Shown here: in pieces, positions 1-64,000 of the stretch
Layout: every line of letters begins with the position of its first letter
How positions within the stretch are numbered: the first letter of the stretch is position 1
Source of the DNA: Lota lota
Lineage: Eukaryota > Chordata > Actinopteri > Gadiformes > Lotidae
Assembly: GCA_026745465.1 (NCBI GenBank)
Contig: JACYXH010000585.1
Coordinates: 23,501 to 87,500 of the forward strand
Direction of reading: 5' to 3'
Length of the DNA: 64,000 bases
Notes under the pieces: generated by a model
Told to the model about the DNA's origin: nothing
The model's input: only the letters and a program-made list of their open reading frames with translations
The model's database searches: none
Program-made: the position numbers and the translations under genes

Positions 1-305
1 CATCCATTTCTCCAAACAAACCAAGTCAAACTGTTTAGTGGATATTATGTGCCTTTATATTTACTAAATTATTCATTTGTATACATGTTTGTAGTCCCTG
101 AACCTAGCTTAGATTATTTATTTTTCTTGGTAAGGTTTCTTGGTAAGGGGGCTTTTGGGAAGGCCGTATCCGTTACAGCATGCTGTATATATATAGCATA
201 TCCGTTAAACTTATTGTTTGCTTTGCAATCAGCCACCCTCGTCGGGGAATTAAACAAAGGCTGAACCTGAGTGACCCTTCTGTGTGTTGTTTCCTCTCCC
301 GACAG

Positions 306-568
306 TGGTCAACAACACGCCAGAAGACGAGGGTGACCGAAATGTCTCGCTACTGACCCAACACAGCACCGACCTTTGGACTATTGTTCAGGCCCTTTTC
401 ATCCATGACGGGCCTTTCCTGGTGGTCAGGCTCATTGTCCTAATCCATTTCAAAGTTTTCAACCAGATGCTGGTCTTCTTTGCCATTAAGAACTCGCTGG
501 TGGTCCTTCTGAACTTGTACAGGTTGGTAGTCATCTGCCAGGACTCCAGGTCCAATAATGATACATGA
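306..568 (+). CDS. TMEM26-like membrane protein, probable last coding exon
   Basis: An acceptor (CCGACAG) at 299-305 opens a frame that needs one base from the previous exon and runs to TGA at 566-568. The peptide contains DGPFLVVRLIVLIHFKVFNQ followed by MLVFFAIKNSLVVLLNLYRL, two hydrophobic blocks. From memory this closely resembles the last membrane segments of vertebrate TMEM26, a multi-pass protein of poorly known function used as a beige-adipocyte marker. Upstream exons would lie before the window. The C-terminus is shorter than I recall for mammalian TMEM26, and a (CA)n repeat begins four bases after the stop. A spliced continuation using a GT near 552 is possible. The family call is memory-based; that the stretch is a coding exon is more secure. 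Confidence 0.6.
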
Positions 569-570
569 AA

Positions 571-571
<1 letters not shown>

Positions 572-662
<91 letters not shown>
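572..662. repeat. (CA)n microsatellite
   Basis: An essentially pure dinucleotide run of about 45 units directly after the stop codon of the TMEM26-like exon, so it probably lies in its 3' UTR. Confidence 0.95.
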
Positions 663-663
<1 letters not shown>

Positions 664-1017
664 AGGAGGCAGGTCAAGGTTGTTACACCATTAACATGCT
701 CTACAAAATAAATGAGTTCTTGTAGTCATTACGTTGTGAATAGGTTACACTATTGGGGTCTGAAAGGGAAAGGCAGACCTTCTTTACTATGACCACCACC
801 AACAGCGCTGTCTATAGGCATGTACGTTCGAAGCTAAATCCCTGAATGTTTTATGAATAGCCCTGGATCTCTACATAAAAAAATAAAAAATAGGAGACAT
901 AAAAAAAGTCCTGCCATTTTATTCCTCGGTCATTGAGACATTAAAGCCCTCGAAAATAATATGTTGATATGTGTCATTGAAGCAGCAGATCTACTTGACA
1001 CTACTTTGTGTTGTACA

Positions 1018-1020
<3 letters not shown>

Positions 1021-1102
<82 letters not shown>
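1021..1102. repeat. (TG)n microsatellite
   Basis: About 40 uninterrupted TG units. Any reading frame through it (Cys-Val repeats) is an artefact. The flanking DNA is AT-rich with nothing recognisable. Confidence 0.95.
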
Positions 1103-1107
<5 letters not shown>

Positions 1108-1284
1108 TGTTACATCGCAATTAATAATGAATCTGGAAAGTAAACAACAGATTTCTAAGTACACTTTTTATAATTGTATGATTTTGGAAAAAAAATTTTT
1201 ATTATATGATCTACTGTTCTTATTCAATAAAAAGTTGATCAAAAAAAGATTTGTATGATTTTATTTATCAGGTTAGTTTGCGTA

Positions 1285-3269
1285 CACTGTAAACCCGAAT
1301 GTTCAAAATAATTAATTGTAATAAGTAGTGTAAACTTAAAATGTTCTTAAAAGTTGTACTTACTTAAACATTTTGAGTGCCAGTAGCAATGTTCTTCTTT
1401 TTGAGTTTATTGAACTTGTAATTTTTGAGTAATCTGAATATTTTTCATTTTTATGTAAATGCTACTTACAAATTTTTTTAACTTAAAACTATATGCAATA
1501 AACATGAATTTATGTCTTATTTTGAAAGCAGAAATATATAGAATTGAGAATAAATCAATTGCATCAGATAGATTTGTATATATAAAATATCACACACACA
1601 CACGTGTTTATACGTTTATAAAGAATTAATTGTTAATAGTTGGCTTGTTACAAGGTTGACTAGTTAATAAATTACAAATATGCGCTCACATATTTTATTT
1701 TGTAGTATGTGCGTGCACTTCCTCTTCAGGCAGCACACGGGAGCCGAAGAGAAGAGCGGGAGATCTGAGGGTAACACTCAGCTCTGCACAAATGAGTTAT
1801 GAATGTAAGTAGTCAACATAAAACTTGTTTTAATGTTTGTTTCTGGAAGTTCAACGTGTTTTTAAGACGGACAAAGTGAGTCACGTTAGCAATGTAAAAC
1901 GGTTAACTGTTAGGTTAGCAAGCTAACATGCAAAGTCATCCCGTCAGTTAGCTAGCTGTATAGGCTACATGGCTAGGCTAATGTAGTTGTAAAAAACTGG
2001 TTGAGCCCAACGTGCAGCGGTGGATAGTAAGGTATCATGTACTGCTCAATAAAAACTCGAAATCTGCGCTGGAGCTGTGTCGGTGTTGTGAGTGAAAGCA
2101 GAAGCTAACTCCACGTGTAGTGCCTTAGGCTAACTGAAAGCTATTCTCTGCAAGTTGAATTAGCTGGTTATTTTTTTTTGTATTTGCTATGATAAGAATT
2201 GATGGATGCTACCAGCCCAACATTACCTAACTTTGACTTATTTGTGTAATAGGATGTTTTGAATAGTCTAACAGACATCTTACACATCTACTTTGTTTTA
2301 ATCAATGTTGGTGTAGCTATATTGTACACTTTTAGTATGAGGAAAATGACTGCAGTTTTTGATAGTTCTGATGGAGGTTTAAACTTCATGACAGGTGTCC
2401 TGTAAAATAATATATTTTTTTTGTGTTTTCAGGTTGCTGCAACAAATGACTTGGCACTGCAAGTTGTGTTCCGCTTCTTTTACCACTAGAACATATTTAT
2501 TTAAACACTGCAGACTGCAGCACAGCCACTTTTCAAAAAGTATCCCACTCCCATGCCTCCATGATGATAGCATTACCCCCTGGTAATGTTGTATTTACAG
2601 TTTATAAGCTATTTGTGACATTATGCTATTTTCTTAATGTAATTTGAGCTTTTCTGAGTTTGAATATTTTCTGCTATTACATGGTTCATCTTAGAGTATA
2701 AACAAAATGCCCAGAAGTAGACTTGTAAATTGTTATTTATGTATTTATGTTTTTATTTTATTTTTATTATTTTGCTAAAAGACTGGGCAAGAAAAGTGTA
2801 TACTAAACATCTGAATTGAAAAATTACTTATAATTTGATGTTTTTTTGTTTGACTTTTAAGTTAAGAGTACTTATTGTTTGTAAGGCAATCAGTTGCCAC
2901 AAATATTTTAAGTTTGGTGGTAAATGATTTTGAGTTGAACAAGTCTATGTTTTTGAGTTATATGTAATCAGAAGATTGATTGAAAAAACTAATAAATGTT
3001 AAGTTAATGAAACATAAATATCCTGAGTTTTCATGCTTGAAATTATTAAGTTCTCTTGAGTTATTGCAATGAGAAAGATGAATAAATATTCTGAGTAGCA
3101 TAAACTGAGAATGTTTGAGTTGGCTTAATTAAAAATTACATTTAACATGAACTCCAAATATATAAGCGATGATATACTCAAATGTTTTGAGTTTATGAAC
3201 TCAAACTAATTGTGGCAACTGATTGCCTCACTTTTTTTAAGTTCTGCCTACTTATTCGGGTTTACAGTG
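1285..3269. mobile_element. DNA transposon with terminal inverted repeats, non-autonomous or decayed
   Basis: The ends are perfect inverted repeats: CACTGTAAACCCGAAT at 1285-1300 and its reverse complement at 3254-3269, each flanked outward by TA, a likely 2-bp target duplication. Inside, a 17-bp inverted repeat pair (2884-2900 and 3212-3228, GGCAATCAGTTGCCACA) marks a second foldback. The interior is AT-rich with many ACTCAAA/TTTGAGT motifs. No transposase frame is visible, so movement would depend on an enzyme supplied in trans. The CACTG terminus could suggest an EnSpm/CACTA-like family and the TA flank a mariner-like one; I cannot decide. It carries a zinc-finger exon, listed separately. 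Confidence 0.75.
2446..2582 (+). pseudogene. C2H2 zinc-finger exon carried inside the TIR element
   Basis: A possible exon at 2433-2582 has an acceptor (TGTTTTCAG) and a donor (CTG|GTAATG). From ATG 2446 it encodes MTWHCKLCSASFTTRTYLFK and about 26 more residues, with a C-x2-C-x12-H-x4-H finger. This opening resembles predicted fish proteins of unknown function that pair such a finger with repeated HLSRxH-type fingers. A possible upstream leader exon ends ATGAGTTATGAAT|GTAAGT near 1794-1811, but it joins out of frame to this ATG. No further exons were found, so I treat it as a captured or residual fragment. Confidence 0.45.
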
Positions 3270-3564
3270 TAGTCATACCACAGGAGGAACTACACAACAA
3301 ATCACAAGTACAGCTAATCGAATATGGGCTGTGATATTTCACAAATTATTTGTAAGTTATGATACAATATAAGACTATGTGACGCTGTATGGAACGTACG
3401 GAATGCTATTATTCATAGTATTTTATAAGAACTTAAATAACACGAGTTATTTGTTTCCATGTTTTACAATTCTATATGTAAATGACCCTGAGTATGACCC
3501 AGCATTCTTCAATCATTTGTTGTTGTTTTTTATGTTTATTAATCGTAGAAGTATTAAGGTACGG

Positions 3565-3660
3565 AGCCCCTAAGGGGACATGAGCAAAAAATAAATAAAT
3601 TTTAGTTTCACGTGCGCACGCGATAGTTTCACGTGCGCACGGGAATTTTCTTATAGTTTT
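3565..3660. repeat. Fragment of a dispersed fish repeat with duplicated TTTCACGTGCGCACG
   Basis: The motif TTTCACGTGCGCACG occurs twice (about 3605 and 3627) beside TACGGAGCCCCTAAGGGGAC, which I recognise loosely as the end of a dispersed fish DNA element. The matching opposite end is not seen. The stretch from 3660 to 4180 holds no gene; the AATAAA near 3915 followed by a pyrimidine-poor tail could be part of an old LTR or repeat. Confidence 0.35.
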
Positions 3661-4182
3661 TCGGAGTTTAATTTGATTGTGTTTAGGCGAGCAAGACCGC
3701 CATATTTGTTCAATTCAAGTCAAAGACATGACTTAATAAGAGGTTAATGTAGTATTTTCGTTGTAGAATATTGTAAGGCAGTAGTAAATTAAGCCTATTA
3801 TAATGTGAATAGAATGTGAATACGTTTATTTTAGTTTTCTTTCGTAGTTCTTACGTTGTGTTCCGGTTGTGTTCACGGATCTCAGGGAGCTACAGTGTCG
3901 TCTGTTGGCTCAAAAATAAACACTTGTGAACCATCAGTTAGAGAGTCAGACCATCAGTCAGCCGGGGATGCTACACTATAGTTTACAGTAATATTTGTTT
4001 TTAAAATGCACATTTGAGAACTGGCTCTTTTTAAGCCAATTAATTTATGCACATACACATAGTGCAGGCTGCTAACAGGCAGACAAGGGACCAGTTTTAA
4101 AGTGCAGTTTCAGTGCAGATCGTTGATTATTTTAATAATATTATATATATATATATATAGTAATCATTTCGTTTGTAATTTT

Positions 4183-4680
4183 GGTGGAAATAATCACAGA
4201 GGTGCGGACCTGGCTGACCTCATGGCTAACCTCATGGCTACGGACCATGGGCACGCTACATGCTGCGGAGGCTGAGGTCGTCGTACGTCTGCAACCAGTT
4301 GCTGCTGAGGTTCTATCGGTCTGCGGTGGCCAGCGTCTTCTATGCTGTAGTTTGCTGGGGAGGAAGTGTGAAGGAGAGGGAACTGGACAGACTGGTGTGG
4401 AAGGCCGGTTCTGTGCTTGGCACGGACCTGGCCTCTCTGGTGTTTTAAGCAGACAGAATGACCTTAGAAAGACTGTCATCTTTCGTGCACACTGCTAGCG
4501 ATCCCTGCCACAGCCCTGGCCAGCTAGAGGTGCACGTTTAGTCAAAGGTTCATTTCAAAGGGCTACTCTACAAACCGCCTGAGGAATTTGTTTGTCCCGA
4601 GAACCAGAATCAGGCTCTACCACCCTCTGCATATTCCGGCAGAGTGACTGCTAGGACCTGGGCATATTGTACTGAAATAG
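4183..4680 (+). mobile_element. LINE fragment, C-terminal part of ORF2 (degenerate)
   Basis: The frame at 4260-4448 reads MLRRLRSSYVCNQLLLRFYR and continues with SAVASVFYAVVCWGGS, a block shared by many fish non-LTR retrotransposon ORF2 C-termini. Homology continues out of frame downstream through the CHPLH-like region (about 4500) and a block near 4580-4650. Stops and frame changes show that it is dead. It differs from the C-terminus of the LINE at 5030-7510, so it belongs to another subfamily. Confidence 0.7.
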
Positions 4681-5029
4681 TACCTTAGAAAATGTTCATC
4701 AAAACAGCAACCTGCCTGTGTATTCTATTGCTTAGCACTAGCGCTTGCATTAATGTTTCCAACTTTGACTACCAGTAATACAATTAAAGGTATTCAGAAA
4801 ACAGAATACAGCAATTCACAAAATAAACTAATAAATTTAGCTTATTTATATTGTACTGATAACACTAACTCATACGTTTTTTAATCTTTTTCTTTTTGCT
4901 TATTGTAGCTTATCTTTGTTACCTTTACCTCTAAAGTAGCTAGCTACCTTACTTATGGCAGAGACTGAACATAAGAGACTCATCGATCACTTATAGCAAG
5001 CCAGAGTTTTTCCACCATAATCCTGCTTT

Positions 5030-7510
5030 CGAGAGGGACACGGGCGACCCACACACAACAGGGGGCCTTGTTTGGAGACGAAGCATAAGTGCTGGTAAGG
5101 CTGAGGCAGCGTGTCAACCGCCCTGCGCTTCCCAGCATTCTGCTAGCCAACGTACAATCCCTGGACAACAAGCTGTGCGAGTTCAGAGCAATGATCTCCT
5201 TCCAGCGCGAAACATAGGATTTGTAACATCTGCCTTAGAGACTTGGTTGTGGGAGGATAAACCAGATCACGCTATCATGCCTTCGGGGTTCTCTGTGCGG
5301 AAAGGTCAAGAGAACTTTCTGGGAAAGGGAGTGGGTGTATGCTTCATGGTCAACAATGCTTGGTGTGACTGGGAGCGTTCATTCCCTCAAGTCTGAACCA
5401 CAGGGAAAAAAGGACTCAAAAGCACGACTCGGGGGCAACAGTCTGAATAGTAAGAATGGTCTTTACTAAGAAGCAAGGGTCGGTACACGGGTAATCAGTT
5501 GGAGATCAGGCAAACAATCCGATAGGGAGAAGGCGAATGCGTAGTCAGGAATAATCTAGCAGGAATAAAAAAAACAGAAACTGTAATAATCTCAGGAAAT
5601 GCCGGGACGCTTGATACAAGGACCAAAGACGAACTGGCACAGAGGAAGGGATACACGCTCACTAAATAAACTTGGAGGGGAATGTTAATGAGGGACAAGT
5701 GAAAACAATCAAGGTGAAAGGTGAGTGAGGACAATCAGAGTTGCGGGAAACACAAGGACAGGGAGTGAAGTATTCAATAAAGAGGGCGAGATGTGACAAA
5801 GTCTTTCTGCTCCCCGGACCTGGAATATCTCACGCTCCTGTGTCAGCCATTTTGACTGCCTAGGGAGTTTACGGTCGTTGTTGTAACGTACATCCCGCCT
5901 CGGGCCGACTCGGACCTGCCACTCAGGGAACTGTACGGGACAATCAGCAACCTGGAAGACAAGCACCCAGAGGCCGCTATCCTCAAGGTTGGGGACTTCA
6001 ACCGAGCGTCTCTGAGGAAGGTATTACCTAAATACTTTAAACACATGGATGTAAACACAGGGAAATAGCCTGCTCCACCACTGCTACTCGCCCTTCCGCA
6101 ATGCCTTCAAACCCCTCCTACACCCACCATTCGGCAAATCAGATCACTCCTCCATCCTACACCTGCCCGCCTATGGGCAGAATCTGCAGCGAACGGCCCA
6201 CTGTGAGGACGATCCACTGCTGGTCTGACCAATCGGACGCTGTATTACAAGACTGCTTTGATATTATGTGCAAGACTGCACATAATGTCGGACTTCAAAG
6301 GCAGACCCCCGTTGCGTAACTAACGCCCCCGGACAAGCTAAATCATTTTAATGCCCGCTTCGAGGTTGTCAACACCGACCTCCCGGAGGGAGTCCCCAAC
6401 GCCGCGGACACGACCGGCGCTCTATCCATCGCCAAGGCCGACGTGCGCACGTCTTTCAGGCGCATCAACATCCGCAAAGCGGCCGGCCCAGGTGGAGTCG
6501 CAGCTCGGGTGATCAGAGCGTGCGCAGTTGGCTGGTGTGTTTACAGACATGTTCAACCCCTCCCTATCCACGTGTACAGTCCCCTCCTGCTTCAAGTTAT
6601 CCACTATTGTCCTAATTCCAAAGAAAAGCAAGGTCACTTGCTTAAACCACTGGCGCCCGGTTGCCCTCACTCCCATAGTGAGTAAATGCCTTGAGAAGCT
6701 TGTCATGGACCTCATTTGCAACATGTTACCGCCCACCCTGGACCCTTACCTATTTGCCTACCGGCAAAACATGGACAACGACATAGACACAACACTCCAC
6801 ACCGCCCTCACCCACCTGGAGAAGAGGAACTCATGTGAGGATGCTGTTCGTTGATTACAGTTCACCATTTAACTCCAGGCTCGACACCAAGCTTAGGGAG
6901 CTAGCAATCAAGCCCAGCCTGTGCAGCATAGGGTAGGGTCCAAGACCCTACAGGCCTTCTACAGAGGCACTACAGAGAGCCTTCTGACAGGATGCATCAC
7001 CGCCTGGCATGGGAACTGCACTGCCCTCAACTTTAAATTATTGCAGAGGATTGTGTGGTCAGCCCAGTGCATCAGTGGATGTGAGCTTCTCTCCATCCAG
7101 GACATTTACAACTGACGGTGTGTCAAAAAAGGCAGAATGATCATCAAGGACCCCAACCACCCCAACCACAAACAGTTTCAGCTGCTACCGTCTGGCAAGT
7201 GGTACCGCAGCCTCAAGGCCCGGACCTACGGGACAGCTTTTTCCACCAGGCAATCAGGCTCATGAACAGTGGACTCTAGTGGCCTGCTGCCTGTCTGCCT
7301 GCTGCCTGTCCCTAATCCATTGCATATTGCACTACTGCTCTTACTATTAGAATTATTACTGCTGCTACTCTCTTTTTTATAAAGATGTATATTTGTTTAA
7401 ATTATATTTTGTTTTATAGATTATAACATGCTGCTAGGACGAGGAAAAAAATGAAATAATAATAATTGTACTGCCATATATGACATGTGACAATAAATAA
7501 TCTTGAATCT
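5030..7510 (+). mobile_element. Decayed non-LTR retrotransposon (CR1/L2/Rex1 group), endonuclease and reverse transcriptase parts
   Basis: Pieces in order: the start of the endonuclease (5160-5385, including RxSLDNKLCEFRAMISFQRE-like sequence and GVCFMVNNAWCD); after an insertion, SPDLEYLT then GDFNRASLRKV near 5990-6020; the pre-RT linker RRINIRKAAGPGGVAARVIR at 6458-6517; RT motifs STIVLIPKKSKVTCLNHWRP and VALTPIVSKCLEKLV (6597-6705), with LDPYLFAYR at 6738-6764; LFVDYS near 6846; and the C-terminal domain 6921-7260. The 3' end is TGACAATAAATAATCTTGAATCT (7488-7510), the short-repeat tail style of Rex1-like elements. Frameshifts and stops in every part show that it is inactive. The + orientation is clear; the clade is an inference. 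Confidence 0.8.
5395..5798. mobile_element. 404-bp insertion inside the LINE, flanked by AAGTCT duplications
   Basis: LINE coding homology stops at 5394 and resumes at 5799. AAGTCT sits at both junctions (5389-5394 and 5799-5804), consistent with a 6-bp target duplication. The insert has no coding potential. Its text resembles a dispersed fish repeat (runs such as GGTCTTTACTAAGAAGCAAGG and ATCAGGCAAACAATCCG). No clear terminal inverted repeats were seen. Confidence 0.55.
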
Positions 7511-9330
7511 CTACTTTCTAACATACAAAACTAACAGTACACCGAACTAGAAACACAGACATTTCGGCAAACTGTACATCCAGGATAGTCAACAAAACTA
7601 AAGCGCCAGCCGTTACTTTTCCCACGGCACAAGTCCATAGACGACAGTGAAGTTAGCATTACATGAGGTTACCGCGCGATTAGCATTACACAAGGCTAGC
7701 ATGGCTAGCTTATTCATCGTTATGTAATTGACTTCATTACTTCACAATACACAACATACCGTAATACAAATGCTTTCCTGAGCACATAAACACATTCGCC
7801 TAAAACACCCGTAAACATAAACAGTTTATATGAAGGGACTCATACCTGAAAAGGGAATATTTGTATGAAATAAACATGGATAGAAACTTTCCTTAGGCCA
7901 TGAGAAATGATTGAGGTGTCCCTTAATGTAACTCTACGCTCCCCCCTCTTAGAACCGCTGGTGTTCGAGTGACATAGTCAACATAAAACATAGGATAACA
8001 CAGGAATTACTGTACTCAAACTGTTGCAACTGACAACCATTTTGAATATATGATAAAAACAACATGAAAATGCCCAGGTATCAGTGTACATTGCCCTACT
8101 ACTAAATATACCTTAATGCAACCTTAACCTTAATGCAGGCTGTAACTCCTTTGATATATTCAGATATTTTCATACCACAGAACATGTATGTCCAGTGTCT
8201 ACAGGAGGGTCAAAACTGGTCACAGTACTTTTGAATCAACCAGTCAGCTTTGTAACAAAGTCCTTGAACGGGCAATGTTCGCGAAGTTAGTTGCGTTCAG
8301 CTTTATCTTGAGTCCTTGAACATTTGGTGGGCATGAAGCTACAAGTCTGCAGCATTTTGTGGAATGAATGGAATCAGCATTAGTCAACAGCATTTGTTTA
8401 GATTTATAACAAGATTTGTCCAAATTATTCCATCATATAGTGAAAGTTGTGGAGAGGTCTTACTCTCCCCCATGATTAAGAACAATAACTAACACATGAA
8501 TTAATTTCCACAAGGAAATGCTGGATTTCAAGTGAGTAATGCTAAGGGATTATGATAAAGTACTTTAGGAAAGTATGCCACATTTTCATTTTATATACAA
8601 TAATTGTGATGGCACATTTGTGGCATTCATTTTATTCATCAGCACCACAAGAGGGAGCACTCGACACGTCCTCCTACAATACTAATTGTCGTTCTGCGCA
8701 CATACGCACCGGCACGCGCGCGCGCACACACACACTTAAGCTGAATAGGATCACTTTTGTGCGTAGATAAAACAAGTCTTTTTTTTTTTTACTTAACTAT
8801 TCATAACTGATTCATCTTCAACTTTGCCATTTTACCACTCGCGGGGTCCCCAAACCAAACTTTACTTTCTGGCCCTCCTCTTTAGCGCAGACTAGACCAA
8901 GGCCTACCTGGGTTTAGGTTCCTCAGAAACATAAAGCCCCATTCACATTCAGTTCACCAACTTGTTGCTCAATAACTTTACAATATACTTCCATGCGTTC
9001 ACCATCTATCTACCAATCGTCCTAGTCATATAACAAAACAAAACAACAAAAACAGTGACGTTCATATTGCCATGGCTTCTCAACAGGCCTGGCAGTGAAA
9101 TTTGAAACTGTCAATGGGTTGGGCTTCTTTGTGGCTCCAGCCCTCCGGGTGTGTTAGGTCAGCCCCAACGCACCCGCCCCACCCCGACAGACAGACAGAG
9201 AGACAGACAGACAGACAAGTACCAACCCAACAGGTCCCCGAACAGGTTTACTTCGCACACTCGGGTGGGGCACGTATATCCTCATATGTGGTTGTCAACA
9301 CAGGACCATTGAACACACGGAGAGATACCG
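7511..9330. other. Intergenic stretch upstream of perp
   Basis: Mostly AT-rich unique-looking DNA. Small tracts occur: a short (GC/CA) run near 8710-8740, poly-T at 8778-8790 and a CAGA-rich patch at 9184-9218. No coding exon or RNA gene was recognised. The last part (about 9100-9415) should hold the perp promoter and 5' UTR. Confidence 0.5.
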
Positions 9331-9415
9331 CAGCTTTGTTTAAAGAAAAAACGCGGAGCTCTTTCTACACTTTGGCGTGTTTGTCTCACTCGGTCCCCGC
9401 CACAGTTCGTCGGTC

Positions 9416-15713
<6,298 letters not shown>

Positions 15714-17202
15714 AAGACTTAAAATTACTCTAATACATCGGTTGAGCTTTCCCACCACGCTGAGCATCAACGGTGCTATGCTATGCTAGCCACTGAGCAT
15801 TCCACCCCCCTACTTTAGTTATATTAAAACAAATGTCCTGAAGCTCTGTTAGATAATAACCTGGCCCTGCACAGGGGTTGAAGCATTTCAGCTTGATATA
15901 CATTGTTGCTTTTGTTCTTCTTTTGTTGTGCTAACACCGGAAACACCATCCTACCAGCTGGATTTCAGAAATGGAATGCATTCGGTATAGATTACCTTTT
16001 ATGTTTTTAACTATCTCTTTACTTTTAACTCTCAATGCAACATCACCAAAGTGTACTTATAAAACAAAGGATGTCATTTTATAAAGTATAGCTTTAAGAT
16101 GATCTATGTTTCTTAAATGAATTTGTCAGAAACATATGCAAACTGTTAAAGATTTGTCCATATCAAAACTTGATTGCATTTAATGTAAAGAAACGTTTCA
16201 AACTACGTGTTGATTGTTCAAAATAGGAACTTTGTCAATTCCTTACCTGTACTTAAATGCATTTTGTACTGTGTATACATCACATACGGTGTTAAAAGGG
16301 AACAAGTAAAAAATATATACAGATACATAAGGGGAGTGTTGTAACTATAGCAATCAAAGTAATAATGTACTGTCACAGCGGATGTTTTCAACTATTCATG
16401 TGTTTTTATCCATTACCTGCTTCCTATTGTATTCTTGAGTGTTGACCTTTGCTGTATTTTAATTGTTTTTGTATTTCATGGGTAGACATGTAGAGGCACA
16501 CAGTAGATGATGTTATGTGATCTTGAGGATAAAGAATTTTGTTTTCATGAAGTTCTTGATTCATTGGTTATTTCAAGACCCCTGGTCAGCACATTGTATG
16601 TGGTGTTGTCATCACTAACATGGGTATGTTGTGGACTGTCCAGGGGTCTTAATAACACTCTCGCTTTCAGATTCCTGCTGGAAGTCAAGATGCTAACACC
16701 TAGCTGTAAAATCGGATGATCTCTCATACCGATCTCTCATGTCTTGTGGAATTCCTGATCCAACAAACTCTCTTACCGTATGAACCTAAATGTTGTCCAG
16801 TCAAAACTGGATGTCAAAATTCACTTACAAAAGAGTACTGATGCAAGATCAGTGGTGGCTTTTAGAGTCCAATGGTGGAGGAGGAAATTACTGTTGATTG
16901 TCAAATAGTAGCTTTTCAACTGGTTTTATTGTACGCAGATATGTTCAATAGTAATGTGAGCAAGCGCTATTTAAATGGACCGCTGAGCTTATTTTTTTTT
17001 ATTACTGCTGTAAAACGAGTCATGGCAACGTTTGCTAAGAATAAGAGAAATTTAATTCATTCAAAATCAGCTTTTAAAGGTCCTTTGTACGGTTATGAAT
17101 ACAATGCATAGGTAATATAACATTATTCTAATTGAGACCAAGGGTTTTTTTCTGCTGTAGGTAAAATGGTTTATTTTGAAGTTGTGTGTTTACTCCAATA
17201 AA
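15714..17202 (+). other. perp: perp 3' UTR (inferred) with polyadenylation signal
   Basis: The region after the stop is AT-rich, unique and free of coding signals. AATAAA at 17197-17202 (in CTCCAATAAAAAGTTG) is a good poly(A) signal and would give a 3' UTR of about 1.5 kb. An earlier weak signal (GATAAAG near 16528) could be used instead. The extent is an inference. Confidence 0.45.
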
Positions 17203-17420
17203 AAGTTGCATTTTCATAACTGATTGTATATAAAACAAAAGATATTCTTTAAGATAGATATTTATTTGCAAAAAGTTAAAAGGTTATCAACAATAAGAAA
17301 AAAAAAACATGTTTTACACATCCAACTCTTACCAGAGCAAATAATACGTATAACAAATAATAACAAAATAACACAACAACAAAAAGAAGCAAGATCTCCA
17401 TGACGTTATCGGCACCAGGG

Positions 17421-17845
17421 AGCTGAAACTGGATCTGTCAGGGCTTGCTAAACGGAGATGTTTCTCACTCGGTCCTCATTCATTTGTTTCACATATGTTA
17501 CCGCGATAACTGTTTGAAGTGAGGTCACCGACATAATCCTGAGGAAAGGGTTACGTTTGAGTTACTAGTCGATATTTGATCATGCAACACTAGATGCCAA
17601 GAAGAAAAGTTAAAAGCAAACCACAGGTTTTTCTGAAGAGTCTCTCTGACACAAAGTGCTGGGCTTGGAGTGCATTCTCTTTAGTTTGCCAGATTATGGT
17701 CGTAAATGTGACACATTCTCTCCCTCTCTCTCTCTCTCTTTCACACACACGCACGCAAGCACACACCCTTACGAACCCCGCCCTGGGTGAGGCCTGAGCG
17801 AGAAAAGCTCCGCTTTAGCAAGCCCTGACAGATCCAGTTTCAGCT
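17421..17845. repeat. Inverted repeat pair (37/38 bp arms, about 350 bp apart)
   Basis: The left arm 17421-17457 begins AGCTGAAACTGGATCTGTCA. The right arm 17808-17845 is its reverse complement with one inserted base. Between them lies AT-rich DNA with a short CT/CA tract. No target duplication is obvious. Confidence 0.85.
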
Positions 17846-18333
17846 TCAGCCAATGAGAGGAAGGGGAGCGACAGATAAAGGGAGGGAGTGGTAGAAAGGG
17901 AAAGGGAACGAGAGCAATGACACCAGGGTGAAAGGTAGCATGCAAGTACGGGAGAGGGAAAGATGTGTACGCATGGGAAGTGAAAGACCAATAGAGAAGG
18001 AGGTAGAACAAATATTATGCTGGCTTTGTTCCATGAATAGGAAATGAAGTGAGTGTGAGCACAACAATTAAAACAACATAAATATACAATGTATTTATAT
18101 GTATAGAGAGAGAGGCAGAGACAGAGAATGTAAGTTATGGGAAATGTAAATAAATTTATTTTTCTATGAACTAGCAATGGCACATGACCAGGATACAGTA
18201 TATGCATGGTCTGTTGAAAAATATATATTAAAATAATATTATAGAAGAATATGAAATTGTCAGTTGAAGTAAATGTGTATGCTATTGAAATAATCGACAT
18301 GTCAACAGGTTGGACTACTTGTACAGTTTAGTT

Positions 18334-18334
<1 letters not shown>

Positions 18335-18397
<63 letters not shown>
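18335..18397. repeat. (GA)n microsatellite
   Basis: About 31 GA units between perp and tnfaip3. The surrounding 17850-18890 holds no recognisable gene. Confidence 0.95.
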
Positions 18398-18399
<2 letters not shown>

Positions 18400-18894
18400 C
18401 TAATTTTGAGTATCAGCATTTTTTGGGGATATGGCAAATATTCATCAACCCTTGCCACAGAGAACAAAATACTCCATGAAGATGCACACTTAGCCTAAAA
18501 GTATGTTTGTCTGCAATAAATGTTTGCGAACAAAATATCTCAGGGGCAGGGTAAACATAAATGAAAAGGGAGAGTCCTAAAGAAAAACTAATACTAACAT
18601 ATTAACATACGTTGTATATGTTTTTATATGTAATGATTAAACGCAGGCCTTTGTTTTAGTCTGAAAACGCTCAAAAAATTATGCTACCCCCCTGGCTGGC
18701 AAGCATGGTAATGCATGTGTGTGTTATGGCTAATAGATCATGGAAATGTGTGGCTCTTGCTGACTGCCACTAGGGGTCATGCTAAAGCAGGAAATCCTTC
18801 TGGGTGGATTAGCAGAGATGAACGATTATAAAGTAGCCCAGAGCCATTTCTAAATAGCTCTGAAGTAGCCTATTGACTAATACTTTACTGTAGG

Positions 18895-19374
18895 CAGGGG
18901 CGTAGCCAAGGAATTGAGGGCCCCATGCAAGGAATATGTAAGGGTCTCCTAGATCCGGCGCACAGCACATTTCTTATATTTATTAAAAGTTAAAATTAAT
19001 ATCTTAAAATATATATTTATTTCACTTCAGTGAATATTATATTGCGGACATTTCTGCACACAGTTGACATTGCTACTATACCTTTTATAATGTTTCACCT
19101 TCACTACTATCTCCTGTATCTGCATCTGCCTGACAGCATGTTGCACAAAGACTGCAATGAAGCATACACATAACTCAAAATCCTCACAACAATTATTATA
19201 TTGTGTACGACCTCATCTTTGCAGAACTTGAACCCTAATAAAGGAAAACTGAAGGATTTTTCAACCTCGACCCTAGTTTCTGATCATTTTGGGTCCAAGT
19301 GACTAATGCGGACAACCGTTTTGAAATCGGTCTAAAATTGAGCGTGAACGCTGCAGCCGTAATCCGCTAAAATA

Positions 19375-19410
<36 letters not shown>

Positions 19411-20389
19411 GATTATTATTAATAATAATAATAATAATATTATTATTAATAATAATAATAATATATATACAAAGCTGCAATGTAATCCTTTGGGGCCGCG
19501 TTAAAGTACTTCCTCTTGAAGAGGATGCTCACTTCTCCTTAGAGATACTTGATAGGACACAATACCAAACAGACCGTGAGCGAAAGGTAAGAGCATGGTG
19601 TTAAGAGTAGAAACTGAGCCTGTCAGTGGCAAAAACAAGCACTTTTAGAGGACGCCCACTGACGCAGTGCTATGACCCAAAAGGATTGCTTTGCTTTTCC
19701 AGTGTTCGTGGATTACGGCTTGTTCGTTCTTTAATACTGGATCAATTAAAAAAAAAAATCTCCGCATTATTGCCTTGGACCCGAAACGATCAGAAAATAA
19801 GGTCCAGGCTGAAAGTTTTCCTTTAGAGTTCCAATTAAAGTTACAAACGTCCACATTTTCATTTAAATTTGAACCTGAAGATGTGTTTGCCAAATATGAT
19901 GAATGTTATGTCATATTGGAGGATTAGAATATGTTTACAACCAGTCAGGCTTGAGAAAAGTCAATTAAATTATATAACAAATTAACTGGACATATTAACG
20001 GCCCAAGCCTAAGTGTGCTTGAAAACTAACATTGACTGATAAACACACCTTTTTAAAAAGGACCTTGTCATTAAGTGGCTTCCTGGGAATTGATTTAAAT
20101 GCATTTCCTTCTGTGCAGCCCGCAACTGTGGCAGCAAGTTGAGGGCATGCGTGAACTGCATTACGCAATTTTGGACTAAACCATTTGGGAGAAGGGCGGG
20201 GGTACAGTACATGTTCTCTTTTCATCACAGCAGATCAAATAATTTTCACATTGTTTGGCTTAAAATGTCACGGGAAAATAGCCTTATTTTGTGTCGTACT
20301 GATAAATATGATTTAAATTCCAGGGCTCTGTCTAGGGGCCTCTCAGGTGATGCATCGTCATCACCTTCCACCCCTTTACCACGCCACTG
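18895..20389. mobile_element. hAT-type DNA transposon, non-autonomous, with 8-bp target duplication
   Basis: The element starts CAGGGGCGTAG and ends CCACGCCACTG, imperfect short terminal inverted repeats of the hAT style (CAGxGGCGT). The flanks are ACTGTAGG at 18887-18894 and again at 20390-20397, a perfect 8-bp duplication as expected for hAT. The interior (1495 bp) has no long transposase frame. It contains an AT-rich (ATT)n/(AAT)n palindromic patch near 19376-19464 and what looks like a nested dispersed repeat (about 19240-19500). Confidence 0.82.
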
Positions 20390-20750
20390 ACTGTAGGTCG
20401 ACTGCAGTGTGTGTGTCAGAATTACTATCTAAATGATGCAGAACCAATGTTTGGCTCTTGCTCTGCGTAATGATTGTAGTGTGGACTTTGTTTCTGCCAC
20501 CCTGGTGGTTTCCCCTCTCCGTTCAAGGGGGAACAGAAGAATGTAGCTATATGCTCCCCGCGTGGTACTCCCCGCTCTTCTGACGCCTCACCCATATGCC
20601 TCATTCCGGGAAAGAAGTGCTGGGCTCTGATACATTTATCTGATTGATCAAACACAATTAAATGCAACATTGAGGGTTTAACCCTCAAACAGTCCGCAGG
20701 GACTGTCCATATACAATGAGAGCACAACAGACATTTTGACTGTAGGGTCA

Positions 20751-20793
20751 CTACACTCTCACTCACACTCTAGGGGTGTGAGTGAGAGTGTAG
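20751..20793. repeat. Perfect hairpin, 18-bp arms, 7-nt loop
   Basis: CTACACTCTCACTCACAC (20751-20768) pairs perfectly with 20776-20793 across TCTAGGG. Confidence 0.95.
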
Positions 20794-20843
20794 GTTTGGG
20801 GTCAGATGAGTGTATGCAGGTGCTGTGTGTGGTCGGAAAGAGA

Positions 20844-20850
20844 GGTGTGT

Positions 20851-20881
<31 letters not shown>

Positions 20882-20892
20882 GGGGGGGGGGG
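20844..20892. repeat. (GT)n followed by a pure poly-G tract (about 28 G)
   Basis: A short GT run leads into uninterrupted G at 20865-20892. Such a tract can form G-quadruplex DNA and is prone to length errors. Confidence 0.9.
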
Positions 20893-21135
20893 CTTGCATG
20901 GATAGTTGGGTTGGATTATAAAGTAAATAGTGTACACAGCTACTTTACTTATATATGTAGAATACAACACTAAGACAGAGAAAATGTCTTTAGTTTCCAT
21001 CTTTGTCTATTTATTTCATACATAAGCCTAGTATTTTAGCTGTGCCAGTTCATGTTTAACTTTACTCTATTGGCTATTTCGATTGTTACCTGGCACCTGC
21101 ATCTCCCCTCAGAATTAGAATTACACACATTTTTA

Positions 21136-21159
21136 CTACACAAGATGCATCTTGTGTAG
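21136..21159. repeat. 24-bp perfect palindrome without loop
   Basis: CTACACAAGATG at 21136-21147 is followed directly by its reverse complement at 21148-21159. Confidence 0.95.
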
Positions 21160-22674
21160 ACTATTTACATATTTGTGCCCATATCTACATTTTATGTAGG
21201 CCTACTGATGCATTTATCTGATTAATGACTCAAAATCCACTGACACACATCTTTTATATTTGTCTTTTTTTGAATTCTAACATTGTCTTAAGTGATAAAA
21301 ATTTTTTAATGGTTTTGTTGAGTTTTTATTACATAATACTTTTTCTGCCCTTTATTAATCTCGCCCAAGAAATAAAACCATTGCCAAAATGGCTAAAACT
21401 AACCCTGAAACAAATAAAAATGAGAACATAGTAAAAAAAAATCTAAACTAAACTATAGCAATCATCTTTAAAACGAATTAAAACTCAACTGAAATTGAAA
21501 ACAAAAAGTAAAAACGAAATTAAAATAGAAACCTTGTTGCCTGAGTATTGAATTATATGGAGGACAGAACTCATAACATACTAAAGTAAATAGCAAAATT
21601 CCCCTCCCAACATCTTTAAAAGTGTGGTGGGGCCAACTGGACTCAAACCAAGTTACGTAACTGGATAGGCCAACTGGAATAGGATGATTAATAGGGCCTA
21701 AATAAATTTCCAGTGTGCAGTCACAATGTTAAATGTTATCTGTATTAAATTGATGATTCCACTCTTTGCTAATTTCGAACTTCCTCAAGTTCCAATGTAA
21801 AAGGACAACATGCCACAAGGCTAGGACAGCAACACAGTTGCCTGCTTTCACATCTTGTTTAAATGTAAAACACATGCCTATACAAATAATAGGAATTGAT
21901 CATCAGATTAATACAATTACCCTTCTTAACTGAACTGAACCGTCCACTCGTCTGCTGTCTATTCTGTTTAAAAGGTGTGGCTATATTTCCAGTAGTGAGC
22001 ATACATGGCCCCATCGTTTTTACTAGGCTGACAACCACAGCTGACTGAACCTGATGTATGAGCTATGAAACATGTTTCAAGTGTCAAGTAGACAATTAAG
22101 GAATGAAGAATAGAGGGGTTTCTAATTGTAAAAGTTGTAGCTTTGAATGTTTGTGTGATCTATCCATCCAGCATACCAATTGCTAGGGAATTGGTTTTTA
22201 ATATGGATATGTTTGAACACTCTTATGTAAGGGCTTATTTTTGTAACACTCTTTAACATATAAGATATACCCCTTCACCAACGTGTGTTGAGATTGGGTA
22301 TCTGATCAATCCAGACTGAGAGAAAACAGAGTAAACTGATTTAAGATGATTAAGCCATTAATCTATAATCTACCTGACACCATGAATCGTTTAGTTTTCC
22401 AATTGCTCGTCATAGTCTCAATTCGCCCGGTCAGTGGCAATGCCCAACTCTAATGCCCAACGCTCGTTTACAATTTGGTTTACTCGTGTACGTTCAACCT
22501 AGATTGAGCATGACGCGAGCTGTCTGTGGATCCCAGTGACGCTCCTTTGTGCCCACAGTAGGTGGGTCTAGACGGTGAGGATGTGCTGTTCAGCATCGAG
22601 TCCGACCGATAAGAGACCCCCCTGGTGGCGGGGAGCTGTTACTGCCTCCCGGGTTGAGAGGGAAATGGGTGGGT

Positions 22675-22699
22675 GGAAAGTCCCTCTGTGGAAATCCCC
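22675..22699 (+). promoter_or_regulatory. tnfaip3: Tandem NF-kappaB sites in the tnfaip3 promoter
   Basis: GGAAAGTCCC (22675-22684) and GGAAATCCCC (22690-22699) are near-consensus kappaB decamers, 15 bp apart start to start, just upstream of the non-coding exon 1. Mammalian TNFAIP3 also has two close kappaB sites in its proximal promoter, through which NF-kappaB induces its own inhibitor. No clear TATA box follows, only a poly-T run. Confidence 0.8.
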
Positions 22700-22749
22700 T
22701 TCCCTGTACTGGGCTTTTTTTTTTTTTGTAACATTTAACTAGTTCAGAG

Positions 22750-22941
22750 TGCGCCCATGAATTATTTGTGACAGACTCGGCGGACTGCGAAGCCACCGGA
22801 CTAGGTGGATAGTGAAGGGGAAGAAGAAACGGTTGAATGGCGCCGAGGACCGCTGCGGTGGGGCTGAGTGAAGTGGCTGAAGGAGGACTACTAGCCTGAG
22901 CGTCCGGGAAGGCTTTGTTATTACCCAGACCCTTTACGCAG
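22750..22941 (+). other. tnfaip3: tnfaip3 non-coding exon 1 (5' UTR, start approximate)
   Basis: A GC-rich stretch after the kappaB sites ends at a strong donor, TTTACGCAG|GTAAGAC (22941/22942). Mammalian TNFAIP3 also has a non-coding first exon. The start is not defined by sequence. Intron 1 then runs to an acceptor at 24087 (TTGTTCAG) or near 24130. Confidence 0.6.
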
Positions 22942-24184
22942 GTAAGACACCGTCCCTGGCCCTCTCCAGCGGCTCTTTGGCATGTTTAACACGAATGTCC
23001 GACTCACTAGGATGATCGGGTTTCAGGCCTTTCCCAAGTGAACGGTCGTACATATATGGGGGACATGGTGGGGGAAAGCTGGAGGCTGGCGCACGACAGT
23101 GAGCTTTCTTTGACAGCCATTGTTTACGAAGACGTCCGCCCCGGTCGAACGCAGGGCATTTAACCCGAGCAGATGTCCCCATGGCGCTGTCACACGGCGT
23201 CAATGTCCCACGGCTGAAGATCCATTTAAACGCTACGTTGTCTTGAAAGGTAGTTGTCACCGGGAATTACGTAAGGCTCCAACGTCAGCAAAGTCTCCTG
23301 TTTATTGTGCTTTTGTGTAGCCGGGGTCAGGCTAAGCCGCAGCGTTGGCCGCCTTGACACTCGTCTCCGCCGGTGATTTTAAGGCAGAAATAGCGATCGC
23401 TTGCGGCTGTCTGTACTGTGGTTACTGACACACATTCCCGCGGCCAATTAGAACCCTCTGCACCTGCTGCTCTTCGGGAAAGACGCATCTGCAAGCCACG
23501 GACCGTCACAGGCTGACTACCACGTCTGCCTGTTGTCTCCAGCCGTAGGCTGATGTAAAGTGGATATGGTGTTCTTTAAGTTAGTCAGGGGTTTCAAAAA
23601 AACACCCACTGCACTTACTTTCCACGTCGCATGGACGTCAATTCTATTCTTAAATTCACATATGGGGATTCTGTTTGGCCTGTAATTCGGCCCCAATCTG
23701 TTACCCGTAGAACAGATGAGAGTAGTAAGTGAGGTGGGCTTTAAAGGAATTATTGTATGGCTGCCTGGCCTTCACGTCGCATCTTAAAGCCACCAGGCAA
23801 TGGTTTGAATGATTTGTAGGATCTGTTAAGTGAAGAGTGTTACAGGATTGTAATAAAGTCCTTAACATTGGCTTAATACATCAATGTGGAATGGATTTAT
23901 TTACAAACACTAATTATTACAGTAAACATAATCAATAGTGGATATCAACGCAAAGAAAGCAAAACTCTACCTGAATAATAAGGATTCAAGTTGAATTTAG
24001 AAAGGCGATATTAATCAGTTCATATGTTTAATATGTTCTCATCAGTTGTTTATTACACAGTCCTTACTCCATACCCTCCTTGTTCAGGCTCCCACATTGT
24101 CAATAGGTTGGCGGTGGCTGGCGTTCCCAGCTCCCGTTCCCGTTCTCCTCACGCTCCTCCCATCCTGTCCTCCGCTTGCTCGCC

Positions 24185-24491
24185 ATGTCGCAAGGCCAGA
24201 ACTTCCTCCCAAAGTTCCTCTTCGTCTCCAACCTGCTGAAGGCGGTGAAGATCCGCCAGCGTGTCCCCAACGATGTGGTGAAGCCTGGCGCCAGCGGGGG
24301 TCTCATGCACCACCTGCGCAGCATGCACCGCTACACGCTGGAGATGATCGCCATGAACCACTTCCCACAGGCCTTCCGCGAGGTCGTGCAGGCCGCCATC
24401 TTGGACCGGGCCATGCAGGTGTCCCTGGAGCAGGAGAAGAAGCTCAACTGGTGCCGGGAGGTCAAGAAGATGGTGCCCCTGCGGACCAACG
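24185..24491 (+). CDS. tnfaip3: tnfaip3 coding exon 1 (gene exon 2)
   Basis: ATG at 24185 (CGCCATGT). It encodes residues 1-102, including [22 protein letters not shown] and [16 protein letters not shown], all conserved in A20, and ends ACCAACG|GTAAGAA with one base over. Confidence 0.96.
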
Positions 24492-26139
24492 GTAAGAAGG
24501 GTTGTGTCATCAGGCACTTCTGTTTTTTGTTTGACTGATTCTATGGTTCCTAAGCATCAAGGAGCATGGCTGTCACTGTACAAATGAATCGCGGCTTGAC
24601 TAAGCCTGCGTCCATGTCTGTCAGAAACACCACACACGGTAGTACAAAGCAGATAATGAAAACACAAACTGAAATATTCTCAGATGCAGTATCCTTTTTG
24701 AGCCAGTTATGTGGACTGATATCCATCCCTCACATTCGATAAAGGTGGATATACTTTACGGTTAGTCTTACCATCTGGTGGACCCTGTGTCACTGTGATC
24801 TCCATGGAAATTCTCCTTCACCCCAAAACTATTGTTTTAAATGTGGCTCCGGGAACAACCCCTGAGGGAAGTTATGAGTAGAAGAAGCATTTGTCTGTAG
24901 TAAGTGTGTTTTCGGTTTTAGTTTTCATTTTGAGAACACTTCTGCGATGTCGGGGACCGAGTCTAGATGCTGTGACTCACCACTCGCATTACTTTAAATG
25001 ACAGAAAACAGAGTTTTTAACGTTTACTATAACAATTTAGAGATGTCGGGCAGGCCCGGCTGCCAAATCATCATTTTTGGGTTATCTTTTTATTTTTGGT
25101 AGATTGTGGTGGTGGCACTCTTGTCCTTTACAGATGTTTGGACACCTTTTCCACGGGGGTTCATCCACTGCCTTCATTACGTCATTACGTTTCCCTGTGA
25201 GTTTCCACAAATGTGTCATATGTCTGCGCAGACAGTGTGAGGGACGATGTGAGGGACGATGTGAGGGACGATGTGAGGGACGATGTGAGGGACGGTGTGA
25301 GGGACGATGTGAGGGACGATGTGAGGGACGATGTGAGGGACGATGTGAGGGACGATGTGAGGGACGATGTGAGGGACGATGTGAGGGACGGGAATACGTC
25401 CACTCGTTGTTTGTTGTTCTTTACCGGAAGTGCTGGTTTGTTGAAATCATCACATCCGTTCTTTCGGTCTGTCTCGTTTGTCTTTGTTTGATGACCTTAG
25501 TGACACTCTATTGATGATTTATTTTCTTGTCGATAATTCTTTAAATAGTTAATTCAGTTGTATTTACACGGCCACTGCTGGTCTAGTTTTAACTACTTTG
25601 AATTACTATTATTTTAGGTTCCCTGAGGTATAGAAGGTGTTATTTGATGATATCTAGATTATGTTTTTTAATTGGACAAATACATATTTCACAAGGTTGC
25701 CTTTGACACACATTTCAATAGGATAGCGATGGAGATGATTCACCATGTAAATGCTTACTCTCTTGTTTGATTAATGAAAAAAGCCTGTAAACAGTTTTTA
25801 TCATTTAATTTAGTTAAATAACGTTTGTGTCCTTTAAGATGTATTTGATATATACTCTGTAGTCATTAGCCTACATGGTCTATATCAGGGTACAATAGCC
25901 ATTTTACATATTTGTATTGCTCCTTATATAGTAGTGAACAGTGGCGTAGGCTGGAGCCGCGATTTAGTTTTACATTCATTTGAGGGAAAAGGCTTTAGGT
26001 GATCTCCACTTTAATTACCACTTTGTTATTAATTGTTAGTACCCTGGAACAATTCAGGTGTATGCTGGGTGATTCTGCTTGGATTGGAAAACTTAATGTG
26101 AAAGGGAATTCTGAAGTGATTACCACAAACACACACACA

Positions 26140-26210
<71 letters not shown>

Positions 26211-26370
26211 TTGTTTGTACTTCAGAAAGACCTCTGTCTGATAACTAATTCCTAGATTTACTGCAAGCACCCTGGATGTAATTTCCTGAGATAAAAATGG
26301 GACAGGGTTTAAAGTATGAGTGTCTAAAAGTCTGAAAGGGCCCAGTCATGACTTTGAGCAGAGGACAGAT

Positions 26371-26405
<35 letters not shown>

Positions 26406-29400
26406 AGATACTGTACATACAGAGAGGAGGTGGGACAGAAACGAAGCAGGAAGGAGGCTGCTGTGGTCATTTGGGTGATCGTCCATCCATCCTCATAGTC
26501 TCAGATCACACTGAGCCTCAGTGCTCTATTGGAGCATCTGAGTCTCAGATCACACTGAGAGCCTCAGTGCTCTATTGGAGCATCTGAGTCTCAGATCACA
26601 CTGAGAGCCTCAGTGCTCTATTGGAGCATCTGAGAGTCAGATCACACTGAGCCTCGGTCCTCTATTGGAGCATCTGAGAGTCAGATCACACTGAGAGCCT
26701 CAGTGCTCTATTGGAGCATCTGAGTCTCAGATCACACTGAGCCTCAGTGCTCTATCCTGATTTATTACTCAGATCTGACTTTTTGGTTTGGCTGTGCAAT
26801 ATATATTTTTAATGTAGCCAATATCAGAATCCATTGAGAACAGGTCACAGTCCGAACCAACCCGCATGCACGGAAGTAAACATGGAGGCAACTGAAGCCA
26901 TCGTTTACGGTTTAGTTTGTAAGTTGATGTTCAGTGGTGTTGAGACAGTGTGGACATTCTCACACAGGTGTCTGTTCGTCTGTTCATTTGTTTACTGGTA
27001 GCACCGCAGTTACCAGTAAACAAAAGGAAATTCATAGTGCCTATCTTTCCCTGTCTGAATCGGCGATGACCACTGCTGCAGAATCTTGTTTTGATCAACT
27101 TATCGTTTTTTCCTTTTCATTTCTAAAGCGGTTCAATTTGTGAAAACAAATGCTTTTTTTGATAAGGCAAAAAGCAGAACGACTATATCACGTAGGATTG
27201 CTGCGTGAACGTCGGTTGCTTTCGGATCCATCGGCCCGAGTTCCACTCTTGTTACGGCGGATCTTCAATGTAGCCAAAACGTTATCGAAGACACACGGCT
27301 TCCATAGTATGAGAGTACAAATAAGGTGGGTTGAACAGTTTGCAAGTTATGATGAAATTGCACTATATAACTAGCGCCATTCAAGAGAAAAATCACAGGC
27401 TCAATTGTGGCTGACTGATTGCCAAAAACGAAAAAACATAATTAATAAACACCATCCAATATTACTACTATTAACTAATATTTGTCCCTCCACTGATAAC
27501 CTCCATTGCAGCTGTGTCCCATGTTTGAATTCACCGAGTGTCTCTCTGCAGCCCAGAATTGTGACGTATATCGATCTAGAGTGAGTAAAAGTCGCATGAA
27601 TTCCGATATGACTGTTCAGACTGAGGTCACATTGCGAAACATCAGGTCGGTATCCGATTTAGGACCACATATGTACTTGGCCCCAATCAGAATTGAAAAG
27701 ATCCGATTCCATGGGATCCGTGCTGTTCACACTGTTATGAAACAATCGTTAATGAGTCACATACAGTATGAGCAAAAAGATTTTTGGGCCACTTTTGCTT
27801 GCAGTGTGTGAACTAGGTAACCTTCCTGAGTGTTCCTCCGCGGGTATTTCCCAGGCAGCGCATCATGTCTGTCATGTCTGCTAGTTGGAAATGTTTATTA
27901 ACTCCACACTGATGTTAGACTATAAGCAGAGACAACACTGAGTCTGAACCACGCACGCACATACGCGTTCGCCTACGCTGGATCCCCGTAATGACTCAAC
28001 TAAACATCTAAATCTTTTCCAGGTTAATGCCCTCTCTTTTGCTGATTATATTTGTGTTGGGCAATTCTAACACTGTAAATAGGTCTGCTGGAGAAACTGC
28101 ATGAGAAACGACCTGCAATTTCTCAAAGTCTTTAGAAAATAATAGATATTAAAAAGATAGGAAACACAGAAATACATGTATTTGTTATGTAAGTCTTATA
28201 ATTCTACCCTTATGTTATGTATTTGAATACAGATAATCAGATAATCCAGTGATTGCAGTGTCAACGGGATACTTATAGAATCAGGTCTGCTTTAATACGT
28301 TATCCGTTCATGCAAATGTGTATTCGTCTTTTGGACAACTCAACACTGCAGTCAGTGTATGTGACAACGACAGCGAGGCAAAACAACACTCTAAAATGAA
28401 GCCAGAGAAAGATTCCTCTGGCTTCATTTTAGAGTGTTGTTTTTAGACTTGGAGACTCCCCTCCACAGACAAAGGGTTGGGTGTTCTTAAGACATGTGAC
28501 ACAGTTCCTGTTGGAAAGCACTGGGATACAATGGGGATCCTTTATATTGCATACCACTATAACTTCTAAAATAGATGACCCAAGCCTCAATTGTTGAAGC
28601 CTATATTTATAGTTAGATCGCTGGGCCAAGGCCATTTATGCCTAGTCGACAACTCTGAGATGACCATTCAGGAAGCATGGAGGGTTTTGTGTGAGCAACG
28701 TAAACCATATGGTTTTGGAAGTTTTAAGAAGATATGTTTAATTCATTAATTTATTATTCATGTATTTATTTAATGGTCTGGATTGTAAGTCGAACTCACA
28801 TACGAGATTGCAGATATTGACTCACCTTTTTTAGGGCGTACCCAAATGTTCTTTTAACATAGCCTCCAAAAACAATTCCACTGATGGAATTCTTAAGCCT
28901 ATTTTTAAGTCGTCACATAGCTGAAAGTCCAAAGGAAACGTTTCTGTTGTACCTTTAAGTCAATTTGCAATGCTTCCTTAATTAGCTTATAGTGGCGTTT
29001 CATTTATTTTTTTCCCTGCTAAGATGCTAAAAGGTACTGATTAATACGATGTGGAGTGTTGCATTTCTATTAATCATATAAAGGAACCGGCAGAATAAAA
29101 ACTGGAAGTAGTTCAAGCCGCAATAATCAAGGACAGGTGCACACTTTGGTTTTTGTGTGTTTGTGTTTTCACTTTCAATTGTGTGGACTGTTGCTAAGTA
29201 ATGGAGAACTTTAATGATCTGCTTGTGAGAATGCATGTTACGCAAGAAAGACAAGCTTATTATTATCAAAGGTCATTAATTAACTGTTCCATTTGCTTCT
29301 GATGGCAAAATACACCACATTCCGCCCCGGCCCAAACTCCGCCCCTGTGGAAAGTCCGGGCCAGTTGAGTAGCATTGATGAGTCCTAACTTGGGATCCAG

Positions 29401-29406
29401 AGGGGG

Positions 29407-29477
<71 letters not shown>

Positions 29478-32400
29478 GGCAGTACTTGAGCCGGGAAATT
29501 CCTCTGTGTGCTTTGCAGCAGCGGGGTATTTCAGATCAACAAACACATACTTATTTATTCTGTTCTGTTTGACAACGGTAACAGGCCCGGACTGCATCAG
29601 AAAGAATAAATACTATTCCCGGATTTTGTAAGCGACCTAATAGGGACTTACTTATCTCCCTTTAATTTATCGTGTTACAACACATCCGATACCCTCACTC
29701 ACTATCATAAAGTGATTTGTTTCTCACAAAATGATACAGAGAAGTATTGAATGGCCTCCAGACAGATGTATTCTAGGTAGAGTTAAGGGGAAGTGGCGAG
29801 TAGTCTAACCACACAGTGTGTGTGTGTCTGTCGTGGCGGTGTGGGTCATAGACACCAGATAGTCTACCTGATAACCAGCCGAACGGCCTGGAAATCCCCA
29901 CGCTTTTGTTCCTCTCAAGTATGCACCTATTGTGTTTGTGTTCTTTGGTGTAGAAGCCGTGCACGTGCAAATCAAACGGCCTTCCGACTGTGGATAACAA
30001 AACCTGTGTTCCCACGGCCTGTGTTCTAGGGGACGGGAACTGCCTTCTCCACGCTGCGTCTCAGTACATGCTGGGGGTCCAGGACACCGACCTGGTGCTG
30101 AGGAAGGCCCTCCACGGGGTCCTGAAGGACACAGACACGGGCAGCTTCAGGGCTCGCTTCCAGGCGGAGCTGCTGCACTCTCAGGAGTTCACGCAGACCG
30201 GGCTGCGCTACACCACCACGGTACGCCAGGAGGAAAGCCTCCACCTTCAGCAAGACCTTTTAGCTTTTTATTAAACAATAAGCTACTTAGCTACTTAGCC
30301 TTTCCTCTAGAGGTGGATTGTGCGTATGCTTTGTATTCATTGGTATATAATTCCAAATGATGAAATAATCAAACCAAACTGTGTGTGTGTCTGTGTGTGT
30401 GTGTTTTTATGTATTACTGGACCATTTCCTAGAACTGGGAGGAGGAGTGGGAGAAAATTGTGAAGATGGCATCCCCAGTCTCCAGTAGCAACGGCCTCCA
30501 GTTTGATTCCCTTGAAGACATCCACATCTTCATCCTCTGCAACATCCTGCGCAGGCCCATCATCGTCATCGCAGGTACACCAGAAAAACAATTTCTGCAC
30601 TGCTGGACACGCCACTGTTTTTTTTTTTTTTTTTTTTTTACAGCTAATGGTATAAAGGCAAGCAATGGTGGTATCCTCCACTTTTATCCACTTATTCATT
30701 TAATTATTGTTCCAAATGACCCATCTGAGATCAGTTGGAATATGTTAAACAGTTTACCTCCTCACTCCAACTATTGTAATTATTGATAAATACTACTATT
30801 AATATTATTACAAACTTCAGAAAAGATATTCTCTCCTATGGGCATAAAAAAGAAAAGAAAAATGCACTTGCATCGTAAGTGATAGGTGAAAAAATACCCG
30901 AAAAGAAAATGTGGACGGCTGGCACCCATGTTAAACTCCACTGCTCCTGTGAACAGACCAGGTAGTGAGGAGCATGACGTCAGGCTCCTCCTTCTCGCCA
31001 CTGAATGTGGGCGGAGTCTACCTTCCACTCCACTGGCCGCCCACAGAGTGCTACAAGTACCCCATCGTCCTTGGCTATGACTCGCAGCACTTTGCACCCC
31101 TCATCACCATCAAAGACAGCGGGCCAGGTACGTGGGGTTCGCCAGACGAGGGTCCTCTTGCAGTGCTGCAAATAGGACACAACTCACAGCCCATTTAGTC
31201 CGTCGTATGTAGGTGCAAACAGGACATGAAAGGCAGAGCCACGCCACACAGTTATTATCTGCTAACTAATTAGCTGGTTTTGAAGCAGGGATGAACGTAA
31301 CGGTCAATAATGGGATTGTCGATAATGTAAATGATTGTATGTAGGGGGAGACACCGTGCATGCTAATCTATAGGACATGATGCACCTGGTTGGAAAGCTG
31401 GTAGGAATTCTGGAGAACGGCTCCACAGCAGTGGAGGGATGGCTGAATGTGGCTTGAACCTGGGTCATGTCTAAGAAGGGATCTATGTAATATACTGAAT
31501 ATCAAGTGTGATTGTTTGAGTGATTATTTGAGAACATTGGACATGATCGCGAACAGAGTCCGTAACACAGTAATCACCGTTTTCAAGCATGCCTTACGTT
31601 TTTTCGTAAATGTTTTACCCAGAAATCCGAGCGGTTCCACTGATCAACCCGGGGCGAGTGGGCTTCGAGGAGCTGAAGGTTCACTTTCTGATGGAGAAGG
31701 ACCAGCCGCAGAAGGACCGGCTGCTGAAGGACTACCTGATGCTCATAGAGATCCCTGTCATCGGCCTGGGCTACGATGCAACGCGCATCATCAACGCTGC
31801 ACGGTAAAAACATCACCCTGAAGATGCCGTCAATATACAACAATTCCATACGTAATACGTGTGATATACTAGTGACCCACGTGTGATATACTAGTGACCT
31901 ACGTGTGATATACTAGTGACCTACGTGTAATATACTAGTGATACATGTGTGATATACTAGTGACCTACGTGTGATATATTAGTGACCTACGTGTGATATA
32001 CTAGTGACCTACGTGTGATATACTAGTGACCTACGTGTGATATACTAGTGACCTACGTGTAATATACTAGTGATACATGTGTGATATACTAGTGACCTAC
32101 GTGTGATATATTAGTGACCTACGTGTGATATACTAGTGACCTACGTGTGATATACTAGTGACCTACGTGTGATATACTAGTGACCTACGTGTGATATACT
32201 AGTGACCTACGTGTGATATACTAGTGACCTACGTGAGATATACTAGTGACCTACGTGTGATATATTAGTGACCTACGTGTGATATACTAGTGACCTACGT
32301 GTGATATACTAGTGACCTACGTGTAATATACTAGTGATACGTGTGTGATATACTAGTGACCTACGTGTGATATACTAGTGACCTACGTGTGATATACTAG

Positions 32401-35400
32401 TGACCTACGTGTGATATACTAGTGACCTACGTGTAATATACTAGTGACCTACGTGTGATATACTAGTGACCTACGTGTGATATACTAGTGACCTACATGT
32501 GATATACTAGTGACCTACGTGTAATATACTAGTGATACATGTGTGATATACTAGTGACCTACGTGTGATATATTAGTGACCTACGTGTGATATACTAGTG
32601 ACCTACGTGTGATATACTAGTGACCTACGTGTGATATACTAGTGACCTACGTGTGATATACTAGTGACCTACGTGTGATATACTAGTGACCTACGTGAGA
32701 TATACTAGTGACCTACGTGTGATATATTAGTGACCTAACCTACGTGTGATATACTAGTGACCTACGTGTGATATACTAGTGACCTACGTGTGATATACTA
32801 GTGACCTACGTGTGATATACTAGTGATACATGTGTGATATACTAGTGACCTACGTGTGATATACTAGTGACCTACGTGTGATATACTAGTGACCTACGTG
32901 TGATATACTAGTGACCTACGTGTGATATACTAGTGATACATGTGTGATATACTAGTGACCTACGTGTGATATACTAGTGACCCACGTGTGATATACTAGT
33001 GATACATGTGTGATATACTAGTGACCCACGTGTGATATACTAGTGACCTACGTGTGATAAACTAGTGACCTACGTGTGATATACTAGTGACCTACGTGTG
33101 ATATACTAGTGACCTACGTGTGATATACTAGTGACCTACGTGTGATATACTAGTGACCTACGTGTGATATACTAGTGATACATGTGTGATATACTAGTGA
33201 CCTACGTGTGATATACTAGTGACCTACGTGTGATATACTAGTGACCTACGTGTGATATACTAGTGACCCACGTGTGATATACTAGTGACCCACGTGTGAT
33301 ATACTAGTGACCTACGTGTGATATACTAGTGACCCACGTGTGATATACTAGTGACCCACGTGTGATATACTAGTGACCTACGTGTGATATACTAGTGACC
33401 TACGTGTGATATACTAGTGACCCACGTGTGATATACTAGTGACCTACGTGTGATATACTAGTGACCTACGTGTGATATACTAGTGACCCACGTGTGATAT
33501 ACTAGTGACCAACGTGTGATATACTAGTGACCTACGTGTGATATACTAGTGACCCACGTGTGATATACTAGTGACCCACGTGTGATATACTAGTGACCTA
33601 CGTGTGATATACTAGTGACCCACGTGTGATATACTAGTGACCTACGTGTGATATACTAGTGACCCACGTGTGATATACTAGTGACCTACGTGTGATATAC
33701 TAGTGACCTACGTGTGATATACTATTGACCTACGTGTGATATACTAGTGACCTACGTGTGATATACTAGTGACCTACGTGTGATATACTAGTGACCTACG
33801 TGTGATATACTAGTGACCTACGTGTAATATACTAGTGACCTACGTGTGATATACTAGTGACCTACGTGTGATATACTAGTGACCTACGTGTGATATACTA
33901 GTGACCTACGTGTAATATACTAGTGATACATGTGTGATATACTAGTGACCTACGTGTGATATATTAGTGACCTACGTGTGATATACTAGTGACCTACGTG
34001 TGATATACTAGTGACCTACGTGTGATATACTAGTGACCTACGTGTGATATACTAGTGACCTACGTGTGATATACTAGTGACCTACGTGAGATATACTAGT
34101 GACCTACGTGTGATATATTAGTGACCTACGTGTGATATACTAGTGACCTACGTGTGATATACTAGTGACCTACGTGTGATATACTAGTGACCTACGTGTG
34201 ATATACTAGTGACCTACGTGTGATATACTAGTGACCTACGTGTGATATACTAGTGACCTACGTGAGATATACTAGTGACCTACGTGTGATATATTAGTGA
34301 CCTACGTGTGATATACTAGTGACCTACGTGTGATATACTAGTGACCTACGTGTGATATACTAGTGACCTACGTGTGATATACTAGTGACCTACGTGTGAT
34401 ATACTAGTGACGTACGTGTGATATACTAGTGATACATGTGTGATATACTAGTGACCTACGTGTGATATACTAGTGACCTACGTGTGATATACTAGTGACC
34501 TACGTGTGATATACTAGTGACCTATGTGTGATATACTAGTGACCCACGTGTGATATACTAGTGACCTACGTGTGATATACTAGTGACCCACGTGTGATAT
34601 ACTAGTGACCAACGTGTGATATACTAATGACCTACGTGTGATATACTAGTGACCTACGTGTGATATACTAGTGACCCACGTGTGATATACTAGTGACCTA
34701 CGTGTGATATACTAGTGATACATGTGTGATATACTAGTGACCCACGTGTGATATACTAGTGACCTACGTGTGATATACTAGTGACCTACGTGTGATATAC
34801 TAGTGACCTACGTGTGATATACTAGTGATACATGTGTGATATACTAGTGACCTACGTGTGATATACTAGTGACCCACGTGTGATATACTAGTGATACATG
34901 TGTGATATACTAGTGACCCACGTGTGATATACTAGTGACCTACGTGTGATAAACTAGTGACCTACGTGTGATATACTAGTGACCTACGTGTGATATACTA
35001 GTGACCTACGTGTGATATACTAGTGACCTACGTGTGATATACTAGTGACCTACGTGTGATATACTAGTGATACATGTGTGATATACTAGTGACCTACGTG
35101 TGATATACTAGTGACCCACGTGTGATATACTAGTGACCCACGTGTGATATACTAGTGACCTACGTGTGATATACTAGTGACCCACGTGTGATATACTAGT
35201 GACCTACGTGTGATATACTAGTGACCCACGTGTGATATACTAGTGACCTACGTGTGATATACTAGTGACCTACGTGTGATATACTATTGACCTACGTGTG
35301 ATATACTAGTGACCTACGTGTGATATACTAGTGACCTACGTGTGATATACTAGTGACCTACGTGTGATATACTAGTGATACATGTGTGATATACTAGTGA

Positions 35401-37910
35401 CCTACGTGTGATATACTAGTGATACATGTGTGATATACTAGTGACCCACGTGTGATATACTAGTGACCTACGTGTGATATATTAGTGACCTACGTGTGAT
35501 ATACAAGTGACCTACGTGTGATATACAAGTGACCTACGTGTGATATACTAGTGACCTACGTGTGATATACTAGTGACCTACGTGTGATATACTAGTGACC
35601 TACGTGTGATATACTAGTGATACATGTGTGATATACTAGTGACCTAGGTGTGATATACTAGTGATACATGTGTGATATACTAGTGACCCACGTGTGATAT
35701 ACTAGTGACCTACGTGTGATATATTAGTGACCTACGTGTGATATACAAGTGACCTACGTGTGATATACTAGTGACCTACGTGTGATATATTAGTGACCTA
35801 CGTGTGATATACTAGTGACCTACGTGTGATATACTAGTGACCTACGTGTGATATACTAGTGACCCACGTGTGATATACAAGTGACCTACGTGTGATATAC
35901 TAGTGACCTACGTGTGATATACTAGTGACCTACGTGTGATATACTAGTGACCTACGTGTGATATACTAGTGACCTACGTGTGATATACTAGTGACCTACG
36001 TGTGATATACTAGTGATACATGTGTCTGTATTTGCACGGGTCCAGGCTGGACGAGGGCAACCTGCCGGAGGACATGAACCTGATGGAGGACTACCTGCAG
36101 CTGGTCAACCACGAGTACCAGCGCTGGCAGGAGGACAAGGAGCAGGCCTGGGCCGCACAGCCCCAGCGCCCGCCCCCCTTCTCCGTCTCCCAGCTGTCGC
36201 TCATCGAGATCCGCTGCGCCACGCCGCGCTGCACCTTCTACGTCTCGGTGGACACGCAGCCCCACTGCCACGAGTGCTTCGAGAAGAGGCAGGCCACGGA
36301 CCCCCGGACAGAGGGGGGGGCGCTGCAGGTCAAAGGGGGCGGCGGCATGCAGACGGCGGTGGCCGTGCTGGGCGTCTCGGGCATGGCCGACGTGGTGAGC
36401 TGCCGGGGCGCTAGGAGCGGCAGCTCGCCGTCGTCGTCGTCGTCGTCGTCTTCCTCCTCCGCCGCCGCCGGCAGAGGGCCGGTCGTGACCAGCCCGCGCT
36501 CGGCGCCGCCCACCGCCCCGAGCCTCAGCCTGTACAGCGAGACGCACGCCATGAAGTGCAAGACGCCGGGCTGCCTCTTCACCCTCAGCGTGGAGCACGA
36601 CGGCCTCTGCGAACGCTGCTTCAACTCCAGGCAGGCCCCCGGAGGGCCCGCGGCACCCGGGGGCAGCGGGGCCGCCGCGGGGCCGCCTCCGGGCCCCAAC
36701 GGCGGACCCGTGGCCCCCCACGCCGGCCAGGGCGCCGGGTGGAGCCACTGGCCGGGTCGTGAGACGGAGGCGGAGCGCTGCGGCATGTGCAGGCAGGAGG
36801 CCTTAAGGACATTCAACGGCCTGTGTCCGCCCTGCATGCAGAGGCAGCAGGCGCCGGAGAGGGGGGAGCCGAGCCAGCCCAACGACCCGAGGACTGAGGC
36901 CTCGGCGGCGGCTGCGGCGGCGGCTGCGGCGGCGGCGGCCTGGAGCCAGGCCAGAGAGCCCGAGCGAGGGCCGTGCCTCACGCTGACCCCTGGCCACCCG
37001 TCGGCCTGGCAGACTCCGCTGGCGAGGCCCTGCAAGAGACACGGCTGCCAGTTCTTTGGGACTCCGGAGAAGTTGGGATTCTGTACTATCTGCTATGTAG
37101 ACTATCAGACCAACCACCGTAAGTCCTACCAATGCACCATGTACGTTATTTGTATTGTACCTCTGTGTGGTTCATGTGTGCATACACAACTGTTTTTGTC
37201 TTGCGATAGTCATTCAGCTAACTGCAGTCAGTCCTCCCCTTTTGCTCACGATTACGTTCCTCGTGTTTTTACAGACATGACCCCTTCAGCGGCCCCGGCG
37301 CAGAGCCGGCACGGCTCCGAGGCGGGCTTCCAGAACGCCTCACGCTGCCTGGGCCCCTGCTGCGGCGCGGTGGGCAAGGCCATGCTGGAGGGCTACTGCA
37401 ATAAGTGCTACGTCAAGGAGCAAAGCGCGCGGCTCAACCAGGCGGCCAGCCGCACGCCGCACTCCCCTCCCCCCGTCACGGTGGGTCCCGGTTCACCCGT
37501 CCCCACCGTTTGTGTTCGACCGCCCACGGTGGTCACACCCAAAGCACCCACTCCTTGGGTAGCCCGTAACGATGTGTCTCTCTCTGCTCCCCTTCTTTTT
37601 AACATTTCAGCGAGAGCGAGTAGCCAAGCCCAGATCCTCCCAGCAGTGCCAGACCCAGACCCAGACCCAGACCCAGACCCAGACCCAGTGCAGGCGGAGC
37701 GGCTGCAGCAACGAGTCCCCGGGCTGCACGGACTTGTGCCCAGAGTGCCACACGCGCGGCCAGGGCAGGGAGGGCGGGCGGCGGGCGCAGGCGCCCAAGG
37801 AGAAGTCCAAGCAGCGGTGCCGGACACAGGGCTGCGACCACTACGCTAACCAAGAGAAACAGGGCTACTGCAACGAGTGCGACCACTTCAAACAGGTCTA
37901 CCGGCGCTGA
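24185..37910 (+). CDS. tnfaip3: tnfaip3 (A20): ubiquitin-editing NF-kappaB inhibitor, complete, 8 coding exons
   Basis: Exons 24185-24491, 30030-30220, 30433-30574, 30957-31127, 31623-31803, 36046-37118, 37275-37480 and 37611-37910 join in frame to 2571 nt (856 aa; human 790). A20 removes K63 chains and assembles K48 chains on RIP1 and related signalling proteins, ending TNF and TLR signalling in the cytoplasm. The N-terminal OTU domain has the catalytic cysteine C107 in [10 protein letters not shown]258 in YDSQHFAPL and the partner D74 in ILDR. Seven A20-type zinc fingers follow: 388-408, 502-522, 576-594, 660-680, 713-733, 784-803 and 827-847. All Cys4 sets are intact, so the protein should be active. 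The extra length sits in linkers between fingers 1-4 (Ser, Gly/Pro and Ala tracts). The upstream kappaB sites imply induction by NF-kappaB. Confidence 0.97.
25237..25390. repeat. 12-bp minisatellite, 13 copies
   Basis: The unit GTGAGGGACGAT is repeated with one ACGGT variant and a partial last copy. As 12 is a multiple of three, several frames stay open on both strands; this is not a gene. Confidence 0.95.
26132..26208. repeat. (CACG)n/(CA)n compound microsatellite
   Basis: CA units, then about nine GCAC units, then pure CA. Another (CA)n run follows at 26371-26402. Confidence 0.9.
26495..26756. repeat. Minisatellite, unit about 44-46 bp, about six copies
   Basis: Copies share CAGATCACACTGAG, GCCTCAGTGCTCTATTGGAG and CATCTGAG, with a GAG insertion and a TCT/GAG difference between copies. 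Confidence 0.85.
26757..27815. mobile_element. Probable decayed DNA transposon (hAT-like), ends not defined
   Basis: The two flanks carry related text (CAGATCTGACTTTTTGGTTTGG on the left; GATCCGATTCCATGGGATCC and CTGTTCACACTG on the right) of the kind found in dispersed hAT-like fish elements. A 14-bp perfect hairpin lies within. No clear terminal repeat or target duplication was seen, so the limits are guesses. Confidence 0.35.
26987..27024. repeat. Perfect hairpin, 14-bp arms, 10-nt loop
   Basis: TTTGTTTACTGGTA (26987-27000) pairs with 27011-27024 across GCACCGCAGT. Confidence 0.95.
28380..28443. repeat. Perfect hairpin, 28-bp arms, 8-nt loop
   Basis: The left arm 28380-28407 (starting AAAACAACACTCTAAAATGA) is perfectly complementary to 28416-28443 across AAAGATTC. 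It lies in tnfaip3 intron 2 and would be a stable RNA stem if transcribed. Confidence 0.97.
29409..29473. repeat. (CA)n microsatellite
   Basis: About 32 CA units in tnfaip3 intron 2. Confidence 0.95.
30030..30220 (+). CDS. tnfaip3: tnfaip3 coding exon 2 (catalytic cysteine)
   Basis: Acceptor GTGTTCTAG|GGGACG. It encodes [20 protein letters not shown] and [10 protein letters not shown], with catalytic C107, and ends ACCACCACG|GTACGC in phase 0. Confidence 0.97.
30433..30574 (+). CDS. tnfaip3: tnfaip3 coding exon 3
   Basis: Acceptor CATTTCCTAG|AACTGG. It encodes [13 protein letters not shown] through [16 protein letters not shown], an OTU core segment almost identical to mammals, and ends GCAG|GTACAC. 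Confidence 0.97.
30957..31127 (+). CDS. tnfaip3: tnfaip3 coding exon 4 (catalytic histidine)
   Basis: Acceptor GTGAACAG|ACCAGG. It encodes [20 protein letters not shown] and [11 protein letters not shown] with H258, and ends GGGCCAG|GTACGT. Confidence 0.97.
31623..31803 (+). CDS. tnfaip3: tnfaip3 coding exon 5 (end of OTU domain)
   Basis: Acceptor TTTTACCCAG|AAATCC. It encodes [20 protein letters not shown] to [11 protein letters not shown], ending GCTGCACG|GTAAAA with two bases over. Confidence 0.97.
31858..36022. repeat. 22-bp minisatellite array of about 4.15 kb (about 190 copies) filling tnfaip3 intron 6
   Basis: The unit begins GACCTACGTG and ends TGATATACTAGT (22 bp). Variants: GACCCACGTG (E-box form), GATACATGTG, ATATATTAGT, TGTAATATAC, GAGATATAC and ACAAGTG. 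One copy carries an extra CTAAC-type insertion near 32737. The array starts about 55 bp after the exon 5 donor and ends about 23 bp before the next exon's acceptor, so it is essentially the whole intron. Array length in a single assembly may be compressed or expanded. Confidence 0.97.
36046..37118 (+). CDS. tnfaip3: tnfaip3 coding exon 6, large exon with zinc fingers 1-4
   Basis: Acceptor CACGGGTCCAG|GCTGG and donor CAACCACC|GTAAGT. It encodes [20 protein letters not shown] and then four Cys4 A20 fingers: CATPRC...CHEC (388-408), CKTPGC...CERC (502-522), CGMC...CPPC (576-594) and CKRHGC...CTIC (660-680). The third lacks the longer first loop, as in mammals. The exon is much more GC-rich than the rest of the gene. 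Low-complexity tracts (Ser about 460-469, Gly/Pro 540-562, Ala 618-629) enlarge the linkers. Finger 4 is the one that binds K63-ubiquitin in mammals. Confidence 0.97.
37275..37480 (+). CDS. tnfaip3: tnfaip3 coding exon 7 (zinc finger 5)
   Basis: Acceptor TGTTTTTACAG|ACATG. It encodes finger 5 (CLGPCC...CNKC, 713-733) and a Pro-rich tail, ending CCCGTCACG|GTGGGT in phase 0. A C-C pair at 717-718 gives one spare cysteine. Confidence 0.95.
37611..37910 (+). CDS. tnfaip3: tnfaip3 coding exon 8 (zinc fingers 6 and 7, terminal)
   Basis: Acceptor AACATTTCAG|CGAGAG. It encodes a (Gln-Thr)6 tract, finger 6 (784-803) and finger 7 (CRTQGC...CNEC, 827-847; the linear-ubiquitin-binding finger in mammals), ending DHFKQVYRR and stop TGA at 37908-37910. 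Confidence 0.96.
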   Translation, partial: RERVAKPRSSQQCQTQTQTQTQTQTQCRRSGCSNESPGCTDLCPECHTRGQGREGGRRAQAPKEKSKQRCRTQGCDHYANQEKQGYCNECDHFKQVYRR

Positions 37911-38900
37911 CCACGCGGCGGTGTTGGGGGGGGCGCTCACGCAGCAAGCCGTGACCGCTACGCACGACAGCCGCCGCCGCCGCAAACCAATCTGGGGGCC
38001 CGCGATGGCCCCGGACTGGACACCCCATGCCAGTCAATGCATCTCTGATACTAACTAACTAGCTAGTCGCTAACTAGTAACCTAATGGCCTGAAGTCAAC
38101 CCCTTCATGTAGAATGTGGAGTGAGTGTGCACTCAGTGGGGGGAGTGTGTTTGTGTGAGTGTGTGCGCGCGTGAGTGTGCGTCCGTACGTGCGCAGTAGA
38201 CATGGCCTCCGGAATACCTCTTTGTGCAATTATGACGACTGACGACTCGTACAGATACACGTGGAGAGGTTTGGCTCCATGTCGCTAACAGCTGGCTCAG
38301 CTCATGTGTACAATATGTATTTAAACTGTACACAGTCAATCGTGCCGGACAAAATGATTGTATGTTGACATTACAAAAAGCACCTGACACTGCTTTCTAT
38401 ACCATAGCCAAGGATTTTAACCCTCTGCCTGTCTTTCTTTCCGTCAGTCTGTCTGTCGTTTTACTGGTTCCCTTGTTTGCTGTCCTGTCTGTCTCGCAAT
38501 TGTTCTGCTACAACCAGGAATGCGTCAACGACTGCCTGAGTAGAAAAGGTATAATGACTACAGTTTAAGGAAGAAAAAAGCTAAGCTGAATTAAGCCAAA
38601 GAGTGCAAACTCAAAACGAACACGTTGAAAGCAAGCTGCGTCAAACCTATGGGAGTGTCTACCAGGGTGGTGGTGAGTCACTCGTCCTCACACCCATTTG
38701 TTTTCATAGTGTCAGTTCAAAGTTAACTAACCCCAAATATATTTTTTAAACGGATCACAGTGGATTATCTGTCATTAATCATTGGAATTTAAATTTGATT
38801 TCGGCTTTCGTAAATCAGTAGACCTTTTCTTTTTTTTTTTTACTACTTTTGTTACTGGAATGTGAGCCTGTAAATCAGTAAAAGGGTCACAATAAATAAG
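37911..38900 (+). other. tnfaip3: tnfaip3 3' UTR (inferred)
   Basis: Non-coding after the stop; GT-rich near 38150. AATAAA occurs at 38891-38896 (CACAATAAATAAG) and is the first good poly(A) signal, giving a UTR of about 1 kb. The end is an inference. Confidence 0.45.
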
Positions 38901-42230
<3,330 letters not shown>

Positions 42231-42235
42231 TTTAA

Positions 42236-42340
42236 AGCCACGCCTTTGACAGACAACGCTTTCGGCCAATCAGATAAAGTTACCCTCGCAAACGCAGCAA
42301 GCTTATAAATACAGGTTTCTCCGAATCCATTCGGAGGAGC
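42236..42340 (+). promoter_or_regulatory. Candidate core promoter (CACGCC, CCAAT, TATAAA)
   Basis: In order: GCCACGCC near 42238 (KLF/Sp-like), GGCCAATCAG with CCAAT at 42266-42270, and TATAAA at 42304-42309. A 7-bp perfect hairpin (CTCCGAA/TTCGGAG, 42319-42336) lies where transcription would start. Spacings fit an animal polymerase II promoter reading rightward. No known gene follows directly. Confidence 0.45.
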
Positions 42341-42344
42341 AGGA

Positions 42345-42458
42345 ATGTGGCCCTGTGCCTTTATGGTTTTGCTTTGGTTCATTTTAGGATGCCTTTTTTT
42401 AACACCTTGGCCAGCGATTACTGATGAAAAGTTTTCTCTGTTAATTCAGAATATATAA
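42345..42458 (+). CDS. Hypothetical 37-aa ORF with signal-peptide-like start
   Basis: The ATG at 42345 lies 36 bp after the TATA box. It encodes MWPCAFMVLLWFILGCLFLT and 17 more residues, with a strongly hydrophobic core followed by PWPAITDEK. It is not recognised as any family. It could be a first exon of a secreted protein, but no strong donor is seen before the stop TAA (42456-42458). It may be chance. Confidence 0.2.
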   Translation: MWPCAFMVLLWFILGCLFLTPWPAITDEKFSLLIQNI

Positions 42459-43266
42459 TCACAATCAGCCATAACAGCATCGTTGTCATGTTAGAGAAGT
42501 AGCTTCAGCACATTGGGGGTCACCATTGGAATGAGGCTAAATGAATGTGTGGTGCTAGCGGAACTAGCTAGCTGGGGGCGACAGTGCTTCCGTAAGATTG
42601 TTGTTCGTATTTGGAGAACATATCATTTTTAGGATGTGATTTTATTGAGGACATTATTGAAATCACCATCGATAAGCATTGACTACAGATATGGGCCGGG
42701 TTATTTTAAGCTACGAGCTAGTTTTAATATAACACATTGTGAATTTAACTATTTTATATAAATAAATACATGAGTAAAATCCATATATATTAGTATACAA
42801 TATGTGTAATTATGTTTATAAAAACATAACACACATACAATATGTAAATTCAGCACACAGAAATATGACGGTTGCTTTGGTATTCTTTTGCATAGAATAC
42901 ATGTAACTGTTCAGTGAACTTTGCAAAACTGGAAGAGTTGTCATGTGGCAGGATGACTGCATCTAGCCACACCACAACCGTGTCAGTGGTGCACAACCAC
43001 AGAAAAAAAAACTAAACTGGCAGCTGTGGAAATAACAAGATAGTGCAATTTGTTATTGCTGTGGGCAAATTGTAGCTACAGTTGTGATTATGACGAGTGT
43101 ATCTATATAAAAAGTAACCCTGTCAACCCGGTCAAATGATCACTAGTTCAGTACATTTAAAGAAAACGTTCTGACACAATGGGACATGTGCCTGCTCTAC
43201 AATTTGGCAAAAATAAACCCAAAATCAATGTTGCAGAGATGCACCGTTACCTAGAACAGCCACAGC

Positions 43267-43553
<287 letters not shown>

Positions 43554-43899
43554 TCATTCTTGTACTTTTACTTATTGTGTATGTATCATTTATGTCTAAG
43601 GACCATCGATGGAGCAGGTAAAGTAGGCATTTCACCACGTATGTGACAAAAAATATATATTAAAAAATATTTAAACAAGCACATGCACGCAAGCACAGAC
43701 GCACACGCGCATGCACACACACTCACACACACACGCACATACGTGTATTCTTATTTTTTTTATAAGCCTACATCATGAGACATACACATTAATGCTGTGT
43801 GTATGATTAATTTAAAATGCTATAAACATAAACTGGATGCATGCTGTACACAATATTGACCACACTGTGGCGGAAGAAACGTGGCTTCTTTAAACATAG

Positions 43900-44185
43900 A
43901 ACTACAATGCACATACAATTAACTACAACTCCCATGTTTGCTGAGCGCCTTGTGTTTACGGAAGTAGAGGTCTTGGAAGAGCGCTTGGTTTGCTTACAAT
44001 ATCCGCCTCAGAAGTTCGGTGCAGTTACAAAACACGTACTTTGGCAATGGCAAGCACCGCCTTCCGTTAACAACGTTTCAGAATCGAGAATATTATCCTT
44101 GGACCGTTGACAATATTTGTTCCTCAAAAGTTGTTGATGGTTACGACCTCGTTGACTGTATATTACATATTTGTTAAATTAAACA
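43900..44185 (+). promoter_or_regulatory. sdccag8: Probable sdccag8 promoter and 5' UTR with ZNF143-like motif
   Basis: ACTACAACTCCCATG at 43922-43936 closely fits the SBS/ZNF143 (Staf) element (ACTACAAxTCCCAxxATGC). A partial copy, ACTACAATGCAC, lies at 43901-43912. Such sites are common in TATA-less promoters of housekeeping and centrosomal genes. The start codon follows 250 bp later. The exact start site is not visible. Confidence 0.5.
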
Positions 44186-44246
44186 ATGAAACCATTGGGT
44201 TCTGACGAGGAAGATGAGCTTGCCGATTACCAGAAAAAGCTTAGAG
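44186..44246 (+). CDS. sdccag8: sdccag8 coding exon 1
   Basis: ATG at 44186; [20 protein letters not shown], ending CTTAGAG|GTAATA. The N-terminal DYQKKLR aligns with the human QYQRSLR, supporting this start. Confidence 0.85.
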
Positions 44247-45384
44247 GTAATATTTAGCGAACTCACTTTAGGAACAACTACTGGGGATAATGCTTATACA
44301 TCATATGCTCATTGCACTAACATAATTTAACGGAACCCCAAACCAGGTTGCAATGTTTTGTAAAAAAAAAAGGAGAGAAATGCATGAATGGTTCGTTCAC
44401 ATGTGAACGAAGCCACAAAGCGCTTCCCACCAATACAACCAGTAACTTATACCACCTGTTGTTGGCTTTCTGCTTTGCTGTCCAATGCAACAGTGCATGT
44501 GGCAATGGAAACCAATGCCCCAACATGCATGATGAAGATGTCTGGGTTCGTTTTTCAGAGCGGGCCAATCACAGTATCCAGCAGTTGAGCAGTGTTCTGT
44601 CACAGCAAAGCCCCGGTGAGGAAGAATCGGAGGTGGTAGAGGCATGCACCGCGGGTGGACCTCGCAGTGCAGCGGGAGGAAAGGACGATGCTGCGTGGAG
44701 CAAAAGATCCCAGAGCGAAGCAGGTGACTGGTGACTTCTGGTAACAGCCCATTACTCCCCCATGAGCTGATCATTGTACAATCAGTGCAAAGATGCACTG
44801 ATTGTATGTCATGGCAAATCATCTACTAGTACTACTAGTCCACCTATTGACACACCTTTTGGTGTATGTGGTCAAAATACGAAATGTGTGTGGGGCTGTG
44901 TTCCCTAGTCAACCAGTTGAGGACCTTCCTACTGAAGCAGCAAAAGGAAACATCTCCTCCTCTCTCTCCATCACAGAGATGCTCTCCCTCCAAGGTAACA
45001 ATGCTTCCCACACCCAGTTTAAACTAAAGCGTCTTCCGGCCTCTACTCAAATACATGTTTTCTTAAAAGGTCTTTGTCAAATAAGGATTTCCCATAAGTC
45101 CCCAGTCTTCCCATGTCTTCCACCTGTATATCGGCTTGTTTTGTGTTCTCCACATCTTGATGACAGCTCCCGCAGGGGGAGGGTGGCTCTGGGATGCCTG
45201 CCATTCAGGATTTAGTTCCAATCATTTACAACCAATCAGAGTACATCCAGCATCTGGAGGCTGAGGTCAAATTCTGCAAGGTGGGTTTTGCGGACTGTGT
45301 GTATTGATCTGTGTTTGTCTTTATGTGTGTGTTAATGGTCAGTACTCAGTGATGCACTCTATTCCTTGGCGGCCTGGGGATCTA

Positions 45385-45445
<61 letters not shown>

Positions 45446-45560
45446 CAGGAGGAGGTCCAGGGGATCAAGCAGAGGGTGCGGGTGGTTGTGGTGGAGAATG
45501 AGAAGCTGCAATCCAGTCTGAATAAAACACTGATGGACAAAACACCGCTGGAGTCCAAGG

Positions 45561-45621
<61 letters not shown>

Positions 45622-48600
45622 GGAAACTGGCGGTGGCGGTGGTGCCTCCGTTTTTCCAGCGATTATCATGTTGTTGTGATCTACAGATTTTCATAAATGT
45701 GCATTTACTGCATTTATTGTGCTAGTATCATCACCTTGCTTGGATTGCTTGCTTGTTCCTCAGCTCAATGAATTTCCAGGGGTCAAAAGTCATATAGGCT
45801 CCATACCAGGCAACAGGACGCCTCAGGGAATAGATTGCCAAACATGGAAGAATGAACTGGTGAGGTGACATCATCTTTCCTCTGTCAGTCATCTCGCATC
45901 TCCTAGCGGTGCCCGGCTCCTTACACACGGTCGTTGGTTTCAGTGTCTCAGACTATCTTTGTGTGTATGTGTGTGTGGTGTGTGCGCGCTTCTGTGCTTG
46001 TGTTTGTTACATGCTGGTGGCTTAGGAGCAGCTGAAGGCACTGCACCAGGCCCAGACTGAAACATTGGAGGCTCAGGTCACCTCTCTAAGGTCAGTAAAT
46101 CACTGCCCCAAAGCTATGATCCACTAGCCATTAAGCTACGATCCACTAGCCCCATAGCTAAGATCCACTAGCCACAAAGCTGCTATGCAATAGCCACAGA
46201 GCTACTATCCACTAGCCCCATAGCTAAGATCCACTAGCCACAAAGCTGCTATGCAGTAGCCACATAGCTACTATCCACTAGCCCCATAGCTAAGATCCAC
46301 TAGCCACAAAGCTGTGATGCAGTAGCCACAGAGCTACTATCCACTAGCCCCATAGCTACGATCCACTAGCCACAAAGGTGCAATGCAGTAGCCACATAGC
46401 TACTATCCACTAGCCCCATAGCTAAGATCCACTAGCCACAAAGCTGCTATGCAGTAGCCACATAGCTACTATCCACTAGCCCCATAGCTAAGATCCACTA
46501 GCCACAAAGCTGCTATGCAGTAGCCACAGAGCTACTATCCACTAGCCCCATAGCTAAGATCCACTAGCCACAAAGCTGTGATGCAGTAGCCACATAGCTA
46601 CTATCCACTAGCCCCATAGCTACTATCCACTAGCCCCAAAGCTACGATCCACCAGCGACAAAGTTACGATCCTATAGCCCAGTGTTTTTCAACGTCATAC
46701 AGGTGGTATGTGGGATTTTATTATTGAACAAATATATATTTATAATTTAAAATAAATATATTATCAATGTGGTTCAGTAAATATAGTATTATGACTGTTT
46801 TACTATATCAAAAATAGGGTTGCTTTGTGCATTGCATCATGTTTTCCATTGTAATGTTCTCCGTTGATGTTTGTGGTAATTTGTGTTTGATCAATTTCAA
46901 AAACGTTGTCCTATGCAAGATACAACTTGAGAAAAACCTTGTGTAGGGCTGGTAAAGTATTTGTATAGAAACACATGAATCATGTATATTACAATATACA
47001 ATATTAAAAGAATCATCAGTAATTTAAACACATGGTCCTGTGAAATGACAAATGTCTAAGTAGCACAGGATAGCAGGACTGGGTTTTTCTTTGGTAAAGC
47101 AGGAGTATTTCAAAATCACTTCTTAAGAGCACTGCCATTATTATTCATGGCTGGAATGTCGTGCCTCAGGTGACACAATCACAAAGACTCATTTAGTGTC
47201 AATAAGCAAAGCTTAGTGCCAGCCGTGTAGGCGTCCTAACCCGCCGCTAAATGACCCGTATCTGAAGACACTGTACGCCGCTTTGGATAAAAGCATCCGC
47301 TACACGACTTAATCACATGAAATCAAGATAAGATTGACTTGATCCATCCCTGGGGAAATAAAGGAAATAAGGGAAATAAATCAGTCAACATTCAATCTCA
47401 CGTTGTTACCTCATCTCTTGTCGTCCCTCGTGTTCCCGTGTGGGGCTAGGAAGGAGCTGGCGGTGAGTCAGAGAGGGGTGCGAGGAGGCGGGCAGCCGTC
47501 TGAGGCACAGAGAGGCGGCGGCGGCGGCGGCCAAGCTGAGCGCAGGAGCTCCTCGCGTCGGGGGCCTGTGTCTCAAGTGCGCCCAACACGAGGCCGTCAT
47601 GGCGGAGACGCACACCAACGTGCACGTGCAAGCCATCGATAGGCTCACCAAGTCAGTCAGAGGGGACACGCCCCCCCCCCCCCACACACACACACACACA
47701 CACATGCACCGCACGCACACTCGTATATTTAAACGTGGACATTTAGTAAACCACACTATTGCCAACGTCAGCAGTTGCCGACACATTTTCATATCTTCTG
47801 TGATTAAAGGTTCTTTTTATTTACACTTTTCTGATGTCACATTAATGAACCCGAAGTGAGTCTGAGGTTCATCATTAAAACAACACATTTTATTGATTTG
47901 AATTGAAAATGATACAATTGTGTAATGCACCATTTATGTTTGATCCAAACTGCTTATTTTACACATATCTTTCTCCATATACGTGTCTGAAAAAAGGTAG
48001 CGTGGCTAGCCTTCTTTAGTGAAACAGAGTGTCCAGCAGAACGCTACACATTTTCGAGGTTTGTTTCATATGGAACACAATGCGTTTTTCCCTCTGGTTC
48101 TGACTGTGTCTCCAGGGAGCGTGACGAGGTGATGGTGGCGCTGCGGTCCGTGCGTGCCAGCCAGGAGGAGAGCCAGCAGAGGGAGTGGTCCGCCTGTCTC
48201 CAGGTCAAACAGGCCGTGGAGATGGCAGAGGAGGCCAACCTGCATAAGGCCCGGGTAAGGAACAGACACACACACACACACACACACACGCAGATGCACA
48301 CACACACACACACACAGACTCACACAAACGCACACCAAACACACACACACACACACACACAGACTCACACAAACGCACACATGCACACACGCACACACAT
48401 ACAGACACAGACTCACGCCTGAAAAAGTATTGCATTTATTAAACAATGAATTCGCAATACAGCGTCACACCATAGATCACTAGGTCGCAGCCTGTAGCTG
48501 CAGTTCTCAATCAGGTATGATGTATGTGTTCAGTTTACTGGAGGACCTGAGGACGCATGTGTGTAGAACAATATGAGGACAAGGTCATGCATGGGGGTAC

Positions 48601-49238
48601 CCATATGTCCTCAGGTAGTTCCATGCGTGTGTGTATTTGTGGTGTTTGTGAAAACGTTATTTTATGCAAGTTTGTGTGTTACTATGTGTGTACAGCTGGA
48701 GCTGCAGTGCGAGCAGCTGTCCAGGGAGCTATGTCGTCAGAGGGAGCGGCTGGAGAGGGAGGCGCAGGGCCTGCAGGAGAGGCTGGCCGCGGTCAAGGAG
48801 GAGGTGCGCTGCGAGGCCCGCAGGGAGAAGGAGGAGCTGGCGCAAACGGTAAGCTCCACCTCCTCCTTTTTAATGAGCAAGCAGATTACTAAGGCCGGAC
48901 CGCAGGTACCACAATAGCCGGTTTTGATTGGCTTGGATGAGTCCTGGATGATGTAATCTGCAGTAATAGTATAATAATCCTTGGTTGTGAATTGTGAGAG
49001 ATTGAACAAAAACAGGTGTGTCTGCCAGTCATGTCATTTTAGTGATGTCATTTGTTAATTGAGGGAGTGTGTGTGTGTGTGTGTGTGTGTCAGGTGTCAA
49101 ATCTTTCCCAGCATGTAGCAGAACTGGAGGGACAACTTGATCGAGCAAACAGAGAGAGAACTTCACTGACCAATCAGCTTGAAGAAACCCTTCGAAAACG
49201 GACAAATCAGGAACAAGAGAGCACTAAGGTACTCAGCA

Positions 49239-49301
<63 letters not shown>

Positions 49302-50867
49302 CTCAGGCAGGCAGACATGCCTGCAAAAAAGAAATCCATCTCTGAAACGGAACTTTTACTATGTTGGAAACTCAGTTCAGTTCAGTTCAGTTCTTGGTGT
49401 TCAGTTCAGTTCAGTTCTTGGTGTTCAGTTCAGTTCAGTTCTTGGTGTTCAGTTCTTGGTCATCTAAATTAGGTGCAAGTATGATGGCATCACAAGCTAC
49501 CTTTGTCCTTCCCTATATAAACCATAAAGCTTTATACATGATATATGCTAAGTACGTTGCACAACAAGACTGTGTTACTATCTGTATGTGTGTGATGTTT
49601 TTCTGAGAGAAAAAAATACAATTAAAACATGTTTGGGTTTGATAGAGATTCTATGATGTGAATGATAGTATGTATGGTATGCTTTAATGAAGAACCAGTT
49701 GGATATGTGTCTTCATATTTTAGACCAGTGTTAGAAATATAATTACCATTTCCTATGATTGTAGACTGATAGTATTGGAGGAAAAGAGGGAAAATTCACT
49801 GTTCAAGGACCAGATCAGGATGTACCACTGCAGAATCAATTTTAAACACCACTAGGTGGCACCAAAAGCCTTTCTAAATTCATTAAAAAAGAATAATTTG
49901 TTAATAGGGTTATGTTGGCGCTTCATTGTCAACATAAAAACTATTAACGTAAATTATTTATTTTAATCACTCGGTCACTTATTTGTTATAGATTATTTCC
50001 CATGTTTAATAACTAAGGATATGATTTGATAAAAAATATGAATTAAAGCATCAACCCTGTACATTGAGCTTATTTTGATGATTTTGATGACATTGCTTGT
50101 TTTCCTCTGAAGAACTTGCAACCCCATCTTTGTTCACAATCAACTTGATAGGTTACAAAGAACACATTGCTAAGTGTCTGAATTGGACTATCTTAACAAG
50201 GCACCGATGATTCTGTTTTAGATGTGTGGAGACCTGCGTTACCAGCTGAGCCAAGCCGTGATGAAGAGAGAGGAGACGCAGAGGGAACTGCGGGAATTGG
50301 CCACCAAGACCTCGAGACAGACTGAACGCGCCTCACAGGTTGCTCAGTGATGTCCGACAGTGTGAAAACTCATAATTTCTACTTTGGACAATCATAACTT
50401 GAGAGGAGGATTCGTTATTTAATTATTGAACACGTTTGTGATTCAACCCCTTGAGTGTTGGAACGTAAAGTTTTAAATTGCAAAAGTATTGCACATTAAA
50501 CTCAGTTTATAAACAAATATTGGAAGTAAAGGCACTGCTTTGTGACATGAATATGTCATCTACGCTGCTGTGTGATCAATTTACGTTAATTCCCTGTGAC
50601 TCGGGCAAGGTTTTAGTAGCCTGAGCCGTTTTAGGTTGCGTGTTTGTTTAAAAGGGCATACGGGGCCTTGTTGTGTAAGACTTTCTCACCTCGCCTCCCC
50701 CCCTGCCCTCTCTCTGTGGGACAGGAAGTGGAGAAGCTGAGCTCTGTGCTGGTTGGCTGTCAACATCGCCTGGAGGCAGTCCAAAAGGATGGGAGCCAAT
50801 GGCAGACTGAAGCCTTGAGCCTGGCAGAACAGCTGGCAAATGCCCAGCGCCAACTGCACCTCACCAG
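44186..50867 (+). CDS. sdccag8: sdccag8 (centrosomal/ciliary coiled-coil protein), 5' 13 coding exons, 3' end not in window, one frameshift
   Basis: Exons: 44186-44246, 44559-44723, 44909-44994, 45176-45280, 45449-45559, 45764-45859, 46026-46090, 47450-47651, 48116-48254, 48696-48848, 49094-49228, 50222-50338 and 50725-50867. All junctions are GT-AG and phase-compatible. Together they give about 525 codons of a protein of about 710 residues in mammals. SDCCAG8 (CCCAP/NPHP10) sits at centrioles and the ciliary base; human loss causes nephronophthisis and Bardet-Biedl-type disease. Diagnostic blocks: [32 protein letters not shown] followed by [27 protein letters not shown] and QLHLT. Nearly all the rest is heptad-rich coiled coil. 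Exon 47450-47651 has one base too many. The C-terminal exons were not found up to 64000. Confidence 0.93.
44559..44723 (+). CDS. sdccag8: sdccag8 coding exon 2
   Basis: Acceptor GTTTTTCAG|AGCGG. It encodes [17 protein letters not shown] and an acidic, low-complexity stretch, ending GCAG|GTGACT. The SIQQL block matches the mammalian SIHQL. Confidence 0.85.
44909..44994 (+). CDS. sdccag8: sdccag8 coding exon 3
   Basis: Acceptor TTCCCTAG|TCAACC. It encodes [20 protein letters not shown] and PSQRCSPSK, parallel to the mammalian VNQLKDLLRQQ...SPSRRR, ending CCAAG|GTAACA in phase 0. Confidence 0.88.
45176..45280 (+). CDS. sdccag8: sdccag8 coding exon 4
   Basis: Acceptor CTCCCGCAG|GGGGAG. It encodes [20 protein letters not shown] and KFCK, the best conserved block near the N-terminus, ending TGCAAG|GTGGGT. 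Confidence 0.95.
45449..45559 (+). CDS. sdccag8: sdccag8 coding exon 5, flanked by (GT)n on both sides
   Basis: Acceptor GTGTTCAG|GAGGAG follows a (GT)n tract (45389-45443). The donor CCAAG|GTACTG opens into another (GT)n (45564-45620). It encodes [20 protein letters not shown]. Length 111 nt, phase 0-0. Confidence 0.93.
45764..45859 (+). CDS. sdccag8: sdccag8 coding exon 6 (less conserved)
   Basis: Acceptor TTGTTCCTCAG|CTCAAT; donor AATGAACTG|GTGAGG. It encodes [20 protein letters not shown] and 12 more residues. Its position matches the variable region between coiled coils in mammals. Phase 0-0 and clean splice sites support it; direct similarity is weak. Confidence 0.7.
46026..46090 (+). 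CDS. sdccag8: sdccag8 coding exon 7
   Basis: Acceptor GTGGCTTAG|GAGCAG; donor CTCTAAG|GTCAGT. It encodes [21 protein letters not shown], a coiled-coil segment, with two bases carried to the next exon. Confidence 0.85.
46108..46690. repeat. 22-bp minisatellite in 66-bp higher-order units (sdccag8 intron 7)
   Basis: The 22-bp theme CCACTAGCCxCATAGCTAxG AT repeats about 26 times. Three variants (CCCCATAGCTAAGAT, CACAAAGCTGCTATG, CACATAGCTACTAT) cycle as 66-bp blocks. It begins only about 18 bp after the exon 7 donor. Confidence 0.92.
47205..47380. repeat. SINE-like or dispersed repeat tails
   Basis: CGCTTTGGATAAAAGCATCCGCTA (about 47279-47302) is a tail motif seen all over teleost genomes. Next to it, AGATAAGATTGACTTGATCCATCCCTGGGGAAAT resembles another common fish repeat end. 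The full structure is not resolved. Confidence 0.5.
47450..47651 (+). CDS. sdccag8: sdccag8 coding exon 8, with one-base insertion (frameshift)
   Basis: Acceptor GGGGCTAG|GAAGG; donor CTCACCAA|GTCAGT. The first frame reads KELAVSQRG; after GGGG at 47475-47478 the homologous frame is [20 protein letters not shown] then [20 protein letters not shown]. The exon's outer phases (1 and 2) fit only if one base is removed, so the extra G is the anomaly. The [12 protein letters not shown] block and [13 protein letters not shown] are near-identical to mammalian SDCCAG8. It may be an assembly homopolymer error or a real lesion. Confidence 0.9.
48116..48254 (+). CDS. sdccag8: sdccag8 coding exon 9
   Basis: Acceptor GTCTCCAG|GGAGCG; donor GCCCGG|GTAAGG. 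It encodes [20 protein letters not shown] and on to EEANLHKAR, strongly conserved. A compound CA array (48270-48415) follows in the intron. Confidence 0.95.
48696..48848 (+). CDS. sdccag8: sdccag8 coding exon 10
   Basis: Acceptor GTGTACAG|CTGGAG; donor CAAACG|GTAAGC. It encodes [20 protein letters not shown] and further coiled coil; 153 nt, phase 0-0. Confidence 0.94.
49094..49228 (+). CDS. sdccag8: sdccag8 coding exon 11, flanked by (GT)n
   Basis: Acceptor TGTGTCAG|GTGTCA, directly after a GT run (49068-49090); donor ACTAAG|GTACTC, with (GT)n from 49243. It encodes [20 protein letters not shown] and 25 more residues; 135 nt, phase 0-0. Confidence 0.94.
49370..49460. repeat. 24-bp tandem repeat built from (TTCAG)n, about four copies
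   Basis: TTCAGTTCAGTTCAGTTCTT plus GGTG repeats in sdccag8 intron 11. Confidence 0.9.
50222..50338 (+). CDS. sdccag8: sdccag8 coding exon 12
   Basis: Acceptor TTCTGTTTTAG|ATGTG; donor TCACAG|GTTGCT (a weak donor: +3 is T). It encodes [20 protein letters not shown] and on to [10 protein letters not shown], aligned with the mammalian VCGEMRYQLNK block. Confidence 0.92.
50725..50867 (+). CDS. sdccag8: sdccag8 coding exon 13 (last one found)
   Basis: Acceptor GGGACAG|GAAGTG; donor CTCACCAG|GTAGTA. It encodes [20 protein letters not shown] through [10 protein letters not shown], with two bases over. The mammalian protein continues for about 190 residues that I could not locate downstream. Confidence 0.93.
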
Positions 50868-51137
50868 GTAGTACCTAATCCTATTATACGTGCCACCACA
50901 CACACACACACACACACACAAACACGGTTCCCCTCTGTCCAGCCCCAGCATAGCCCATTCCAGCCCAATTCAGACCAGCATACCAACTGTACCGCTCCAG
51001 GTAATGGCTAATCCTATTATAATAGCCACACACGTGCACACTCGCACTAACAAACGCTGTTGGGCCATGGTCGTGGTACCGACTGGACCTCACCAGGTCA
51101 CCTCTAATCCTGTTAGGCACGCCACAACAATATCCAG

Positions 51138-51277
<140 letters not shown>

Positions 51278-51708
51278 TGCGTCGTGCTCTGTGTACCATC
51301 AGGACAGTACCCAGTCCAGCAACAGCTCCAGCAGAGCCAAAATGGCGGCAGGTTTCCATCTTCTGTCCTTGGCGAGAGCACACCAAATCACACACACACA
51401 CACACACACACACTTTGCCGAACACACACACTGTGATGGTGCAGGCCGGCGGTCACTGGACAGCCTGGCCTGGACGCCACCTGCCTGTGCCCTGTACCCG
51501 GCGTCACCGCGGGAACTACCGGCTCCTCTCCTCCTTCCACTCATCCCTCGCTCTCCCTCTGTCTTCTGATTCACCCTCTCACGCTAACCTGCAGTCTGTC
51601 ATCTATTGCTTCCTGGTCATCCCCATTGACCTCTGTTCATCTTTGTTCTGTCAGGCCTCTTTCCTCTTTTGCCCGTTTTATCAACACTCCTTTATTCCTC
51701 TCTGGCTG

Positions 51709-51787
51709 CTCCCCCCCCCCCCCCCCCCCCTTTATTCCTCCCATCTTTCTTTCCACCCGCCCCTCCCTCCCTCCCTCCCTCCCTCCC
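51709..51787. repeat. Poly-C (about 22 C) and (CCCT)n
   Basis: A pure C run at about 51710-51730, then CCCT repeats at 51763-51787. Confidence 0.9.
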
Positions 51788-51998
51788 GCCATCCACTGGC
51801 TGATGTTCCCTCGCTGGCTTCCAGTGCCGGGGCAGCGCCGGCCCCTGCCAGACGCCCGGGGCACTCTCACCCCCGCAGCCCTCTGTCGAGGTGTCTGAGA
51901 TGGGCACAGATGTGGTGGTGGTGCCCCGTGGTGCCTGAGGCGGCGGGATAGAAGTGTGTGGTGGTGTCTGCCCAGAAGTGTGCGTGTGTTGTGCATAC

Positions 51999-52117
<119 letters not shown>

Positions 52118-52370
52118 ACCGGTGCTCCCGGCTCTGATCTGTGTTTAAGTGCGTTTGTCTGTCAGCCGGCCAGCTATAACACATCGGTGGCATGGCACAC
52201 TGCCGCGTGCACTGTGGAAGAGGGAAGGTGGTGTGTGTGTGTGTGTGTGTGTGTGTTCCAACCAGCTGTGGAGTGACATGCTTATTGATGAGGCAACATG
52301 ATGACTTTGACCTGTTGTGGTGATGTAAACCATTTTTTCCACTGCAAAGGAGTGCGTGTGCGGTATGTGC

Positions 52371-52411
<41 letters not shown>

Positions 52412-53226
52412 ATCAGAGAGTTCATAGTATAATCTGCCTTCATGTTCATCGATGTTTGACAGCTGTCGACTTGGCTTAGCGCACAGGCAATCAAATTCAA
52501 TTTGGTCCATTACCACTGAACAGCAGAGCTTTCAATGGCTCCAGATAGATATATCTCTATTCGGTTGGAGTTAATATGGTCTGCAGCATCTCTAGCAGAG
52601 TCAAACAGCTGGAAAGGCTGGTTTCAATTCTGAGAAACTAAATACAAACAAGTCCAAACAAAAATATATATTCTGATTCTATACGTTAAAAAAGAAACAC
52701 AAAATAATCACCTGTAGTCACATATCATCCGTATGCTACCATGCGTATGATTTTCTGTTGAAGTGACCGGATGGGAATGAAGCAATTGGGGACAGAGTAA
52801 CCGAAATGTAAGTAGAGCCAGTGTGGGAAAACCAGCATCAAACCCACTGAGAAACTATGCAAACTTGCACCCATGGACCACATACACACTACAGTCTGAT
52901 TGGCCTATCGCATTCACATTGTGTCTGGCTCGTTGGTCCCTGCCTTTAAGTAAATAGTGTCCTGGCAGTGTTAATCATTTAGCATCATTATTCATTTTGT
53001 AGTGGACTAGATGTTTAAAATGGAAGAAGCTCACGTGTACTTCTGTTTCTGGAAGTGTTGAAAGATGTATAAGCATATTGTCTTTTGCATCAACTCTTTA
53101 AAGTTAGTCGGAAAATTATTCAAATTTAAATTTATATTAGGTTGAGTTGAACAAAATTCTGATAACAAGCAGCCCTTATAAAGTCTTAATTTTAAATGGA
53201 ATATGCTCCAATTTGTTTCGATTTTG

Positions 53227-53905
53227 GTTTGTGTGTAGACTCCTCTAGTCCAGCTGGTCAGCGGTCAGTGTATGTTTTGTGTGTAGACTCCTCTAGTCCA
53301 GCTGGTCTGCGGTCAGTGTATGTTTTGTGTGTAGACTCCTCTAGTCCAGCTGGTCTGCGGTCAGTGTATGTTTTGTGTGTAGACTCCTCTAGTCCAGCTG
53401 GTCAGCGGTCAGTGTATGTTTTGTGTGTAGACTCCTCTAGTCCAGCTGGTCAGCGGTCAGTGTATGTTTTGTGTGTAGACTCCTCTAGTCCAGCTGGTCT
53501 GCGGTCAGTGTATGTTTTGTGTGTAGACTCCTCTAGTCCAGCTGGTCAGCGGTCAGTGTATGTTTTGTGTGTAGACTCCTCTAGTCCAGCTGGTCAGCGG
53601 TCAGTGTATGTTTTGTGTGTAGACTCCTCTAGTCCAGCTGGTCAGCGTCAGTGTATGTTTTGTGTGTAGACTCCTCTAGTCCAGCTGGTCAGCGGTCAGT
53701 GTATGTTTTGTGTGTAGACTCCTCTAGTCCAGCTGGTCAGCGGTCAGTGTATGTTTTGTGTGTAGACTCCTCTAGTCCAGCTGGTCAGCGGTCAGTGTAT
53801 GTTTTGTGTGTAGACTCCTCTAGTCCAGCTGGTCTGCGGTCAGTGTATGTTTTGTGTGTAGACTCCTCTAGTCCAGCTGGTCAGCGGTCAGCGTACGTTG
53901 GGTAT
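53227..53905. repeat. 48-bp minisatellite, 14 copies
   Basis: Each copy contains CTCCTCTAGTCCAGCTGG (starts 53240, 53288 and so on, to 53863), then TCAGCGG or TCTGCGG and TCAGTGTATGTTTTGTGTG. One copy lacks a G (period 47 at 53624-53671). As 48 is divisible by three, a repetitive open frame results. Confidence 0.97.
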
Positions 53906-54667
53906 GTGTGAGAGAGTCTTCTGGCGCCCCCTTCAGTCAGGAGTTGTAGGTAGCTCAACCTGTTGCAATTGGGTTAGGTTTTGAGGCATGTGATTCATTA
54001 CCAACCAATCAAGAGCCAGTGCTGGAGGTAAGATTTAAGAGCTGTAATTTGAGTGTAATCTGTTAGAAATGCCATAGCGATCCGTTTGCTGTGAGTGCGT
54101 GAAATGCTCTGAGAATACTGTTCTTGTTGACTGCACACCTGCCTCTGTATAAGCCATCTCTCACACTCGCACACAGCGTCTTATGAAAATGGCAACAAGG
54201 CTTTAAGAGTTGACGATGGTCGGTGCGAAACTACTTTGGGTGCACGCCATTGGTGTGGCAGCATCTGGAATGTATGGCACGTGTATTATCCACATACATT
54301 TGAATTATATTGAATTCAGGCAGATATCTTATACCAAAAATGGTCCGAGCTCAAATTCCCATTGAAAATGTCTCTAACTTTACCGAAATGTACCTGAATC
54401 AGGACATACCGACGCAGCTCTATGTTGGTCCTTCGTTTATCTTTCTGTCTCTTTGTGCTTCTCTTGTTCTCTCTCTCGCTCACTGTGTCCATCTGTGGAC
54501 CTTCTGGGGTTAAGTAGTTCAATGAGATGCATGCCTCTCACTTCCTGCTGTTCATCCCATGCACCAATCTTTGTATCTACAGTGGCATCTGTGTGTTTGT
54601 GTGTGTGCGTGCATGTGTTGGTGTATGTAGCTGGAAGGCAGCTCTTTGATTCCCTTAGTCAAACATT

Positions 54668-54701
54668 CTCCCTCTCTCTCTCTGTCTCTCTCTCTCTCTC
54701 T

Positions 54702-54739
<38 letters not shown>

Positions 54740-54828
54740 GTCTCTCTGTCTCTCTCTCTCTCTCTGTCTCTCTGTCTCTCTGTCTCTCTGTCTGTCTCTC
54801 TCTCTCTGTCTCTGTCTCTCTGTCTCTG

Positions 54829-54867
<39 letters not shown>

Positions 54868-54895
54868 GTCTCTCTGTCTCTCTGTCGCTCGCTCG
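54668..54895. repeat. (TCTC/TCTG)n pyrimidine tract
   Basis: CT-rich array with TCTG interruptions and a GCTC end. The RE/SL-type frames are artefacts. Confidence 0.95.
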
Positions 54896-55099
54896 CTCTC
54901 ACATTCAGTCAGGGGGAATGAAATGATCAGTGGCCTTTAAACAGTGACCATTTTCGATAACAGGCGCACACACACCTACACCTACTTTTGTACAACTTGA
55001 CTATATCATATTATTACTGTAGTCATACACATGCATGCATCCTATAATATAAATATGAACTTTTGTTTAGAATTGGAGTCGAAACAACATGTGCGCACA

Positions 55100-55570
<471 letters not shown>

Positions 55571-55641
55571 TGCACAGTCCTGGGCCCCAGCCTAGCAGAG
55601 GGCTTTACCACATTTGTTTTGTTTGTTTGCTCCTGTCTATT

Positions 55642-55679
<38 letters not shown>

Positions 55680-55984
55680 TTTCTCCCTTCATCCCTCTTT
55701 TTTTCTCCCTCTGTCGTGATCAGAGATCCCTCGAGCCACCACGAAAAACTGCCCAGCATAACTTCACAAAATTCCTCACACGCCAGACAGTGTGTGCGTG
55801 CGAGTGGGTCACGTGTGTCGTGCTGTGGACCATGCAGGGTTGTGTAATCTGAGGTTAGCAACTGAGAAACCATCTTCATGAGGCTGCATGTTAATCGTTG
55901 TTTGAATAAACAAAGGAAAGGTTTTAGTCATCATACGGACAACATACACCACCTACTGGCGTCAGCCGGACCAACACAACCCCC

Positions 55985-56775
55985 AATTCACTTCCTTCAC
56001 TGAAGTTTCAACTGTGGACCTGTCCTCTATAAGCGCAGCATGGCCTCAACCTGTGCCTTGGACCCCATCCCCTCCACCTGCCCGCTCTCTCCCCCCTCAT
56101 CATCCAAGCAGTCAACTCCTCCATTTCCACTGCCGAAATCTCGGCATCATCCTCGATCCCTCCCTCTCATTTTCTCCCCGTGTTAACCAGAGCAATAAAA
56201 CTCCCTTCTTCTTCCACCCTCTCTGTCCTTCTCTGCTACTGATTCTCTCATCCACACATTGGTAGCATCAAGGCTACTGCAACAGCATCCTGTTGGGTTC
56301 AGCTAACAAAACACTCACTACCCTTCACTATGCCACAATATACCACATCAATATACCACATCAGCCCTGTCCTCCATGACCTCCACTGGCTCCCAGCTAA
56401 ATACAGGATTGATTTCAACATGCTGCTCTTCCCCTACAGAGCCCTAAATAACCACGACCACAACCCTTCCCCAAATCTGTGCTCTGCAGACGCCTCCTTC
56501 CCCAGACCACCGGGACTTCACACCGGACCTGGGGCGACCCTCCTCCCTCCTCTGGAGCATTCTGCCCGCCCCCAACCCCCAAGCCAAGAACCCAGTCCAA
56601 CTTGAGTAAGGAGGCCCTTCAAACCCACCTATTCTACCTGGTGTACCACGTAATCCCTCCTCCCACTTTTTAAATAGTTTCCCTCGCTTGTTTCTTTGTT
56701 TTATGTTTTCCCGTAAAGTGTCTTTGGGCGCTAAGAAAAGCGCTATGGGAATCTAATCGAATGTATTATTATTAG
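55985..56775 (+). mobile_element. L2-type LINE, 3' fragment
   Basis: The frame at 56330-56460 reads ISPVLHDLHWLPAKYRIDFN MLLFPYRALN, the hallmark C-terminal block of fish L2 elements (LHWLPVxYRIxFKxLL...ALN). An upstream piece (NLGIILDPSLSFSPRV, 56140-56190) is also typical. The end shows GCGCTATGGGAATCTAATCG and a TATTATTAT tail. It is frameshifted and 5'-truncated. Confidence 0.85.
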
Positions 56776-58199
56776 AAATCCCTAGGTAGATGCTTTCGAT
56801 ATCTACGAGGAACGGATGATGAGGGAAAATGTATTTTCATCGCCATTGTCTTGCTCATATGGAATATGATGGAACATATAATAAGGCAGCATAATAAGCT
56901 GTGGTGATGAATTCCTTCAGACGAACCATATGAAGTACCGCCACATCGCTGTCTTACGAACACAACTCGCATTACGTATTTCACACCCTAATGTGGTTAA
57001 GGGTCTTATATCATTTGTCACTTGAGTTTAGGCGATGCATGTTTTGTTCCAGTATATGACAATTGTCTTCATGTGGGGGATGGTACACACCAATGAGAGA
57101 AAGACAAGGAGTCCTTGCAGAACTCCAGGCCCACCACTGTGACTCCTTGCACGAGTTCCCTCAGCTCTATTAAACACGTCAAGCCTCTGCCTACCCTCTC
57201 CACAGCGATAGTTTGCAATCTTTGAATCTGGGAAGGCGGAGAACAAAATGCATGTGTGTGTGTGAGTGTGTGTGCGTGTGTGCGTGTGTGCGTGTGATTA
57301 TCTGTGTGTGTGCGCGTGTGCGTGGGCGGGGACGTGTAAATGAGGAAGTGGAGGTAGCAGATGCCGCGACCCGCCAGAGGCTGGCTTTGTGCGGTGAGCG
57401 AAATCTGGGCGCGACAAAACTGCTGCAAACCAACTCGACGGGAGGCCCTTGTCCAATCACGGCCCGGAATAAAGGGGCCGAGGTGCCGCACAGGCCGCGG
57501 TAGCACAGGGGAGGTGGGGTGTGTGTGTGGGGGGGGGGGGCATAATGAACTTCAGAGTGCTGCCAGCTGACACACACACACACGCGCACCCATCTACCTG
57601 GGTTTGGCACAATACTGCTGTCACCTCACTCAAATACTCCGACACACACACACACACACTATCACACACAATCTGCAACTGTGCATTCATTATGTATGTG
57701 TGTGTGTGTGTGTGTGTGTGCACCAGTCTGTGTGTGTCTGCTGCATATCGTGGCTGTTTGTCATTAGATTGTAATCGCATGCATGCCTTTGTGCCACTGT
57801 TAAGTGTTGCTACCTCTGGGCTACGCGTGTGCCCTGAAGTTTGATGTGTGTGTCTTTATGTAACAGCAGCGGGGCAGCGCCAGGTAGAAGAGCACGTGTG
57901 GTGCGTGCGTGTGCGTGTGTATGTGTGTGTGTGTGTGTGCACGTGTGTGTCTGGTAGGCAGCCATGTTGTTTGGTAGCAGATGGTACTGTGGTTGGCAGG
58001 GGAGGGGCTGCTTAGCACAACTAATCAGACAGTTACGGATAGGGCAGCTGGGAGGGCCGCCGGCCAGCCGTGAGTGTGAGTGTGTGTGTGTGAGTGTGTG
58101 TGTGTGTGGGTGTGTGTGTGTGAAGGCACAACGGAGTGTCATGATGTTGACAGTGGTGGGCCCGTTGGCCTGGTGATGAGACCTTGCAGTGTTCTTCAC

Positions 58200-58345
58200 T
58201 TCTCGCTGTCGGGAGTTCTCTCTCTTGCTCGTTCGCTCTCTTGCTCGTTCGCTCGCTCTAGGTCTAGTTCTCTAGCTCTGTCTCTCTCGTATATCGCTCT
58301 CGTTCTCCCTCTTTCTCGCTCTTGCCTTCTCTCTCTCTCTCTTTC
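58200..58345. repeat. CT-rich low-complexity tract (CTCGCTCG-type)
   Basis: Pyrimidine-rich sequence with CTCTCGTTCGCTC units; non-coding. Confidence 0.8.
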
Positions 58346-59225
58346 TCTGCCCTCTTTTCTTTCTACTTGTCTGTATTGCACGGAGAAGGAAGCAAGACAT
58401 GTTCCTGTTGTCTTTCTTCAGGATGTTCAGCGCTCCTTGTGTTCCGGTCATTCCTGTGGTCCTGGTGTACATTCTCTCACTCTGTACACCTGCGGCTTTG
58501 TGCCATAACATCATTTTTTAAATGACTGTGGAGCTATGAATTGAAAACAGGTTGAATTCAGTGCAAGATGAGAGTTTGTATTTCTTGATTGAAAATAGTG
58601 TAGAAAAGTGTAGTATATCATTATTCGAACCATGTCGCGATTTAAGAGAAACTTTTAACAGCACAAATGTTGTAAAAACTAGTAAATACTTGTAAGTCAC
58701 TACTTCAGTTTTCTATCATTTCTAGATTAAAACTTAAATTCACAATCTTTTATTTTCTTCTTTTCATTTCTTCCTTTTTTTCTTTGCGTAAGCAGGTCAA
58801 AAACAATGCACCGTACCTTTACAATGAGATCATTCAAAACCTTGGTTTGCTCTATTTTTTTCGTTTCTCGTTGCATTTTGTGCTTTTTTGTGCTTTTTCT
58901 GATTCGTCAATCTAAATCATTTGCCTAATTATATTAGATGCTGAGCAAATTAAAAGATTGTGCCTCAATAATTGTTCCATGTACTAATTGGGCTTTTTCA
59001 CAACGTTAAAAGGTTAAACACAGGCCAACACAGTTAACTTAAAGTATTACATTATTTTCCTTGATTTAGTTTTTTACGCAGCCCTGATTACTCCTTCTTG
59101 CGGTGCTGGATAGAGAATAGAAGAGACAGATCGCTGACTGAGATACCTCAGGCTAGATGGAGGCAAATCTGTCGGCTACAACTGTTTTCACCCCAGCCAA
59201 ATCAGCCCTGGGATACTGGCCTACA

Positions 59226-59268
59226 TTACACACACACACACACGTGCACACACACACACACACACACA

Positions 59269-59336
<68 letters not shown>

Positions 59337-59400
59337 CGTACACGCACACGCACACGCACACGCACACGCACACGCACACGCACACGCACACACACACACT
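59226..59400. repeat. (CA)n/(CACG)n/(CACACG)n compound microsatellite
   Basis: CA, then about 18 GCAC units, then CACACG hexamers. The GTGC/GCAC core gives many CpG sites. Confidence 0.93.
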
Positions 59401-59806
59401 ACTGCTGCTGGAGATCAGCGAAACACAAAGTTGCATCCGTCCGTCTGTCCGTCTATCTGTGTATCTGTTCCCTGCCCTCACTTCACACAGACTAACTCAC
59501 ACTCTTTGAAATCTCTGTTGTTATTGAGAAGACCCTTTGATAGACCGTTTGGATCTGAATACATTTGATGTCCCATGTCAAACGTCTGATACCCACCCCG
59601 CGTTTATCTAAAGAGTTTTCATCTGAAAACGTAGAGCCAGCAGTTTTATATTATATTCATTTTTTTTCTTTTCTTTGAAGAGGTTATCTGTTGATAAAAT
59701 GTATGGTTGTTTTTTTCTTTTCATGCTTTGGTGTGAATCTGCTGTTGTTGTGTGTATCTTTTGTCATATGAAAGGATATTTATGCTGAGAGTGGTGTACT
59801 GTGAAT

Positions 59807-59912
<106 letters not shown>

Positions 59913-60483
59913 CAGTGTGTCATCTGGACAACTGTGCTTTTGCGTGCCCCTGCTGTGAAGGTGGCAGCCTCCGTGGTTCTAAGCTGTGCCCACAGCCCAG
60001 TAGGCAGGCACAGCCTTCATATCCATCAGGACACCACCGCTTTCTGTTCCTTCACCTCTTCCCATCCCTCGCTTCCTCCCGTACCTCTGTCCTCCTTTTG
60101 CTTTCATCCTCCAACCATACCCACTCTCCGTTAATCCCTTGCATCAAGATTTGTTTTTGTTGCCTGTTATTCACTCTTTTTAGAGTATACTCTTAGTATA
60201 GTGTGCATTTTCCCTTTCTCTGTGCCCTCATTCCATCCTGCTCCCCCCCCCCCCGTTGCACTTTGCAGGCAGACCCAGCAGTGCCAGGCCGTGCCCGTTG
60301 GGTAGCAGGGCAGCGCTGGCCTCAGCAGATGGTATCAGGACATGATCACGTAGACAGCAGAGAGAGAGAGAGTACCGTATTCTTTTTTTCCCTCCTCTAT
60401 ATAAATATAGACCCTGCTTGTTAAAATGTGTCATATTAGGACTGATTGAGTTGAATTGCAGTATGGTGCCAGATTGACATCGG

Positions 60484-60890
60484 CAGCAATATTGACATCG
60501 AGGCTGCAGTACAATATTGAGATTAAGGCTGTGGTACAATATTGAGATTAAGGCTGTGGTACAATATTGAGATTAAGGCTGTGGTACAATATTGAGATTA
60601 AGGCTGCGGTACAATATTGAGATCAAGGCTGTGGTACAATATTGAGATCAAGGCTGCGGTACAATATTGAGATCAAGGCTGCGGTACAATATTGAGATTA
60701 AGGCTGTGGTACAATATTGAGATCAAGGCTGTGGTACAATATTGAGATCAAGGCTGCGGTACAATATTGAGATCAAGGCTGCGGTACAATATTGAGATTA
60801 AGGCTGCGGTACAATATTGAGATCAAGGCTGTGGTACAATATTGAGATTAAGGCTGTGGTACAATATTGAGATTAAGGCTGTGGTACAAG
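60484..60890. repeat. 25-bp minisatellite, about 16 copies
   Basis: The unit is GTACAATATTGAGATTAAGG plus CTGTG, with T/C variants (ATTAAGG or ATCAAGG, CTGTGG or CTGCGG). Each contains the palindromic core CAATATTG. Confidence 0.95.
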
Positions 60891-61717
60891 AAGAATGAAT
60901 GAATGAAGAACACAAGCAAAAGTTAGAATTTGGACCAAATTGAAACGATTTTGGTTTCCGATCAAATAATCAAACTAATAATTTGAGCTGGATGATGCTG
61001 GAACATGCTAGCAGAGTAGAGACGAGTGCTTCCATGGAGTGATGGGGGCGTTAGGGTTGTGTGGGAGGATCCATGCGAGGAGCTAAAGAGAAGGAGTTCA
61101 CGGAGAAGAGGGTATATGTCCTTTGGGTTTAACTTTCAGTTTTCCTACATGTTGTCTTGGTGAAGAGGGGGAAGGGGGGAGAGAGAGGGATGAGAGCAGC
61201 GATGGCTGCAGTGTGAAGGGCGGGGGAGGGGGGGGGCATGTGATGGGGCAGTGCCAGTCTGCGCTACGGCCCCACGCTGAGTTTAAAAGACTTTTAAAGA
61301 GCTTCCCTTTGTTTTCTACCTCAATGGCCTTCTCCCATCCTTACCCACCCACCCTTCAGTGGTCCATCTGATCCCCTGCCCAGGACCACACAGACGTCCC
61401 ACACGCAGAGAAGAGGGGGAGGAGGGTTCATTCTTATTGGGTTGGAGCAGAGGAGGTGGGGGGGTGGAGGGTACAGAATTGAAAGAATAGTACATTATAT
61501 TTAACTACATGAAGTCACTTGGCAGATGCTTGCGGTCCTGAATGACCTTATATGTACGTTTGTCATAATAATAACTACAATTCCTTGCAATTGTGCAGTC
61601 CTCAAAGTGTCAAAGTTAGCGTAGCCTGGAAGATTTAAAATGAGGTGTGTGTGATTGTTTGTGTTTTGTGTGTGTGTGTGTGTGACTGTCTGTCTGTGTA
61701 CGCACAATATGCATGCA

Positions 61718-61844
<127 letters not shown>

Positions 61845-63115
61845 ATGGGAGAGTGTCTGTGTGTGCATGCATGTATTAGCATGTGTAAGTGTGTTTGTGA
61901 GGGAGATGACCTGTGGGTTAGCACAGGATCGGCGAGTGTGTTCCAGCTTGTCTAAGCTGTCAAGTGGATTCCCACATAGGTGGGTCTTGACTAGGAACAA
62001 GGGAAGCAAACACTCTTGCCCTTCCGTCTTGCTTGGCTTATTGTAGTCATTTCAACCTTTCTTTTTGATTGTGTTTCACTTTTCTTATCTTTTTTGATTT
62101 TCTAAAAACCAAAATCTTGTCACTGTTGGTTGTTGTTTTTATATTTTATTTTAGTTGTGCTTGTAGCTACACACACACCTTTTGTTTTGAGCTGTAATAA
62201 CTATTCGCTGTGGAACTAAATGAAAGTGTTTTTGTTTAGGAACTTCATTTGCTCATCCTCTCGCTCAATGTCTTGGCACATTGAGCGAGTTGCAGAATAA
62301 TTCACGATGGGTTTCTATCAGGAGAAGTTGGAGTGAGTCATGAATCAATGGCGGTGGTTGATCCGACCTGTGCCCTCGCCACATATGTTCCCTCCGCCAC
62401 TATTTCGGTCGCGTGCAGATTTGACGCGGGCACCGCGCGGTTGCCTTCTGGTTGGATGGCGATTATGGGAGCATATTGTACGTATGCGCACAGTGTTTAT
62501 TTCTAAAAGAATAAATAAATGGAGGAGAGAAAAAGAATCCCAGATGTCTGTGGTGCCAGGCCGCGCCTCATGTGTTAAAAGCATCGGCGTCATCACTGCC
62601 AATTAAAAGTTGTCCCGCATTATTTCAGCGGTGTATTTTCAGAGCGAGTGGATGAAGACGGAGGGGCAGGCCGCGATGGCTAATTACCTCATCTCTCTGA
62701 AGTGAACTCATTCTGCGCTGGGGAGAGGGATGGGTGTGTTGGAGCAACTCAATGTGGGTGCGCGTCTCTGTGGCCGTATACTCCCATTCGCGTGCGTGTG
62801 TGTGTGTGTGTGTGTGTGTGCGTGTGCGTGTGTGTGTGCGTGCGTGCGTGCGCGGAGGAACATTAATGAGTATCTGGTGTGTGTACTTGGAGAGTACGAT
62901 GGTCCAAACGATGCACATTATGTGGGAGAGTGTGTGTGTGCATATATGTGTATATATATAATGTTTAGCAAGGGGAGGCGGGGGTGTATGTTAACAGTTG
63001 CGGTCTACTGTTTTATGGGGCTGGTTTTGGTTTCGCCGCTGACCTTGATGATGCTAGATGGGGTGGTGGTGGATCTGGGGGTGGTGAATGTGGGGGTGGG
63101 GACCGGGGTGATCAT

Positions 63116-63150
63116 GGGGGGGGGGGGGGGGGGGGGGGGGCGGTGGGGGG
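63116..63150. repeat. Poly-G tract (about 24 G)
   Basis: An uninterrupted G run at about 63117-63140, then CGGTGGGGGGGC. G-quadruplex-prone and error-prone. Confidence 0.9.
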
Positions 63151-63279
63151 GCGCTTCTTGAGGAAGAGAAACCGGCTCGGGCCACCCGCTGTAAACAAAG
63201 TTGACTCGCGGACAGATGGATTGAATGACAGAGAGGCTAACCGCGCCAGGAATGGGCCTGGCAGCCTCTCGCTGAGCAG

Positions 63280-63296
63280 AGAGGGAGAGAGGGAGA

Positions 63297-63370
<74 letters not shown>

Positions 63371-63480
63371 GAGAGAGAGGGAGAGCAGGAGGGAGAGAGA
63401 GAGGGAGAGGGAGAGGGAGAGAGAGAGGGAGAGAGAGAGAGAGAGCGGGAGACGGAGGGAGGGAGAGAGAAAAGAGGGGA
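63280..63480. repeat. (GA)n and (GGGAGA)n purine tract
   Basis: Polypurine of about 190 bp. Glu-Arg and Ser-Leu frames through it are artefacts. More purine-rich DNA continues to about 63690. Confidence 0.95.
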
Positions 63481-64000
63481 GAAGAGAGAAGCTGTGGCCA
63501 ACAGGAGAGGAGGTGTGAACAGGTGCAGGGCCGCTGAAGGAAGAACCAGCAGATGGAGAGACACACAGCCAGTTTAGTTAAAGGAGAAATAGGTGGGAGG
63601 GAGGCGTGGAGGGAGAGAGAGAGAGAGAGAGAGATGCAGAGAGGGAGAGGGATGGAGGGAGAGACGGGTGAAGAAAGGAGGGGCGGGGCAGCCAAGAGAC
63701 TGATACAAGCGGAGAGGATAGCACTCGGGCTGGATTGATCAGCGGCTAGAGAGAGGAACCGTTTGCGCTGTTTGTCCGTCAGGGAAAAGGAGTGGAGGTG
63801 TGTGTGATGTGTGTGTAAGGAGGTGTGTGTTTGACTTGTGGGTCATGCAGGGTTCTTATGAACCACACCAAATACACAGGTGTGTAATGTGTAAAAAAAA
63901 ATATTTGGCCAGTCAATACTGTTTATTAGCCTTAAAGGAAGATTCTGAAGGACCAAGATTGCCACTTAAGTTGCTTTGCTCAGTTGATTCTGTTATCAGA

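Follow-up and report, generated by a model that had tools for sequence, protein, structure and literature searches.

A single surplus base in a conserved exon of sdccag8 in the Lota lota assembly is most likely a consensus insertion error

A conserved exon of sdccag8 is interrupted by a one-base frameshift in the genome assembly of Lota lota, which raises the question of whether this fish carries a truncated ciliopathy gene or whether the assembled sequence is wrong. SDCCAG8, also named CCCAP, is known as NPHP10 and BBS16. If the break is real, it would be a naturally occurring fish example of a ciliopathy gene that is truncated or rescued by splicing; if it is an error, it carries only the caution that gene-loss claims from this assembly need reads, especially in GC-rich exons. 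The 64,000 nucleotides analyzed here, referred to as the window, correspond to C585:23501-87500 of an assembly that represents a 575-Mb genome in 867 contigs. Contig C585 has 123,717 bases, and the 15 other contigs with listed lengths measure between 64 kb and 9.8 Mb.

Exons 1-13 of a teleost sdccag8 were identified on the plus strand of the window between positions 44186 and 50867 (Table 1). The search used local tblastn with an approximate human SDCCAG8 sequence as the query and returned eight collinear plus-strand matches with E <= 4e-4, which correspond to exons 4, 5 and 8-13, as well as two weak matches to exons 2 and 3. A 13-exon model was built from these matches and splice signals, with exons 1, 6 and 7 placed by eye. 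All 12 introns of the model are GT-AG. The phase is broken at exon 8 alone, while the other 12 exons are open with matching phases, those following exon 8 being shifted by this one base as assembled. In intron 7, directly after exon 7, window positions 46101-46680 are taken up by a tandem repeat whose 66-base unit recurs about 8.8 times and is itself made of a 22-base unit.

Table 1. Features of sdccag8 in the window (window positions) and of two comparable breaks on other contigs of the same assembly (contig positions).
Feature	Position	Strand	Evidence
sdccag8 exon 1 (ATG)	44186..44246	+	by eye and splice signals
sdccag8 exon 2	44559..44723	+	model; weak tblastn match, E 1.3
sdccag8 exon 3	44909..44994	+	model; weak tblastn match, E 0.58
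sdccag8 exon 4	45176..45280	+	tblastn and model
sdccag8 exon 5	45449..45559	+	tblastn and model
sdccag8 exon 6	45764..45859	+	by eye and splice signals
sdccag8 exon 7, leaves phase 2 (..TCTAAG/gtcagt)	46026..46090	+	by eye and splice signals
sdccag8 exon 8, 202 nt, frame broken, GC 0.68	47450..47651	+	model, Pfam, GC
internal AG in exon 8 (gagtcag/AG), candidate acceptor	47470..47471	+	model, splice scores
GGGG run with surplus base	47475..47478	+	sequence, model, Pfam
TAG met by assembled frame	47640..47642	+	model
sdccag8 exon 9, intact	48116..48254	+	tblastn and model
sdccag8 exon 10, intact	48696..48848	+	tblastn and model
sdccag8 exon 11, intact	49094..49228	+	tblastn and model
sdccag8 exon 12, intact	50222..50338	+	tblastn and model
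sdccag8 exon 13, intact	50725..50867	+	tblastn and model
celsr-like exon break, one extra base (L039)	C705 about 1245331	minus	alignment to C77
celsr-like exon break, one extra base (L040)	C13 about 237558	minus	alignment to C77

Exon 8 is flanked by ctag/G and CAA/gtcagt. Exon 7 exits in phase 2, which is also the phase in which exon 9 is entered, so the length of exon 8 should be a multiple of three, yet it is 3x67+1. The exon is entered as (AG) plus the frame of exon 7, and the homologous continuation, which includes DRLT, lies one base on; the frame as assembled meets the TAG at codon 294 of the exon 1-13 model. Both frames belong to the SDCCAG8 family by their matches to CCCAP (PF15964, cut-off 27 bits). 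The upstream piece matches profile positions 3-252 up to its residue 238/239 (183.6 bits, 7.7e-54), and the downstream piece matches positions 254-535 from its residue 1 (320.7 bits, 2.5e-95). These two pieces join without a missing residue, which shows that exactly one base is surplus, and this base is one of the four G of the GGGG run. The 63-residue peptide obtained by continuing the upstream frame through exon 8 has no Pfam match at E<=0.1. The splice phases and the CCCAP match in two frames therefore confirm what a preliminary description of this locus had claimed, namely a one-base frameshift in this exon, a frame switch at the GGGG, and outer splice phases that fit only with one base lost.

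One possibility is a real, young frameshift allele of this individual, either heterozygous or fixed in a lineage. Such an allele would truncate Sdccag8 near residue 294, with the loss of most of the coiled coil and probably nonsense-mediated decay. The extra base is present in the assembly while exon 8 is otherwise normal, a recessive allele in the heterozygous state could end up in a primary assembly, and similar truncations are described for humans and mice in the accessible part of PMC12346347. However, the same part of that paper describes mouse truncation models with BBS-like phenotypes and male infertility, and no further decay was found in the sdccag8 exons. No other lesion is present in the 1,575 coding nt; if the gene is dead, the neutral divergence since the break would therefore be at most about 0.012-0.023 at the 5% level, a bound of about 1-2% that rests on assumed indel rates and varies with the rate chosen. 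The lack of further lesions indicates that the break is very young, not real, or not harmful. A unitary pseudogene would show several lesions or lost conservation, whereas a single lesion was found in 13 modelled exons. An older pseudogene is ruled out by the same lack of other lesions and by a match near the end of the CCCAP profile, which persists further along the contig. Among the literature matches listed (sdccag8 in fish, its loss and splicing, and indels in fish assemblies), the titles and the opening parts of the abstracts do not report this lesion. Taken together with the breaks elsewhere in the assembly described below, we consider a real allele unlikely.

Exon 8 was found once in the genome. 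No second copy or haplotig with the other base state was found, and all nine CCCAP matches are on C585. A TAG is present in two of these nine; both of these matches extend past exon ends, so the TAGs are intronic. The match near the profile end is located outside the window (C585:112958-113074), about 39 kb past exon 13, where it covers profile positions 659-697 of 703 and is 57% identical to the approximate human SDCCAG8 sequence over 37 residues. Exons for profile positions of about 538-658 were not found; 15,000 bases of C585 read N. The N blocks are of round length (C585:87501-100000 and 105001-107500) and follow exon 13, so that the missing sdccag8 exons may be hidden there. Exons of akt3 follow sdccag8 on the opposite strand, and the accessible part of PMC5812623 describes a tail-to-tail arrangement of these two genes in mouse as well. 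Upstream of sdccag8, tnfaip3-like and perp-like exons were observed at window positions 24194-37901 and 9416-15710, respectively. The window also contains a 48-base unit repeated 14 times in tandem with 98% matches (53228-53899), and open frames at 6320-6854 that by eye resemble a fragment of a non-LTR retrotransposon reverse transcriptase.

Conserved giant exons elsewhere in this assembly, sampled from the SACS, cadherin and DUF4683 families, were examined for comparable breaks. A SACS-like exon on the minus strand of C524 consists of open frames of 2,502 and 1,149 codons (loci L022 and L023), which are in two different frames and overlap by 28 bases (C524:109942-109969). They are collinear with residues 68-2666 (30% identity) and 2726-3505 (26% identity) of the SACS protein encoded on C772. 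Between the aligned ends, 176 nt stand for 59 C772 residues, which leaves no space for an intron at the frame change; homology does not fix precisely where the shift lies. This break has a net shift of +2/-1 and a GC content of 0.39 over 1 kb nearby; both features make it a misfit to a purely GC-linked insertion error. One more C772 match in the SACS search carries an internal TAG.

In the cadherin search, 150 matches were scored of 1,331 candidates. From those listed outside C643, four split or short-looking regions (C705, C13, C96 and C572:1036501-1042500) and three whole-looking ones (C77, C572:799501-804500 and C129) were fetched. C705 and C13 each have a frame change inside cadherin repeats, and the best solved-structure match of the pieces flanking these breaks is CELSR1. 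Alignment to the unbroken celsr-like exon of C77 joined residues 3-837 and 838-1197 for C13, and residues 10-752 and 753-1186 for C705, and in each the join holds exactly one surplus base. The GC content of the 1 kb near the break is 0.685 in C705 and 0.70 in C13, as compared to 0.57 for the unbroken C77 frame, so that GC-rich sequence is common to these two breaks and sdccag8 exon 8. No frame switch distinguishable from an exon end was seen in C96 or C572:1036501-1042500. Since C705 and C13 were chosen for their split-looking frames, this small sample gives no unbiased error rate, and no rate is claimed.

Most of the conserved giant exons examined are unbroken, showing that errors are not everywhere, a point in favor of a real allele. 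The C772 SACS exon forms one open frame of 3,899 codons. On C643, 54 of the 150 listed cadherin matches (1,331 candidates) represent 51 exons, each open for at least 784 codons and together 126,783 nt long; their layout suggests that they are putatively protocadherin-like. The whole cadherin frames are open over 1,197 (C77), 1,147 (C572:799501-804500) and 1,258 codons (C129), and among these three only C77 has the celsr-like DANTHRP motif. The frames that match DUF4683 extend over 1,247, 1,418 and 603 codons without a stop. In the window, the start of the GC-rich tnfaip3 exon (36032-36900, GC 0.73) is unbroken, as are the GC-rich sdccag8 exons 9 (0.67) and 10 (0.69). The open tnfaip3, C643, C772 and DUF4683 exons argue against errors being frequent in general. 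In most of the places examined the assembly is thus sound, yet it has isolated frame breaks, GC-rich conserved exons among them.

Given the role of the celsr family, it is implausible that one living fish carries two broken celsr genes, so that the C705 and C13 breaks are most simply explained as consensus errors. Exon 8 of sdccag8 resembles them in having a single surplus base within GC-rich coding sequence. Comparable lesions were found in other conserved exons at C705, C13 and C524, those at C705 and C13 being one added base each in a GC-rich celsr-like exon, and these findings favor an error over a real allele in sdccag8 also. The gapless joining of the CCCAP frames, the 12 other open exons in the window and the persisting match to profile positions 659-697 lend further support. 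We conclude that the break is most likely a single-base consensus insertion error in a normal, functional sdccag8. One base would have been inserted wrongly in the GC-rich exon 8 in the consensus of this contig-level assembly, and the fish itself would lack the extra base and make full-length Sdccag8. The preliminary description had offered a truncating allele or a homopolymer assembly error as alternatives; its gene, exon and frame analysis and its choice of alternatives were right, and the comparable breaks now tip the balance toward the artefact. Its term homopolymer is loose, as the run has only four G and the celsr-like breaks lie outside long homopolymers.

Alternatively, the extra base could be real yet tolerated if splicing bypasses it, whether through an internal acceptor of exon 8 or by in-frame skipping of the exon. 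The 22-nt-shorter and the exon-8-skipped products are both open through exon 13 with no base change needed. If the internal AG at 47470-47471, a predicted acceptor, were used, 22 nt would be dropped and the frame restored at the cost of seven residues, as many as make up a coiled-coil heptad; this product matches CCCAP over its whole length with 493.2 bits. The lost residues are within the conserved profile, though, and their removal costs about 11 bits relative to the sum of the two pieces (504.3 bits), while skipping of exon 8 would delete the 15-residue stretch of the homologous continuation. Other internal AGs, which would start the exon at 47496, 47505 or 47511, would likewise restore the frame at a cost of 15, 18 and 20 residues, respectively. 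With approximate weight matrices, the acceptor of exon 8 has the lowest score among the 12 modelled ones (-5.9), the internal AG is about equal (-6.2), and the AG with exon start 47511 scores higher (-2.8). However, the normal acceptor and that at 47470-47471 both score close to the median for the 3,851 AGs of the window, which means that the matrices discriminate poorly and the scores say little. The donor of exon 8, at 1.5, is not exceptionally weak, as four of the 13 donors score lower. We regard a splicing bypass as very improbable, and slightly more so its specific form in which splicing has moved to the acceptor 22 nt downstream, removing the frameshift with seven residues, which would be a natural splice rescue of a ciliopathy gene.

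By inspection, acceptors 4 or 7 nt into exon 8 were rejected as they meet a TGA at 47464-47466, and a donor-like GTGAGT at 47463 (score 4.9) is not favored as it would leave a 13-nt exon. Inspection, which was not systematic, revealed no fitting site for compensation at the exon 7 donor or at a more upstream acceptor. Programmed +1 ribosomal frameshifting at AGA GGG GTG has the exact +1 geometry in its favor and nothing else, and the CCCAP Pfam profile runs through this position without one. Programmed frameshifting is not known from the SDCCAG8 family, and we consider this explanation extremely improbable.

The closest known system is SDCCAG8 / CCCAP itself, with which the fish gene shares the PF15964 profile (3-252 and 254-535 of 703), the difference being one extra base in exon 8 as assembled. 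The accessible part of PMC12346347 describes human c.1339-1340insG and mouse E451GfsX467, both one-base insertions that truncate SDCCAG8, and mouse Y236X, which is also truncating. Judged against that source, the break in the fish is likewise upstream of the C-terminal coiled coils; it is upstream of both insertions and somewhat downstream of Y236X. The human and mouse truncations are reported there as alleles, whereas the fish break is known from the assembly alone. Consensus indel errors in long-read assemblies, as described in the accessible part of PMC7263694, offer the other comparison. While the run in sdccag8 is only four bases long, the breaks found here are, like those errors, isolated small shifts in conserved genes, with several per assembly.
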